A stretch of 64,000 bases of DNA from Uliginosibacterium aquaticum (GTDB lineage: Bacteria > Pseudomonadota > Gammaproteobacteria > Burkholderiales > Rhodocyclaceae). Shown in pieces: positions 1-64,000 of this stretch. The translations under genes were made by a program, and so were the position numbers. The number at the start of each line of letters is the position of its first letter. The first letter of the stretch is position 1. The notes under the pieces were generated by a model. It saw nothing but the letters and a program-made list of their open reading frames with translations, searched no databases and was not told the origin of the DNA. The stretch spans positions 1,302,001 through 1,366,000 of the forward strand of contig NZ_JABCSC020000001.1 in NCBI RefSeq assembly GCF_012972705.2, read 5' to 3'.

Positions 1-40
1 GTACGGGCGTGTTTGGGAAGTGTCTGGCTGCGCAACATGG
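1..40 (-). CDS. Partial 5' end of a divergent gene, possibly a siderophore receptor
   Basis: An ATG on the minus strand at 40-38 is preceded by a good ribosome binding site (AGGAG, 7 bases upstream) and opens a frame MLRSQTLPKHART that runs off the window edge. Only 13 codons are visible, so the product cannot be identified. Its position, divergent from an iron-siderophore importer across a Fur-box-like site, makes a TonB-dependent receptor the natural guess. That part is inference from context only. Confidence 0.4.
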
Positions 41-121
41 CTTTCTCCTGCAAACGAAATACTTGCTTGCGCAAACGCAGGCTGGCGTTGGCAGGGAGAT
101 AATAGTCTTGTTTGATCTAAA

Positions 122-136
122 TGCAAATCGTTCGCA
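122..136. promoter_or_regulatory. Candidate Fur box between the divergent partial gene and the ABC importer
   Basis: TGCAAAT-C-GTTCGCA is a 7-1-7 imperfect inverted repeat resembling the Fur consensus (TGATAAT-N-ATTATCA) in a GC-rich variant; 5 of 7 bases match between half-sites. It lies 134 bases before the importer start and 82 bases before the divergent ATG, so it could repress both in iron-replete cells. Found by eye only. Confidence 0.4.
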
Positions 137-269
137 ATTGATGTTGGTCGTGCTGCACGGCTTGGCTGCTCTAGGCTGGTGCGGGGCTGCGCGTCGGGCT
201 CTGATTCATCGGTGCTGGGTGCCCAAGCCTTGTTTGCGACCTTGTCCTGCATTGTTTTCCGGAGGTTGA

Positions 270-1376
270 ATGTTGAGAGTGTTGCTCGCCAGTGTGGCGG
301 CTTTGTTGCTGTGCTCACCGGCTTTTGCCGTGCGCTCATTGACTGACCTTGCCGGGCGTACGGTGAAGTTGCCCGATCGCGTTGAACGCGTGGTGATCGG
401 TGAGGGGCGCTTTCTGATAGCCCTGGGTTTGCTGGAAGGCGCAGCTCTGCCGCAGCGCGTGGTGGGCATGATGGGTGAGTTCGAACGTCTCGATCCGGAT
501 GGTTTTGCGCATTACCTGCAGCGTTTCCCCGCGCTAGCGAAAGTCGCGCGCGTCGGTCTTGTTGGGGTGGATAGTTTTAGCGTTGAGCAGGCCATAGCAC
601 TGCGTCCGCAACTGGTTGTCTTCGGTTCCGGCGGGCATGGCCCATCACCGCGTGATACTGGTGTGATTGCTCGCTTGGAGGCTGCGGGTATCGCAGTGAT
701 GTTCATCGATTTCCGTTCCGATCCGCTGCTTAACACGCCGCGCAGCATGAGGTTGCTGGGAGAGGCGTTGGGGCGTGAGAAGGAAGCGGCTGCCTATGTG
801 GCTTTTTACGAGGCTGAACTGGCCAAGATAACGGCAGGGCTCAAGGGCGTTACGCAAAAGCCGCGCGTGTTCCTGGAGAGCCGCGTGGGTTTGCGTGAAG
901 AGTGCTGTGAAACCATGGTGGGAGGAATGATGGGTCGCTTTGTTGATGCGGCGGGGGGTGACAATCTGGCGCGGCCTCTGGTGCCGGGTGAGGTCGGACA
1001 GGTGAATCTGGAGTACCTGCTGAGCCAGCAGCCGGAAGTTTATGTGGCGACGGCCGTGGGCAACTCCACTACTACCGGTTCGCGACGCATCCTGATGGGT
1101 GATGGCGCTGCCCCCGAGGCCGCACGTGCCTCCTTGCAGCAGTCCCTCAAGAGGCCTGGTATCAGTGGCTTGAGAGCGGTGCGTAGTGGTAGGGCACATG
1201 CCATCTGGCATCATTTTTATGATTCGCCGCTGAACGTGGTCGCGGTGCAGGCCTTTGCAAGCTGGTTCCATCCGCAACGCTTTGCCACGCTGGATCCGGT
1301 GCTTACCTTGCGCACACTCTATGAGCGCTTCCAGCCTCTGCCGCTGACGGGTACTTACTGGGTGTCGGTGAAGTGA
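270..1376 (+). CDS. Iron-siderophore ABC transporter, periplasmic substrate-binding protein (FepB/FecB class)
   Basis: The 368-residue protein starts with a Sec signal peptide (hydrophobic LLASVAALLLCSPAFA, cleavage near residue 20). A class III binding-protein fold follows, with the usual opening LTDLAGRTVKLPDRVERVV. The middle holds the typical VEQAIALRPQLVVFGS segment and the end a long helix-rich lobe. It should capture a ferric siderophore in the periplasm and hand it to the next two products. The stop overlaps the permease start by 4 bases (GTGA), so translation is probably coupled. Substrate is inferred from the adjoining catechol genes. Confidence 0.85.
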   Translation: MLRVLLASVAALLLCSPAFAVRSLTDLAGRTVKLPDRVERVVIGEGRFLIALGLLEGAALPQRVVGMMGEFERLDPDGFAHYLQRFPALAKVARVGLVGVDSFSVEQAIALRPQLVVFGSGGHGPSPRDTGVIARLEAAGIAVMFIDFRSDPLLNTPRSMRLLGEALGREKEAAAYVAFYEAELAKITAGLKGVTQKPRVFLESRVGLREECCETMVGGMMGRFVDAAGGDNLARPLVPGEVGQVNLEYLLSQQPEVYVATAVGNSTTTGSRRILMGDGAAPEAARASLQQSLKRPGISGLRAVRSGRAHAIWHHFYDSPLNVVAVQAFASWFHPQRFATLDPVLTLRTLYERFQPLPLTGTYWVSVK

Positions 1377-2407
1377 GTCTGGCTTCGGACTATGCCCGCC
1401 AGCGCGGGCGGCGTTTCATGTTACTGGTTGTTGGTGCTCTGGTTCTCCTGGCGAGCCTCGCCTGGGATGTGCTCAATGGCCCGGCCGGGCTCGGCTGGCG
1501 TGAGCTGAGCTTGGTGCTGACAACATCCGAACAGCTTGATGTCGGTCTTCGCGTGATCCTGTGGGATATCCGCCTTCCCTTTGCCCTGATGGCGTTGCTG
1601 GCGGGCGCGGCACTGGGGCTCGCCGGCGCTGAATTCCAGACTGCATTGGATAACCCACTAGCCAGCCCGATGACCCTTGGCGTCAGTGCTGCTGCCACCC
1701 TCGGTGCGGCCCTGGTGCTGGTTTTCGATCCGTTGCTGCCGGACGCCATCGAGCAGTACGCGGTGTCCACCGGTGCCTTCGTCGCGGCCATGACCTGTGC
1801 CCTGTTGGTGCAGGCCCTCGGGCGTTTTTTTGGTGGTGGCGCTGGGGCTATGGTGTTGCTGGGGATCACGTTTTCCTTTGCGCTAGAGGCTCTGGTGTCG
1901 CTGGTGCAGTTCGTGGCCGAGGCTGGTGCCCTGCAACAAGTGGTTTTCTGGCGTATGGGTTCGCTGGCGCGGGCAGACTGGCACAAGCTGGCGCTGTTAT
2001 CGGGCGTATTGGTGCTGTGTCTGCTGTGGGCATTGCGTCAGGCCTGGGTGCTGACTGCTTTGTGTGCCGGCGAGGAGCAAGCTCGGGCGCTGGGGATCGA
2101 TGTGGGCCGCCTGCGTCTGCATACCTTGCTGCGTGCCAGCTTGCTGGCTGGGGTGGCGGTGTCGCTGGTGGGGACGATCGGATTCGTGGGGCTGGTGGCT
2201 CCGCATCTGGCGCGTCTGGTGCTAGGCCAGGAACAGCGTCATTTCCTGCCCGGTGCGGCGCTGGCCGGTGCGCTGGTACTGTCACTGGCTTCTATCGCAA
2301 GCAAATCCATCATTCCCGGTCTGATCGTGCCGGTGGGCATCGTCACTGCAATGGTTGGCGTGCCGCTTTTCATTGGCTTGATCCTGTTGCAGCGGAGGGC
2401 CTTGTGA
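1373..2407 (+). CDS. Iron-siderophore ABC transporter permease (FecCD family)
   Basis: This is a 344-residue integral membrane protein with about nine to ten hydrophobic helices. It carries FecCD-family segments: GAALGLAGAEFQTALDNPLA near residue 80, LGVSAAATLGAA, and the C-terminal GFVGLVAPHLARL coupling region near 270. The GTG start overlaps the binding-protein stop by 4 bases. Only one permease gene is present, so the transporter is presumably a homodimer of this subunit (BtuC-like) rather than a FepD/FepG pair. Start choice rests on the overlap and on conserved gene order. Confidence 0.85.
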   Translation: MSLASDYARQRGRRFMLLVVGALVLLASLAWDVLNGPAGLGWRELSLVLTTSEQLDVGLRVILWDIRLPFALMALLAGAALGLAGAEFQTALDNPLASPMTLGVSAAATLGAALVLVFDPLLPDAIEQYAVSTGAFVAAMTCALLVQALGRFFGGGAGAMVLLGITFSFALEALVSLVQFVAEAGALQQVVFWRMGSLARADWHKLALLSGVLVLCLLWALRQAWVLTALCAGEEQARALGIDVGRLRLHTLLRASLLAGVAVSLVGTIGFVGLVAPHLARLVLGQEQRHFLPGAALAGALVLSLASIASKSIIPGLIVPVGIVTAMVGVPLFIGLILLQRRAL

Positions 2408-3207
2408 GTGGGCTGACGATTCATGCGCTGGACGCTGGCTATCGCAAGCACCGCGTCATTCACGCCCTTGATCTGCCGACACTCGCGCCGGGCAGCCTGC
2501 TGGCGCTGGTCGGTGCCAATGCGGCCGGCAAGTCCACACTGCTGCGCACGCTGGCCGGCCTGCTGCCGGCTCAGGGGGGGAGGGCTACTCTGGGAGAGGC
2601 CAATCTACTGTCGCTAGATGCCTTGGAGCGTCGCCGCCTGCTCGGTTACCTGCCGCAGAGCCTGCCTAGTGCGGCATCCTTGTATGCCTGGGAGACGGTG
2701 CAGGCAGCGCTGCGCGCTACGCGCCCCGGGATCTCGCGCCGCGAGGCCGATCGGCTTGGTGAGCAGCTGTTTGAGCGCCTTGGTTTGCAAGCGCTGGCCA
2801 TGCAGCGCATGAACGTGCTGTCTGGCGGCCAACGCCAGATGGTGGGTCTGGCGCAACTGATCGTGCGCGAACCACAACTCTTGCTACTCGATGAGCCGAC
2901 CAGTGCGCTCGACCCACGCTGGCAACTGGAGTTGCTCGGTGCGGTGCGCGAGATGGCGCGCAGCCATGGCTTGATCGCTGTGCTGGCCCTGCATGATCTG
3001 AATCTAGCGTTGCGCTTCTGCGATCGCGTGCTGGTGCTGGGGGAGGGCCGCGTGTTGGCAGAGGGCCGGCCGGCCGAGTTCATGACCCCGGGGGTATTGC
3101 GCGCGGCCTATGGCGTGGAGGGGCGTGTCGAAACCTGTTCCCAAGGCGCGACGGTGGTCTACATCGATCGTGCCTGTCCAAACCCTTCCTTCGGAGCTAT
3201 CGCGTGA
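2404..3207 (+). CDS. Iron-siderophore ABC transporter ATP-binding protein (FecE/FepC class)
   Basis: The 267-residue ATPase shows Walker A GANAAGKST, the signature LSGGQRQM, Walker B LLLLDEPTSALD and a switch histidine in LALHDLN. It energises uptake of the ferric siderophore across the inner membrane. The GTG start at 2404 overlaps the permease stop by 4 bases. A longer in-frame reading back to 2017 lies inside the permease gene and is rejected. The third glycine of Walker A is replaced (GANAAGKS rather than GPNGAGKS), which is common in this subfamily. Confidence 0.88.
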   Translation: MSGLTIHALDAGYRKHRVIHALDLPTLAPGSLLALVGANAAGKSTLLRTLAGLLPAQGGRATLGEANLLSLDALERRRLLGYLPQSLPSAASLYAWETVQAALRATRPGISRREADRLGEQLFERLGLQALAMQRMNVLSGGQRQMVGLAQLIVREPQLLLLDEPTSALDPRWQLELLGAVREMARSHGLIAVLALHDLNLALRFCDRVLVLGEGRVLAEGRPAEFMTPGVLRAAYGVEGRVETCSQGATVVYIDRACPNPSFGAIA

Positions 3208-3509
3208 TCTACCTGCAAGCGAGCTATCCCTGTTCTCAGCCCGGCCGGTTGATCCTCAAACTGTGCAAGCACTTTCGCCACAAGGTGCCGGCCGAGTTCA
3301 GTGCTGAGCGTGGCGAAGTGGACTTTCAGCCCGGCCGCTGCTCGATGCGGGCGGGGGCGGAGAGCCTGCTGATTCTGATTGAGGGTGAGGATGAGCAGGC
3401 GATTGGACGCATGCAGTACATCTTGCTCGATCACGTGCGGCGCATGGAGCGTCGGCCGGATCTGGAACTGGCGTGGGCTGCCGGTGCGGTGCCTGTAGCG
3501 GCGGGATGA
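3204..3509 (+). CDS. DUF2218 family protein
   Basis: This 101-residue cytosolic protein resembles the DUF2218 family: an alpha/beta sandwich with the conserved run LCKHFRHKVP and a later RMQYILLDHVRRM helix. Members occur often next to siderophore genes, but their biochemical role is not established. The GTG start overlaps the ATPase stop by 4 bases, so it belongs to the importer operon. It was checked as a possible MbtH protein: the MbtH signature (NxExQxSLWP) is absent. Confidence 0.7.
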   Translation: MIYLQASYPCSQPGRLILKLCKHFRHKVPAEFSAERGEVDFQPGRCSMRAGAESLLILIEGEDEQAIGRMQYILLDHVRRMERRPDLELAWAAGAVPVAAG

Positions 3510-3543
3510 GTGACCGGCAAATAGGCGCGCTCCGGCCGCGCGC

Positions 3544-4527
3544 ATGGAATCAATGGTGTTCTTGTGGTGTGGAGGTGTTGTGGCTTTCCTTTTTCGTCTT
3601 GCGGTAATCATGTGTGGCCTCATTGTGTTGAACCCGGTGTCGGCTGCGCTGGAGCCTGTGCCGGTCAGCTGGCAAGCAGCGCAGTTGCCACGCAGCCTGA
3701 GCTTTGAACTCGATTCGAAATATACCGGCCAGCGTTACCGCATCGTGCTGGGGCTGCCTCACGCGGCTGCTCCGGCGGAAGGCTATCCGGTGCTGTGGGC
3801 ACTTGATGGTCTTGCCAGCGTGCCGATCATGGAGTTCGTACGCCCGCGTCCGCTGTTGCCGAGCGATAACGCGGCCTGGCGCGAGAAAATAGGTCATGAG
3901 CCGGCCGGCCTCATCGTCGGTGTCGGCTATGCCAGTGGCGACGCCATGGATGTGAATGGTCGTGCGCTCGATTACACGCCGGCCTTGCCGGCGGGTACCC
4001 GCACCGGCGATCTGTTGTCGGCACGGCATGGTGGTGAAGCGGCTTTCCTCCAGTTTCTCGTTCTGGAGCTGCGTCCGCTGTTGGCACGTCATTTTCCCCT
4101 CGATGCGCAGCGCCATACTCTGTTCGGCTTTTCCTATGGCGGCTTGTTTGCCCTGCAGACACTCAGCACCCAGCCGCAACACTTTCAGCGTTACTGGGCC
4201 GCCAGCCCTTCGGTGTGGTTCGGCGAAGGTCATCTGTTGAAGCATTTTCCGGCACGCCTGAAGACCCTGAGTCTGACGCAGCCCACGCGTCTGATGCTGA
4301 CGGTGGGGCGCGATGAGCAATATCCAGCGAGCTTTGCTTCCGAGGAGACGAAGAAGCGCTTGCAGGTGCGTGCCATGGTCGATAACGCCGAGGCCGTCGC
4401 CGCGTTGCTGCGCGCAGCTGAACTGCCTGCGCTGCAGTTCGACGCGATGATCGTGCCCGGTCATGATCACCATGACATGCTCATGCATGGTGCGAGGCGC
4501 GTCGTCGAGTTTGCCTTTGCGCCCTGA
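3544..4527 (+). CDS. Alpha/beta-hydrolase of the Fes/IroE esterase type
   Basis: The 327-residue protein has a hydrophobic N-terminus (VVAFLFRLAVIMCGLIVL) consistent with a signal peptide or anchor, suggesting periplasmic action. The nucleophile elbow GFSYGG lies near residue 199 and the catalytic histidine is probably in PGHDHHDML near the end, as in the PF00756 esterase family. Homologues cut the ester bonds of catecholate siderophores to release iron or trim the ligand. If the siderophore made here is an amide-linked bis-catecholate, the enzyme may act on imported foreign siderophores or on pathway intermediates. Start is uncertain: ATGs at 3544 and 3553 and several later ones are in frame. 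Confidence 0.72.
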   Translation: MESMVFLWCGGVVAFLFRLAVIMCGLIVLNPVSAALEPVPVSWQAAQLPRSLSFELDSKYTGQRYRIVLGLPHAAAPAEGYPVLWALDGLASVPIMEFVRPRPLLPSDNAAWREKIGHEPAGLIVGVGYASGDAMDVNGRALDYTPALPAGTRTGDLLSARHGGEAAFLQFLVLELRPLLARHFPLDAQRHTLFGFSYGGLFALQTLSTQPQHFQRYWAASPSVWFGEGHLLKHFPARLKTLSLTQPTRLMLTVGRDEQYPASFASEETKKRLQVRAMVDNAEAVAALLRAAELPALQFDAMIVPGHDHHDMLMHGARRVVEFAFAP

Positions 4528-5871
4528 ATGGATCACGCCATGACTGCCACCGCCCAGCGCCTTCCCACCACATCCGCCCAGTACGGCATCTGGGTGGCAC
4601 AGCAGATGTCGCCCGAAAGCCCGGCCTATCTCACGGCGGAGGTTATCGAATTGCGCGGCCTGCTGGATCAGTCAGCGCTGTCCGCCACGGTGGTCGAGGT
4701 GCTGAACCACTGCGCAAGCCTGCATATGCGATTTGAGGCTGATGAGCAGGGCCTGTGGCAATGGCCACGGGTAGCAGCTTGCCCACCGCTCGCTGTGCAT
4801 GACTTCGGCGCGGAAGCCGACCCGCAGGCTGCTGCACAGGCCTGGATGAAGCAATCCCTGGCCGTGCTGTGCGATCCATCGCGCGATGTGTTGTATCGCA
4901 CGGTGCTGTTGCGCCTGGGTGAGGCCCAGCACCTGTGGTATCTCCAGGTGCATCACATTGCGCTGGACGGATTCGGCTATAGCCTGCTGTGCCAGAGCGT
5001 GGCCGAGCGCTACAGCGCTCGTGTCCGGGGGGAGGTACTCGCCGCGTTGCCGGATTGGTCACTGGGTAAGGTCTTGCAGGCCGAACAAGTCTATCGCGAA
5101 ACGGGTCAGTTCCTTCGCGACCAGGCTTTCTGGAGCACCCATCTGATGGATGTACCGCCACCGGCGCGCATCGATCCGGCGCAGAATTTCTGTGATGAGG
5201 TTCGCCGCTGCGCCACGCGCCTTAGCGGAGCCGAACTCGACGCCTTGCGTGCTGCCGCGCAAGCCTGCGGGCAGGATTGGGGGAGCTGGATGCTAGCTGC
5301 CATCGGCTTGTGGCTGGCGCGCCACTCTGGCCAGCGCTCACTTACTTTCGGCATGCCGGTGATGAACCGCCTTGGCACCCCAGCCCTCGGTGTGCCCTGC
5401 ATGGCCATGAATATCCTGCCGATGAGTCTGGTGCTGGGTGATGCACCCAGCATGTTGGTACTGAGCCGGCAGATCGCACAGCGCATGCGCAGCATCCGGC
5501 CGCATCTCTACTACCGCTATGGCTGGATCCGGATGGACCTGGGCCTCATGGCGCAGGGCAAGCACCTGTTCAATCAGGCCGTGAACCTGCTGCCGTTTGA
5601 CCGTAGTGCGCCCTTCACGGGGCTGCAGGCCACGATCCATCCGGTCACTGCCGGGCCGGTAAAGGATCTCAATATCAGTGTCTTTGTGCTGAATGCCGAA
5701 TGGCAGTTGCGTACCGAGGCCAACCCGGCCGCCTACGACGAAGGGCGTCTGCAGGCCCTGCATGAGGATTTGCTCGGCTGGCTGCGACAGCTTGCTGTGC
5801 TACCGGCGCAGCAGGGGCTGGATGCTTTGTTACCACAAGGGATGGGCGCCAGCGCGGAGGCGCTGCCATGA
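4528..5871 (+). CDS. Free-standing NRPS condensation domain
   Basis: The 447-residue protein is a lone condensation domain with HHIALDG (catalytic second His at residue 143) and the late RFGMPVMNR-type region (FGMPVMNRLG). No adenylation or carrier domain follows. It is clearly related to the condensation domain of the NRPS at 11127: both open with a Q-GIW---Q---P-SPAY pattern and share VPCMAMNI. It should join a carrier-bound 2,3-dihydroxybenzoyl group to an amine. ATG 4528 follows the esterase stop directly; ATG 4540 is an alternative. It ends 25 bases from the convergent exporter gene. Confidence 0.85.
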   Translation: MDHAMTATAQRLPTTSAQYGIWVAQQMSPESPAYLTAEVIELRGLLDQSALSATVVEVLNHCASLHMRFEADEQGLWQWPRVAACPPLAVHDFGAEADPQAAAQAWMKQSLAVLCDPSRDVLYRTVLLRLGEAQHLWYLQVHHIALDGFGYSLLCQSVAERYSARVRGEVLAALPDWSLGKVLQAEQVYRETGQFLRDQAFWSTHLMDVPPPARIDPAQNFCDEVRRCATRLSGAELDALRAAAQACGQDWGSWMLAAIGLWLARHSGQRSLTFGMPVMNRLGTPALGVPCMAMNILPMSLVLGDAPSMLVLSRQIAQRMRSIRPHLYYRYGWIRMDLGLMAQGKHLFNQAVNLLPFDRSAPFTGLQATIHPVTAGPVKDLNISVFVLNAEWQLRTEANPAAYDEGRLQALHEDLLGWLRQLAVLPAQQGLDALLPQGMGASAEALP

Positions 5872-5896
5872 GGCTGATTTCTCATGGCAGCTTTCT

Positions 5897-7126
5897 TCAG
5901 GACTGGTGTGATGCCGATGCCGCCAGCGGGGCTCTGGCTGCTTCCACGCTACGGTGCCGCTGCAGGCGCCCAAGCAGGATGGGCACCAGCAGGGCACCGA
6001 AGAGTGTCAGCGAGGCGAGTTCGGCGGTGTGCTTGAGTGGGCCGCCGGTGTTGCCAAGGACTAGTGCGGCGAAACCGGAGGCCAGCGCCACGCCGAGATC
6101 CTGCACGAGTTTCAGCAAGGCCATGAAGCCGGCTCGTTCCGGTGGGGCGGGGATCAGGCTCAATGTGGCAGCGAGGCTTACATTGCGCGCCGCATTGCCG
6201 GCCATGAACAGAATGAAACATAGCGTGGCGGGCAGTGCCATCACGTCAAAGAAGGGCAGCAGACCAAGGCTGAAGGCCAGGCTGGCCAGGATGATCGGCA
6301 GGCGTGGGCCACGCCGGTCGCAAGCGTGCCCGGCCAGTTGCATGGTGATCAGGGCCACCACGCCCCCGCCAAGGTAGAGCAGGCCGAGGCGCCCACGCGG
6401 GAAGTTGAGATTGAGCAGGTAGAAGGCTGCGAAGTTCGGAATCACGAGGAAGGCTGTGAACTGGTTGATCCCCTGCAGCAGGCTGGCTGCGCGTACTGCA
6501 GGGCGCATGAGTAAGCGCAGCGGAGCGGGGCGGGCAGGGCCGGCAAGGTGGGCGCGCTGCGCGGGCAGCAGGCCTGCTGCACTCAAGCATAGCGCCAGTG
6601 CCAAGCCGGCGATACACAGGAAAGGGGCTTGCCAGCCGAGGCGCGCGGACAGCTCTAGTGATAGCGGAATGCCGGCAATGGTGGCCAGCGCGAAACCGCC
6701 CATGACCCGGGCGATGGCGCTGCCGCGCTGCGGTGGTGGTGTGTTATCGATCAGGATGGTCATGCCGCTGGCAATGGCCGGAGCGGCGAAGAGGCCGGCG
6801 GCGGTGCGCGCGATCAGTAGGGTGACGAAACTCTGTGAGGCAGCGCAGGCCAGCAGGGCGGTAGTCAGTCCGGTCAGGCTCGCAAGCAGGGCGTGGCGAC
6901 GATCGAAGCGATCGAGGCGGGTCATGGCTGCGAGGCCGGCGAGCAGCGAAGCCGTGGTGTAGGCCGCTGTCAGCCAGGCTACCTGATTGGCCTGGAAGCC
7001 GAGTGCGGCAGCTAGATCCGGACCGAGTGGCAGGACCAGCATGAAGTCGAGGACGTATATGCATTGCAGGGCGCCGATGAGCAGCAGCAGGCGGTGAGGG
7101 GGCAGTGCTTGGTGTGTATTTGTCAT
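5897..7126 (-). CDS. MFS exporter, EntS-like (probable siderophore efflux)
   Basis: The 409-residue protein has about twelve hydrophobic helices typical of the major facilitator superfamily, with the loop motif RLDRFDRRHALLAS between helices 2 and 3. Its place between the two siderophore operons, divergent from entC, suggests export of the finished siderophore across the inner membrane. The ATG at 7126 is preferred: the reading frame open upstream to 7261 is polar and covers the Fur-box promoter region. Specific substrate is inferred from context. Confidence 0.75.
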   Translation of the reverse strand: MTNTHQALPPHRLLLLIGALQCIYVLDFMLVLPLGPDLAAALGFQANQVAWLTAAYTTASLLAGLAAMTRLDRFDRRHALLASLTGLTTALLACAASQSFVTLLIARTAAGLFAAPAIASGMTILIDNTPPPQRGSAIARVMGGFALATIAGIPLSLELSARLGWQAPFLCIAGLALALCLSAAGLLPAQRAHLAGPARPAPLRLLMRPAVRAASLLQGINQFTAFLVIPNFAAFYLLNLNFPRGRLGLLYLGGGVVALITMQLAGHACDRRGPRLPIILASLAFSLGLLPFFDVMALPATLCFILFMAGNAARNVSLAATLSLIPAPPERAGFMALLKLVQDLGVALASGFAALVLGNTGGPLKHTAELASLTLFGALLVPILLGRLQRHRSVEAARAPLAASASHQS

Positions 7127-7232
7127 GGTCTCTGTCGGGAGTGGGCGGGGCGTTCTTGCTGGGATGTTGTTAATGCTTTGGGGGCTCCATTGGGTTGATC
7201 TAAGTCTTGATGCTAATGGCCTTAAATACGAT

Positions 7233-7247
7233 TGCGAATAGTTATCA
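7233..7247. promoter_or_regulatory. Candidate Fur box between the exporter gene and entC
   Basis: TGCGAAT-A-GTTATCA is a 7-1-7 inverted repeat close to the Fur consensus; the right half is an almost exact consensus half-site (TGATAAC on the other strand). It lies in the 227-base divergent intergenic region, 106 bases from both the exporter start and entC. Iron-dependent control of both operons is therefore likely. Found by eye. Confidence 0.55.
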
Positions 7248-7353
7248 GTTAACGTTAGCATAACCTTGCTGGTTGAACGGGGTATGCATTTATGACGTAT
7301 GCCCTTTGAGTGAGTGGTGGGGTGCGAAGCGCCCGTGATTCTCAGGAGGGTGT

Positions 7354-8571
7354 ATGAACTATCCGTACCGGGAGCTGGACGCGCAGGAGTTTCCCGCTCC
7401 TACCGGGCCACAGGCCTTGTTCAATCACTACGGCAGCGAGGCTTGCATGTTTGCCTCGCCGGGCCAGACCCTGCTGGCCCACGGTGTGGCTGCGTGCCTT
7501 CCGATTGGTGAAGCGGGGGATCTTGCCATCCGTGCCATGGGCTTCCTGCGGGAAGCCAGTCAGGCGGGGCATGCTGGCCTTCTGGTCGGTGCCATTCCGT
7601 TTCTGCCCGAGGCTCCGCCCTATCTTTTCGTGCCGCAGCATTTCGAGCTGGCGGGTGGGGGACGTCAGATGCTTGCCGCTGAACTGAGCCCGCGCAGCAG
7701 CGTCGAGGTCTGGGCCGAGAGCCTGCCGAGCGAGGCACGTTACGAGCAGAACGTAACGGATGCGCTGACGCAGATCGCTGCTGGGAAACTTCAGAAGGTT
7801 GTTCTCTCTCGCGCCTTGCGCGTCCAGGCAGAGTTGCAACTGCCGAGCCTGCTGCGTGCGCTGGCCAGTCGGAATCCGCGTGGCTACACCTATGCTGTGC
7901 CCTTGCCGGAAGCAACTGAGGGCGGGGCGCGTAGTCTGGTGGGCGCCAGTCCGGAACTGCTGCTGGCACGCAGGGGAGGCCATGTGATCTCGAATCCGCT
8001 GGCGGGCTCGATTCCGCGCAGCAATGATGCGGAGGAGGACGAACGTCGTGCTCAGGGCTTGTTGCGTTCGGCCAAGGATCTGCATGAGCATGCGCTGGTT
8101 GTTGATGCGGTTGCCGCTGCTTTGAGACCCTACTGTCATGAACTGGTGGTGCCAGCCTCGCCTTCATTGGTGGCGACGCCGACCATGTGGCATCTCTCCA
8201 GCGAAGTGTGCGGTGAGCTGCGCGATCTCTCCACCAGCTCGCTGGAATTGGCGCTGGCATTGCATCCGACACCCGCAGTGTGCGGATATCCGCGTGACGT
8301 AGCGCGCGATTTCATCTGCGAGAGCGAGGGCTTTGAACGTGGTTTTTTCACCGGCCTAGTCGGCTGGTGCAACGTGCTTGGTGATGGTGAATGGGCTGTG
8401 ACGATACGTTGCGCCGAAGTCAGCGCGCATGCCGCCACCCTGTATGCCGGGGCAGGCATTGTGGAGGGTTCCGATCCGGCTCTCGAGCTTGCCGAAACGG
8501 CGGCCAAGCTGCGCACCATGCTGGGTGCTATGGGGCTGACGCTCGGGACAACACTGGAGGCACGGGCATGA
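7354..8571 (+). CDS. entC: Isochorismate synthase (EntC/DhbC)
   Basis: The 405-residue enzyme converts chorismate to isochorismate, the first step of 2,3-dihydroxybenzoate formation. It carries the chorismate-binding family blocks: [19 protein letters not shown], the NPLAGS segment, PTPAVCGYP and the C-terminal [12 protein letters not shown] strong AGGAGGGTGT site directly precedes the ATG. The stop overlaps the start of entE by 4 bases (ATGA). It heads the entC-E-B-NRPS-A operon and is probably iron-regulated from the upstream Fur-like site. Confidence 0.93.
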
Positions 8572-10217
8572 GTGGCTCATCCGCAGCGGAAGGCGCTGAT
8601 TTCACCCCCTGGCCAGCCGAGTTCGCGGCGCGCTATCGGGAAGCTGGCTACTGGCGTGGGGAGCCGCTGGACCAATTGTTGCGCGATAGCGCACGGCGCC
8701 ATGGCCCGCGCACGGCGCTGGTCTGCGGTGCACGGCGGTGGACTCATGCCGAGCTTGATGCGCAGGTGGATCGCGTTGCGGCCGGCCTAGTGCGCCTGGG
8801 GCTTGCTGCTGGAGACAAAGTGGTGCTGCAACTGCCCAATGTCGCCGAATTCGTACTGGCAGTGTTCGCACTGTTCCGCCTCGGTGCGCTGCCAGTCTTC
8901 GCCTTGCCCGCGCATCGACGCAGTGAGATCGCCTATTTCTGCAGCTTCACTGAGGCCAGAGCACTGATCGTGGCAGACCGCCATGGTGGCTTCGACTATC
9001 GTTCGCTGGCGCGCGAAGTGTGCGCCGAACTGGGTGACAAGGCAGCGCTGACACACATCATCGTGGTCGGTGAGGCGGAAGAATTTACGTCCTTCGTGGC
9101 GCTGGATGCCGAGCCGGTTGCGCTGCCCGCACCGGCGGCCGACGGGCTGGCCTTCCTTCAGCTCTCCGGCGGCAGCACAGGACGGCCCAAGCTGATCCCG
9201 CGCACCCATGACGACTATTACTACAGCGTGCGGGCCAGTGCAGAAATCTGCGCGCTCGATGCTGAAAGCACCTATCTGTGCGCGCTGCCGGTGGCGCACA
9301 ATTTTCCGATGAGTTCCCCTGGCATTCTGGGAGTGCTGCATGCCGGCGGTTGTGTCGTGCTGGCGCCGGACGCCAGCCCGGACACGGCATTCCCGCTGAT
9401 TGAACGTGAAGGCGTCACGATTACTTCACTGGTGCCGCCGCTGGCGCTGGTGTGGATGGAGGCTGCCGCCACACGGCGTGGCGAGCTGAGCAGTCTGCGC
9501 CTGCTGCAGGTTGGGGGCTCGCGGCTCAGCGATGAGGCGGCGCGGCGGGTTCTGCCCGTCCTGGGCTGTCACCTGCAACAGGTGTTCGGCATGGCCGAAG
9601 GCCTGGTCAATTACACCCGCGACGATGACGAAGATGCTCTGGTGATCGGCACGCAGGGCCGCGCCATCTCACCTGACGACGAAGTGCGCGTGGTCGACGA
9701 CGATGACCGGGATTTGCCTGACGGCGAGGCGGGTCATCTTCTTACGCGCGGGCCCTACACCATCCGCGGTTACTTCCGTGCCGATGTTCACAATGCCCGT
9801 GCCTTCACCGCCGACGGTTTCTATCGCACCGGGGATATCGTGCGCCGCCTGCCCGGCGGTTATCTGGTCGTTGAGGGACGCGGCAAGGATCAGATCAACC
9901 GGGGTGGGGACAAGGTGGCGGCCGAGGAGGTGGAGAACCACTTGCTGGCTCATCCGGCCGTGCTCGATGCCGCCGTGGTGGCGATGCCTGATGCCTATCT
10001 TGGCGAGCGCAGCTGCGCCTTCATCGTGCCGCGTGGCGAGATTCCCCGCGCCATGGAGATAGCGCGCTTCATGCGCGAGCGCGGCTTGGCGCAATTCAAG
10101 TTGCCGGATCGCATCGAATTCGTGACGCATTTTCCCAAGACCGGCGTTGGCAAGATCGACAAACGCGCCCTGCGCGAACAGGTGGCGCAGAAGCTGTCTG
10201 CTGCCCGGGCTGGCTGA
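8568..10217 (+). CDS. entE: 2,3-dihydroxybenzoate-AMP ligase (EntE/DhbE)
   Basis: This 549-residue stand-alone adenylation enzyme activates 2,3-dihydroxybenzoate with ATP and loads it onto the aryl carrier domain of EntB. It shows the P-loop-like [16 protein letters not shown], the [13 protein letters not shown] region typical of aryl-acid ligases, YRTGDIV, and the C-terminal catalytic lysine region [13 protein letters not shown]. The ATG at 8568 overlaps the entC stop by 4 bases; the frame open back to 8391 lies inside entC and is rejected. The lysines of the A3 and A10 motifs are both intact, unlike the A3 of the NRPS downstream. Confidence 0.93.
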
Positions 10218-10258
10218 AGTCTTTCATCCATTTCTATTCACACACACGAGAGCGCCCG

Positions 10259-11125
10259 ATGGCCATTCCCCGTATTGCGACCTACGCCATGCCAGCTGTG
10301 GCTGATTTCCCTGCCAATCGCGTCCAGTGGCATGCCGAGCCCAAGCGCGCAGCGCTGCTGATCCATGACATGCAGCAGTATTTTCTCGATTTCTACGACA
10401 CGACGGCCGCGCCGATTCCGCAACTGGTCGCCAACGCCCTGCGCTTGCGCGAGAGCTGTGATGCAGCCGGCATTCCTGTCTTCTACACCGCGCAGCCAGC
10501 CGTACAGCCCGCTGCGGATCGGGCCCTGCTCAACGAGTTCTGGGGGCCTGGCCTGCCGGCCAGGCCGGAGGGGGCGCCGATCATTGCCGAGCTAGCACCG
10601 CACGCGCATCACACGGTGCTCGACAAGTGGCGCTACAGTGCCTTCGTGCGCAGCGACCTGCTCGAGCGCCTGCGCGCGCAAGGTCGCGATCAGCTGATCG
10701 TGTGTGGCGTGTATGCCCATATCGGCTGCCAGGTCACGTGCGTAGATGCTTTCATGCGTGACATCCAGCCCATCCTGGTTGGCGATGCGCTGGCCGATTT
10801 CGGACCCGAGCGCCATGCGCAGGCGCTGGACTATGTCGCTCAACGCGCTGGCAGCGTGTGGAGCACCGAGCAGGTGCTTGCTGCGCTCGGTACGAGCCTG
10901 CCAGCCAGCATTGATGCACTGCACGCCGAAGTGGCGAAGCTGCTGGAGATGCCCCAAGCCGAGCTGGCACCGGAAGACAATCTGCTCGATGCAGGTCTTG
11001 ATTCGATCCGCCTGATGACTTTGCTGGAGCGCTGGAAGCGTGCTGGGGCGCAGCTCAGCTTCGTGCAGCTGGCTGAGCAGCCAAGCATTGCGCATTGGTG
11101 GACCCTGCTGCCCGGGAGCCGCTGA
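10259..11125 (+). CDS. entB: Isochorismatase with aryl carrier domain (EntB)
   Basis: The 288-residue bifunctional protein has an N-terminal isochorismatase domain with the catalytic Asp in [10 protein letters not shown], Lys in DKWRYSAF and the GVYAHIGC block. The C-terminal aryl carrier domain has the phosphopantetheine Ser249 in [10 protein letters not shown]. It makes 2,3-dihydro-2,3-dihydroxybenzoate and then carries the activated aryl group to the condensation domains. Similarity to E. coli EntB is high throughout. A 41-base gap separates it from entE and only 1 base from the NRPS start. Confidence 0.95.
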
Positions 11126-11126
11126 G

Positions 11127-14100
11127 GTGGGCGTCAGTGAGGCGATCGATGCGCGTTTGCCGCTCAGCCCTGCGCAGCTGGGGATCTGGCTGGGGCAGCA
11201 GCTTGATCCACTGAGCCCTGCATACTGGACAGCAGAGGCCGTTGAACTGCAGGGCGCGCTGGATCTTGCGGCCTTCGGACAGGCGCTGACACAGGCCATT
11301 TCCGATTGCGAGGCATTGCACATGCGCTATGTGGCCGAGGCTGGCGAGGTGTGGCAGATCCGCACGCCGGCGCATTGGGCTTTGCGACATGTGCTGCTCG
11401 ATAGCGGCGGGGCCGCCTCTCCGGAGGCGGCCTGGGAGGCGGCCTGGAGCTGGCTGCAGGATGATCTGCAAACTGTGCCGGGTCTGGAGCAGGGGCCTCT
11501 GTTCGCAACGGCATTGCTGCGCCTTGGCCCGACGCGCCACCTGTGGGTGCTGCGCGTGCATCACGTAGCGCTGGATGGCTACGGCTATGCCTTGCTGCTG
11601 CGCCGAGTTGCAGCCTTGTATTCAATATGGGTCGGTGGCGCTGCTTCGCCTGAGGCAGACCCACCCCGCGCGCGTCTGGCGGCGGTGCTGCAAGAAACGC
11701 AGGTCTATCAGCAAGCAGTTGCGGGGGTTGATCGCGCGTTCTGGCTGGAGCGTCTCCGGGATGCCGCGCCACCGGTCACCTTGGCACCGGCTGCGCCGCT
11801 GGCGCGCGGTGTGCGTCGCCTGCGCGGTGAGCTGTCGTCAGCACAGCTGGCACAGTGGCAGGCTGCCGCCCGGGTCTGCGGTGTGGACTGGGCTGCCTGG
11901 CTGCTGGCCGCGATAGCCGCTTGGCTGGCGCGCAATACCCAGGCAAGCGAGGTGACATTGGGGGTACCAGTCATGACGCGCCTGGGTTCTCAGGCGCTGA
12001 GCGTGCCCTGCATGGCCATGAATATCGTGGCCTTGCGCCTGCAGATCGATCACCAGCAAGGCATGGCGGCGCTGGCTGCGCGCGTGGCAGGCGAACTACG
12101 CGCCGTGCGTCCGCATCAGCGCTATCGCTATGAATGCTTGCGCCAGGATCTTGCTGCGCAGCGCGATGGCGTCGCACGTACGCAAGCCTTGTTCGGCCCG
12201 GTAGTGAATCTGATGCCTTTCGAGCGTCCGGTAGCTTTCGGCCCGCTGCGGGCGCGCCAGCTTCCGGTGTCCGCCGGGCCGGTGGAGGATCTGTCGATCA
12301 GCATCGTGCCGCATGAGAGTGGTGTGCGCGTCGATTGCGAGGCCAACCCAATGGCCTATGACGATACGCTGCTGTCGAGCTTGCGAACAGGGCTTGTCGA
12401 AGCGCTTGATGTGCTGAGCGCGGCTGCGCAGGGGGCACCGCTGCACGCCCTGCTGGCCGGGCCTCCACTCTCCATTGTCGATGGCACGCCACTTCCGCAG
12501 CAGGAGGATGTGCTGGCTGCGCTGCGTGCTCACGCTGCGCAGATGCCTGATGCAGCGGCCATCGAGCATTGCGGCCAGCGCCTTGACTATGGCGAGTTGC
12601 TGACCCAAGTGCAACAACTCGCCGCCGAACTTGCATGGCGTGGCGTGGGCCCGGAGAGCCGGGTTGCGGTGTTGTTGCCGCGTGCGCCGCAGACTGTGGT
12701 GGCCTTGCTGGCGATCCTATGGGCTGGCGGTGCTTATGTGCCGCTGGACCCGGACAGCCCGACTGAACGCATCGCCATGGTGCTGGAAGATGCCGAGCCA
12801 GCCATGCTCCTGACTCATCGAGCGTATGCCGAAACGATCAATGCGAGCATGCCTGTCTTGTTCCTCGATACCTGGCAACCCGCCCCTGACGCACCGGGCC
12901 TGCTCGAGCCACAGGGGCTGGCTGCCGATGCGCTGGCTTACATGATCTATACCTCGGGCACGACCGGGCGTCCCAACGGCGTGATGATCCCGCGTGAAGC
13001 TCTGGCGCATTTCGTGGCGGGTGCACGCGAGCGCTATGCCATGCGTGCAGCCGATCGTATGCTTCAATTCGCGCCGCTGCATTTCGATGCCAGCGTGGAA
13101 GAGATATTCGTGACTCTTTCCAGTGGCGCCTGTCTTGTGCTGCGCACTGAGGCCATGCTGGAGTCCGTGCCCGCCTTCCTGGCGGCCTGTGAGGCGCAGC
13201 GCATCAGCGTGCTGGATTTGCCGACCGCCTTCTGGCATGAGCTCGCCTACAGCCTGGGCCCGCAGACCACGCTGCCTGCCAGCTTGCGCCTGACCATCAT
13301 TGGCGGTGAAGCCGCTCTGGCTGAGCGGGTGTTGCGCTGGAGAGCACAAGCGCCGGCCGCCAGCGTGCTGCTCAATACCTATGGCCCGACCGAGACCACG
13401 GTGATCTGTACCACGGCTGAACTGGCCGGCCCGGCTGCCTTGCACTGGGAAGGCGAGTCGGTGCCCATCGGCACCCCCTTGCCGGGCCTGCGCGCGGTAG
13501 TGGTGGATGCGGCGCTGCAGCCGGTGCGGCATGGCGAAAGCGGCGAGCTGTGTCTCATCGGCGGCGCACTGGCGCGTGGTTACTACGGTCGCGAAGCCGT
13601 GACGGCGGCGCGATTCGTGCGCCTGGAAAGCCTGCCCGGAGCGCCGCGTGCCTACCGCACGGGAGACCGCGTGCGTCTGCGCGAGGACGGCGCGCTGGTC
13701 TATCTCGGACGGCTCGACGAAGAGTTCAAGATCAGCGGCTATCGCATTGATCCCAGCGAGATCGAAACGGCGCTGCTAGCGTGTGCAGGGGTGCGCGAAG
13801 CGGCTGTGCTCGGACAGGTGCTGGCCGGGGGCAGCAAGCGCCTGGTGGCCTTCATCGTCATGGAAGATGGCGGAGGACTGCGGCCTACCGATCTGCAGGC
13901 GCAGCTTGCGCGTACGCTTCCTGCGCCGGCCGTGCCAGGGTGCTACCTCGGTCTTTCCTGTCTGCCGCGCAATGCCAACAACAAGATTGATCGGGCCGCG
14001 CTGCGTGTGCTGGCTGAGCAGGATGCGGCAGCCTCTGTCCGGCTGATGGAGGATACAGCCGGGGCTGGCAACGCACTGGAGCAATGCGTGATGGCCGTGT

Positions 14101-15086
14101 GGCGCGAGGTGCTGGGTGTAAGCGAAATCACTCTTGAGAGTGATTTCTTCGCTCTGGGCGGTAAATCCTTGCAGGCTATCCAGGTTGCCAACCGGCTTGG
14201 CATTGCCTTGCAGCGTGAGGTACCTGTCTCCAGTCTGTTCCGTCATCCCGGTGTGGCAGCGCTGGCGGCAGCGCTGGATTTTCCGGTGGGGCATGAACCA
14301 CCGGCGCGACAGGATCCCTTCGCTCCACTGTTGTGTTTGCAGCCCGGCGAGGGGCCTGCGTTGTTCTGCATCCATCCGGCCGAGGGGCTCTCCTGGTGTT
14401 ACATGGGCCTGGCTGCCCATCTGCGTCGGATGCCGATCTATGGTCTGCAGGCGGCCAGCCTCAGCGGCCCACAGGCGCCAGACATCTCTCAGGCGCTGAC
14501 GGCTTATCTGGCCTGCGTACGCAGTGTTCAGCCGCATGGCCCGTATCACTTTCTAGGCTGGTCTTCGGGTGGTGGCATTGCGCATGCGCTGGCCGCCAGG
14601 CTGCAGGCAGCGGGCGAACAGGTCAGCTTGCTGGCGATGATGGATGCCTATCCCAGCGACATCTGGGCGGGCAAGCCGCCACCCAGCGAACGCGATGCAC
14701 TCATTACGCTGCTTGACGTGATTGGGGATGCCGCCGTGGCGCCAGATGGCCGCCCGCTGGAGGTCGATGAAATGCGTGCTCGCCTTGCCAGGCCCGGCAG
14801 CAGCCTGGCCGTGGCAGGGGAGGGCAGGCTGGCGCATCTGGCGCAGATGAGCATTGAATCGATGCTGTTGTATCGCCAGCTTCGCCACCCTGTTTTTGTT
14901 GGTGAAGTGTTGTTCTTCCTCGCAGCCCAGCGGGCGCTCGATGCGCCGGACTGGCGACTATGGCAGGCCTATGTACAAGGGGAAATCGACAAGGTGGATA
15001 TCGCCTCCACCCATAACGGCATGAGCCGGCCTTTGCCGCTGGCGCATATCGGCCGCGTGCTGGCGGCCAGACTGGAGCAGGCATGA
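11127..15086 (+). CDS. Single-module NRPS (C-A-T-TE), EntF-like architecture with non-serine pocket
   Basis: The 1319-residue protein has a condensation domain (HHVALDG, His146), an adenylation domain (about 460-960), a carrier domain (GGKSL, Ser1014) and a thioesterase (GWSSG, Ser1146). By motif alignment to GrsA the pocket reads D654, A655, E658, A701, I725, G727, T751, V759, I760, K953. This is not the serine pattern; an acidic residue at the third position is usual for basic amino acids. The A3 lysine is Asn617 (TGRPNG); the A10 lysine is present. The GTG at 11127 follows the entB stop by one base; the open frame back to 11040 overlaps entB and is rejected. It should couple dihydroxybenzoyl groups to an amino acid and release the product. 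Confidence 0.88.
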
Positions 15087-15868
15087 GTCATCAGGATTTC
15101 AGTGGGCAGGTGGCACTGGTCACCGGTGCCGCACAGGGGATTGGCGCTGCGGTGGCAGAGGCGTTGGCGCAGCGCGGTGCGCATCTGGTGTTGCTGGATC
15201 GCGATGAGGAGGGGCTGCAGAGGCAGGCAAGCGCTTTGCGGCAACTCGGCGCCGATGTACTGATACGCGCGCTGGACCTGCATGACGCAGGGGCGATTGA
15301 GGCGGCGGTGGCGACGGTTCAGGCGCACTTTGGTCGTATCGACCTGCTGGTCAACGTGGCCGGCGTGCTACATGCTGGGGATACCACGGAGCTCAGCGAT
15401 GAGGCATGGGAGGATAGCTTCGCCATCAATACCACAGCGGTGTTCCGCCTGTGCCGCGCAGTGAGTCGCCACATGCTCGCACGAAGCAGCGGCACCATCG
15501 TGACGGTGGGCTCCAATGCTGCGCATGTTCCGCGTCTGGGGATGGCGGCGTATGCCGCCTCGAAGGCTGCTACCGCCCACCTCATGCGTTGCCTGGCACT
15601 GGAGCTTGCACCGCACGGCATCCGCTGCAACACAGTGTCGCCGGGCTCTACCGATACCCCCATGCAACGCGCCTTTGCGCCCACATCGGAGCATGTCGAA
15701 ACGGTCTTGCGCGGCGCCCCGGAGCGCTACCGTGTGGGGATCCCTCTGGGGCGCATCGCGACGCCGCAGGATATTGCTGAGGGGGTGTGCTTCCTTGCAT
15801 CGCCACAGGCGCGCCATATCACCATGCATGATCTGCTCATCGACGGCGGAGCGACGCTGGGAGCTTAG
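15083..15868 (+). CDS. entA: 2,3-dihydro-2,3-dihydroxybenzoate dehydrogenase (EntA)
   Basis: This 261-residue short-chain dehydrogenase has the NAD-binding TGAAQGIG motif near residue 15, the NVAG block and the catalytic YAASK with an upstream Ser. It oxidises 2,3-dihydro-2,3-dihydroxybenzoate to 2,3-dihydroxybenzoate. The ATG overlaps the NRPS stop by 4 bases, the last gene of the operon. Function within the SDR superfamily is assigned from the operon, where all other DHB steps are present. It converges on the phosphopantetheinyl transferase with a 4-base overlap. Confidence 0.9.
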   Translation: MSHQDFSGQVALVTGAAQGIGAAVAEALAQRGAHLVLLDRDEEGLQRQASALRQLGADVLIRALDLHDAGAIEAAVATVQAHFGRIDLLVNVAGVLHAGDTTELSDEAWEDSFAINTTAVFRLCRAVSRHMLARSSGTIVTVGSNAAHVPRLGMAAYAASKAATAHLMRCLALELAPHGIRCNTVSPGSTDTPMQRAFAPTSEHVETVLRGAPERYRVGIPLGRIATPQDIAEGVCFLASPQARHITMHDLLIDGGATLGA

Positions 15869-16608
15869 AGCGCAGGGGCGGGCAGCAAGGGGCCGCGCCA
15901 CAGGCATAGCGCGGCGGCGTAGCCTGCGGGCACCGCCAGCGGCCACAGACCGCAAGCCTCCAGCGGCTGACCGAGATGGCTCACATGAATGCGTGCTGAA
16001 GCGGTTGGGGCAGGGGTGATGCTGAAGTGCACGAGATGCTCCCCGATTCCCCAGCCGAGCGCCTTGCAGATGGCCTCCTTGGCGGTCCAGTAGCGATAGA
16101 AATCCGGTGCGCTCAACGATGGTGTGTGGCGGGCGCGTTCGCCTGGCGAAAGCAACTGCAGGGCCAGTGCATCAAGCGGGCGGTTAGGGTCCTGCTGCTC
16201 GATGTCTATGCCTAGCGGGCCTTGCTCGGAGATCGCTAGGAGCGCGTAGCGCGAGGCATGCGAGACATTGAAATGTACTTTACCGGCCCCGCTTCCTGGC
16301 GCCAGCTCGGGCTTGCCGTGCGAAGCACTCTGCAGGCGTATGGCTTCTGGCGTGATATCCAGGTGGGCCCCCAGCAGTTGTTTCAGACAGGCCCGGCTAA
16401 GAGCGAAACGTTGTTGGTCCGCACTGTGCCTGAATCGTTCCAGATACTGATGCTCCTGTAGGGTCAGAAACGGCAGTGCTTGCTCGAGATGGCGAGATGC
16501 AATATCCAGATCAAGCAGAAAAATCTGTACGAGGTCAGAGACATCCTGCGGCACGTCGAGGCGGGATAGTCCTGGCGTTGATTCTGAGGGGGGCTGCGTG
16601 CCAAACAT
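15865..16608 (-). CDS. 4'-phosphopantetheinyl transferase, Sfp/EntD type
   Basis: The 247-residue enzyme moves phosphopantetheine from CoA to the carrier serines of EntB and the NRPS. Visible motifs are VHFNVSHASRYALLA, GIDIE (magnesium-binding) and WTAKEAICKALG. ATG 16608 is chosen because sequence upstream of it in the same frame (to 16800) is Arg/Gln/His-rich and does not look like this family. It is transcribed against the ent operon. It is probably the activating enzyme for this siderophore, although such enzymes can also serve other carriers. Confidence 0.88.
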   Translation of the reverse strand: MFGTQPPSESTPGLSRLDVPQDVSDLVQIFLLDLDIASRHLEQALPFLTLQEHQYLERFRHSADQQRFALSRACLKQLLGAHLDITPEAIRLQSASHGKPELAPGSGAGKVHFNVSHASRYALLAISEQGPLGIDIEQQDPNRPLDALALQLLSPGERARHTPSLSAPDFYRYWTAKEAICKALGWGIGEHLVHFSITPAPTASARIHVSHLGQPLEACGLWPLAVPAGYAAALCLWRGPLLPAPAL

Positions 16609-17008
16609 GCGGAGGGCGCAGCGGTAGCTCGCTGCATGACGAAGTTGAAACTGTCTTGATGCTATCTGGTTTAGTGGTGCACGAACAATCATAGCCCGTG
16701 GCTGTAGGCCTAGTTTCCTGCATGGCTTCGCGCTTAATTCGTCCCTTGTTTGAGCACTATGACGTTGTTGGTAACGACTTTCTCGCAGTAGTCTGCCCAA
16801 TCGACCATCAGATGAATGCGTTTAGGCCAAAGCTTGCGGTTTTGATCCCCCTTTAAGAGCCAACGGAAGCATGCTCTGCCAGAACTATGGCAGAACATCC
16901 AAGAGAGAATCCTTGCTATTGCGCTTGCCGATGCGCGTAGTACAACACCTGCTTTTCGGCCAGAACGGTCATTCGACTAGTAGGCCGGCTCGGTCTGCAA
17001 TGTGTCCC
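16609..17008. other. Intergenic region without a recognisable gene
   Basis: About 400 bases between the transferase start and the end of the pirin-like gene. It should hold the promoter of the transferase. No convincing Fur-like repeat, RNA gene or terminator was seen by eye. Confidence 0.5.
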
Positions 17009-17722
17009 TTAGCAGCCTCCCGCGACCAACATGAATTTTGCGCGAGCTCCTGATGCACGGAGGGTGAGCTGCTGTTGTGCGGAGCTACCTAGATAAACGG
17101 GGATCTGCATTTCGGATGAGCTGAAGCGCTCGTTATTTATCTCAATGCAGCCAAATACCGGGATGACAAATGCTGTCGCACCCGCCGAAATCGGCATAGT
17201 GAACTCTTCGTCCGGATCAAGAGTTACATCGAGCACGCTTGAGGCCGTCGGTGGGGCGAGCGGAGAGCGAAGCTTCCCGTGTTTCCCCAGTACGAGCCGG
17301 ATGCGTTTGCCCGGTAGTTCCAACACCGGCACCTCATGTGCCTCAAGATCAAGTGCAATAGAGTGGCACGTGACGGTCTGCTCCAGGTATATGTGCAGCA
17401 CATGAACCGTCCTGCCTGCCTGGGCGGGTGAACTCTCACGCATGTAAGTGCGGTCTGCCGCCAGCCAGCGCGCGCCACCGGGCTGAATAACAGTCGAATT
17501 TCCGCTGGCGTCACGGCTGCGCAGCCCGGTTTCCGAGTCCAGGAACAGGTAGCTCAGAAGGGCAATGCCGGCAGGTGGCTGCGGCTGAGCCGTCGGCGCG
17601 CTCAGCCAGCAGTGATCCATACCTATGAATGGCCTCATCAAGGAGGCACAGCCGTGCAGACGGCAGGCCCGCATATGACTTCCGTGGTTTTCGCGCCGCA
17701 TCGGCAGGAGGCTGTACTGCAT
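17009..17722 (-). CDS. Divergent pirin-like bicupin protein
   Basis: The 237-residue reading frame resembles the pirin family. It opens with MRPFIGMDHCW near residue 29, comparable to the pirin GPFIFFDHM segment, followed by a PGGARWLAADRTYMRESS stretch like the PGDVQWMTAGRGI-HSE metal-site region. The first metal-binding histidines expected near PHRGFET are not evident, so iron binding and quercetinase-like activity are doubtful. It lies 19 bases after the cytochrome b561 gene and closes the leftward redox operon. The start could be 17722 or an internal ATG at 17701, 17674 or 17638. Confidence 0.55.
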   Translation of the reverse strand: MQYSLLPMRRENHGSHMRACRLHGCASLMRPFIGMDHCWLSAPTAQPQPPAGIALLSYLFLDSETGLRSRDASGNSTVIQPGGARWLAADRTYMRESSPAQAGRTVHVLHIYLEQTVTCHSIALDLEAHEVPVLELPGKRIRLVLGKHGKLRSPLAPPTASSVLDVTLDPDEEFTMPISAGATAFVIPVFGCIEINNERFSSSEMQIPVYLGSSAQQQLTLRASGARAKFMLVAGGC

Positions 17723-17741
17723 TGGCGCGACTACCTGTGTT

Positions 17742-18272
17742 TCAACTGCGCCCGAACCACACCCGAGTCATCAATCGATCCCGGCGGATAAACTGGTGAT
17801 AGAGCGCTGCCAGCAGGTGACCCGCGATCAGCATGATCAGCAGCGTGCCAGCCAAACCATGGACTGTGTGCGCATTCAGCTCACTGAAGCTGGCCGGCAA
17901 GGCGCCCACGCCATCGAACACGATGCTCGGCAGATTGGTCTGGGCCGCCAGAACGATGCCGCTGACGCACATCAGCCCGGTCAGCAGGTAGAGGCCGTAG
18001 TGCGCAGCCGTCGTCAGCAGGCTCATGGCTCCTTGCCCAGCGTAGGCGTGCGTGGGATGCCTGGTTTTCAGGCGGACGATCAGCCGGATGACACTCAGAA
18101 TCAGGATCAGGTTGCCCGCCATCATGTGGTGACGCAGCAAGTCCAGCTTGGCAGGAGCGTCGTTGGGTGTATTCGCCAGCGCGGTGCTGCCCATGCCGAG
18201 CGCCAGCACCATCAGCACGGCGAGCAGCCAGTGTAGGCCCACGAGTGCCTTGTGGTAACGAGCGGGCCTCAT
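17742..18272 (-). CDS. Cytochrome b561 family membrane protein
   Basis: The 176-residue protein has four hydrophobic helices and the haem-ligand histidines expected for the bacterial CybB family: YHKALVGLHWLLAVLMVLALGMG at the N-terminus, LRHHMMAGNLIL in helix 2, and HTVHGLAGTLLIMLIAGHLLAALYHQFIRRD at the C-terminus. It should carry electrons in the inner membrane. Its start overlaps the stop of the Old Yellow Enzyme gene by 4 bases, so the two are translationally coupled. Confidence 0.88.
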   Translation of the reverse strand: MRPARYHKALVGLHWLLAVLMVLALGMGSTALANTPNDAPAKLDLLRHHMMAGNLILILSVIRLIVRLKTRHPTHAYAGQGAMSLLTTAAHYGLYLLTGLMCVSGIVLAAQTNLPSIVFDGVGALPASFSELNAHTVHGLAGTLLIMLIAGHLLAALYHQFIRRDRLMTRVWFGRS

Positions 18273-19342
18273 GATGCAGTTGCAGCACCGAGCGTGGGGT
18301 AATCGGTGTAGCCCGTGGCATCGCCTCCAAAGTAGTGCATGCGCTGAGCTTCGATGAAGGGCGCCTCTGCCTTGAGGCGGGTCACGAAATCGGGGTTGGC
18401 GAGCACCATCTGGCCGTAGGCTTCGAGTTCGGCCACGCCACTAGCGATGTCGCTGCCGATCTGCTCGCGCGGTCGCCCCGGGCGATTTAGAACCAGCGTC
18501 CCGTGCCAGAGTTGGCGAATATCAGCCAGCAGAGTCTCATCGCCCTGATGCATGACGTGCAGGTAGGCTAGACCCAGCTTATCCAGTTCGGCGACCAGAT
18601 GGCGATACAGTGCCGGGCCTTCCGCGCCCTCATCAATGCCCCACAGCGTGGTGCCGGGCGAGAGACGGATGGCGGTGCGCTCGGCGCCGATCTCGGCGGC
18701 AATCGCGTGGGCGACTTCGATGGCAAAGCGAGCACGGTTCTCAATCGAGCCACCGTATTCATCGCTGCGAGTATTCGAACTGGGCGCGAAGAACTGCTGG
18801 ATCAGATAGGCGTTTGCACCGTGGATTTCGACGCCGTCCGCGCCCGCTTCAATGGCCTGCCGAGCGGCAAAACGGAAGTCCTTGACGGTTTGGCGCACCT
18901 CCGCGGTACTCAGCGCGCGCGGTTCCGGCACTTCCTGCAGGCCGGTAGGCGTGAAGCTCTGCGCCCCCGGAGCGATGGCTGAGGGGGCCACGCCCTGGCG
19001 ATGGTGTGGGGTGTTATCTGGATGAGACATGCGTCCGGCATGCATGAGCTGAATGAACAGGTGACCACCCTGCGCATGCACGGCGTCGCTGACCTTACGC
19101 CAACCCGCAACATGCGCTGCGGTATAAATGCCGGGTGTGGCCATGTAACCTTGGCCATCGTCCGAAGGCTGCGTACCCTCTGTGATGATCAGGCCGATGC
19201 TGGCACGCTGAGCGTAGTACTCGGCCGCCAGTTCGCCCGGCGTGCCATCGTACTGAGCGCGGGAGCGGGTCATGGGCGCCATGACCAGTCGGTTGGACAA
19301 AGTATTGCTTCCCACGCGGACGGGCTCAAAGAGTTTGCTCAT
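18269..19342 (-). CDS. Alkene reductase, Old Yellow Enzyme family (NemA-like)
   Basis: The 357-residue flavoenzyme has the OYE signature parts: NRLVMAPMTRSRA near residue 17, the substrate-binding HGANAYLIQQFFAPSSN near 180, and LNRPGRPREQI with an FMN-phosphate site near the end. Such enzymes reduce activated C=C bonds (enones, maleimides, nitro compounds) with NAD(P)H. It is the second gene of the operon and probably responds to electrophilic compounds through the divergent LysR regulator. A clear AGGAGACAGACATC-type leader precedes the ATG. Confidence 0.9.
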   Translation of the reverse strand: MSKLFEPVRVGSNTLSNRLVMAPMTRSRAQYDGTPGELAAEYYAQRASIGLIITEGTQPSDDGQGYMATPGIYTAAHVAGWRKVSDAVHAQGGHLFIQLMHAGRMSHPDNTPHHRQGVAPSAIAPGAQSFTPTGLQEVPEPRALSTAEVRQTVKDFRFAARQAIEAGADGVEIHGANAYLIQQFFAPSSNTRSDEYGGSIENRARFAIEVAHAIAAEIGAERTAIRLSPGTTLWGIDEGAEGPALYRHLVAELDKLGLAYLHVMHQGDETLLADIRQLWHGTLVLNRPGRPREQIGSDIASGVAELEAYGQMVLANPDFVTRLKAEAPFIEAQRMHYFGGDATGYTDYPTLGAATAS

Positions 19343-19366
19343 GATGTCTGTCTCCTGAAAGGGTAA

Positions 19367-20263
19367 TCAAGCTTCGTTGTGACGCAGGCCCTTGCGTGCG
19401 AGCAAGCTGTCGCAAGCAGAGAGGAAACGTCCGATGTATTCCGGCGTGAGGCCGACGGAGGGGAGAATGGCCTGTCCTTTGCTGTTGAACATTGCGCCGC
19501 TATGGGTGTCGATTTCCGGTGCGAGCAACAGGGGAGTGATCCGAGTGGCATAGGCTTCGGCCGTCGGGGTGAACAGGCCGATCAAGCCTTCCATCAGGCG
19601 AGACTTGAGCGAGTTCTTGCCGAACAGGTTGTCGCGGATATTGGTCTTGATCAGCCCCGGGTTCAGTCCAAAGAAGGCGGCTTGCGGGTAGCGCCGGGCG
19701 GCGTCCAGCACAAGCATTTCGTTACCCACCACGGTATTCATGTGGGCCGCCATGACCTTGTATGAGCGTTCGGCATTCAGGTCCTCCGGTGAGCCGATCT
19801 CGCCCGTTCCCGGATAGCCCATGACAAAGACGCGGGGCTTGCGGTCGCCCGACTTGCGCTGGCTGCCAAGGCGCGGCGCCATGGCTTGCAGCATCACGAA
19901 CCGGTTCAGGAAGCTGACGGCCAGATCGCGCTCGATGCCCTCCGGGGTTTCCTGACGCTGGGGAGCGGCAAAGATGCCCGCCGTGAAGATCAGCAGATCC
20001 AGCGTTTCGGCGGGCAAGAGACTGGCGACGCGCTCTGCCTCGCTCATCAGGCTCAGATCGGCCTTGATGAATTGAATGCCGGATACGTCAGCGTCGCGGA
20101 AGGTTTGTCCCACCACCGTCACACCAGCACCGCGACGGGCCAGGTGGCGGCTCAGCGCACGACCAATGCCGCCGGTGCCGCCCACGATCACCACCTGCTT
20201 GCCAGCCAGGCTGCTATTGGAATCTACCGGGTGAAATCCATTCAGACGCTTGTCTCGCTTCAT
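19367..20263 (-). CDS. Short-chain dehydrogenase/reductase
   Basis: The 298-residue SDR has the nucleotide-binding GGTGGIGRAL motif near residue 27 and an AGIFAAP block. The classic catalytic YxxxK is not obvious: the expected region reads RSYKVMAAHMN, i.e. YKVMAAH, so catalysis may use an atypical site. ATG 20263 is chosen for its AGGAAG ribosome binding site; sequence upstream to 20323 is promoter. It leads the operon with the OYE, cytochrome b561 and pirin-like genes and is divergent from the LysR gene. Confidence 0.8.
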   Translation of the reverse strand: MKRDKRLNGFHPVDSNSSLAGKQVVIVGGTGGIGRALSRHLARRGAGVTVVGQTFRDADVSGIQFIKADLSLMSEAERVASLLPAETLDLLIFTAGIFAAPQRQETPEGIERDLAVSFLNRFVMLQAMAPRLGSQRKSGDRKPRVFVMGYPGTGEIGSPEDLNAERSYKVMAAHMNTVVGNEMLVLDAARRYPQAAFFGLNPGLIKTNIRDNLFGKNSLKSRLMEGLIGLFTPTAEAYATRITPLLLAPEIDTHSGAMFNSKGQAILPSVGLTPEYIGRFLSACDSLLARKGLRHNEA

Positions 20264-20388
20264 TTTGCTTACTTCCTTTTGAAACCGTCCATTGCCATTC
20301 AATGGTGCCTTGGAAAACATCATCCACTACTGCGCCGATGAGATAAATCCGTCAAAATGGGAATAACTGATCCACCAGTGGAGCACTC

Positions 20389-21273
20389 ATGGAATGGCTG
20401 AACGACATGGCTTTGTTCGTCGAGGTAGTGAAAGCCAAGGGTTTCCGGCGAGCGGCTGAAGCGACAGGCGTGCCGAATTCGTCGGTCTCGCGTCGCATCA
20501 GCGACCTCGAAAAGAGTGTCGGCTTGCGTCTGCTCCACCGCACCACACGCAAGATTGAGCTGACGGAAGCTGGGCAGATCTACTACGAGCGCTGCCGCCG
20601 GATTGTCGACGAGGCGAGGTTGGCGCATGAGCAATTGGGCGAAATGCTGGCGCAACCCAGCGGCGTCTTGCGCGCCTCATTGCCCGTTGATTTTGCGTCG
20701 ATCTTTCTGGCTCCACTGATTGTGGAATTCGCACGTCTCTACCCGGGCATTAGCTTCGAGTTTGACCTCACGCCCAGAAAGGTGGATCTGGTCACCGAGC
20801 CCTACGACGTGGCAATCCGCATGGGAGAGCCAGAGGACTCCGCGCTGATCGCGCGCCGTCTGGCGAGCCTACCCGGTCAGTTATATGCCTCACCACGCTA
20901 TCTGGCGCAATTCGGTACGCCACAGGACCCCACCGAGCTGAGCCAGCACGAGTGCATCGGCTTTCCGAAGAGTGGCTTGTGGACTCTGCACAAAGATGAC
21001 GAGACCCGCCAAGTACAGGTGGGAGGACGTTTTGTGCTCAACAGTGTGGGCATGATTCGCCGCCTCGCACTGCTGGACGTGGGCATCATCCTGATGCCAC
21101 GCGAGGTTGTTGCCGAAGATATTGGCCGGGGGCTGCTTCAGCCTGTCCTGTCAGACTGGCAAGGGTCCGCCGTGCCGGTCTATGCCCTGACCGAAACCCG
21201 ACTGCTACCTGCCAAGACGCAGAAATTTATCGACTTCCTGCGGGAGCGTTTCGAAGCCCGAGTGAAGGCGTAG
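20389..21273 (+). CDS. LysR-type transcriptional regulator
   Basis: The 294-residue protein has an N-terminal winged helix-turn-helix (ALFVEVVKAKGFRRAAEATG, then SVSRRISDLEKSVGLRLLHR) and a C-terminal effector-binding domain starting near residue 90. Its gene is divergent from the SDR-OYE-cytochrome b561-pirin operon across 125 bases, the usual layout for a LysR activator or repressor controlling its neighbour. The effector is unknown; an electrophile would fit an OYE target. Confidence 0.9.
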   Translation: MEWLNDMALFVEVVKAKGFRRAAEATGVPNSSVSRRISDLEKSVGLRLLHRTTRKIELTEAGQIYYERCRRIVDEARLAHEQLGEMLAQPSGVLRASLPVDFASIFLAPLIVEFARLYPGISFEFDLTPRKVDLVTEPYDVAIRMGEPEDSALIARRLASLPGQLYASPRYLAQFGTPQDPTELSQHECIGFPKSGLWTLHKDDETRQVQVGGRFVLNSVGMIRRLALLDVGIILMPREVVAEDIGRGLLQPVLSDWQGSAVPVYALTETRLLPAKTQKFIDFLRERFEARVKA

Positions 21274-22172
21274 CCTGCGTAGGCCAGTGGTCATCGGCCG
21301 CGTTGAAACAGTTTTCCGATGCTGGCGAGGCCAGGGCCGATTGTCCGAAATGGCCGACGTGCCGACACCGGGCTGTAGTTCCGGACGACAGCTTCAATGA
21401 GGAAGCTGCCGCTTGAGGTACGGAATAGCGAATGTCCGAAGTGGGTTAAGTAGCCAAAACGCCTAGACTACATTCGCTCACACGGCATCTAGTAGTTCTT
21501 CATGGCACTTCTGCCAATAGATGCGCCCGCGACCAAGCGCAAACATAGCGCACCAGCCGGACGACTCTTTTACAAAGCTGCCATCTGACCGAGCCCTTCG
21601 CAGTTGAACGCCGTCGCATAGTCTATGCGTGCAGATCGGCCACAGAAGCACCGATGGCGTCCGCCCTAGCTGATCGCTCCCACTTAAAGCAGCCATCACG
21701 TATCTGGCATTGGGGGGCAAACGGCGTCACAGCGAAACAGTGGCTTGCCATAGTCGCTTGAGCAGTACGGCTCTCCGGGAAGAAGAGGATTGACCTACCG
21801 TGCACCATAGCCTTCGCATCGTGGCCAGATCGGGGCAGCCTGTCGGAGTTCGATGGTGTTGTATCCACAACAGCGTTTGATTTGATGCGAAGCGCATTTC
21901 CGATCGTCGGATTTTTATGCCGTTTGTCGGCTTGTTCGGTGTGTTGTCCTGCTACTACGATGTGCGTAAGGGATAACCCGGGTTCGCGTTTGGCAGGCTG
22001 AGTCCCTTAGCGTGCCTAGTTTGCACGCAAAGCCCCACTACACAAGGGACCTACATCCCATTGGGTGCTGCACAAAAAACACCTCATTGTTGGCTTGGTT
22101 TTATATGGAAGCTTGTAAAAAATACCTTTAGCATCATAAGTTGTTAAAAAAAACCAAAAGAAGTCTCTTGTG
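21274..22172. other. Gene-poor 900-base region upstream of cdiB
   Basis: Small minus-strand frames (for example 21478-21720 and 21623-21868) are open but lack convincing ribosome binding sites and recognisable protein features. The last 150 bases become AT-rich, with oligo-T and oligo-A tracts around 22080-22160, probably the cdiB promoter and a silencing target. No tRNA or att-like sequence was recognised. It may contain a decayed gene. Confidence 0.4.
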
Positions 22173-23882
22173 ATGCGTGCTGGGTTATGGAAGTGGGGTT
22201 TGGGGGGATGTGCTGTCCTGATGTCGGTTGCAAGCTTCGCGCAGATTCCTGTCGATGTTGATCGGAATGCACGAGAGCAGTTGCTGCGACAGGAGCGCGA
22301 GCGTGCGCTTCGGGAGGAGCAGGAACAACGCCCGGATGTTCGTCTGAATCCGCCCAAGCTTGATGCAGGCGGGGTAATACCAGATGAAGTGCCGTGTTTC
22401 CCGATCGACCGAATCCGCTTGTCAGGTGAGGGGGCCGAGGGATTCGACTGGGCGTTGAGCAGTGCCTCGGAGCCTGGAGACCTAGCAACAGGCCGTTGTC
22501 TTGGAGCGCAGGGCGTCAATGTCGTGATGTCCCGGATCCAGAATGCGATCGTCAAACGCGGGTTCATCACGACGCGTGTTCTGGCTGGCGATCAGGATCT
22601 CAAGCGTCGCGAACTTGTGTTGACGATTGTGCCGGGCCGACTGAGTCAGATCCGTTTTGATGGCGCTGAGCTTCCAGTCTCTGCCGAGAATGCAATTCCG
22701 CTTGCATCGGGAGATCTGCTGCAACTGCGCGCGATCGAACAGGGGCTTGAAAACTTCAAGCGCGTGCCCACCGTGGATGCGGATATCCAGATAGTCCCAG
22801 CCACGGGCAGCCAGGCGCTTGCAGGAGAGAGCGACCTGCTGGTCAGCTGGAAACAGGCGCGCAAGTTCAGACTCAGCCTCACCGCGGACGATGCAGGGAG
22901 CCGTGCAACAGGCAAGAACCAGGGCGCGGCGACGCTTTCGCTGGACAATCCGCTCACCCTTAGCGATCTCTTCTACGTTTCCTATAACCACGCATTGGCG
23001 CCGTTGAATTCGGACGGACGCAGCACGGATGGTTACAGCGTTCACTACTCGCTGCCGATTGGTTTCTGGACTCTGAGCAGCAACTTCAGCGACAGCAACT
23101 ATTCGCAGACGGTTGCGGGGGCAAGCCAAGCGTATGTCTACAGCGGAAAGAGCCAGAACGCAGAAATCAAGCTCGGGCGGATACTGCTCCGGAATGCCAC
23201 CAGTAAAACCTCTGCTGCAATGCGCGGCTGGAGCAGGGCGGCATCAAGCTTTGTTGATGACACGGAAATCCTGGTCCAAAAACGACGTACTGCGGGCTGG
23301 GGGGCGGAGCTCAATCACCGAGCCTTTCTCGGTAAAAGCACGCTCGACATGACTTTTGACTATCGCCGAGGGACCGGGGCCATGACCTCCCTTGAAGCGC
23401 CAGAAGAGTCATTGGGGCAGGGCACCAGTCGCATGGAGCTGATGGGCTTCAACGCACAGCTGGACATTCCTTTTTCTGTGGCTGAGCAGAGGCTTCGCTA
23501 CATGGGCTCGTGGCGTCAGCAGTGGAACCGCACCCCCTTGACCTCGCAGGACCGCCTTTCGATCGGCAATCGCTACACCGTTCGTGGGTTTGACGGAGAG
23601 CTGACCCTGATGGGCGAGCGCGGTTTCGTTTCCCGAAACGAGTTCGCGCTGAGCCTGGGAGCGCTGGCGAGCGAGGGCTACTGGGCGCTCGACTATGGGC
23701 GGGTGATGGGCTTTCCTACTGCAGATCAGCTCGGACGCTCTTTGTTGGGCACGGCGATCGGTTTGCGAGGCGCTTTGAAAGGCGTGTCGTATGACGTTTT
23801 TGTGGGTGCGCCAGTCGATAAGCCCAGCCAGTTCAAGACGGCAGGTGTGACGGCTGGTTTCAATCTCGCCTGGTCTTACTGA
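22173..23882 (+). CDS. cdiB: Two-partner secretion outer-membrane transporter CdiB (ShlB/FhaC family)
   Basis: The roughly 569-residue protein starts with a signal peptide (WGLGGCAVLMSVASFA), then a Q/R/E-rich plug-linker helix, a POTRA_2 segment (CFPIDRIRLSGEGAEGFDW, near residues 70-150), a second POTRA ending near 215, and a 16-strand beta-barrel to the C-terminal aromatic residue (FNLAWSY). The conserved barrel motif VRGFDGE near residue 477 matches the VRGY loop that guides secretion. It exports the CdiA protein. A GTG three bases earlier is an alternative start. Confidence 0.92.
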   Translation: MRAGLWKWGLGGCAVLMSVASFAQIPVDVDRNAREQLLRQERERALREEQEQRPDVRLNPPKLDAGGVIPDEVPCFPIDRIRLSGEGAEGFDWALSSASEPGDLATGRCLGAQGVNVVMSRIQNAIVKRGFITTRVLAGDQDLKRRELVLTIVPGRLSQIRFDGAELPVSAENAIPLASGDLLQLRAIEQGLENFKRVPTVDADIQIVPATGSQALAGESDLLVSWKQARKFRLSLTADDAGSRATGKNQGAATLSLDNPLTLSDLFYVSYNHALAPLNSDGRSTDGYSVHYSLPIGFWTLSSNFSDSNYSQTVAGASQAYVYSGKSQNAEIKLGRILLRNATSKTSAAMRGWSRAASSFVDDTEILVQKRRTAGWGAELNHRAFLGKSTLDMTFDYRRGTGAMTSLEAPEESLGQGTSRMELMGFNAQLDIPFSVAEQRLRYMGSWRQQWNRTPLTSQDRLSIGNRYTVRGFDGELTLMGERGFVSRNEFALSLGALASEGYWALDYGRVMGFPTADQLGRSLLGTAIGLRGALKGVSYDVFVGAPVDKPSQFKTAGVTAGFNLAWSY

Positions 23883-23901
23883 ACCCGCTGCATTTTTTTT
23901 G

Positions 23902-23935
23902 GCCGCCCGATTTTTTGTGGCGGCGTTTTCGTTTT
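23902..23935 (+). terminator. Terminator-like hairpin between cdiB and cdiA
   Basis: GCCGCC (23902-23907) pairs with GGCGGC (23919-23924) across an 11-base loop with six Ts, followed by GTTTTCGTTTT. It sits in the 67-base gap before cdiA and could act as a partial terminator or attenuator. Read by eye; strength not calculated. Confidence 0.5.
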
Positions 23936-23949
23936 GAGTCGAGTGGCAA

Positions 23950-26900
23950 ATGAACAAGAACATCCATCGCATCATTTTCAACACCGTCCGGGAACAGTGG
24001 ATGGTTGTTCCAGAAAACGCCACGGCACAAGGCCGATCCAGCTCAGCTTCGGGTGAGCGCCAACATGAAGTGAAAGGCCGTACTTTCTTCGGCAGCCTGT
24101 CGATCCTGAAGCTCTCTCTGCTGCTGAGTTTCGGAATGGCCAGTCTGGTCGCCAGTGCTCAGATCACCCCCGATGCGGCCGCACCGGCGCAGCAGCAGCC
24201 GGGCGTGGCGAACGCCGCCAATGGCGTACCGGTCGTCAATATCCAGACACCCAGTGCAGCCGGCGTTTCACGCAACACCTACCAGCAGTTCGATGTCAAA
24301 GCCAACGGCGTCGTGCTGAACAACTCGGCCGGCAATGTGCAGAGCCAGCTTGGCGGCTGGATTCAGGGGAACCCCCTGCTGGCCGGCGGTAATGCCCGGG
24401 TCATCCTCAACGAGGTCAACAGCAGCAATCCCAGTTTGCTGCATGGGTTCATCGAGGTCGCCGGCTCGCGAGCCCAGGTCATCGTTGCCAATCCGGCCGG
24501 GATCAGCTGTGACGGCTGCGGGTTCATCAATGCGGAGCGGGCAACCCTGACAACCGGCACGCCGGTTTTCAGTAACGGCAATCTCGAGAGCTTCCGGGTT
24601 GAGCGTGGCACGGTGAGTTTCACGGGGGCCGGCATGGATGCCTCCCAAACCGATTACACCCGTGTTCTGGCGCGTGCTGTTCAAGTTAATGCCGGCATCT
24701 GGGCCAAGCAGCTGGAAGTCGTCACGGGCGCCAATGAGGTGCGTGCCGAGCCTGCAGGCGAGGGCGCCCAGAGCGCGGAGGTGACGCCGCTTGCCGCCAG
24801 CGCCGATCAGCCGCCTGCGTTCTCGATCGACGTTTCCCAGCTGGGCGGGATGTATGCGGGCAAGATCCGGTTGGTCGGAACAGAAGCCGGTCTGGGGGTT
24901 CGTAACGCTGGCAAAATCGGCGCAACGGCTGGCAATGTATCTGTCGATAGCCAGGGACGTCTGACCAATTCCGGGTCGATTCAGGCGAGCGAGGATATGG
25001 AGCTCGTCGCTGCAGGCGGGCTGAGCAATAGTGGCACCCTCTACGCCGGCCACAGCGCAGATCTGCAATTGGCCGGCAGCAACGACAACGCTGGCCTGAT
25101 AGGCGCTGCCAACAATGTTTCGATCACGGCGCGTAGTGACGTGGCCGGGCAGGCGGGCAGCTTCACTCAGAGCAACACCGCAACGTTGGCAGCAGGCCTT
25201 GCTGCAGAGATGAGTCTGGGCTCGAACGGTGAGCTAGCGGTCAGCGCGGACACCGTTCAGATGGCCGGACAGCTCGCTGCCGGGGCTTCACAGTCCTGGC
25301 AGGGGCGGGTGCTGTCCTTGCAGGGAAGCTCGATCCTGACAAAGGATTTTGCGCTCACGGCAGACGCTGCCAATCTTGACTCGGCTGTGCTCACTAGCCA
25401 GGGCAGCGTTCGCATTACGGCCCGTGACAGCCTGACGACGCGTGCTGCGAATCTCCAGGCCCAGCGCCTCGCGCTGGCGGCAGCAAGCCTCGACAACACT
25501 GGCGGCCAACTCATCCAGAACGGAAATGATGCCTTCTCGTTGAACCTCGCAGGGGCGCTCAATAACACCCGAGGGGTCATCGCCACGGCCGGTGCGTTTG
25601 ATCTGCGTACGGGCGCGCTGAGCAATACCTCCGGCACCTTGTATGCGGGAGCTTCTCTGACGGTGATGAGTGCCGGGGCGCTCAATAATGACCGGGGCAG
25701 CATTCTCTCGGCAGGGAGCGCTCCACTCACCCTCAACACCGCAGGCGATTTCTCGAACGTTGGCGGGCAAGTTTCGGCAAATGGCGGGCTGGTAATTCAG
25801 GCACTGAAACTGACCAACACTGAATCTGGCGAACTGAGTGCAGGCGGCGCATCAGCGATCACCGTGCACACGCTGGATAACTCAGGCGGACGCATCCAGT
25901 CTGATCAATCCCTGCGTGTGGAGACGCAAGCGACGCTGCTGAACAACAGCGGAAAGTTGCTGGCGGGCACCTCGCTCACGCTGGAGAGCGCTTCGATCCA
26001 GAACCAGCGAGGCAGCATCCTCAACTCGGGCTCTGGCAATCTGAGCACGCATGCCTCGGGCGCGCTGGATAACACCGAGGGTGAGATCGCGGGCAATGGC
26101 GATACCGATATCGCAGTCGCCGGGCTCGATAACAGCCGTGGCAGGATCAACGCCCAGGGCGCGCTGGCACTGAACAGCAGCGGAGGGCTCAACAATACGG
26201 ATGGACAGATCACCCAGACGGGCCTTGGCCCTATGGTGGTTTCTGCCTCGCAGGGCTTCATCAATACCCGCGGCACGCTCGCAAGCAATGCAGCGCAGAG
26301 CAGGCTCTCCGGCAGTACGCTGAACAATGCTGGCGGCTTCATCAGGCTGGGAGGCGATCTGTCGCTTCAGTTCAGCTCGGTGGTGAATGACAGCGGCCTG
26401 CTCAGCGCAAGCGGCACGCTCCAGCTGGTTCAGGCGGATCTTCTTCAGAACCGTTCGGGAAAGATTCTTGCAAGCTCCGATCTCGCACTCGAAGCGACGC
26501 AGCTCGACAACCAATCCGGTGAGATCAGCAGTGCCACGGGCGGGCTGAGCGCCCGTTCCTCAGCGCTTTCCAATGCCTCCGGAACCCTCTCAGCCAGTGG
26601 CCGCTTGCAACTTCTGGGGGGCGGCGTGAATAACAACGCCGGGGTGATCAGCGCACACGAGGTGACAATCGATACCCAAGGCGCCTCGTTCGATAACGTC
26701 GACGGCCGCCTTGTCTCAGCCTCGTCGCTCAGCCTTGTATCTGCCAGGCTTGATAACACGCGCGGCACGCTCCAGGCGGCGGGCAACACTGATATTGATA
26801 CCCGGGGCGCCGAGCTGATCAACCGCGATTCGGGCTCCCAAAACGGCATCCTCTCTGGCGGAGCTTTGAGCTTGAAAGCGGGGGCGCTGGATAATCGCTC

Positions 26901-29900
26901 CGGCTTCATCGGCGGCAATCTCGATGCGAGCCTGACACTGACAGGGCTGGACAACACCCGCGGCACGATCAATGCCCAGCGCAACATTGACCTTTCAACG
27001 GGCGTACTGACCAACACCACGGGTGGGCAGGTGAATGCGCTGGGTAACATCAGCGTCCGGGCCAGCAGCCTGAACAACGATGACGGGCTATTGCGCTCGA
27101 ACAACACCCTGGACATCACCACCACAGTCCTGACTAACCGTAATACTCAATCCCAGGAGCGGGGGCTTGCCGGATCAACGCTCATCCTGAACACCGGCTC
27201 GCTCGATAACAGCGCTGGCGCGATCCGGGCCGCGCAGCTGCTGAGCTTCACCAGCAGCGGCACGCTACAGAATGCGGGCGGAGTGATCCAGTCCTCCGGG
27301 CAAGCCACTCTCACGGATGCGCAAGCGGGCAGAACGCTCGCCATCAGCAACGTCGGCGGCAACATTCTCGCCAGTCAGCGCCTTACGCTGGAGAGTGGCA
27401 GTTACAGTGGCGGCGGCACGCTCGCCAGCTATGGCGACCTGAGCTTCTCGGTGCAGGGCGATTACACCCATACCGGCATCATTCAGGGCTTGGGGAACGT
27501 CACGATCTCGGTGCAGAACCTGCTCAGCAATCAATCCTTGCTGGAGGCCGGGCAGACTCTGAGCGTTCGTGCCGGGGCAATCGACAACACCCAGAGCGGG
27601 GAATTCAACGGCGCAACCACACACCTTTACAGCGCGGGCACGCTCAACAATCGGGGCCTGATTGATGGTGGTCTGACCTGGCTTGAGCAGGCGCAACTGA
27701 ACAATCTGGGCAGTGGCCGGATCTATGGCGATCAGGTATCCATCAGAACGGGAGGCCTGAGCAATGACGCCGAAACCGGTGGTGACGGACAGACCCGTGC
27801 CGCAGTGATTGCTGCGCGTTCGTCCCTGCAGATCGGCGCCGGGAGCCTGGACAACGGAAATCATGCCCTGCTGTTCAGCGCGGGCAATCTTGCCATCGGC
27901 GGCGATCTGAATGCCAGCCAGCAAGCGGTGGGGCAGGCCGGCAACCTCAACAACCACAGTGCCACGATCGAAGCGCTGGGCGACATGTCGCTCTCCGTGC
28001 AGCAGATCACCAACAGGAACGACCACTTCGCCACCGAGCAGGTCCAGGTCAGCAGCGATTACTTCGATCTCTTCCTTTTGGGCGGCGGCACCTACACCGC
28101 GAAGGATAACGGTGCCTATGTCGGGAGCGTCAATGGCCGCGACAACCTGTATGCCAATGGCCAGCGTCTGAGCACCGAATTCGATCGGCGCATGTATACC
28201 GAAACGGTGACTGAAACCCGCGTCACCTCGACCGATCCTGCCGTGATTCGTGCCGGAGGCTCGATTGCCCTGGCGTCCGGCAGCATCACCAATGCCCAGA
28301 GCAAGCTGCTGGCTGGAGGCGCGCTCACCGGCAGCGTCGATGTGATCACGAATGACGGCGGTGTTGGGCAGCGCACCACCCTCCGCTCCGGCACATTTGT
28401 TCAGTACCGCAATGGCGGCGCCTCACAGTACGCGTACAACGAAAACCTCAGCGCAGACATGGATCTCGGCGCGGTGATCGTTGAAGCAGGCAGCAGCCAG
28501 GGCGGCAGCGGTACCAGCCTTGCCGCGCGGGAAGTGATTTCCCTCACCGGCAGCATTGCCGCACCGGGCGATCTTGCCCTTGGGCGTGATGGCTCTGGCT
28601 CGGCCCAGGGGGCCGACGCTTCCACCGTAGAGGGGGCGGGTGTTGTGGGCGGAGCCACCCAGGCGCCGGGGCGCGGCACCGTGCCGCATCAGATCTATGA
28701 AGTCAGCACGGGAAGTACCGGAGCGGTCATTCGCACCACCGCTCCCAATATCCGCTTGCCGGACAACAGCCTCTTCAGGCTCATCCCTGCAGCACAGGCC
28801 AATTACCTGATCGAAACAGATCCGCGCTTTGCCAGCTACAAAACCTGGCTCAGCTCCGACGCCATGATCAGTGCCCTGGGCCTGGATCCGGCACTCACCC
28901 AGAAACGCCTGGGCGATGGCTTCTACGAGCAGAAACTGGTCCGCGAACAGATCTCCGAGCTTACGGGGCAGCGCTTTCTCGAGGGCTACGCCAGTGACGA
29001 AGCCCAGTACCAGGCGCTGATGGATAAGGGCGTCTCCTTCGCGAAGCAATATCAGCTGATCCCCGGTGTTGCACTCAGCGCCGAGCAGATGGCGCTCCTG
29101 ACCAGTGACATCGTCTGGCTGGTCGAGCAAAGCGTCACGCTGCCGGATGGTTCGACCACCCAGGTGCTGGTGCCGCAGGTCTATGCCCGTGCGCAGAGTG
29201 GCGATATCGACGGCAGCGGAGCGCTGATTGCGGCGCGGGAAGTGCAGATCAAGCTGAGTGGTGCGCTGGCAAACAACGGCACCCTGGCCGCCAGCAAATC
29301 CCTCGCGATCACCGCAGACAGCATCAGCCAGACAGGCGGCCGCATGAGCGCCAACACGCTTGAGCTGCACGCCGCCAATGACATCCAGCAGACCGGTGGC
29401 TTGATCTCGGGCACCCAGTCGGTTGTGCTCGATGCCGGCCGCAATGTGGTGATAGCTTCCACCTCGCGCAGCAGCGCCTCGGGTGAAGTCAGTAACACCT
29501 ATATCAATCGTCTCTCGGGCATCCAGGTCGGCGTGGCAGGGCAGGAGGGCGGCCAGCTGATCATTTCCGGGCGCCAGGATGTAGCGCTCACCGCCGCCAC
29601 TCTCATCGATCTGGGCACTGGCGGCAGCACCCTGATCGCGGCCGGGCGCAACCTCACCCTCGATACGCTCACCACCAGCCGTGATGAGCGCCTGGGCAGT
29701 GGCGGCAATCATCACTACGAATCCAGCCGCACCGAGCAGGGCACGGTGATCCAGAGTGCAGGCAGTGTGCAGTTGCAGGCCGGCAATGATCTCGCCGCAC
29801 GTGCAGCAACCGTCAGCGCAGGCGAGGCGCTGACCGTGGTTGCCGGTAACGACATTCGCATCCAGGCTGGCGAAGCCACGCGCGCAGTGGATGACGCTAC

Positions 29901-32900
29901 CGTGCGCACTTCAAAAGGCCTCATCAGCTCCAGCACGCTCGCGCGCCAGAGTCAGACGCTGGAGAGTACCGCCCTGGGAAGCGATTTCCAGGCCGGCGGT
30001 GCACTGGCGCTTAGCGCTGGGCGTGACCTCAACATCACCGCCAGCAACCTCGCCGCCCAGGGCGATGCAACGCTGTACGCCGGTCGTGATCTCAGCCTCG
30101 GTGCCCAGGCCTACAACCAGAGCAGCGCGCAAACGAGCCAGTCCAGCAAGCGGGGTGTCGACTACGACGTCGCCACTGGCGCCAACTACAACACCCGCAA
30201 ACTCTCCGAGAATTTCAGCAACCTCACCACACGTCAGACCGGCAGCTCGGTCAGTGGTGACAATGTCAGCCTGAGTGCCGGGCGCGATGCCACCATCACC
30301 GCCAGCAACGTGCTGGCCGACCGTAATCTGGCCGTCGAGGCCGGGCGCAATGTCGACATCCTCGCCGCCGTCGAAACCTCCCGCACCCAGACGGCCACCC
30401 AAAGCTCCGGTTTCGGGCTCAACGTCTATGCCGGCATGGCACCTCGCCAGACCTTCATCGGCACCAACCGCGCGGCGGACAACGGCACCCAGTACGACAC
30501 CAATGGCGTCACCAGCATCCTCTCGGCCAATGCCGGCAACCTGAGCATTCGCGCAGGGCTCGACAAGAACGCGACCGATGGCCAGTCCGCGGCTGAGGCC
30601 GGCCGTGTGCTCACCCAGGGCGCCAACATCCAGGCGCAAGGCAATGTCGATATCTCCGGCCGCAGCGTGAGCCTGGAAGAAGTGAACACCACCAGCCAGA
30701 GCAGCTACCACACCCAGAGCAGCAGCATGACGCTCGGCGCACAACTGGCTGGCTCCGTTGGCAGCATCATTACCGCCGCCTATGACAATGCCCAGGCCGC
30801 TCGCAAGACTGATAACGATCGCCTCAAAGGCGCTCTGGTGCTCAAGTCCGTCTATGACATCGCCAAGCTCGGCCAATCCGCAGCGGATGGCAAGCTAGGT
30901 TCGGCTGCCGTGGTGACTGACAAGATGGTTGAAGGTGGCGATGGCACTTTGACCAAGGCCGACGTCAATAATGGCAAGGCCGATTCCAGCAGCGGCTCTG
31001 CTTTCGGGGTGAGCGTGAACCTCACCTCGGGCAGCAGCAAGAGCGACAGCATCAACAACAGCAGCACCGCCCGGGGCACCAACATCCAGGGCGACAAGAT
31101 CAGCATCACCGCCAGTGATGGCGATCTGCACGCCAAGGGCGTGAAGATCCAGGGCACGGACGTGAGCCTGGAAGCGAGCCGCAACATCCTGCTCGAAGCG
31201 GCCAGCAACACCTCTACGCTGGACAACACCAACAGCGGTGCCAACTACGGCCTGGGCGTCACCGTGGGGCTCGGCTCTCAAAACGGCATCAGCTTCCAGA
31301 TCTCGGCCAGCCAGAGCCGCGGCATGGCGAGCGGCAGCGAAACGACCTATGACAACAGCCTGATCGAAGCGAGCAACCGCCTCACCCTCAAGAGCGGGGG
31401 AGACACCACGCTCTCCGGCGCCCAGCTCAAGGCCAAGGAAGTGAGCGGCAACATCGGTGGCGACCTCAAGGTCGTCACCCTGCAAGACAGCTCGAAATAC
31501 GACAGCAAGCAAACCAGCGGCGGTTTCAGCATCAGCCTGTGCATTCCGCCGATCTGCTACGGCCAGGTCGTCAGTGGCAGCGTCCAGTACGCACGGGACA
31601 GCATCAACCACAACTACCAGAGCGCGGTTGGGCAGAGCGGCATCTTCGCGGGCGATAGTGGCTTCAACCTGATCGTCTCGGGCAACACCCTGCTCAAGGG
31701 TGGGGCGCTGGCCACCACGGGGAACCCCAGCGAGAGCCGCCTCAAGACGGCCAGCCTCACCTATGAAGACCTCAGCAACGTCCAGAGCACCAAGAGCAGC
31801 TCCGTCTCGGTCAGTGCCAGCTACGGCTCAGGTAACAGCCTCGCCTCCACGCTCGCCAGCAATGCCCAGAGCAACGCTTTGGGCAACGCCAGCAGCCTGC
31901 TGGCCGCTGGCAAACGGAACGGCAGTGAAAGCAGCCAGACCCTCGCCTTCATCCAGGGCCAGGTCGACATCACCGGCACAGGGGACGCTGCCACCGACGC
32001 CAAGAGCCAGGCCGCTGCGGCCACGCTCACCAGTCGTGACGCGGCAACGGCCAACGGCGCGCTAGCCAACAGCCTCAGCCTGCAAGAGGCCGGCAAGCTC
32101 CAGCAAGAACTCCAGACCGAACGCGAAAACGCCCGTGCTGCGCAGTTGGTGGGGCAGGTCATGACCAACAGTATCGGTGACGTCTCCAAAGACAAATGGG
32201 CCGAAGGCAGCTGGCAGAAAACCGCCCTGCACGGCATGGCAGGCGCGATCGAAGCCGCGATTGCGGGCGGCAAGATCGAGGTCGGCGCCCTGGCCGGCAT
32301 GGCCAACGAGCAGTTGATCCCGATGATGGAGGCTTTCCTTGCAAGTGAGTACAAGATCACCGAACGCAGTGACCCCGAGAACTTCAAAGCCCTGATGAAA
32401 GCGGGCAGTGCCCTGGCCGGGTTGGCAGTAGGGGCGATTGCCAGCGGCGGGGATGCGCAGAACACCGCGCTGGGCGGCTCGGTGGCGCTGACGGCGACGG
32501 AGAATAACTATCTCAAGCACACAGAAGCCAAGGCATTACGAGACAAGCTGCAAGCCTGTAAGCAGCAGCAATGCAGTGCTTCCGAACGAGACAAAATTCT
32601 CGCTGAATACGAGTCGATTTCTGGGAAGAACAACATTGAGTTGGCGAATTGCAAAGATGACACGTGCCGTGAGCGCTTGTTGTCTGATGTCGCCAGTACG
32701 ATGGAAATGAAGGAAGCCTACGATGCCATCAAGGCTGTTAGTGGAAGTGGTACCTTGCTCGCGCTGCAACAGAACACGGCACAAAGCGTGAAAAAGTCTG
32801 AGCAGGCACAGGCAGCAAGAGAGGAGCATGCTGCCGGCGTCAAATCGCTCATAGCGCAGACCTGCAGAGGCTTGAGTACGGACCAATGCAGTGCAAAATT

Positions 32901-33690
32901 CCAGGCGAACCGGCAGCTTCTGGAAGATCTGACGATTGGAATGATTCCGATCATCGGCGACATTAAGAGCTTTAGCGATGCAGAAACGTTTGGTGATTAT
33001 GGCTGGGCCGTCGTGGGTGCGCTTGGCGGACCTCTGGGCGATACGGCCAAGGCACTGCGCACGGGTGGAAAGGCCGCCGATGCGCTGCATGACGTTGCCA
33101 ATATTGAGAAGACCGTGGACAAAGCCACGGATGCAGGAGGGTCGGTACATACGGCAGAAAGAACTGCAGACGCAGCTGCAGACAGTACGAAGCTGACGCG
33201 TGCGGATGGCTTACCTGTTGTTGAAGTCAAAGCAGGATCGAAGGGGGATTGGGACAAAGCCATCAATGGCAAGCTTGATGCAAGCACAGCCTATAAACTC
33301 GACAACGGTCACGTCTATGTCACAGACGCGTCTGGGCGGGTCAAGGCCGTCGAAGGGCAGTTGGACCTGAACAAGATGGACCGCAATACCTACCAGCAAT
33401 GTGCCACAGGCAAGTGCGGTAATCCTGGCGATGATGGTGGGCATCTGATCGCCAGCTCGCTGGGTGGAGCGGGAGATAGGATCAATATCGTTCCTCAAGC
33501 CTCAACGCTGAATCGCGGGGACTGGAAGGCAATGGAAAATGAGTTTAGGGCTGAGCTCAATAGAGGAAAGACGGTGTCAATTAAAATCGAGGTTGGGTAT
33601 CCTCCCGGGGGTGGGGTGAGGCCGAATGCATTCCAGGTTTCTGTAACGGTCGATGGAAAAGCACTTGCACCATACCGCTTTAATCAGTGA
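23950..33690 (+). CDS. cdiA: Contact-dependent inhibition effector CdiA (FhaB-like, nuclease C-terminus)
   Basis: The 3246-residue protein opens with an extended signal peptide region (MNKNIHRIIFNTVREQWMVV) and a second hydrophobic stretch ending VASAQ near 74. The TPS domain follows (about 75-270; NPAGISCDGCGF). Hemagglutinin repeats fill about 320-1400, then a non-repeat middle (about 1350-1780; RLGDGFYEQKLVREQ), further repeats to about 2700 and a pretoxin region. TENN at 2850 stands in for the usual VENN boundary. The toxin end carries DDGGHLIASSLGG (His3165) and INIVPQ---LNRG, matching the Endonuclea_NS_2 nuclease family. Residues 2402-2694 are encoded by the 875-bp repeat. It should be delivered into neighbouring cells and degrade nucleic acid. 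Confidence 0.92.
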   Translation: MNKNIHRIIFNTVREQWMVVPENATAQGRSSSASGERQHEVKGRTFFGSLSILKLSLLLSFGMASLVASAQITPDAAAPAQQQPGVANAANGVPVVNIQTPSAAGVSRNTYQQFDVKANGVVLNNSAGNVQSQLGGWIQGNPLLAGGNARVILNEVNSSNPSLLHGFIEVAGSRAQVIVANPAGISCDGCGFINAERATLTTGTPVFSNGNLESFRVERGTVSFTGAGMDASQTDYTRVLARAVQVNAGIWAKQLEVVTGANEVRAEPAGEGAQSAEVTPLAASADQPPAFSIDVSQLGGMYAGKIRLVGTEAGLGVRNAGKIGATAGNVSVDSQGRLTNSGSIQASEDMELVAAGGLSNSGTLYAGHSADLQLAGSNDNAGLIGAANNVSITARSDVAGQAGSFTQSNTATLAAGLAAEMSLGSNGELAVSADTVQMAGQLAAGASQSWQGRVLSLQGSSILTKDFALTADAANLDSAVLTSQGSVRITARDSLTTRAANLQAQRLALAAASLDNTGGQLIQNGNDAFSLNLAGALNNTRGVIATAGAFDLRTGALSNTSGTLYAGASLTVMSAGALNNDRGSILSAGSAPLTLNTAGDFSNVGGQVSANGGLVIQALKLTNTESGELSAGGASAITVHTLDNSGGRIQSDQSLRVETQATLLNNSGKLLAGTSLTLESASIQNQRGSILNSGSGNLSTHASGALDNTEGEIAGNGDTDIAVAGLDNSRGRINAQGALALNSSGGLNNTDGQITQTGLGPMVVSASQGFINTRGTLASNAAQSRLSGSTLNNAGGFIRLGGDLSLQFSSVVNDSGLLSASGTLQLVQADLLQNRSGKILASSDLALEATQLDNQSGEISSATGGLSARSSALSNASGTLSASGRLQLLGGGVNNNAGVISAHEVTIDTQGASFDNVDGRLVSASSLSLVSARLDNTRGTLQAAGNTDIDTRGAELINRDSGSQNGILSGGALSLKAGALDNRSGFIGGNLDASLTLTGLDNTRGTINAQRNIDLSTGVLTNTTGGQVNALGNISVRASSLNNDDGLLRSNNTLDITTTVLTNRNTQSQERGLAGSTLILNTGSLDNSAGAIRAAQLLSFTSSGTLQNAGGVIQSSGQATLTDAQAGRTLAISNVGGNILASQRLTLESGSYSGGGTLASYGDLSFSVQGDYTHTGIIQGLGNVTISVQNLLSNQSLLEAGQTLSVRAGAIDNTQSGEFNGATTHLYSAGTLNNRGLIDGGLTWLEQAQLNNLGSGRIYGDQVSIRTGGLSNDAETGGDGQTRAAVIAARSSLQIGAGSLDNGNHALLFSAGNLAIGGDLNASQQAVGQAGNLNNHSATIEALGDMSLSVQQITNRNDHFATEQVQVSSDYFDLFLLGGGTYTAKDNGAYVGSVNGRDNLYANGQRLSTEFDRRMYTETVTETRVTSTDPAVIRAGGSIALASGSITNAQSKLLAGGALTGSVDVITNDGGVGQRTTLRSGTFVQYRNGGASQYAYNENLSADMDLGAVIVEAGSSQGGSGTSLAAREVISLTGSIAAPGDLALGRDGSGSAQGADASTVEGAGVVGGATQAPGRGTVPHQIYEVSTGSTGAVIRTTAPNIRLPDNSLFRLIPAAQANYLIETDPRFASYKTWLSSDAMISALGLDPALTQKRLGDGFYEQKLVREQISELTGQRFLEGYASDEAQYQALMDKGVSFAKQYQLIPGVALSAEQMALLTSDIVWLVEQSVTLPDGSTTQVLVPQVYARAQSGDIDGSGALIAAREVQIKLSGALANNGTLAASKSLAITADSISQTGGRMSANTLELHAANDIQQTGGLISGTQSVVLDAGRNVVIASTSRSSASGEVSNTYINRLSGIQVGVAGQEGGQLIISGRQDVALTAATLIDLGTGGSTLIAAGRNLTLDTLTTSRDERLGSGGNHHYESSRTEQGTVIQSAGSVQLQAGNDLAARAATVSAGEALTVVAGNDIRIQAGEATRAVDDATVRTSKGLISSSTLARQSQTLESTALGSDFQAGGALALSAGRDLNITASNLAAQGDATLYAGRDLSLGAQAYNQSSAQTSQSSKRGVDYDVATGANYNTRKLSENFSNLTTRQTGSSVSGDNVSLSAGRDATITASNVLADRNLAVEAGRNVDILAAVETSRTQTATQSSGFGLNVYAGMAPRQTFIGTNRAADNGTQYDTNGVTSILSANAGNLSIRAGLDKNATDGQSAAEAGRVLTQGANIQAQGNVDISGRSVSLEEVNTTSQSSYHTQSSSMTLGAQLAGSVGSIITAAYDNAQAARKTDNDRLKGALVLKSVYDIAKLGQSAADGKLGSAAVVTDKMVEGGDGTLTKADVNNGKADSSSGSAFGVSVNLTSGSSKSDSINNSSTARGTNIQGDKISITASDGDLHAKGVKIQGTDVSLEASRNILLEAASNTSTLDNTNSGANYGLGVTVGLGSQNGISFQISASQSRGMASGSETTYDNSLIEASNRLTLKSGGDTTLSGAQLKAKEVSGNIGGDLKVVTLQDSSKYDSKQTSGGFSISLCIPPICYGQVVSGSVQYARDSINHNYQSAVGQSGIFAGDSGFNLIVSGNTLLKGGALATTGNPSESRLKTASLTYEDLSNVQSTKSSSVSVSASYGSGNSLASTLASNAQSNALGNASSLLAAGKRNGSESSQTLAFIQGQVDITGTGDAATDAKSQAAAATLTSRDAATANGALANSLSLQEAGKLQQELQTERENARAAQLVGQVMTNSIGDVSKDKWAEGSWQKTALHGMAGAIEAAIAGGKIEVGALAGMANEQLIPMMEAFLASEYKITERSDPENFKALMKAGSALAGLAVGAIASGGDAQNTALGGSVALTATENNYLKHTEAKALRDKLQACKQQQCSASERDKILAEYESISGKNNIELANCKDDTCRERLLSDVASTMEMKEAYDAIKAVSGSGTLLALQQNTAQSVKKSEQAQAAREEHAAGVKSLIAQTCRGLSTDQCSAKFQANRQLLEDLTIGMIPIIGDIKSFSDAETFGDYGWAVVGALGGPLGDTAKALRTGGKAADALHDVANIEKTVDKATDAGGSVHTAERTADAAADSTKLTRADGLPVVEVKAGSKGDWDKAINGKLDASTAYKLDNGHVYVTDASGRVKAVEGQLDLNKMDRNTYQQCATGKCGNPGDDGGHLIASSLGGAGDRINIVPQASTLNRGDWKAMENEFRAELNRGKTVSIKIEVGYPPGGGVRPNAFQVSVTVDGKALAPYRFNQ
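31155..32029 (+). repeat. Direct repeat, copy 1 (inside cdiA)
   Basis: These 875 bases recur at 34303-35177 with no difference noticed by eye, including the encoded peptide. They encode about residues 2402-2694 of CdiA, ahead of the toxin. Bases flanking each end differ between copies. Confidence 0.9.
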
Positions 33691-33697
33691 GGAAAAA

Positions 33698-34084
33698 ATG
33701 ACTGTGGAAGAAGCCTATCAATCATTGGCGAATGAGATTTTAGAGTGCGTCTCTGGGGAACAATGGGATTTCGCACGATCAAGTGTCAAGATTTTTTCTC
33801 GAATGACTCAGACGGATATAGAGCGAAAAAATGGGGAGTCCTCGTATGTCAATGAGAAATTTTCGGCATTCGATGTGGGAATGAAGGCTTCGGCTGCTGC
33901 CCTTTATCTCCGCGATAACCTTCTCGCCACCACTGGTCAGCGCATCTGGGGCCTGACCTTTACGCTCTACCCGGACGGCAAGTTCAACATCGAATATGAC
34001 TACAACAAGCCGGAAGACTACGAGGAAACCGATGAAGTGATTTCGGGTGATCAGGCCAACGCATCGCTGGGCAAGCTGGAGTAA
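33698..34084 (+). CDS. cdiI: CdiI immunity protein, YezG (DUF600) family
   Basis: The 128-residue cytosolic protein starts 7 bases after cdiA with an AGGA ribosome binding site. The C-terminal half (RIWGLTFTLYPDGKFNIEYDYNKPEDYEETDE) has the pattern of the YezG immunity family, which partners Endonuclea_NS_2 toxins such as Bacillus YeeF. It should bind and neutralise the CdiA nuclease in the producing cell. Base composition is lower in GC than cdiA for its first half, as is common for exchangeable toxin-immunity cassettes. Confidence 0.8.
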   Translation: MTVEEAYQSLANEILECVSGEQWDFARSSVKIFSRMTQTDIERKNGESSYVNEKFSAFDVGMKASAAALYLRDNLLATTGQRIWGLTFTLYPDGKFNIEYDYNKPEDYEETDEVISGDQANASLGKLE

Positions 34085-34250
34085 ATCTGTCAGGACGCAG
34101 GCCGTCACCAATAAATTCACGACCAAGCTAAGCAAAGGGCCGGAGGTGAAGTGCAGCGGTCGGGTGAGTGAATCGATAAGGTAATCAATAATCTTCAGAA
34201 TTCGGATAAGGGGGCTGACGCGATTAAGGCTATCGAACCCGTAACCCGGA

Positions 34251-34285
34251 GTAGGTCGGAAAAGCCGTAGGCGCCTTCCGACGTT
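34251..34285. repeat. REP-like palindrome at the repeat junction
   Basis: GTAGGTCGGAAAAGCC is followed by GGCGCCTTCCGAC. GTCGGAA (34255-34261) pairs with TTCCGAC (34276-34282). The form resembles the GTAGGTCGGA-type extragenic palindromes seen in many proteobacteria. It lies 18 bases before the second cdiA repeat. Confidence 0.5.
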
Positions 34286-34302
34286 GGGGGGCATGTCCGA
34301 GC

Positions 34303-35177
34303 CACGGACGTGAGCCTGGAAGCGAGCCGCAACATCCTGCTCGAAGCGGCCAGCAACACCTCTACGCTGGACAACACCAACAGCGGTGCCAACTACGGCC
34401 TGGGCGTCACCGTGGGGCTCGGCTCTCAAAACGGCATCAGCTTCCAGATCTCGGCCAGCCAGAGCCGCGGCATGGCGAGCGGCAGCGAAACGACCTATGA
34501 CAACAGCCTGATCGAAGCGAGCAACCGCCTCACCCTCAAGAGCGGGGGAGACACCACGCTCTCCGGCGCCCAGCTCAAGGCCAAGGAAGTGAGCGGCAAC
34601 ATCGGTGGCGACCTCAAGGTCGTCACCCTGCAAGACAGCTCGAAATACGACAGCAAGCAAACCAGCGGCGGTTTCAGCATCAGCCTGTGCATTCCGCCGA
34701 TCTGCTACGGCCAGGTCGTCAGTGGCAGCGTCCAGTACGCACGGGACAGCATCAACCACAACTACCAGAGCGCGGTTGGGCAGAGCGGCATCTTCGCGGG
34801 CGATAGTGGCTTCAACCTGATCGTCTCGGGCAACACCCTGCTCAAGGGTGGGGCGCTGGCCACCACGGGGAACCCCAGCGAGAGCCGCCTCAAGACGGCC
34901 AGCCTCACCTATGAAGACCTCAGCAACGTCCAGAGCACCAAGAGCAGCTCCGTCTCGGTCAGTGCCAGCTACGGCTCAGGTAACAGCCTCGCCTCCACGC
35001 TCGCCAGCAATGCCCAGAGCAACGCTTTGGGCAACGCCAGCAGCCTGCTGGCCGCTGGCAAACGGAACGGCAGTGAAAGCAGCCAGACCCTCGCCTTCAT
35101 CCAGGGCCAGGTCGACATCACCGGCACAGGGGACGCTGCCACCGACGCCAAGAGCCAGGCCGCTGCGGCCACGCTCA
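34303..35177 (+). pseudogene. Second copy of an internal cdiA segment (direct repeat, copy 2)
   Basis: The copy of 31155-32029 lies 218 bases after cdiI. The frame remains open (34310-35266), but it has no signal peptide, TPS domain, ribosome binding site or toxin, so it is not a gene by itself. Unlike classical orphan cdiA-CT modules, it stops before the TENN boundary and no toxin or immunity gene follows. It is either a residue of a former cassette replaced by later insertions, or a fresh duplication made during such an event. Confidence 0.8.
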
Positions 35178-35178
35178 G

Positions 35179-35481
35179 CCTTGGCGCGCGGCAATCTGCT
35201 TCACGCTGGGCGAAAGTTCGCTTGAAGAAATCGATCGCCAATACCTTGAATTTGCCCTCGGCTTGATGCTTCTGCTGAATGGTGTGGAAACGCGAAACCA
35301 ACGACTGGATTACCCTAAGCCTGACCGTGAAGCGGCAGAGTACGGCATTGCTTTTCTGAATGAAGCGCTGGTTCCACTCTGGCACAAATGCGGCAGCGAA
35401 CTGGGTTTGCCAACTCGGAACCTCATTGCGTCAGCCAGGCAGGTGTCGGCTCTGCTTTCGCGTTGGGCCTCTCAGCATTGA
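35179..35481 (+). pseudogene. C-terminal fragment of an unrecognised protein
   Basis: Directly at the end of the cdiA repeat a different open frame (about 100 codons) reads WRAAICFTLGESSLEEIDRQ and continues to RWASQH and a TGA at 35479. Its composition looks like a real soluble protein, but the 5' part is replaced by the cdiA repeat. The family is not recognised. Antisense frames are also open over part of it, so the coding strand is not certain. Confidence 0.4.
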
Positions 35482-35489
35482 AGGCATGT

Positions 35490-36412
35490 CGGCAAGGCTA
35501 TCGATAGCACAGTGGCGCCCGCCCAAAGACCACCCCGTAGAACGGGGTGGCCAGAGAAGAAACAACGCGCACGGAGAGCGATCCTCCGTGTGCACCTCAA
35601 CGTCTACTTCCTTTCTCGCTATCCGACCGGCCAAGGTCAGAATTCGTGTTCCCCGCTGCCAAGCGAGAAGCACGGCACTTCACTGCAATGGGCTGCCAAG
35701 CCCTTCCCCGTCAGGGGATACACACAGTTTCCACCGCTGGCAGTTTTCGAGTGCACTGTCGTGCGTTCCGTCTGGCTTGAGTGATGAATTCTCGCCATTC
35801 AGTCAGACTCTACTCTCCGCCTCTCCCTCTCTTGTGCCATTCCGGGTGCCACCCCGGTCAATCGGCCGTCAGAGATTCCCACGTTAGCCCACTACGTCAA
35901 ACCCACGATTTGAGAGATGGAGTCTCAAGGTCAAGGCATCGCATACGCTTCATGGCTTGCGCCACTTTCGGCCTACGATGTTCCAGAGCATCGGCTTACC
36001 CGCCCGACCTCTCACCGACTCATCACGCCCGTAGGCGCATCTCCAAGGGTTTTTACTCGGATGGGGGACTCACACCCCCAGTTACAGGCTTAAGCTATCC
36101 AGAGACCCACGCATTTCCGCGTGGTGCCGGGCAGTCCAGGTTTCCCCTCGTGCCCCTGTAGGATTTCTCCCCGCTTGCGCGGTTCGCGTCAGTTCGCGAC
36201 TACCTCATCAGCCCACCTGCCAAGCCCGGGTTGCGCCATTCGTTTTTCGAACGCCCCCCGGGACGGATTTTCACCGTTTCGTAGTGAACAGGGTTTGTGC
36301 GCGTTGCCGCGCGTCCCGTGTCCGTGTCGCCCAACTTCACGATCCGGACTATCCGGATCGTGGATTGGGTCGAAAGCAGGCTGTCGCCCGCTAGCGCCCG
36401 TTTCAGCCGCAC
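35490..36412 (-). mobile_element. Probable truncated group II intron (RNA part, no maturase)
   Basis: Read on the minus strand, the segment begins GTGCGGCTGAAACGGGCG (5' G at 36412), matching the GUGYG start of group II introns. It continues with structured, translation-poor sequence typical of domain I, including CTGGATAGCTTAAGCCTG and a GGGGGTGTGAGTCCCCC hairpin. A hairpin CACGATCCGGA/TCCGGATCGTG lies at 36338-36362. No reverse transcriptase and no domain V were seen; near 35470-35440 a short stub MLRGPTRKQSRHLPG ends in a stop. The 3' end is probably deleted. Class and exact ends are uncertain. Confidence 0.5.
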
Positions 36413-36448
36413 CAGCCAGTATTACCCGGCATGCAGCTAAGGCGGTGT

Positions 36449-36766
36449 GCGAGAGGTTGGCGACCTCTCGCGTGTCTTTCGACATGTGTGTTTTTGCAGT
36501 TGGCAGCCTGCCCGCTGAGTCCTCTGGCGTAGCCCGAAGGCTCACCAGGCAGGCTGCCGCACATGCAAGTCACCCCGGCTTTCGCCGGGTCCATCTCCTC
36601 GTTTGGTGACTGTCCTGTTTGTGTATAGGTCCAGGACGGCCGTGCTTCGCACGGAACATCATTACATTCGGTGCTTCCGCACCGAATCACATGACAAACA
36701 CAAGCCTTGCTCGCCGTCATGCCGCACTCATCGGCCTATACATCTGTGTCTCCACTACAGATGTAT
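36449..36766. repeat. Cluster of six strong hairpins upstream of a small gene
   Basis: Inverted repeats: 36449-36457/36463-36471 (GCGAGAGGT), 36502-36512/36548-36558 (GGCAGCCTGCC), 36574-36579/36584-36589 (CCCGGC), 36640-36645/36649-36654 (CCGTGC), 36666-36674/36679-36687 (ATTCGGTGC) and 36738-36747/36757-36766 (ATACATCTGT). A weaker outer pair GTCCTG/CAGGAC lies at 36612-36617/36632-36637. The last ends 6 bases before the ATG of the gene at 36773. All pairings are perfect by eye. Confidence 0.75.
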
Positions 36767-36772
36767 CACGTC

Positions 36773-37147
36773 ATGACAAATGCAAATCCACCATCACTCC
36801 CACTCTCTCGCTCGAAGTCGGCGGCGCTCTCGCGCGTCATTGGCCTGGTATCCAAGGGCTACGAACTGGTGCGCCACTCGGTGCGCGAGCGAGCAGCCTG
36901 GACATTCCGCCGGACGCACGAAGAGATGGCTGATTGGTTTGCGCTGCTTGAAGCGCAACTCAAGCGCCGCCGCAGCGACGAAGTGGCGCTGAGCTTGCAG
37001 CGGATCGCCCGCCAACCCGGCTTTGCGGGCGTGCGGGAACAGAGCTGGCGTTTGTGCCAGTTCGCGCGCCAGAACGGCTATGCGGAGGAGCTGCCGTTTC
37101 TGTATTTCGTCTCGAAGGTGTCACAGGGCGAGCGCGTTCTCATTTAA
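36773..37147 (+). CDS. Unrecognised small basic protein
   Basis: The 124-residue frame starts at an ATG 6 bases after an inverted repeat. The product is basic and largely helical: SRVIGLVSKGYELVRHSV, THEEMADWFALLEAQLKRRR and a C-terminal FLYFVSKVSQGERVLI. No signal peptide, membrane segment or known motif was seen. The upstream frame (to 36707) crosses a hairpin and is less likely. It lies alone between the intron remnant and the convergent integrase, so it is probable cargo of the integrated element. No obvious Shine-Dalgarno site is present, so translation may depend on the hairpin. Confidence 0.45.
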   Translation: MTNANPPSLPLSRSKSAALSRVIGLVSKGYELVRHSVRERAAWTFRRTHEEMADWFALLEAQLKRRRSDEVALSLQRIARQPGFAGVREQSWRLCQFARQNGYAEELPFLYFVSKVSQGERVLI

Positions 37148-37229
37148 GCGTTCTACGGTTGAACGTGCGAGCTTCGGCCGGGATGCGCGCTCACATTCGG
37201 GCCTCCCAGCGTTCTTGGCGGCCGAGCCT

Positions 37230-38981
37230 TTACGGCTTGGACGGGCGGATGAAGCTCACCTCGGGGAAGGTGATGCGCGTGAGAATCTCCAGCTTCTTGT
37301 CGACCGGCAATTCGCCGCGGTACTTCTTGACCACCGCTGAGGCATCCCGCTCGACCTGTCCGTCCTGCACCTTTTCAAGGCTGGTGACGTTGCTGACGTG
37401 GCCGGTGATGGCTTCGGCGTTGACCACGCCCAGCACCATGGCGCGGTTCAACAAGGTGGAGCGGAAGGCGTGCATGCCGACGATGCGGGCGTTCGGGGTT
37501 TCATCGCGCAGGTCGATCTCGCCCAGGAACTTGCGGAACCAATCTGCGGCTTTTGGCGAGGCTCTGCCGGCCGAAGCAGGGAAGGCCTGGAAGAGCAAGG
37601 TGTCGCCCCGCGCCTTGGCGGCCGCCACATAGTCCAGAAAGCCCAGTTCTATCAGTTTGGGGTGAAGAGGCAGTTTCCGTTTGGACCCTGCGGTTTTGAC
37701 GGACTTGTCGATATTGGCGTGCCCTTCGGATTCGGGGGTGATATCCAGATACCACGTGCCGGTACGGGCGTCTTGCAGGATGTCGATTTGGGGGTTCAAC
37801 TGGCACAGTTCATTGACCCGGGCGCCCGTAAACAATCCCAGATGCGGCAGCCAGTACTGGTGGGCCGAAGCAGGGTCGCGCGCGAATGCGGCCATTTCCT
37901 TGCCCTCAAATAGCCGCTTGAGCTCTTCGGGCGCGAAGGCACGTTGTCCGCCTTCGGCGTCGCGCCGCTTGCCGATGTACTGAACGCCTTCCGAGGTCAG
38001 GGTCATGGGCCAGCCATGGTCCTGCCACTTGCGCCGGCAATAGCGGATGAAGGGGGTCATCACCGCCAGGTAGGTGCCGTCGAAAGTGCCTTTGCTCATT
38101 TCGCCGCGCCCCTGGGTTGCCAGTTCGCGCGGGCTCAGTTTTTCCTGTCGGCAGATATCTTTCCAGCGGGGCGGCAGGGTTTGCACCGCCTCGAAGTAGG
38201 CTTCGAGGTCTGTCTGCGTAAGCGAGCCGATGGGCTTGTCGCCCACGATGTCGACCAGCAGCGGCATGACGGCGCTGACTTTGCGCAGCATGGCCGTCTT
38301 GCCGAGCTTTTTGTAGTACTCCAGATAGTTCTGGGTCACCTCGGAGAGCATGGGCGTATCCAGACGCCGTGCCAGTTGAGGCGTGGGCTCGTCCTTGCCT
38401 TCGTACCGGCTGAGCAGCTTGTCGTTGGTGCGGATCGCCATCCGTCCGTAGGCCAGAGACAGGCGCCGCATTTCTGCGTCAGAGGCTTTGAGCTGGTAGC
38501 GGTAGAGCTGCAGAAATTGCTCGAGGGGTCGGCGAAGCAGTTCGTAGTCCCCGATGGCCACCGCGCTCTTGAGGACGCGATTGGCTTCAGCGTAGCCAGA
38601 CTGGTAGTCCTCGATTTCTTCGAGGGTGTAGGTGCCGCTTTCTCGCCGGGCTTCGTCGCCGGCGAGGCTGGCGGCCTCGGCATGCAGGCAGATGGCGTCG
38701 ATGGTCTCAGGCGTCAGTGCATCAATGCGCGTGATGACCTGGAGGTGCTGGCGGGCAAGGCGGCTGGCCTGCGCTTGTCGTTTCGCGCTCCACTCAGCGG
38801 TCAGGCGCGCTTCTTCTTCCCGATGACGCTCAACGGCGGTTCGGTAGTCCTTGGTGCGCAGGGAAAACGTGATTTCCTTCTTGCCAGGGTAGCAAGCGAG
38901 GATGTCGGTAGGGATGCGCCGGCGAAGGTAGTAGCTGCCGGATTTGGGATGGCGCTGAAGGCCGGTGGGAAGCATTGGCAT
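37230..38981 (-). CDS. Tyrosine-type site-specific integrase
   Basis: The 583-residue protein has an N-terminal arm-binding segment of the DUF6538 type (RHPKSGSYYLRRRIPTDIL), a central helical core-binding domain (about 220-330) and a C-terminal catalytic domain. The first catalytic Arg lies in GLFTGARVNELCQL, the H-x-x-R box in GMHAFRSTLLNRAM, and a later His in ITGHVSN; the nucleophilic Tyr is probably in VVKKYRG. It is oriented away from the tRNA-Ser 150 bases to its right, a typical arrangement for an island integrase using the tRNA 3' end. Another in-frame ATG lies two codons in. Confidence 0.88.
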   Translation of the reverse strand: MPMLPTGLQRHPKSGSYYLRRRIPTDILACYPGKKEITFSLRTKDYRTAVERHREEEARLTAEWSAKRQAQASRLARQHLQVITRIDALTPETIDAICLHAEAASLAGDEARRESGTYTLEEIEDYQSGYAEANRVLKSAVAIGDYELLRRPLEQFLQLYRYQLKASDAEMRRLSLAYGRMAIRTNDKLLSRYEGKDEPTPQLARRLDTPMLSEVTQNYLEYYKKLGKTAMLRKVSAVMPLLVDIVGDKPIGSLTQTDLEAYFEAVQTLPPRWKDICRQEKLSPRELATQGRGEMSKGTFDGTYLAVMTPFIRYCRRKWQDHGWPMTLTSEGVQYIGKRRDAEGGQRAFAPEELKRLFEGKEMAAFARDPASAHQYWLPHLGLFTGARVNELCQLNPQIDILQDARTGTWYLDITPESEGHANIDKSVKTAGSKRKLPLHPKLIELGFLDYVAAAKARGDTLLFQAFPASAGRASPKAADWFRKFLGEIDLRDETPNARIVGMHAFRSTLLNRAMVLGVVNAEAITGHVSNVTSLEKVQDGQVERDASAVVKKYRGELPVDKKLEILTRITFPEVSFIRPSKP

Positions 38982-39130
38982 CGTTCGTAAAGTCCTGGAA
39001 CCGAGTATAGGAAGCCAGGAACTTCATGAATTTCTTCGCTGCCAATGTGTCTACCTGTTGTGTAGAAATCGGCCTCAAAACCACCTGAGACAGCAACGAG
39101 TTTCTATGAAATCAACAAGTTAGAGCAAAT

Positions 39131-39220
<90 letters not shown>

Positions 39221-39231
39221 GCGAGCCGCGC

Positions 39232-39259
39232 ATTATATAGGGCTTGGCGGGTTTGTCCA
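39232..39259 (-). promoter_or_regulatory. Sigma-70 promoter of tRNA-Ser
   Basis: On the minus strand TGGACA (39259-39254) and TATAAT (39237-39232) are separated by 16 bases, followed by a GC-rich discriminator (GCGCGGC) typical of stringently controlled stable-RNA promoters. The tRNA begins 11 bases further on. Confidence 0.7.
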
Positions 39260-39275
39260 GCTTTTACGTCGGCTT

Positions 39276-39872
39276 TCAGCCTTTGTGGAGAATCGCCTTG
39301 CCGTCGACCAGTGCGTCGACCTGAGCCAGGGTGACTACGGGGACTCCGGCGGCTTCGAGCATCTTATGGCCTTGCTTGAAACTCTTGGCGACGAGGAAGG
39401 CTGCTGCGACGGGGGTGCAGTTGGCTTCCTTGGCGATTTCGACCAGGGCGGTGGCGGTACGGCCGTTGGAGAGGAAGTCGTCGACGATGGCAACGCGCAG
39501 TCCCGGCGTGAGGTATTTCTGGCTGACGACCATCTTGACCTGTCCGCCCTTGGTGGGTGAAGGGATAACACGCGAAATGGAGGGGATCTCGACATCCGGA
39601 TGGTATTTTTTGCCATAAACCATCGGGATATCGAGTTCCAATGCCACCATCAGGCCTGGGGCGATGCCGCTGGCTTCGGCGGTGAGGATCATGTCCGGCT
39701 TGAACTGACGCAGGCGGGCGGCGATCTCACGGGCCATGCGCTGCATGAAGCCTGGCTCGATGCGGTGATTCAGAAAGTGGTCGATCTTGAGAATTTCGTT
39801 GCCCTGAACAATGCCTTCGCGTTCGATACGGTCAGCGAGTTCTGGCATCGGGCTGTTCAATGAGATGGTCAT
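39276..39872 (-). CDS. xpt: Xanthine phosphoribosyltransferase (Bacillus-type Xpt)
   Basis: The 198-residue enzyme salvages xanthine to XMP using PRPP. The PRPP-binding motif VAIVDDFLSNGRTA lies near residue 130 and the N-terminal ILKIDHFLNHRIEP segment matches the Xpt family rather than the Gpt family. ATG 39872 is chosen; the longer frame to 40001 overlaps the end of lysS and reads through its terminator-like hairpin. The gene follows lysS on the same strand with a 94-base gap. No purine riboswitch was recognised in that gap. Confidence 0.88.
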   Translation of the reverse strand: MTISLNSPMPELADRIEREGIVQGNEILKIDHFLNHRIEPGFMQRMAREIAARLRQFKPDMILTAEASGIAPGLMVALELDIPMVYGKKYHPDVEIPSISRVIPSPTKGGQVKMVVSQKYLTPGLRVAIVDDFLSNGRTATALVEIAKEANCTPVAAAFLVAKSFKQGHKMLEAAGVPVVTLAQVDALVDGKAILHKG

Positions 39873-39911
39873 GGTGGCGTACGTTTGGATGAGGATTTGG
39901 GCGCTAAATGG

Positions 39912-39947
39912 ACAAACCGGGCTCGTGTTGCCGCGAGCCCGGTTTGT
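39912..39947 (-). terminator. Hairpin terminator after lysS
   Basis: ACAAACCGGGCTCG (39912-39925) pairs perfectly with CGAGCCCGGTTTGT (39934-39947) around an 8-base loop. It starts 19 bases beyond the lysS stop. The flanks lack a separate T-run, although the base of the stem supplies TTTGT, so termination may be partial. Confidence 0.55.
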
Positions 39948-39966
39948 CTGCTGAGTGTGCGTGGGC

Positions 39967-41481
<1,515 letters not shown>

Positions 41482-41585
41482 GATCGGTGTCTTGGGCAAG
41501 GTGATGCCGGCAGCGTGCTGGCGAAAGTCCGCTATTTTGACCGATCGGGGGGCACCTCGCCAGTCGCGTGCAGCCTTGGAGACGG

Positions 41586-42659
41586 CTATTTGAATAGCTC
41601 GTCGATATCCGCCTGCAGATCCAGCATGGGGGCAGGGGCTTGTTTGAGTGCGCCGAGCTTGAGCAACTCTTCGAACTGCTGCACCTGATTGCGCCCATTT
41701 TCCTTGCCGTAGTACAGCGCGTCGTCGGCGTGGCCAAGGATTTCGGCCGGCGAGAGGGTGGGGTCAATGCGTGCGTAGCCTACCGAACAGGTGACCTGGC
41801 CAACCTGCGGGAATTCATGCTTTTCCACGGTTTCGCGGAAGCGTTCGAGGATGTGGGCTGTGTTGGTCGCCGAAACATGGCGCAGCAGGATCACGAATTC
41901 TTCGCCGCCGAAGCGAAACAGCTTGTCACTGCCGCGAAAGCTCTTGCGTAGCAGATCGGCCACGCGGATCAGCACTTCATCGCCAAAAAGGTGGCCAAAA
42001 CTGTCGTTGATACGCTTGAACTTGTCGATATCCACGACGGCCAGCCAGCAGTGACGGTCTTCCTCATGCTCACTGGTTTGGTGCTCTTCGCGGCGATGGG
42101 CGGCTTGCTGGGCAAGGTCTATGAAACGATCGAAATTCTCGTCGAAGGTCTTGCGATTGTTCAGGCGGGTGAGGGTGTCGAGCTCGGCGTAGTCAAGCAG
42201 GCCGACGTGTTCGGCGTAGATCGCCAGTAATTCATGCACACAGGCACACAATTCGTCGACCGGGCGCTCATTGCAATGGACTTCTGCCACGGCGACCGGG
42301 CAGCCTTGCGGGCCGACAGCAAAACCCAGCACGAAGCCGCCTTCTTCCTTATGGGTCGTGACGCCCGAGGGGGCGAGCGCACATTCTTCGAGCAGGGGTT
42401 CGGCTGCGAGGTGGGTTTCGTCAACGTCGAGGTGATCGAAGTTGGTCGTGGCTGATTCACCGCCGGCGACTGCCCAGGCCAGCGGTGCCGTGAGATAGCC
42501 GCTGGGCGTGGCACGGAAAACGTGGAGCAGGGCGAAGCGTGCATCGAGGATCTCCAGCGTAGCCACCACCAGTGATTCGGCAATGGCAAGGCGATCCCGC
42601 GAGGCTTCGAGGGACTGGAGCTTCTTCAGCAGACGCAGGAGGGCAACTTCGGTTCGCAT
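41586..42659 (-). CDS. Diguanylate cyclase with N-terminal GAF-like sensor
   Basis: The 357-residue cytosolic protein has a roughly 160-residue N-terminal domain with GAF-like pattern ([19 protein letters not shown]), a short linker helix and a C-terminal GGDEF domain ([16 protein letters not shown] near 165, active-site GGEEF at 251-255). It should make cyclic di-GMP. The inhibitory RxxD site upstream of GGEEF is not present ([14 protein letters not shown]), so product inhibition may be weak. It lies between the mksB and lysS genes; a functional link is not evident. Confidence 0.88.
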
Positions 42660-42757
42660 CAGCGGGGGTCCGGAAACGGGCAGGGCTTCGTGTCATTTAC
42701 GACGCGAAGGCCCCGGGCTTGATCCTGTACCCCCGGGTAGATCGCAAAAAAACTGTT

Positions 42758-45550
42758 TCAGTCGATCTGGCGGCGCAAAACCCCGATTGGCGGGGCCCAG
42801 GCGTCCGCTGGTTTCTTCTTGCGGGTGACCAGGGTGAGCTGGGCCGGCTGGAAGACGTTGGCGTTGTGGGTGACCGGGGTAGTGATCAGGTATTGCGCGC
42901 GGGTGGCGCGCAAAAACGCCCCGACACGGTCGATATTGGCGACGTCGAGGTGGGCGAAGGGCTCGTCGATGAACACGAAGCCGCCGGGGCGGGCATCGTC
43001 CATCAGGAGGCCAATCAGCAGGATCAGGGATTTCATGACCTGCTGGCCGCCTGAGGCCTCGCCGTCGTTGAGCGTCTGGGCGCCTTTCTGGTCGAAGTCG
43101 AAAGCTACTTCGAGGCCGGCGGCGGCGAGCGTGCTGTCGTCGTTATCCAGTACTGGTACTGGGCATTCGACGTTGATGCCGGCGAGCTCACCGAGCGCGC
43201 GCAGGTTCTTGCCGTACTGGCGCACGGTGGCGCGCAGGCGGGCGATGTAGGCGGCGCGGGCTTCGTCCACCATCTGCTTGGTGCGCTCGGAGTAGGCCAT
43301 GCGCTGGCCGTAGTCGCCCTCGCGCTGATGGAGCTCCAGCCCGAGTTTTTCCTTGATGACCAGCACGTTCTCGTCGGTAGGCCATTCGCCGTCGACGATG
43401 CGGCGCTTGAGGCGCGAGAGTTCGTTGCGTGCGCCCGAAAGACCGCCGTAGTGCTCAGCAAGCTCTTCCTGAGCGGCGGGTGAGAGCCAGTCGGCCGGCA
43501 TGCCGCGACGCTTACTGCGCAATTTCAGGAGTCGGGCGGCCTGCTCCAGGCGCTGCGGCCGTGATTCGGTGGCCATGCGCGCGAGCACCTCGCGGGCAGC
43601 AGCCAGATCACGCGAGCGGCGGTCGGTTTCGATGGCAATGCCGGAGAGGCGCTCCTTGCACTGGTCGACCTTGCTACGGGCCTCGTTGAGCGTGGCTTCG
43701 GCCTGCTGCTGGGCGGCCTGCAAACTGGCCTTGTCCTGCTCGGCGGCTTCGAATTCGGCGGCGCGGGCCAGCATCAGTTCGGCGGCCTGCATGCCGAGGA
43801 GCTTCTGGCGTGCGGTCTGCATTGCAGCCTCGCTCTCGTCCTGCTTCTTGCGGGCCCAGGCGAGTTGCTTGTCGAGCTCACCAACTTCCTGCTGCAGGGC
43901 TTCGAGGCGGGCGGTGCGGGCCAGTTCGCCGAACCAGAAATCGTGCGGCACGCCCAGATGACGGGCGCCACGGCGCTCGCGGTGATAGCCCTCGCGGGTG
44001 ATCCAGTCTTGCTCGCGCGGCAGTTTTGAAGCGGCCTGAGCGTTGTCGACGCGGCGGATACGGTTCAGGAGTTCGGAGAGCCACTTCGGAGGCTCGCCGG
44101 CAAAACGCACCACTTCGAGCAGGCTGCCGGGATGGGCGTCGGGGCACGGGGCGCGGTCTGACACCACAAAGTGGCGGAAGCGCTCGCGCTCGCCCAGCGC
44201 CCAGGCGTCATGGCGATCGCCTTCGTTTTCAAGCAGGATCAGCGAGCGGTAGGGGCGCAGGATGGCCTCGATGGCGCCTTGCCAGCTCACATCCGTGACT
44301 TCGGTGATCTCGGCGAGCAGCTTGTGCTCTATGCCGGCATCATTGAGCGCACTGCGGAAACGCTGCACTTCGCTGTCGTGTGGCGTGCCACCCTTGCCCT
44401 GTGCTTCACGCAGGCGGGCGGTGACGTCCTCGAAGCGGGCGGTAAGTTCGCGCACCTTCGTGCGCACAGCCTGCCACTCGTTGTAGGCATTGGCGGCGGC
44501 GTCTTCGGAATCCAGTGCAGCAGCACCATGCTCCTTGGCCACGCGTTCGCGCAAGGCATCCCGCTCGGCGAGCTTTTTCTCTACGTCGCGCAGGGCGTCA
44601 CGGGCGGTGAGCCACTGGCTGTCGATCTCTTTCTGGCGTTTGCTGGCTTCTGTGAGCCAGGCTTCGGCCTGGGCCTTTTCACCGGCCAGCGCGGCGACGC
44701 GTTCTTCCGAGGCGGCACGGGTTTCGATGGCGGTAATCACTTCATGGCGGGCGCGCTTGAGCTTGTCGCGCCAGCTGGCGATTTCGCTCTGCAATTCGGC
44801 GATTTCCAGACGTGGAATGGCCTCGGCCTCCAGTGCGGTGGCCTCGGCTTGCAATTCACGGCCTTCGAGGAAGCGATCCGCCTCGATGCGGCGGGCTTCG
44901 GCTTGCGCCTTGAGCTTTTCCAGGTCCAGCGCCAGCGCTTCCAGCTCGCGCTGGGCGGTCTTCTGCTCTTCGCGAGCGGCTTGATAGTTGTCCAGTACTT
45001 CCTTGTCGCCGAACACGTCGAAGACCAGATCGAGGAGCGCCCGCGGCGAGTATTCGCAAAGCTTGTCGGTGTCGCCCTGCTCGAGCGACAGCACTTTGGC
45101 GATGGCCGGTGTCAGACCGGCGTAAGCCAGGCGCGACTGGTAATCGCGCAGGCCCACGAACTGGGCTGTTTCCTCCAGCTGCTCGACCGTGACATTGCCA
45201 TCCTCGATGCAGTACTCACGGCTCCAGTCGCCACCGGCGCGCTTGACGCGGCAGGCCAGGGTGACCTGATCCTTGAGGCAGGGGAAGAAGGGGCGCTTGC
45301 CGGTGTTGCCGGGTTGATTCGACACCGTGGCGCGGATCCACGCGAAGCCGTGGTTCGAGCGGCGCACATAGCGGCGGAAATCGCGCTTGCCCGAGCACTT
45401 GAGCGCGAAGAGGGTGCGCATGGCGTCGAGCAGGGTGGTCTTGCCGGAGCCATTCGGGCCGACGATGGTGATGATGTGGGCATCCAGCGGCAGCGTGAAA
45501 CGGCGCCAGAAATCCCAGTGAACGAGTTCGATATCGCGGATGTGGAACAT
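42758..45550 (-). CDS. mksB: MksB-like SMC ATPase of a MukBEF-type condensin
   Basis: The 930-residue protein has Walker A GPNGSGKT at 31-38, a Q-loop region, two long coiled-coil blocks (about 190-380 and 560-780, rich in E/A/R/Q) around a small hinge near 400-540, then an ABC signature-like GEASGGQQVMKS and Walker B FVFIDEPFAHLD near the C-terminus. This is the plan of an SMC/Rad50-like ATPase; no CxxC zinc hook is visible. It follows mksE by 18 bases. Together with MksE and MksF it should compact DNA. At 930 residues it is shorter than MukB and in the range of MksB and JetC proteins. Confidence 0.75.
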   Translation of the reverse strand: MFHIRDIELVHWDFWRRFTLPLDAHIITIVGPNGSGKTTLLDAMRTLFALKCSGKRDFRRYVRRSNHGFAWIRATVSNQPGNTGKRPFFPCLKDQVTLACRVKRAGGDWSREYCIEDGNVTVEQLEETAQFVGLRDYQSRLAYAGLTPAIAKVLSLEQGDTDKLCEYSPRALLDLVFDVFGDKEVLDNYQAAREEQKTAQRELEALALDLEKLKAQAEARRIEADRFLEGRELQAEATALEAEAIPRLEIAELQSEIASWRDKLKRARHEVITAIETRAASEERVAALAGEKAQAEAWLTEASKRQKEIDSQWLTARDALRDVEKKLAERDALRERVAKEHGAAALDSEDAAANAYNEWQAVRTKVRELTARFEDVTARLREAQGKGGTPHDSEVQRFRSALNDAGIEHKLLAEITEVTDVSWQGAIEAILRPYRSLILLENEGDRHDAWALGERERFRHFVVSDRAPCPDAHPGSLLEVVRFAGEPPKWLSELLNRIRRVDNAQAASKLPREQDWITREGYHRERRGARHLGVPHDFWFGELARTARLEALQQEVGELDKQLAWARKKQDESEAAMQTARQKLLGMQAAELMLARAAEFEAAEQDKASLQAAQQQAEATLNEARSKVDQCKERLSGIAIETDRRSRDLAAAREVLARMATESRPQRLEQAARLLKLRSKRRGMPADWLSPAAQEELAEHYGGLSGARNELSRLKRRIVDGEWPTDENVLVIKEKLGLELHQREGDYGQRMAYSERTKQMVDEARAAYIARLRATVRQYGKNLRALGELAGINVECPVPVLDNDDSTLAAAGLEVAFDFDQKGAQTLNDGEASGGQQVMKSLILLIGLLMDDARPGGFVFIDEPFAHLDVANIDRVGAFLRATRAQYLITTPVTHNANVFQPAQLTLVTRKKKPADAWAPPIGVLRRQID

Positions 45551-45568
45551 CGGGTGTCCTGTAAGGGA

Positions 45569-46276
45569 TTAGCGGCGGGCTTCGACTTCGTCGTCAAGCT
45601 CGTCGAACAGTTCTTCTTCGTCTTCGCCCATCCCGGCGGGCAGTGCGCGGCCGGCGGCGGCGAGCACGTCGGCGAGGGTGCCGTTGATGATGCGGTCGGC
45701 CAGCACGCGGTAGTCCAGCAGTACGTCGAGCAGCGGACCTTCATGCAGATAGCCGTTGCTGCGTACGATGAAACCGAGGCGGGCGAGCTTGCCCAGTGCG
45801 AAGTTGCGGATCTTGGTACGGCCGCCGAGCTGGGCGCCAAAGTCGGCCAGCAGTGAGGCTTCAGAGATCGCGCCGGAGACGGTGTCGCCATGCTCGATGG
45901 GTTTTTCCTGGCCAAACATGTCGTTCTGACCGTCGTCACCGAGTTGGCGGCGGCCGAGTTGGCGCTCGCGCTTGGGCAGGATGATCAGCGCCCAGATCAC
46001 GATTAGCAGCGCGATCTCGTCGCGCGTGAGGCCCATGGTGCTGGCTTGATAATCGCGGCCGCCAAATACGGCGTCCATGACTTCATCCTTGAGACCTACG
46101 GCAACATGTTCGGCGAAGGGGTTGTCGAGCAGTTGCAAGCCCACTGCCGCGAGGTTGGTTTCCAGCTCGAGACGGAAGGCTTCATCGACCAGAGCGCGGC
46201 GCACCTGGGTATCTGCGCGTGGTAGCCAGCGGTGGGCCAGCAGGCGGGCGGTGAGTTCGGTGATTTCGATGTTCAT
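45569..46276 (-). CDS. mksE: MksE-like condensin subunit
   Basis: The 235-residue protein is mixed helical with a winged-helix-like middle (GGRTKIRNFALGKLARLGFIV) and an acidic tail (DEEELFDELDDEVEARR). In MukBEF-type complexes the E subunit bridges the kleisin and the ATPase heads. Its ATG overlaps the stop of mksF by 4 bases. Assignment rests mainly on size, position between the kleisin-like and SMC genes, and general fold; sequence signatures of MksE are weak. Confidence 0.65.
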   Translation of the reverse strand: MNIEITELTARLLAHRWLPRADTQVRRALVDEAFRLELETNLAAVGLQLLDNPFAEHVAVGLKDEVMDAVFGGRDYQASTMGLTRDEIALLIVIWALIILPKRERQLGRRQLGDDGQNDMFGQEKPIEHGDTVSGAISEASLLADFGAQLGGRTKIRNFALGKLARLGFIVRSNGYLHEGPLLDVLLDYRVLADRIINGTLADVLAAAGRALPAGMGEDEEELFDELDDEVEARR

Positions 46277-47571
46277 GGCTTGGGTTCCACGACAGTGGCG
46301 TCACGCCGCACGACATTACCGGCGGACATGTGCGAGATTTCGTCTTCCATGACTTCGACCAGCCAGTCTTCAAGCTGCAGGTCGTAGGGCATCTGGGTGA
46401 GGTCGGCCACCGGGCCGGAGGCACCGGCTTCCTCGTTGCCCAGCAGCGAGAGCAGCGAGAGGCGATAGCTGGCCGGGCCAAAGCCGCCGCCCAGAATGAG
46501 CTTGCTGGCCGGCACAGCCGTCGGGATGCCGGCGAGTTTGTCGGAGAGCTTGATCAGCAGGCCAAGGTCTTCGGACGGGGCGACTTCGTCCTGCGGCGCA
46601 TCTTCGGCCGGTGGCAGGGTGGCATCGGCTTCCATCTGGCGCACTTCTTCGGAGAGCGAGCTTTCCGCGCGGTCGAGCAGCTCATGGCCGCCGGCAATGA
46701 ACTGCATCTGTGGCCCGGCGCCTAGCGCGCCATCGGCCAGCGCGGCGATGCGGCGCACATCCAGGCTACGCAGCCAGGCAGCGGCGTCCGAGGACGACAC
46801 GCCGGAGGCGCCGAGCGTGACGCGCTGTGATTCGATCTTGTTGAGGGCGCGCTGGAAGGCCGCGTCGACCCGTGCCAGGCGGCTTTGGGCCAGGCCGATG
46901 GCGTGCGCGACACGGCTGGTCTCGGGGCTGATTTCGTCTTCCGCGAGCAGACCACGCAGGATGGTGGTGCCTTTTTCCAGCCAGCGCACATTGCCGGTGA
47001 GGCGCGAGCGGGCGTCGAGAATGCGGAATTCGGAGCCTGAGGCGATGGCGTCTTCAAAGGAAGCGGTCAGCGCATTGAGCTTGGCCAGCAGATGCTGCAG
47101 CACTTCCGGCGTGATCGTGCCGGTGGCCTGCATGCCGGCGAGCTGGGTGGTGAGGAAGCCCAGCTCGGAATCTTCGTTGTCGCCGAATCTGAGCAGCATG
47201 GCCATCGCAGCCACGGCGTTTCGGCCACTGTCGGAGAACTGGTAGCTGCCGTCTTCGCCGTACACCAGCAGACCGTTGCCACGCAGGCGGCCGAGCACGG
47301 TTTCGAGCTTGATCGGATCGATGTAGGCGAAGTGCCGGCGCAGCTCGTCTGGCTCCCAGCGCGGGTGATCGGCGCGGGCGCTGATCTCGCGCAGCACATG
47401 CAGGCGGACGAACACCTCTTCCTCGCCGCCACGGAACAGCGTGATGAAGGTGTTGATCAGCTCGCGCGAGCGCACCAGCGACCACAACGCCGGGACGTCG
47501 TCGGGCTCGACGCCAGGGGTGAGGAAGCCGGCGAGGTCGAAGTCTGGAATCGGGGCGGACTGTTCGATCAT
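46273..47571 (-). CDS. mksF: MksF-like kleisin subunit
   Basis: The 432-residue protein begins with a winged-helix region (EVFVRLHVLREISARA, then a YGEDGSYQFSDSGR wing near 120) and a long helical middle, ending in a second winged-helix-like part (about 350-430, MPYDLQLEDWLVEVMEDEI). This is the layout of MukF/MksF-type kleisins that join the SMC heads. It is the first gene of the mksF-mksE-mksB operon and starts 59 bases after prfB, so it may be transcribed with prfB. A JetA (Wadjet) assignment was considered, but no JetD nuclease gene is present. Confidence 0.65.
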   Translation of the reverse strand: MIEQSAPIPDFDLAGFLTPGVEPDDVPALWSLVRSRELINTFITLFRGGEEEVFVRLHVLREISARADHPRWEPDELRRHFAYIDPIKLETVLGRLRGNGLLVYGEDGSYQFSDSGRNAVAAMAMLLRFGDNEDSELGFLTTQLAGMQATGTITPEVLQHLLAKLNALTASFEDAIASGSEFRILDARSRLTGNVRWLEKGTTILRGLLAEDEISPETSRVAHAIGLAQSRLARVDAAFQRALNKIESQRVTLGASGVSSSDAAAWLRSLDVRRIAALADGALGAGPQMQFIAGGHELLDRAESSLSEEVRQMEADATLPPAEDAPQDEVAPSEDLGLLIKLSDKLAGIPTAVPASKLILGGGFGPASYRLSLLSLLGNEEAGASGPVADLTQMPYDLQLEDWLVEVMEDEISHMSAGNVVRRDATVVEPKP

Positions 47572-47588
47572 GCGTGGGCCGGAGAGAC

Positions 47589-47610
47589 GGAAGCCGGCCG
47601 GCCGGCTTCC
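47589..47610. repeat. Perfect 22-base palindrome between prfB and mksF
   Basis: GGAAGCCGGCC followed directly by its reverse complement GGCCGGCTTCC forms an uninterrupted palindrome in the 59-base gap. It may act as a transcript-end hairpin for prfB or as a protein-binding site. No T-run follows on the minus strand. Confidence 0.7.
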
Positions 47611-47630
47611 GGGGTTGAGCGCAGCAGGCC

Positions 47631-48735
47631 TTACACGCCCTGCTTGAGGCTGGCTTCGATGAAGCCATCCAGGTCGCCATCGAGCACGCCCTGGGTGTTG
47701 CCCACTTCGTAGTTGGTGCGCAGATCCTTGATGCGGGACTGGTCCAGCACATACGAGCGGATCTGATGGCCCCAGCCGATGTCGCTCTTGGTGTCTTCCA
47801 GTTTCTGCTGCTCGGCCTGGCGCTTGCGCAGTTCCAGCTCATACAGGCGGGCGCGCAGCATCTTCCAGGCTTCGTCCTTGTTCTTGTGCTGGGAACGGTC
47901 GTTCTGGCATTGCACAACGGTATTCGTCGGCACGTGGGTCAGACGCACAGCGGAGTCGGTCTTGTTGATGTGCTGACCACCGGCGCCCGAGGCGCGGTAG
48001 GTATCGGTACGCACGTCGGCGGGGTTGATCTCGATCTCGATCGAATCATCCACTTCCGGGTAGACGAAAACCGACACGAAGCTGGTGTGGCGACGCGCGT
48101 TCGAGTCAAACGGGCTCTTGCGCACCAGGCGATGCACGCCGGTTTCGGTGCGCAGCAGGCCGTAGGCGTATTCGCCCGTGATCTTGATGGTGGCGCTCTT
48201 GATGCCGGCCACTTCGCCTTCGGATTCTTCCATCAGCTCAACATTGAAACCCTTGCGCTCGCAATAGCGCAGGTACATGCGCTCGAGCATCTGGGCCCAG
48301 TCCTGCGACTCGGTGCCACCGGCGCCAGACTGGATTTCGATGAAGGCCGGGTTCGGGTCCATCGGGTTGTTGAACATGCGGCGGAATTCGAGGCCGGAGA
48401 CGCGTTTTTCCACGTCGGCCACGTCGGCTTCAACGGCCACGAAGGTGTCTTCGTCGTCCTCGCCCACGGCTAGTTCATACAGATCGGCACAGTCGACGAG
48501 GCTCGCGGCCACGCCGTCGAGCACCATCACCACGCCTTCGAGTTCTTTTTTCTCGCGGCCAAGGTCCTGGGCGCGCTTGGGATCGTTCCAGATCGCCGGA
48601 TCTTCGAGCTGCTTGCTGACTTCGATCAGTTTTTCCGACTTGTTGTCGTAGTCAAAGATACCTCCGCAGCTCATCTGCCCGGCTCTTGAGCTCGGACATC
48701 TTGTTGGCGACGGCGTTGAGGCGTTCTGCTTCCAT
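47631..48735 (-). CDS. prfB: Peptide chain release factor 2 (programmed +1 frameshift)
   Basis: The protein is made from two frames. Frame 1 starts at ATG 48735 ([20 protein letters not shown]) and reaches LRRYL and an in-frame TGA at 48654-48652. A +1 shift at CTT TGA C continues with [12 protein letters not shown] to 47631, giving 367 residues, the usual RF2 length. The catalytic GGQ is in [15 protein letters not shown] and the stop-codon-reading SPF tripeptide is in [10 protein letters not shown]. It ends translation at UGA and UAA. An ATG at 48674 in the second frame is not the natural start. The gene leads into the mks operon. Confidence 0.95.
48651..48670 (-). promoter_or_regulatory. 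prfB autoregulatory +1 frameshift site
   Basis: On the minus strand CGGAGGTATCTTTGAC holds the Shine-Dalgarno-like GGAGG just ahead of the slippery CTT (48657-48655) and the UGA (48654-48652) followed by C. This is the standard site by which low RF2 promotes the +1 shift and hence its own synthesis. Confidence 0.93.
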
Positions 48736-48768
48736 TGTTGGCTTTCCGTGACAATTGCATTCGTTGAG

Positions 48769-48782
48769 GGCGCGGATTATAC
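48769..48782 (-). promoter_or_regulatory. Probable -10 region of the prfB promoter
   Basis: Minus strand GTATAATCCGCGCC contains TATAAT (48781-48776), 41 bases before the prfB start. The same 14 bases precede prfC at 59154-59167. No good -35 box was seen. Confidence 0.55.
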
Positions 48783-48859
48783 CCCTTTGCCTGCGTTTGC
48801 CCGGCCGCTCGCGCTATGCTGGGCCCCACGTCCGTATGGGCGGCCGGAGGCCTCTGGAA

Positions 48860-51463
48860 ATGATCAAGATTCCTGCCCTGCGCCTGCGTGCCAAGCTGGT
48901 GCTGATCTTTGTGGCGATCAAGGTGCTGCCGCTGGTGCTGCTGGCTGCCCTGGCCTGGTCGGCTGCGCATCGCCTGGGGCACGCGCTGGGGCAGCGCGCC
49001 GCCGTGATGGCTGACAATATGGCCGGCTCGATCCGCGAAGTGGGCGATAAGGCCACCCAGGATGCCATCGTGGCGCTGGACGACCGCTCACGTGAGGCTA
49101 TCGAGCGCCTCACCACTGACACGGCCCTGGCCGTGGCCGCCTTCCTGCACGAGCGCGACCGGGATCTGCAGGCTGCTGCCCTGCTGGAGCCGAATGAGGC
49201 CGGCTACCGGAATTTTCTCAGGCATCGCACGCGCGACTATTACCGCCATGGCGAGTGGAGGCTGAAAGCCGATGGCAGTGGCTGGGAGCCGGCTGTGCCA
49301 CATTCGCCGGACCCGGCCAGCATCGCCCGGGCTGGCGAGGCCCTGCCGGACAATGCCAAATCCTTCCACGCGCGTCCGCCCGAGTACCGGGGCGAGCGCA
49401 GCGAACGGCCGCTCTACCTTGAAATGAGCTTCATCGGGCTGGATGGGCAGGAGAAGCTGCGCATCGTGGATGGTGAAGTGATGCGGCCGGGCCTGCGCAA
49501 TGTGAGCCGGCGTGAAAACACCTTTGTGCGTGCCGAAACCTTCTGGCCCGAGTTGCGCCGCCTGCGTCCGGGCGAGATCTATGTTTCCGAAGTGATCGGC
49601 GCCTATGTTGGCAGCCATGTGATCGGGCCCTACACGCCGCAGGCCGCAGAGAAGGCCGGGATCGCCTTCGAACCGCAGAAATCGGCCTATGCCGGTACCG
49701 AGAACCCGCTTGGCCAGCGTTTTCGCGGCATCGTGCGCTGGGCCATGCCGGTCGTGCGCAGTGGCCGCATCACGGGCTATGTGAGCCTGGCGCTCGATCA
49801 CGATCACCTGCGCCAGTTTACCGAACGCATCCTGCCGACCGAGGCGCGCTATACCCCGATCATCGATGCCATCGGTGGCAACTATGCTTTCATGTGGGAT
49901 CACAAGAGCCGCGCCATTGCTCACCCGCGTGACTACATGATCGTTGGCTACGATCCGGCCAGCGGTGAGCAGGTGCCGCCGTGGATGGACGAAGAGCTCT
50001 ACGTGGAGTGGAAGGGCTCAGGCAAATCTTGGGCGGAGTTTTCGGCGGACATTCCGCCTTTCCGGGACCAGAGCCTCAAGCGCAAACCGGCCGCAGCCCT
50101 GCTGGCGGCCGGCACCCTCGGGCTGGACTGCCGCTATCTGAATTTCTCGCCGCAATGCGCCGGCTGGAACCAGCTTACCGCGCAGGGCGGCTCGGGCTCC
50201 TTTGAGATCTTCTTCACCGGCTTGCAGAAGCTCACCACGGCGGCGGCGATTCCCTATTACACCGGTCAGTACGGCGATTCAGCGCGCGGCTTCGGTTTCA
50301 TCACCATCGGCGCCAATGTGGACGACTTCCACCGCGCCGCGACCGATTCGGCGCGCCAGATCGGCCTCACCATCGAGCAGAAGAACGAGGCCTTCCGCCA
50401 GGAGCGGCAGGACATGCTGCAGATGGTGGAGAACAGCATGCAGCGCATGACGGTGGAGCTGGCTGGCTCCACCTTCGTGATGGTGGTGCTGGTGATCGGC
50501 ATTGCCTTCTGGATGGCGAGTTTCCTGGCCGGCCACATCGGTGCGCTGGTGGAAGGCATCCGCCGCTTTGCTTCGGGGGATCGCAAGCAGCGCTTCGATG
50601 TGCGCTCGCGAGATGAGATGGGGGATCTGGCCCGTGCCCTCAACAGTATGGCCGAGACGGTGGATGATTCCTTCCTGCGCTCGGAGGAGGCGCGCCAGCG
50701 TGCGGAAGACGCCAGCCGGATGAAGAGTGATTTTCTCGCCAGCGTGTCGCACGAATTGCGCACTCCGCTCAATGGCATCCTCGGTTTCGCCGATCTGCTG
50801 GCGATGGATCTGAAGGATGTGGAGCAGCGCGAGCAGGCGCTCACCATTCGCAACTCCGGCAAGCATCTGCTGGGCGTGGTGAATGATCTGCTTGATCTGG
50901 CCAAGATCGAATCGGGCAAGATGACGGTACATGCCGAGCCGATCGATCTGCCGGCCTTCGTGGCTGACGTGGTGCGCGGCCATCGTGCCCATGCCGCAGG
51001 CAAGGGCCTTGAACTCCTGCTTGAGATGGCGCGTCAGGGGCCGTTGCCGGTACTCGAATCGGATGCGCTGCGCCTGCGCCAGATCCTCAACAACCTGATC
51101 AACAACGCCATCAAGTACACCGACCATGGTCAGGTCAGCGTGCAACTGGAGGCGGAAGGTACAGACCTGGTCTTTCAGGTGCGGGACACCGGCTGCGGTA
51201 TCGCGGCCGAGGATCAGGAGGCGATCTTCGATCGTTTTGGTGGGGTAGGCAGCAAGGTGCAGCGCGACAAGGGCGGCAGCGGCCTGGGCTTGTCGCTGGT
51301 GCGCAAACTGGCCGGCCTGCTGGGGGGCCGGGTGAGCCTGGCGTCCGAGCCAGGTCGAGGCTCGCTATTTACTCTGCGGATTCCCCAGCAGCCGCGCGCT
51401 GACGAAGGAATACCGGGTGACGGGGCTGGCCCTGAACCGTCAGGCTCTGATAGCGATAAGTAA
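48860..51463 (+). CDS. Membrane sensor histidine kinase
   Basis: The 867-residue protein has a first membrane helix (VLIFVAIKVLPLVLLAALAW, about 15-35), a large periplasmic sensor region (about 36-535), a second helix (FVMVVLVIGIAFWMASFL near 540), a HAMP domain (VEGIRRFASGDRKQRF), HisKA with phospho-acceptor His631 in SHELRTPL and an ATPase domain with N (LNNLINNAIKYTD), G1 (DTGCGI) and G2 (GGSGLGLSLV) boxes. No receiver domain or adjacent response regulator is present, so its partner is elsewhere. ATG 48860 has a GGAGG site; sequence upstream to 48755 lacks coding character. The signal is unknown. Confidence 0.9.
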   Translation: MIKIPALRLRAKLVLIFVAIKVLPLVLLAALAWSAAHRLGHALGQRAAVMADNMAGSIREVGDKATQDAIVALDDRSREAIERLTTDTALAVAAFLHERDRDLQAAALLEPNEAGYRNFLRHRTRDYYRHGEWRLKADGSGWEPAVPHSPDPASIARAGEALPDNAKSFHARPPEYRGERSERPLYLEMSFIGLDGQEKLRIVDGEVMRPGLRNVSRRENTFVRAETFWPELRRLRPGEIYVSEVIGAYVGSHVIGPYTPQAAEKAGIAFEPQKSAYAGTENPLGQRFRGIVRWAMPVVRSGRITGYVSLALDHDHLRQFTERILPTEARYTPIIDAIGGNYAFMWDHKSRAIAHPRDYMIVGYDPASGEQVPPWMDEELYVEWKGSGKSWAEFSADIPPFRDQSLKRKPAAALLAAGTLGLDCRYLNFSPQCAGWNQLTAQGGSGSFEIFFTGLQKLTTAAAIPYYTGQYGDSARGFGFITIGANVDDFHRAATDSARQIGLTIEQKNEAFRQERQDMLQMVENSMQRMTVELAGSTFVMVVLVIGIAFWMASFLAGHIGALVEGIRRFASGDRKQRFDVRSRDEMGDLARALNSMAETVDDSFLRSEEARQRAEDASRMKSDFLASVSHELRTPLNGILGFADLLAMDLKDVEQREQALTIRNSGKHLLGVVNDLLDLAKIESGKMTVHAEPIDLPAFVADVVRGHRAHAAGKGLELLLEMARQGPLPVLESDALRLRQILNNLINNAIKYTDHGQVSVQLEAEGTDLVFQVRDTGCGIAAEDQEAIFDRFGGVGSKVQRDKGGSGLGLSLVRKLAGLLGGRVSLASEPGRGSLFTLRIPQQPRADEGIPGDGAGPEPSGSDSDK

Positions 51464-52220
51464 CCAGGGCGCCCGGCGCGGGGGGCGCCTCCCGTTGGGC
51501 ATCACTGAAGCCGCTGCCGAGGCTGAAACGCCGGCCATCCGGCGCTTCCACCAGCAGGGCACCGAGACGCCCGCGGTGCTTGCCCCGGCCCGGTACATGT
51601 CCGACGACTCTGGCTTCGGCATCCTGCCAGGGCTTGAGCTTCAACAGCACATCACTGCGCCCAGTGACATAGGGCGCGTCGGCCCGGTGCAGCATCAGGC
51701 CCTCGCCACCCGCCTTGAGAACGGCCGCCATGCGTTGCCTGAGTGCGGCGGCATCCGCCGCGCGGAATTGCTCGACGGCTTGCAGCCAGGGAATGCCTGC
51801 CGCAGCAGTCAGGCGCCGGATGGCGTCGGCGCGGGCGCTGAAATCGCCTGGGGCGCCCGGTAGTTCAAAAATCATGTAGCGCAGCTCGCGCCATTCGGCA
51901 TCCACCGGCTGCGCCTTGCGCACGATGCCCGAGAGGCGCTCGAATGTGCCGCGGCCGGCCCACAGTTCGCCATCGAGCGGGGTGGCGGGCAGCGCCTGGA
52001 TGAACCAGTCCGGCGCATTCACCGGATGGCCGCTGCGAAAGCTCAGGCGCTGGCCATCCCAGATGGCGCGAACGCCATCGAGCTTTTCGCTGACCAGATA
52101 AGCGCCGGGGTCAATGCCGTCCCGATAGAGCTCGGCCAGCAGGATTTCCGGCGCGGCAAGCGTGTGGAGCGAGAAAAGGCTCAGTAGCAGGCTGAGCAGT
52201 AGGCAGGGCAGATGGCGCAT
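51369..52220 (-). CDS. Exported ATP-dependent DNA ligase
   Basis: The 283-residue protein has a clear signal peptide (HLPCLLLSLLLSLFSLHTLAA) followed by a ligase nucleotidyltransferase domain: adenylated Lys46 in SEKLDGVRA, DGELWAGRG (motif III region), EGLMLHR (motif IV) and LLKLKPW (motif V), then a small OB-fold. It has no DNA-binding or BRCT domain, like the minimal periplasmic Lig-type enzymes of Neisseria and Haemophilus. It should seal nicks in DNA outside the cytoplasm, for instance during DNA uptake. ATG 52220 starts the signal peptide. Its last 95 bases overlap the 3' end of the kinase gene on the other strand. Confidence 0.88.
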   Translation of the reverse strand: MRHLPCLLLSLLLSLFSLHTLAAPEILLAELYRDGIDPGAYLVSEKLDGVRAIWDGQRLSFRSGHPVNAPDWFIQALPATPLDGELWAGRGTFERLSGIVRKAQPVDAEWRELRYMIFELPGAPGDFSARADAIRRLTAAAGIPWLQAVEQFRAADAAALRQRMAAVLKAGGEGLMLHRADAPYVTGRSDVLLKLKPWQDAEARVVGHVPGRGKHRGRLGALLVEAPDGRRFSLGSGFSDAQREAPPAPGALVTYRYQSLTVQGQPRHPVFLRQRAAAGESAE

Positions 52221-52311
52221 TGAAAGGCTCCCGGGCGATGCCGCGAGCTTAGCCGCCAGGGCTGGTTGCCCCATTCTGTCCGGAAGGGCTGGAGCCGGTT
52301 GAGCGCGCCAC

Positions 52312-53250
52312 TCAGCTGGCTGGCGTGAGGACGCTGTGGGCGATTTCCAGCAGGGTCTCGCGCATGAAGCCGGTCAGCGGGTCGGAGGTGTCACGGCGGT
52401 GAATTACCACCGAGATCGGCAGGCGCAGGTCTTCTTCGTGCAGCGGCAGGATGGTCAGATCGCGATGGGTCGTGAAAAGGCGTGTGACCAGCTCGGGCAG
52501 CACCGCCACCAGCGGGCTCTGCTTGACCACGAACGGGATCGACAGCGGGGTGGCGGCGTGTGCTACCACCTGGCGGCGCAGGCCGCGCCGGTGCAGGGCT
52601 CGGTCGATCATGCCGGGGCCGTCGCCGGTATAGCTGGTGTGGATGTGGGGCAGGCCGGTGAGATCGGCGAGGCTGGGCTGATCCTTCAGCGTGATCAGGG
52701 CCGGGTTGAAGACGCAGCAGAAACCGGCTTCATACAGCGCCGTCTGCTCATGCACGGCGCGCACGCGGGGAAAGTGGCCGACCGCCAGGCGGATGGTACC
52801 GGCATCGAGTTCTTCGAGCTGACGTGAAGCGGGAATCGGCCGCACCGAGAGCTGCAGGCCGGGTGCTCGGGCGCGCAGCCGTGCCATCAGCGCCGGCAGC
52901 AGCAGAGCTTCGAGGGGATCGTTGAGGGCGATCTGGAACTGCTCGTTGATCCGGGCTGGATCGAAGCTGGCCTCTCCCAGCGCCAGGCTGCGGGCCGAAA
53001 GCAGGAGTTCGCGCACCGCCGGCGCCAGGCTGCGGGCACGACCGGTTGGCAGCATGGCGCTGCCTTCGCGGTAGAGGATGTCATCGTTGAAAAGCTCACG
53101 CAGACGGGCCAGGGCATGACTCATGGCTGGCTGGCCGATACACAGCCGGGCGGCGGCGCGGGTGACGCTGGCTTCGCTCACCAACGCATCGAAGGCGACG
53201 AGCAGGTTGAGGTCCAGACGCCGGAAGAGGCTGTGGTCAATATCGTTCAT
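52312..53250 (-). CDS. LysR-type regulator (NodD-like subgroup)
   Basis: The 312-residue protein opens with LFRRLDLNLLVAFDALVSE and the helix-turn-helix ASVTRAAARLCIGQPAMSHALARLRE, the pattern of NodD/LinR-like LysR proteins. The effector domain fills residues 90-300. It is divergent from the MFS gene across an 82-base gap (to 53333) and probably controls it. ATG 53250 is preferred over 53277 because the conserved N-terminus begins there. The effector is not predictable. Confidence 0.88.
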   Translation of the reverse strand: MNDIDHSLFRRLDLNLLVAFDALVSEASVTRAAARLCIGQPAMSHALARLRELFNDDILYREGSAMLPTGRARSLAPAVRELLLSARSLALGEASFDPARINEQFQIALNDPLEALLLPALMARLRARAPGLQLSVRPIPASRQLEELDAGTIRLAVGHFPRVRAVHEQTALYEAGFCCVFNPALITLKDQPSLADLTGLPHIHTSYTGDGPGMIDRALHRRGLRRQVVAHAATPLSIPFVVKQSPLVAVLPELVTRLFTTHRDLTILPLHEEDLRLPISVVIHRRDTSDPLTGFMRETLLEIAHSVLTPAS

Positions 53251-53332
53251 GTCGATACTGTAGATCAGACCAATCAATTTTTACGATTGTATGGTGATGT
53301 TTAAACTGGTTTTTTACCTGGATTTTCACTTC

Positions 53333-54769
53333 ATGCCAGCTTCTGCCGCATCCGGTCCGTCGTCTCTGCGCCCACGCCTTCTGGCACTGGCGGCGGTCAC
53401 CAGCGTCGAATTCATCGAAAACGGCATGGTGATGTTTTCGGCCAGCCAGATCATGGCTGGCCTGCAGTTTTCGGCGGCTGATTTTGCCTTCGCCTACACG
53501 CTCTATGGCATGGCGGCGATCTTCATGCTCTACAAGCATCAGTGGATGGTCGAGCGGCTGGGCTATGAGCGTTTCGTGATGTTGTCACTGGCCGTCTTCG
53601 GCGCCGGCTCACTGCTGTGCGCCAGTGCCTCCGGCCTGAGTCTGTTTGCCGCCGGGCGACTGTTGCAAGGCCTCGGTGGGGCGACTTTCTTCACAGCCGG
53701 GCGCCTGGCCATCAATGAGATGCCTGCAGAATCGCGCTTTGCCGGCTTGCTGGTCTTCATCGCCAGCCTGCTCGGCGGCTCGGCGCTGGCCCCCTTGCTC
53801 TCGGCCAGCCTGATGGCACTGGGCGGCTGGCGCGCGATTTTTGCCTTCGGACTGCCGCAGGTGCTCATCGTGGCCTGGCTGGCACGGGGGCAGTTGGCGC
53901 GCACGGTGACGCCGCCCGAGCTGCGTTCAGAGGAGCACTGGGGCTGGTTGTTGTGGCTGTGCCTGGGTGTGTTCTGCCTGCAATATGCGATCCAGTCGCT
54001 GAGCCTCGCAGGCAGCCCGCTGACCCGCGTGCTGGTGACGGCGCTGGTATCGATCGCGATGCTGAGCGTGTTTGCCTGGCGCCAGTGGCGCAAGGATCGA
54101 CCGCTGATCAACTACCGCGGCCTCTTTCAACTGCGTTATCTGTTCGGGCTGGCGATGTATTTTTTCGGTTACTTCCTGATCGGAGTGGCCGGGCTGATGC
54201 TGCCGATCCTGCTGCACGGCGTGCTGGGGCTCTCGTTGCTGGCCACGGCGCTGGTCTCCAGCTGCGGGCTGGCCGGCACGGTTGCCATGGCGCTGACCCA
54301 TGTTGCCCTGGCGCGGCGCTGGCCCTGGCATCGTTGCTACATGCTCGGCGGCCTTGCGTTGTATGCCACGGGTTGCCTGCTGCTGGCGATGATGGAGCTG
54401 CCGCGAGGCTGGGTCGAGCTATTGCCGGCCACCCTGGCCATTTATCTGGCCATTCCCTGGTTCCTCGGGCCAGTGGCCTTCGGCACATTCTCTGGGCTGG
54501 AGGCGAAGGTGTTCTCGCATGGCTATCAGGTGAAAAACATCGTGCGCCAGCTGGGCCTGTCATCGAGCATCGCGCTGACGACCCTGCTGCTGCACCGGCT
54601 GGAGCATTCGCCAGCGTCTTCCGGGCTGTTGCAGACGCTGGCTGGCGTGTTCGTCGACCAGGCCGCAGGCACGCCAATGTTGCAGGCGAGCCAGCAGGTG
54701 TTTGGCTTGACCTTGCTGGCCATCCTGCCGGTCGGGCTGGTGGTGATGCTGCAGCGGGTTTTTCGTTGA
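53333..54769 (+). CDS. MFS transporter (DHA2/EmrB-like drug-exporter group)
   Basis: The 478-residue protein has about fourteen hydrophobic segments. The motif in the first half (FAAGRLLQGLGGATFFTAGRLAINEMP) corresponds to the RxxQGxGA block of the DHA2 family. It should be an inner-membrane exporter of unknown substrate. It is divergent from the LysR gene at 53250, a frequent pairing for inducible efflux. ATG 53333 lies close to the start of similarity; the frame is open upstream to 53291. Confidence 0.82.
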   Translation: MPASAASGPSSLRPRLLALAAVTSVEFIENGMVMFSASQIMAGLQFSAADFAFAYTLYGMAAIFMLYKHQWMVERLGYERFVMLSLAVFGAGSLLCASASGLSLFAAGRLLQGLGGATFFTAGRLAINEMPAESRFAGLLVFIASLLGGSALAPLLSASLMALGGWRAIFAFGLPQVLIVAWLARGQLARTVTPPELRSEEHWGWLLWLCLGVFCLQYAIQSLSLAGSPLTRVLVTALVSIAMLSVFAWRQWRKDRPLINYRGLFQLRYLFGLAMYFFGYFLIGVAGLMLPILLHGVLGLSLLATALVSSCGLAGTVAMALTHVALARRWPWHRCYMLGGLALYATGCLLLAMMELPRGWVELLPATLAIYLAIPWFLGPVAFGTFSGLEAKVFSHGYQVKNIVRQLGLSSSIALTTLLLHRLEHSPASSGLLQTLAGVFVDQAAGTPMLQASQQVFGLTLLAILPVGLVVMLQRVFR

Positions 54770-54779
54770 TCCGTCTAGA

Positions 54780-55994
54780 TCAGGGCTTGAAAGCGCCGTC
54801 GTCATACGCCACGCAGTAACGCTGCCAATCCGCTTCGACCTGCTCGGCGCAGTGTTCGGCCAGCGCCAGCAGGCGGCTGCGCCATTTGTGCTTGGTGCCG
54901 AACTCGATCAGCTCGTCGGCTATTGCCGAGCCTTTGCGGCCGCTGCTGCGTAGCTGCGCCCAGGCCACAAGCTCGCCCATCTGGCCCAGCATCTCGCGGA
55001 AGCTGCGGTTCTTGCCGGCAGCTTCGCGCAGATCGATGCGATCCTGGGCCGGCTGCAATTCGCGCAGCACGCCGCTGCGGCGGCCCAGTTCCAGCGGGTG
55101 CAGGAAAGCCACCGGGATGGCCTGCATCATCTGCTGCACACCGATCACCCGGTGCGCTTCCGAGGCCCAGCGCGGCTCCGCAGTGCGCAAATGGGGCGTG
55201 AGCGTGGAGGGCTGTGCTTCCTTCAGATCCAGCAGATAGTGATCGTCCGGCCCGCCCTTGCCGCGAACCAGGATCACGTAGCGCTCCAGCCCGAGACTGG
55301 CGTTGCCGCTGATCCGGCGGGCCACATCCAGCACCTCGAAGAACTCCGGCTCGGCCTGTTCGCTGGCAAAGCTGGTCATCAGTTCGCGCACTTTGTGCTG
55401 TTGCTTGTCGCTCGCAGGGAGGGCTTTCTTGCCATCGATCTTCAGGCTGCGGCGCTTGCCACGGCGGGTGCTGCGGCTATCGAGCAGATCCTTGCGGCTG
55501 CGGCAGCGAAGCGCTTCCAGATGATCGCGGATCAGTCCATCGGCAGTATCGCGTTCCAGCCAGCGCGCGCGGCCGGCGCTGAGAGCGCTGGCGTAGGCTT
55601 CGATAAAGGCGCCGGCGTGGGCCAGGGCTTCGTCCCGGTCAAAATCCAGTGCCGGGGCTGCCACCAGCACGCTGCTCACGAAGCGCGTCAGGGCCCAGCT
55701 GGCCGGGGCCAGGGTGGCTTCATCGAAATCATTCAGATCGAAATACACCAGCCGGTTGTCGCCCTTGTAGCTGCCGAAGTTCTCCAGATGCAGATCGCCA
55801 CAAGTCCAGGCCAGTGGAGCCTTGTAGAGCAGCTTGTCGTTGGGCATGCGGGCATGGAAGAGGGCGCTTGTGCCGCGCAGGAAGGCAAACGGGTCGCGGC
55901 GCAGCAGCGCGTACTTGAGTGCCAGCCGCTCGGGATCACGGCCGGCATGGCTGCGCTTCAGCAACTCAACGGCGTCGTCTATGGTGTGGCTCAT
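54780..55994 (-). CDS. DUF2252 family protein
   Basis: The 404-residue cytosolic protein resembles DUF2252: DPERLALKYALLRRDPFAFLRGT at the N-terminus, the kinase-like GDLHLENFGSYKG and YFDLNDFDEA blocks near residues 65-85, and a C-terminal YDDGAF tail. The GDxHxxN/DxxD arrangement suggests an aminoglycoside-phosphotransferase-like fold, but no activity is established for the family. It is convergent with the MFS gene, whose stop is 10 bases away. Confidence 0.85.
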   Translation of the reverse strand: MSHTIDDAVELLKRSHAGRDPERLALKYALLRRDPFAFLRGTSALFHARMPNDKLLYKAPLAWTCGDLHLENFGSYKGDNRLVYFDLNDFDEATLAPASWALTRFVSSVLVAAPALDFDRDEALAHAGAFIEAYASALSAGRARWLERDTADGLIRDHLEALRCRSRKDLLDSRSTRRGKRRSLKIDGKKALPASDKQQHKVRELMTSFASEQAEPEFFEVLDVARRISGNASLGLERYVILVRGKGGPDDHYLLDLKEAQPSTLTPHLRTAEPRWASEAHRVIGVQQMMQAIPVAFLHPLELGRRSGVLRELQPAQDRIDLREAAGKNRSFREMLGQMGELVAWAQLRSSGRKGSAIADELIEFGTKHKWRSRLLALAEHCAEQVEADWQRYCVAYDDGAFKP

Positions 55995-56080
55995 CTCTCA
56001 TGTTCCTGCCTGACTGTGGGTTGGCCAAGGGTAGTCAGCCCGTGTGAGGCGAAGATGACGGGCAGACTTCAGGGCGAGAA

Positions 56081-56395
56081 TCAGTGGGCGAGCTTGAGCC
56101 CGACGATGCCGGCAAAGATCAGCGCAAGGCTCACCAGACGCAGCGTGGCCGCCGACTCTCCGAGCACGAAGATGCCGAAGAGCGCAGTGCCGATGGCGCC
56201 GATGCCAGTCCATACCGCGTAGGCCGTGCCCAGTGGAAGCGAGCGCATGGCCACGCCCAGCAGCACCACGCTACCGAGCATGGCGGCGACGGTGCCGACC
56301 GAGGGCCACAGGCGGCTGAAGCCCTCGGTGTACTTGAGGCCGACAGCCCAACCTACTTCCATGAGGCCGGCAATGATCAGGATGAACCAGGGCAT
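56081..56395 (-). CDS. gdx: Guanidinium exporter of the SMR family (Gdx/SugE)
   Basis: The 104-residue protein has four membrane helices and the essential Glu13 in [13 protein letters not shown]. It closely follows E. coli SugE/Gdx ([31 protein letters not shown]) and so is expected to swap guanidinium for protons as a dual-topology dimer. It starts 25 bases after the nucleotidyltransferase gene. No guanidine riboswitch was recognised in that short gap, so it is probably transcribed with the upstream genes. Confidence 0.92.
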
Positions 56396-56419
56396 GATGA
56401 TTTGAGGTCCAAGGTTTGT

Positions 56420-57013
56420 TTAGCAGGGTGCTGAATGATGGCGGATGCGAAGCCCTGGCCAGCGTGAGCGATAGGAGGCTGCTTTACGCTCGAATAGCTC
56501 ATGGTAGGGAGTTAGCGGATTGGGACTGAGGATGCCATCGTAGAGGCGTCGCAGGCCGTTGGGCGCGTAGACTTCCCCGGGCCGGATGCCGACGCAGGTG
56601 GCGGGAATCAGGAAACGGTCGATGCCTTCGCGCGAACTGCGCAACGGGGCATAGGGCTGGCCGAAGTGGGATTCGTACCAGAGGTGGACGCGTGCCTGGT
56701 TGGCGACTTCGATCGTGATGCCCAGCACGCCCAGCACTTCGTCCGCATGGGCCTGAACCCTAAGTTCGCCTGCTTCGCTGAGGTCTGAGGGGTCGAAGTA
56801 GAAAAGGTCGTAGTCCTTGATGTTGGACTCCGGTACGTGTCCGGCCTGCAGGTTCCACACCGTCTGGAAAAGACAGCCGGCTACGAGCCAGGCATCGGGC
56901 AGGGCCAGCGTATTCCATCGGTCGAGAATTGCGCGGTTGTGGCGGTTGCTCAGCACATCGCGCAGAAAACGGGCGTTCAGATCGCCCGGATGGACAGGCT
57001 CGGCCGCTTCCAC
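56420..57013 (-). CDS. Nucleotidyltransferase family protein (PF06042 type)
   Basis: The 197-residue protein has the PF06042-like pattern: VAGCLFQTVWNLQAG followed by NIKDYDLFYFDPSDLS, where the two Asp of DYD would bind metal, and the LWYESHFGQPYAPLRSS region with a later TCVGIR block. Members are predicted nucleotidyltransferases without established substrates. The GTG start lies 9 bases after the rpiB stop, so it is part of the prfC-side gene string. No Shine-Dalgarno site is obvious. Confidence 0.72.
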   Translation of the reverse strand: MEAAEPVHPGDLNARFLRDVLSNRHNRAILDRWNTLALPDAWLVAGCLFQTVWNLQAGHVPESNIKDYDLFYFDPSDLSEAGELRVQAHADEVLGVLGITIEVANQARVHLWYESHFGQPYAPLRSSREGIDRFLIPATCVGIRPGEVYAPNGLRRLYDGILSPNPLTPYHELFERKAASYRSRWPGLRIRHHSAPC

Positions 57014-57022
57014 GTTGCACAG

Positions 57023-57460
57023 TCAGGCAAGGTTGATTTTTGCAACACGGCTTGCGTGCCGCCCGCCTTCGAAGGCGGCCTCGAGAAATGCTTCAAGGAT
57101 ATCAATCGCTGTGCCTGCGCCGATGACTCGTGCGCCGAGACACAGGATGTTGGCGTCGTTGTGCTGGCGTGACATGCGCGCACTCAGGGGCTCACTGCAC
57201 ACCACCGCGCGGACGGCCGGGTGGCGGTTGGCCGCGATGGACATCCCGACGCCCGTACCGCAGACCAGGATGGCCTGGTCGATCTCGCCGTTTTCAATGG
57301 CTTTCCCTACCGCGTGGGCGAAGTCGGGATAGTCACAGGAGTCATTTGTGGTGGTGCCAAACTCGCGGACGGACAGGTTGCGTTTCTCGAGCTCTGCCAC
57401 GAGGACCTTTTTCAACTCCAGACCCGCGTGATCGGAGGCGATTCCCAGTCGGTTTGTCAT
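57023..57460 (-). CDS. rpiB: Ribose-5-phosphate isomerase B
   Basis: The 145-residue enzyme interconverts ribose 5-phosphate and ribulose 5-phosphate. It shows LGIASDHAGLELK at the N-terminus, the catalytic Cys in ILVCGTGVGMSIAANR near residue 73, and MSRQHNDANILCLGARVIG near 105. ATG 57460 is chosen; the frame open up to 57769 overlaps prfC and is not part of the family. It follows prfC with about 100 bases between, including an extragenic palindrome. Confidence 0.93.
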   Translation of the reverse strand: MTNRLGIASDHAGLELKKVLVAELEKRNLSVREFGTTTNDSCDYPDFAHAVGKAIENGEIDQAILVCGTGVGMSIAANRHPAVRAVVCSEPLSARMSRQHNDANILCLGARVIGAGTAIDILEAFLEAAFEGGRHASRVAKINLA

Positions 57461-57525
57461 GAGCGCTTCCTTGAAGTATTTGAAGGACGCAGCCGGACTC
57501 AGGGGGCAGCGCCAATGTCGTGTTT

Positions 57526-57554
57526 TGCAGGAGCGGCCAGCGATCGCTCCTGCA
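57526..57554. repeat. REP-like palindrome after prfC
   Basis: TGCAGGAGCG (57526-57535) pairs perfectly with CGCTCCTGCA (57545-57554) over a 9-base loop. The left part GCAGGAGCGGCC recurs at 63138. It starts 5 bases beyond the prfC stop and may end or stabilise the prfC message. Confidence 0.7.
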
Positions 57555-57558
57555 GAGA

Positions 57559-59133
57559 TCAATAGATTTCGCGGGTTTCCAGGAACTTCACATTCGGGTG
57601 TCGCTCCTGTGCCATCTGCAGGTTGACGCGGTTCGGCGCCAGATACACATAGTCGCCCGCACCATCTAGCGCCATGTTGGCCGGCGCCTTGTCGAGCAGG
57701 GCCTTGATGTCGTCGTCCTTGCCGCGCAGCCAGCGGGCGGTGGCCCAGTTGCAGCCTTCGAACACGCACTCCACGCCGTATTCGTGTTCCAGACGGTGCG
57801 CCACTACCTCGAACTGCAGCATGCCGACCGCGCCCAGGATCAGGTCGTTGGAGGCGAGCGGCTTGAAGAGCTGGGTCTGGCCTTCTTCGGCGAGTTGCTG
57901 CAGGCCTTTCTGCAACTGCTTCATCTTCAGCGGATTCTTGATCTGGGCGCGGCGGAAGAGATCCGGCGCGAAGGAGGGGATGCCGGTGAATTTGAGGTCT
58001 TCCCCCTCGGTGAAGGTGTCGCCGAGGCGGATCGTGCCGTGGTTGGGGATGCCGATGATGTCACCCGAATAGGCCACGTCGGTGGTGTTGCGATCCTGCG
58101 CCATGAAGGTGATGGCGTTGTTGATCGCCATGCTCTTGCCTTGCGAGACCTGCTTGATCTTCATGCCGCGCTCGAAGCGGCCCGAGCAGACGCGCAGGAA
58201 GGCGATGCGGTCGCGGTGCTTGGGGTCCATGTTGGCCTGGATCTTGAACACGAAGCCCGAGAACTTGGCTTCGTCCGGCGCCACGACGCGGTGTTCGGTG
58301 GCACGGGCGAGCGGGCGCGGCGAAAGATCGACAATAGCGTCCAGCACCGATTGCACGCCGAAGTTGTTGACGCCGGAGCCGAAGAAGACCGGCGTCTGTT
58401 TGCCGGCCAAGTAGGCTTCGCGATCGAAAGTGTGGGAGGCGCCACGCACCAGTTCCACTTCAATGCGCAACTCGTCGGCCTGATCGCCGATCACTTCGTC
58501 CAGACGCGGGTTGTCCAGGCCCTGGATGATTTCGGAGGTGCCTTTTTCGGCATGCGGGTCGAAGAAGGCGATGCTGTCGTTATAGAGGTGATACACGCCG
58601 CGGAAGCGCTTGCCCATGCCGATCGGCCAGGTCATCGGCGCGCACTGCATGCCCAGCACGGATTCGATTTCATCGAGCAGCTCGATCGGCTCACGGCCTT
58701 CGCGGTCGAGCTTGTTGATGAAGGTGAGGATCGGGGTGTCGCGCAGGCGGCACACGTTGAGCAGCTTGATGGTCTGCGATTCCACACCGTTCACCGAGTC
58801 GATCACCATCACGGCCGAGTCCACGGCGGTGAGCGTGCGGTAGGTGTCTTCCGAGAAGTCTTCGTGGCCCGGGGTGTCGAGCAGGTTGATGATCGCATCG
58901 CGATACGGGAACTGCATCACCGAGGAGGTGACCGAGATGCCGCGCTGCTTTTCGAGCTCCATCCAGTCGGAGGTGGCATGGCGGGCGGCCTTGCGGGCGC
59001 GCACTTCGCCGGCGACCTGGATCGCGCCGCCGAACCACAGCAGTTTTTCGGTCAGCGTGGTTTTACCCGCGTCAGGGTGGGAAATGATCGCAAAAGTGCG
59101 GCGGCGGGCGAGTTCTTGCTGGAGTTCGGTCAT
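57559..59133 (-). CDS. prfC: Peptide chain release factor 3
   Basis: The 524-residue GTPase recycles RF1 and RF2 from the ribosome. The G1 loop [13 protein letters not shown] is at 18-30, with switch elements RGISVTSS, G3 DTPGHEDF and G4 NKLDRE, then domains II and III of the RF3 family ([15 protein letters not shown] near 400). ATG 59133 agrees with the family. It starts the leftward string prfC, rpiB, nucleotidyltransferase and gdx. Confidence 0.95.
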
Positions 59134-59153
59134 GGCGTGCGGCTTTCAATCAA

Positions 59154-59167
59154 GGCGCGGATTATAC
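59154..59167 (-). promoter_or_regulatory. Probable -10 region of the prfC promoter
   Basis: Minus strand GTATAATCCGCGCC holds TATAAT (59166-59161), 28 bases before the prfC ATG. It is identical to the 14 bases before prfB. No clear -35 box. Confidence 0.55.
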
Positions 59168-59249
59168 AGAGGCCGCCTGCCGGGCATGCCGGAATTCCGG
59201 TAAGGTCGGCTTCCCGCTGCCCTGGCCGCCTTTCCGTCTCCGCTCCTGC

Positions 59250-60149
59250 ATGTCTTCGCCTATCCGGCTTTCCCGCAATGCCTGGTTGATGCTGCTGATC
59301 TGCATCTTCGGCTGGGGTTTTTCCTGGACCGTGATCAAGTACGCCCTGGCCGAAATTCCGCCGCTGTCTTTCCGTGGCGTGTCGGCTTTCGCGGCCGGCA
59401 TGCTGACCTTGCTGCTGGTCCGCGCCAGTGGTGCTTCGGTGGCGGTGGCGCGTGCGCATTGGCCCAAGCTGGGCATGCTGGCCTTTTTCAACGTGCTGAG
59501 CTGGAACGTGCTGTCTACCTATGGTGTGCTCTACCTGCCCTCGGGCCGGGCGGCGCTGCTGGCCTACACCATGCCGCTGTGGTGCGTACCGCTCTCTGTC
59601 TGGCTGCTGAACGAGCGCCTCGATCCTCGGCGCTGCGTGGCCTTGCTGCTGGGCGGGGCCGGCGTGGCGGTGTTGATGGGGCAGGATGTGCTGGAGCTGA
59701 TGCAGGCGCCGCTGGGGGCGATCCTGATGGTGAGTGCGGCGCTGTGCTGGGCGTGCGGCATGGTGCTGATGAAGCGTTGGGCCCTGCCGCTCGAAACCAT
59801 GCCGCTGACCGGCTGGCAACTGCTCTTGGGCAGCCTGCCGATGCTGCCGGCAGCGGTCTGGGTGGATGGCATTCCGCCACAGCTACCCGGTGCGGGGGCA
59901 CTGGCTGCGCTGGCTTTCAGCGCGCTGGTGACTTTCATGCTGTGTTACTGGGCCTGGAATCGGTTGGTGTTGATGGTGCCAGTGGCGGTGTCCTCGCTTT
60001 CCTCGTTGCTGACGCCGCTGGTGGGTGTGACATCCGGCGCGCTGTTTCTCGGTGAGCAACCCGGCTGGGCTGAAGCCTTGGCCGTATTGCTGATTCTGGG
60101 CGCGGTCGCGGTGATCAATCTGGGAGGCCGGCGTGCGCCTGCAGCCTGA
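59250..60149 (+). CDS. EamA-type drug/metabolite transporter
   Basis: The 299-residue protein has ten hydrophobic segments in two EamA halves (LMLLICIFGWGFSWTVIKYAL at the start; second half from about residue 150, LMVSAALCWACGMVLMKRW). Such proteins export amino acids or metabolites; the substrate cannot be read. Its gene is divergent from prfC and overlaps the next gene by 17 bases, so the two are probably coupled. Confidence 0.88.
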   Translation: MSSPIRLSRNAWLMLLICIFGWGFSWTVIKYALAEIPPLSFRGVSAFAAGMLTLLLVRASGASVAVARAHWPKLGMLAFFNVLSWNVLSTYGVLYLPSGRAALLAYTMPLWCVPLSVWLLNERLDPRRCVALLLGGAGVAVLMGQDVLELMQAPLGAILMVSAALCWACGMVLMKRWALPLETMPLTGWQLLLGSLPMLPAAVWVDGIPPQLPGAGALAALAFSALVTFMLCYWAWNRLVLMVPVAVSSLSSLLTPLVGVTSGALFLGEQPGWAEALAVLLILGAVAVINLGGRRAPAA

Positions 60150-60687
60150 GCGAGTCAGCTTGGCGGCCTTTGCCTGGGGATTGGCGGAGGCCACGCTGTT
60201 TTTCATCGTGCCGGATGTGTTGCTCTCCGGCCTGGCCCTCAAGCAGCCGATGCGTCGGGTGGTGCATGCGTGCGTGTGGGCGCTGGCCGGCGCCTTGCTC
60301 GGTGGGGTGCTGATGTATTTTTGGGGCCGTTTTTCGCCGATGACTGCGCTGGGTGTGCTGCGCGAAATTCCGGCCATTGATCTCGCGATGTGCGAAGAGG
60401 TGACGCGGCAGTTGCGTGAAGACGGGCTCCTCGCGCTCTTCATCGGCCCGCTCACCGGCACGCCTTACAAGATCTATGCAGCGATGGCTGGCGCACTGGC
60501 GCTCAATCCACTGCTTTTCTTTGCGATCAGCATTGCGGCGCGTCTGCTGCGTTTTCTGGTCGTGGCCGGAATGGTGCGGCTGATCTGCCGGGCTTTGCCG
60601 CGCCTGTCGCAAGGAGGGCGGATGGGGCTGTGGGCGGCAGGCTGGCTGGGTTTTTACGGCTGGTATTTCCGCCACTTTGCGGGCTGA
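60133..60687 (+). CDS. YqaA-like inner-membrane protein
   Basis: The 184-residue protein has about five hydrophobic segments and resembles the YqaA/VTT-like group: GLAEATLFFIVPDVLLS near residue 16, GALLGGVLMYFWGR near 54 and the RE-loop-like FIGPLTGTPYKIYAAMAG near 105. Function is unknown. It starts with GTG inside the end of the EamA gene and ends with a 34-base convergent overlap on the HD-GYP gene. Confidence 0.65.
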   Translation: MRLQPERVSLAAFAWGLAEATLFFIVPDVLLSGLALKQPMRRVVHACVWALAGALLGGVLMYFWGRFSPMTALGVLREIPAIDLAMCEEVTRQLREDGLLALFIGPLTGTPYKIYAAMAGALALNPLLFFAISIAARLLRFLVVAGMVRLICRALPRLSQGGRMGLWAAGWLGFYGWYFRHFAG

Positions 60688-62072
60688 GTAGCCGCCAAGC
60701 CGGTCTTCGCTGTGTTTACGAGGCGGTGCGGGTGAGCGCTGCGCAGGGCGGCAAAGCAGTCCGGATCGAGCGCCGTGCCGACGCTCTCGGCCATCATCTC
60801 GAGGGTCTTGTCGATCGGAATGGCGCCGCGATACGGGCGTTCGGCGGTGATTGCGTCGAAGATGTCGGCGGTGGTGATGATGCGGGTCTCCAGCGTGATC
60901 CGCTCCGCCGTGAGGCCATGCGGATAGCCCTTGCCATCGAGCCGCTCATGGTGGGCGCCGGCCACGCTGGCCAGTTCGCGGAAGGCGCCGATGCGGCTGA
61001 GGATCTGCTCGGTGTAGGCAGCGTGCATCTGCACTGCGCGCCATTCGGCTTCATCGAGCTTGCCGGGCTTGTCGAGCACGCTGTTGGAGACGCCCAGCTT
61101 GCCCAGATCATGCAGCAGGGCGGCGCGTTTGAGCCAGCGGCGGCGCTCGGGTGTGAGCCCCATCCGCTCGGCAAGCATGTCGGTGTAGAGCGCTACGCGC
61201 TCGCTGTGGCCGGCGGTGTAGGGGCTCTTCGAGTCGACTACCTGACCGAAGCCGGCGGCGATGTCGTCGAGATAGTCGTCATCGAGCACGACCGAATCCC
61301 TTGCCGGCTCCAGCGCAAACACGGCCTGGTCGATGGTTTCCGATGCCAGTGTCTGCCAGAACTCAGGCGACTGGGCGACGGACTCGAAAGCCTGCACAAG
61401 TTGCGGATCGAACCAGCTGCCGCTGCGCGTGCGCACCTCCTGCTGCGCGGCCGCGGGTCCGTTGGCCGTGAAGAACACGTCGGCGACCTGGGCCAGCAAG
61501 GCGATGCGAGCCAGCAGCGAGATCGCAGGACCGGCGATGCCTAGCGGCTTGCCGCCGCCGTTCCAGTGCTCATCGAGGTGCAGGATGCCGTCGGCCACGG
61601 TTTCATCGAAGCGCAGCTTGCGGGCGATTTCGGCACCACGCTGACAGCGGGTTTCGAATAGCTCGCGGCCGATTTCCTCGCCGTTCTGAAACAGATGAAA
61701 GAGGGAGCGGAAGCGCTCGCTGAGGGAGGCGTGGAGGCCGGTGTGGCGCAGCACGAAGCCGATGATCTGGGTGCTGCGGGTGCCCGCCAGCTTGAAGTCG
61801 CGCTTGAAGGCGAGATCGTCGGTGAGGTAGAGCGCGCAGATCCGTGCCGCGTTGCTGCTGCAGCCCAGGTCCTTGAGCAGCAGAGTGTAGTAGAGCGAGC
61901 GCAGCTGGGCATTGTCCAGCCGCAGCGCATGGCCGATGTGCATGCCGATCCAGCACACGCGCACGCAATGGCCGCGCGGTTGGCCTTCGGTGATGTCCAG
62001 CGCATGGCTCAGCGCGGCCATCAGCTCGGCCAGGGTCAGGGTGTCGGCGGAAAATCTTGCGAAGCGCTCCAT
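60654..62072 (-). CDS. Tandem HD-GYP protein (N-terminal copy degenerate)
   Basis: The 472-residue protein has two HD-like halves. The N-terminal half (about 15-210) keeps GHCVRVCWIGMHIG but reads LLLKDLGC in place of LLHDIG and DEHWNGGGKPLG in place of HHERxDGxGYP, so metal sites are broken. The C-terminal half (about 275-440) has GHSERV, ALLHDLGKLG, HHERLDGKGYPHG and DIFDAITAERPYR, a complete HD-GYP site. It should hydrolyse cyclic di-GMP, with the first half perhaps regulatory. The ATG is inside a hairpin (62071-62093). Confidence 0.85.
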   Translation of the reverse strand: MERFARFSADTLTLAELMAALSHALDITEGQPRGHCVRVCWIGMHIGHALRLDNAQLRSLYYTLLLKDLGCSSNAARICALYLTDDLAFKRDFKLAGTRSTQIIGFVLRHTGLHASLSERFRSLFHLFQNGEEIGRELFETRCQRGAEIARKLRFDETVADGILHLDEHWNGGGKPLGIAGPAISLLARIALLAQVADVFFTANGPAAAQQEVRTRSGSWFDPQLVQAFESVAQSPEFWQTLASETIDQAVFALEPARDSVVLDDDYLDDIAAGFGQVVDSKSPYTAGHSERVALYTDMLAERMGLTPERRRWLKRAALLHDLGKLGVSNSVLDKPGKLDEAEWRAVQMHAAYTEQILSRIGAFRELASVAGAHHERLDGKGYPHGLTAERITLETRIITTADIFDAITAERPYRGAIPIDKTLEMMAESVGTALDPDCFAALRSAHPHRLVNTAKTGLAATQPAKWRKYQP

Positions 62073-62093
62073 TCCTGCCTTAACGGCAGGAAT
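62071..62093 (-). promoter_or_regulatory. Hairpin covering the start codon and ribosome binding site of the HD-GYP gene
   Basis: ATTCCTGCC (62093-62085 on the minus strand) pairs with GGCAGGAAT (62079-62071). The 3' arm includes the AGG likely to be the ribosome binding site and the first two bases of the ATG at 62072-62070. Loop GTTAA. If formed in the message it would limit initiation. Confidence 0.6.
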
Positions 62094-62114
62094 GCCTTCA
62101 GGCCTGAGGAGTGA

Positions 62115-63095
62115 CTATGTGAAAAAGTAGCGCACCAGATGGAAGAAGACCGGCGCGGAGAAGCACACAGAGTCCAGCCGGTCGAGCATCCCGCCGTGGC
62201 CTTCGATCATGTGCCCCCAGTCTTTCACGCCGCGGTCGCGCTTGATGGCGCTCATCACCAGCCCGCCGAAGAAGCCCATCAGCGTGATCGCCAGCGCCAT
62301 GCCGGCAGCCTGCCAGGGCGTGAAGGGGGTGATCCAGAACAGCGCGGCGCCCAGTGCCGTGGCGCTGCCCAGCCCGCCGAGGAAGCCGGCGATGGTCTTG
62401 GAGGGCGAGAGGTTCGGCGCGATCTTGCGCCGGCCGAAGAGCTTGCCCCACACGTACTGCAGCACGTCGGAGGACTGCACGACGATGATCAGGAACACCA
62501 CCAGCAACAGGTTGCGTTCCTCGTAACCGGCGATGTTCAGCGCGAGCAGGGCCGGCACATGCGAGATCGCATACACGCAGATCATCAGTCCCCATTGGGT
62601 CTGGGTCGCACGCGCGAGGAAGTTCGTGGTGTCCTGCCCGAGGCAGGCCAGGCAAGGCATCAGCAGGAAGGCATAAACCGGGATCAGGATCGAGAACATG
62701 CCGTACCAGTTCTGCCACACAAACACATACTGCAGCGGCAGGAACACGAAGAAGCAGGCCAGCAGCGCGTAGTGGTCGCCGCGCCGGGTGTTCGTGAGGG
62801 TGATGAACTCGCGTAGGGCGAAGAAGGAAATCAGCCCGAAGAGCACGACCACCCCGGTCTGCCCGCCGAGCAGCGCGATGCCGATCACGGCCACCATCAC
62901 CCACCAGGCATTGGTGCGTGCCACCAAATTGGCAACCACGCCGTTGTCGCGACCCAGCTTCCAGCGCAGTAGCCAGCCGATGAGGCTGGCGAGGAGCAGC
63001 ACCGCACCGATGCCCATGAACAGATGCAGGGTGGCTTCGCGCGCGGCTTCGGGAACCTGGTTAGGTATGCTTTGCAGGGAAGTGGTCAGGCTCAT
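62115..63095 (-). CDS. Phosphatidate cytidylyltransferase (CdsA family)
   Basis: The 326-residue membrane protein has about eight helices and the CDP-diglyceride synthase signature near the C-terminus: SAIKRDRGVKDWGHMIEGHG followed by GMLDRLD. It should form CDP-diacylglycerol from CTP and phosphatidate. ATG 63095 (MSLTTSLQS) is preferred over 63137, which lies in the REP-like hairpin region. The protein is longer than core CdsA at its N-terminus, and with plsC nearby it may be a second, accessory enzyme (compare E. coli YnbB). Confidence 0.85.
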   Translation of the reverse strand: MSLTTSLQSIPNQVPEAAREATLHLFMGIGAVLLLASLIGWLLRWKLGRDNGVVANLVARTNAWWVMVAVIGIALLGGQTGVVVLFGLISFFALREFITLTNTRRGDHYALLACFFVFLPLQYVFVWQNWYGMFSILIPVYAFLLMPCLACLGQDTTNFLARATQTQWGLMICVYAISHVPALLALNIAGYEERNLLLVVFLIIVVQSSDVLQYVWGKLFGRRKIAPNLSPSKTIAGFLGGLGSATALGAALFWITPFTPWQAAGMALAITLMGFFGGLVMSAIKRDRGVKDWGHMIEGHGGMLDRLDSVCFSAPVFFHLVRYFFT

Positions 63096-63137
63096 GATTG
63101 GTTTTGGTGAGAGCGGCCATCGGCCGTGAAGGTTCAT

Positions 63138-63164
63138 GCAGGAGCGGCCTCTGGCCGCTCCTGC
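63138..63164. repeat. REP-like palindrome between plsC-like and cdsA-like genes
   Basis: GCAGGAGCGGCC (63138-63149) pairs perfectly with GGCCGCTCCTGC (63153-63164) over TCT. The first arm matches the element at 57527. A smaller CGGCC-AT-CGGCCG palindrome lies beside it near 63113-63125. Confidence 0.75.
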
Positions 63165-63171
63165 CCCCGGA

Positions 63172-63789
63172 TCAATGTTGCGGCATCATCGCCAGCACGG
63201 CTTCGCGCGCCCGCAAGAGAAAATCCGCCTTGGCCTCTTCCGCACCTAGTGCCAGCGGCGTACCGAAACTCAGCACGCACACCAGCGGCACTGGCAGCAG
63301 ATTGCCCTTGGGCATTACGCGATTCAGATTCTCCATGCGCACCGGCACCAGCTCGACCTGTGGATTGTCACGCGCCAGGTGATACAGGCCGCCCTTGAAG
63401 GCCTGCATCTCGCCATCGAGCGAGCGGGTGCCCTCGGGGAAAAAGATCAGTGAGTCGCCTGCATCCAGCGCTGCCTGCAGCGGCGCCAGCGGGCTCACGC
63501 CGGGCTTGGGTTTGCGTTCCACCAGCACGCCGCGGAATACGCGATGGATCAGGTAGCGCCGCAGTGCGGAGGCGCCCCAGTAGTCGGCGCCGGCCACCGG
63601 CCTCGTGCGGTAGCGGATGGCCGGTGGCAGCATCGCCCACAGCAGCAGGAAATCAAGATGGCTGGAATGATTGGCGAAGTACAGGCGCTGTTGCGCTTCG
63701 GGTCTACAGCCCAGCCAATTGGCATAGGCGCCGGTAAGCAGGCGGGCCAGCGCGATCAGGAAAAGTCCGGCGAAACGATCAAGCCACAT
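63172..63789 (-). CDS. 1-acyl-sn-glycerol-3-phosphate acyltransferase (PlsC family)
   Basis: The 205-residue protein shows the acyltransferase box NHSSHLD (HX4D) near residue 40, RPVAGADYWG, and the glycerol-phosphate-binding FFPEGTRSLDGEM near 120. An N-terminal hydrophobic stretch (FAGLFLIALARLLTG) would attach it to the inner membrane. It should acylate lysophosphatidate or a related lipid. The ATG overlaps the end of the preceding gene by 11 bases. It lies 77 bases upstream of the cdsA-like gene, so acylation and CDP activation are adjacent steps. Confidence 0.88.
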   Translation of the reverse strand: MWLDRFAGLFLIALARLLTGAYANWLGCRPEAQQRLYFANHSSHLDFLLLWAMLPPAIRYRTRPVAGADYWGASALRRYLIHRVFRGVLVERKPKPGVSPLAPLQAALDAGDSLIFFPEGTRSLDGEMQAFKGGLYHLARDNPQVELVPVRMENLNRVMPKGNLLPVPLVCVLSFGTPLALGAEEAKADFLLRAREAVLAMMPQH

Positions 63790-64000
63790 ACAGGAAGCCG
63801 CTGGCGGCCAGCACGAGAATGAGTTGTGCGCATACTACCGCAGCCAGTCGTACGACCAGTTTCCGCGTGGCCGCTGCGCGCTGGGCCAGATCGCGGACAT
63901 CCGTGCCCTGGCGCAAGCCCAGCTGGCTCAGCGCGGCGTCGAAATCCGGCAGGGCCCTGGCCTCCTGCTCATGCGTGGCGATCAGCTCGAAGGCGGCTGC
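63779..64000 (-). CDS. Partial gene, C-terminus of an unrecognised membrane protein
   Basis: A minus-strand frame open from the window edge ends at TGA 63781-63779 and gives 73 residues. They begin AAFELIATHEQEARALPDFD and end with a membrane helix (LAAVVCAQLILVLAASGFLYVA). The 11-base overlap with plsC indicates a shared operon. The family is not recognisable from this tail; a phospholipid-related enzyme would fit the context but is not shown. Confidence 0.65.
   Translation of the reverse strand, partial: AAAFELIATHEQEARALPDFDAALSQLGLRQGTDVRDLAQRAAATRKLVVRLAAVVCAQLILVLAASGFLYVA

Follow-up and report, generated by a model that had tools for sequence, protein, structure and literature searches.

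A probable protochelin-type catechol siderophore cluster with a lysine-type synthetase and a free-standing condensation domain in Uliginosibacterium aquaticum

Azotobacter vinelandii, a nitrogen-fixing bacterium of soil, produces the catechol siderophores aminochelin, azotochelin and protochelin (PMC10669500), and the aminochelin/azotochelin/protochelin cluster is catalogued as MIBiG BGC0002528 (cited in PMC13106412). Azotochelin, N2,N6-di(DHB)-L-lysine according to the title of a published reference, contains lysine, and the synthetase of A. vinelandii should accordingly load this amino acid. In the accessible literature, outside which most subscription journals fall, we found no assignment of the enzyme that makes aminochelin in A. 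vinelandii, although one may have been reported.

Several related systems have been described. Myxochelin synthetase MxcG loads lysine, condenses DHB with both lysine amines and releases its product through a reductase domain (PMC8400222). Cepaciachelin, the azotochelin-putrescine amide, is made by Chromobacterium violaceum, and aminochelin has been reported in Methylophilus sp. 5, an identified cepaciachelin maker (PMC13251462). The cepaciachelin cluster of Burkholderia ambifaria is described as having two NRPS genes, encoding a lone adenylation (A) domain and a Cstarter-A-TE protein, with the synthetase predicted to load lysine (PMC4906002). VibH, the free-standing condensation (C) domain of the vibriobactin system, gave aminochelin in an engineered Escherichia coli pathway (PMC5635690), showing that a free-standing C domain can perform this chemistry. 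Lysochelin synthesis in Lysobacter uses a condensation enzyme that couples DHB with spermidine (PMC11233812); this is a misfit for a lysine synthetase, and the system was rejected as a model.

The window, meaning the whole 64,000-nucleotide stretch of U. aquaticum DNA analysed here, carries a cluster that we read from sequence comparison as a protochelin-type catechol siderophore cluster, with a probability of about 0.68 for the pathway as a whole. The cluster adds a further member to a pathway type already known and does not represent an unknown pathway. Its features are as follows, in window coordinates unless a locus is named.

Locus L083 13056–14039, reverse: AraC-type regulator gene, its 5′ end inside the window's first 38 bases
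270–1376, forward: Fe-siderophore periplasmic binding protein (PF01497, 50 bits)
1373–2407, forward: FecCD permease (PF01032, 243 bits)
2017–3207, forward: ABC ATPase (PF00005, 91 bits); the true start is probably later, the Pfam match beginning at residue 155
3204–3509, forward: DUF2218 protein (PF09981, 79 bits)
3544–4527, forward: esterase with a hydrophobic N-terminus (PF00756, 57 bits)
4528–5871, forward: free-standing C domain of 447 aa with HHIALDG intact (PF00668, 172 bits)
5897–7261, reverse: MFS exporter (PF07690)
7354–8571, forward: isochorismate synthase, EntC/DhbC (TIGR00543, 274 bits, above cut-off)
8391–10217, forward: 2,3-DHB-AMP ligase, EntE (TIGR02275, 792 bits, above cut-off); the gene probably starts later, the model match beginning at residue 70
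10259–11125, forward: isochorismatase with aryl carrier protein, EntB (PF00857 and PF00550)
11040–15086, forward: NRPS of C-A-T-TE order with the lysine-type pocket DAEDIGTVI-K (Pfam domains, pocket alignment, TE triad)
13086–13406, forward: stretch of the A domain holding pocket residues D683 to I789 (alignment)
15083–15868, forward: 2,3-dihydro-2,3-DHB dehydrogenase, EntA (TIGR04316, 333 bits, above cut-off)
15865–16800, reverse: phosphopantetheinyl transferase (PF01648 and PF22624)

An initial annotation of this DNA had placed EntA, EntB, EntC and EntE beside a single C-A-T-TE module, and both statements stand: homologues of all four, including the aryl carrier of EntB, were recovered by Pfam and TIGR models, and the protein of ORF 11040–15086 has its Pfam domains in that order (C 40–457, A 496–849, T 1017–1079, TE 1107–1234). 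The A-domain match is the AMP-binding domain at residues 496–849, and the stretch 12975–13985, on which the annotation had centred, sits on the A-domain core. Translation of the synthetase probably begins at a GTG near 11127, directly past the end of EntB at 11125. The MFS protein scores 184 bits against the MxcK model, below the cut-off of 525. No TonB receptor was found among the nine upstream ORFs of L083 or the window ORFs scanned. No Fur-box-like site stands out within the cluster, where the best match is 12/19; across the whole window two sites reach 13/19 (18090 and 32157) against 0.4 expected, both outside the cluster.

We read the specificity pocket from a MAFFT alignment to GrsA residues 234–337, the GrsA letters having been verified against 1AMU. 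The residues are D683, A684, E687, D726, I753, G755, T780, V788 and I789 in the numbering of ORF 11040–15086, and the tenth is Lys982 within the A10 motif NKIDR, which gives the full code DAEDIGTVI-K. The string proposed earlier, D-A-E-A-I-G-T-V-I-K, was numbered 29 residues below ours and is right in nine of its ten letters, but its fourth should be D: the residue taken there, 701 (ORF 730, the Ala of LPTAFWH), was the wrong one, and the equivalent of GrsA Thr278 is Asp726 (nucleotide 13215). GrsA positions 299 and 301 had likewise been read one residue late, with the letters unchanged. The same annotation held that the pocket does not fit serine, and our control agrees with it. Read with the same script, E. 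coli K-12 EntF gives DVWHFSLVD, which matches the window at two of nine positions and differs at seven; the serine pocket DVWHxS is absent from the window synthetase.

Pockets were read in 61 rows, of which 51, the window included, were kept after ten re-fetched copies had been dropped; L001 and L009, both the window's own, were left out, as were L052–L054 and L056, which had no qualifying A-domain frame. The form DAED(I/L)G(T/S)(V/I)(V/I) accounts for 40 of the 51 rows, with seven of serine type and four others, though these rows were mostly collected by similarity to the window synthetase and so are not unbiased or independent frequencies. Within that form we counted 25 DAEDIGTVV, eight DAEDIGTVI, four DAEDIGSII, two DAEDIGSVI and one DAEDLGTVV. 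DAEDIGTVI is common to the window, A. vinelandii, two Collimonas, two Massilia, Leptothrix and genome G056, and all myxobacterial rows read DAEDIGTVV bar one from Sorangium (DAEDLGTVV); DAEDIGTVV also occurs in a Chloroflexales MAG and in Jeongeupia. A text search of the accessible literature found no occurrence of the six DAEDIG pocket strings.

Set against the azotochelin and myxochelin systems, the window pocket is identical to that of A. vinelandii, with 70% identity over the A domain, and lies one residue from the MxcG form common to most myxobacterial rows, with 51–55% A-domain identity. We consider it very likely, from these alignments, that the window synthetase loads lysine and not serine. 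MxcG and EntF are the siderophore models that it matches best among the curated NCBIfam models, at 1186 bits (cut-off 2300) and 601 bits (cut-off 2400), respectively; both scores fall below their cut-offs, and the MxcG score is about twice that for EntF. Unlike MxcG, with its C-terminal reductase, the window synthetase ends in a thioesterase whose Ser, Asp and His are all kept when aligned with EntF. Myxobacterial matches stop near query residue 1070–1091, ahead of the TE, and the one Myxococcus xanthus row examined lacks the TE motif. The earlier proposal of a product of the azotochelin/myxochelin kind, released by a thioesterase, is thus supported by the lysine pocket shared with those systems, by the retained TE triad and by the best relative, the A. 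vinelandii locus.

That relative came from a pattern-based scan for synthetase homologues, with one genome per species, which returned 44 loci. A. vinelandii CA ranked first (67% identity), with Massilia, Collimonas, Leptothrix and Chromobacterium next. Plasmid relatives amounted to four records at E 1e-150, the best at 51% in Eleftheria terrae. The A. vinelandii and window clusters share eight core genes at 61–76% identity (MFS 61%, EntC 69%, EntE 73%, EntB 74%, NRPS 67%, EntA 76%, esterase 64%, free-standing C 63%), a level of similarity that makes transfer of the cluster between lineages likely. Gene arrangement differs: in A. vinelandii the genes for the esterase and the free-standing C follow entA, whereas in the window both lie upstream of the MFS gene and come after an ABC uptake operon, no gene of which found a match in the flanks fetched for A. 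vinelandii.

The free-standing C domain at 4528–5871, which adjoins the esterase, had gone unmentioned in the initial annotation. It scores 347 bits against the MxcG model over residues 10–430, under the whole-protein cut-off, and aligns with 194 bits to 7C1H, which we take to be a starter C domain, 173 bits to EntF and 89 bits to the amide synthase 1L5A, presumably VibH. Its sequence is therefore nearer EntF and 7C1H than 1L5A and lends no support to orthology with VibH. The two share a free-standing form and HHxxxDG, and by analogy the window protein would be expected to act as VibH does, linking DHB on its carrier to a free diamine; their roles would be similar and their origins probably separate.

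Among the 29 loci listed of 55 searched, only A. vinelandii and the window have a free-standing C domain of this type, the A. vinelandii protein starting at a Met within a longer open frame and measuring about 432 aa; the fetched flanks of close synthetase relatives in Collimonas, Massilia, Leptothrix and Chromobacterium have none. Searches at E ≤ 1e-75 matched 6 of 399 genomes order-wide (eight places, of which only the window's and that of genome G084 are in frames of free-standing size), 1 of 369 class-wide (the window's own genome), 1 of 4 in the genus of A. vinelandii (A. vinelandii itself) and 1 of 5 in the family of G084 (G084 itself). At 1e-15, all 20 chosen genomes gave a match, mostly inside long synthetase frames; weakly similar frames of free-standing size or shorter occur in Collimonas humicola (518 aa, 28%), Serratia (497 aa, 29%) and Chromobacterium vaccinii (258 aa, 31%).

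In a C-domain tree of 33 rows that did not include VibH, the synthetase C domains of the window and A. vinelandii pair together (98/94). The free-standing C domains of the window, A. vinelandii and G084 form a clade with a synthetase C domain of genome G106 (100/100, inner order open), and sister to this clade of four stand the C domains of five Chromobacterium synthetases (nine rows together, 100/100). The deeper order is unsure, since nine of the 30 inner forks are open and long branches occur in three rows. In G106 (L072 9705–14802), an esterase 52% identical to that of the window directly precedes a full synthetase that bears this C type (62%) and has the pocket DAEDIGSII. Because this C type is there part of a full synthetase that immediately follows a related esterase, the comparison suggests that the free-standing C is a remnant of a second synthetase. 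More tentatively, and at somewhat less than even odds, it may be an aminochelin synthase derived, independently of VibH, from a second cepaciachelin-type synthetase that lost A-T-TE. In G084 (L073 3683–9612) the free-standing C has a TonB receptor, an esterase and an AraC regulator in its vicinity and lies on a different contig from the G084 synthetase. By sequence, G084 is a further candidate protochelin producer.

In the proposed pathway, EntC, EntB and EntA would produce 2,3-DHB, which EntE would load onto the aryl carrier of EntB. The C-A-T-TE synthetase would load L-lysine and acylate both of its amines with DHB to give an azotochelinyl thioester. This double acylation by a single C domain is proposed by analogy with MxcG, which acylates both lysine amines, so that a second C domain is not needed for azotochelin. 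The free-standing C would instead move DHB to putrescine to form aminochelin, a role that we infer by comparing gene content with products for A. vinelandii and for the cepaciachelin clusters, a small number of cases. The TE could then release azotochelin by hydrolysis, protochelin by transfer onto aminochelin or cepaciachelin by transfer onto putrescine. Given the free-standing C, tris-catechol protochelin appears the likelier end product, with azotochelin as an intermediate or co-product, and we regard protochelin as moderately likely. From their families, the MFS protein would serve export and the binding protein, FecCD permease and ATPase uptake, and the esterase may process the ferric complex. 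Putrescine supply in the host is plausible: two places in its genome match PF02784 above cut-off, although this family also covers lysine-pathway decarboxylases and the matches are not proof.

A different outcome, which we consider unlikely though worth weighing, is that the cluster ends at cepaciachelin or azotochelin and that the free-standing C helps to acylate one lysine amine or is redundant. It draws on the synthetase relatives in Collimonas, Massilia, Leptothrix and Chromobacterium, whose fetched flanks have no such domain, and on the tree position of the free-standing C as sister to C domains of synthetases from five Chromobacterium species, which are linked to cepaciachelin through their genus, C. 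violaceum being a maker (PMC13251462). Synthetase C domains presumably act on carrier-bound lysine, and grouping with them fits this outcome too; moreover, aminochelin in the cepaciachelin maker Methylophilus sp. 5 implies that a free-standing C may not be required for aminochelin. The cepaciachelin/chromobactin clusters of B. ambifaria, Methylophilus and Chromobacterium also share with the window the DHB genes and one C-A-T-TE synthetase with a lysine-type pocket (DAEDIGSII or DAEDIGSVI in Chromobacterium against DAEDIGTVI here). Yet MxcG needs only one synthetase C to acylate both lysine amines (PMC8400222), as, by described gene content, does the B. ambifaria cluster (PMC4906002), and the nearest free-standing relative found for this domain is that of A. 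vinelandii, a protochelin producer. The five Chromobacterium loci and the one published description, that of B. ambifaria, contain no free-standing C of this type, while the window has one; these few cases are the basis for setting it apart from cepaciachelin-type clusters.

Two further alternatives concern the synthetase substrate. A glutamate at position 239 of the pocket accommodates basic side chains generally, and activation of ornithine, 2,4-diaminobutyrate or arginine would yield an azotochelin analogue; with a pocket identical to that of the A. vinelandii enzyme, whose product contains lysine, and 70% A-domain identity to it, this seems very improbable. We give almost no credence to enterobactin or another serine/threonine macrolactone, despite the EntA, EntB, EntC and EntE homologues, the single C-A-T-TE module and the nearby esterase, and we rejected it on the A pocket, which departs from the EntF control at seven of nine positions, and on the MxcG and EntF model scores. 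Serine-type EntF homologues do occur in the genus: three of its eight genomes match the synthetase at 1e-100, namely the window's own and two of the seven others (G006 and G001), whose 36%-identical homologues (L003 and L004) have the serine pocket DVWHFSLVD. The genus thus seems to vary in catechol siderophore type.

By 16S rRNA, the host is betaproteobacterium-like: over 901 bases its identity with Massilia and Collimonas is 89%, while Jeongeupia, G056, G084 and G106 reach 88% and A. vinelandii 85%; four of the 11 genomes compared gave no match. Elsewhere in the window, a ShlB/FhaC-type transporter gene (22170–23882) is followed by an ORF of 3246 aa (together within 22170–33690), perhaps a two-partner secretion pair.

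The host genome also encodes nifHDK (L088 6743–10850, contig C10) and a second nifHD (L089 8889–11359, contig C6), about 158 kb past the window's end on the same contig. No nifK was found at the second site among the five of 16 listed L089 ORFs scanned; nearby, L089 5825–6580 encodes a protein of the dinitrogenase FeMo-cofactor family. Both nifD copies score as molybdenum type, and an alternative nitrogenase was rejected. Molybdenum is reported to regulate azotochelin in A. vinelandii, and azotochelin can bind it (PMC9694258). It is possible, as speculation, that the siderophore of this nifHDK-bearing genome also serves molybdenum supply or metals beyond iron.

A locus that looks enterobactin-like is thus now predicted to be an azotochelin/protochelin locus, one that lies outside Azotobacter in a betaproteobacterium-like genome with nitrogenase genes. 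If the proposed role of the free-standing C is correct, this domain would mark tris-catechol (protochelin) as against bis-catechol (cepaciachelin) clusters, and its presence or absence would offer a simple, testable rule for telling the two apart.
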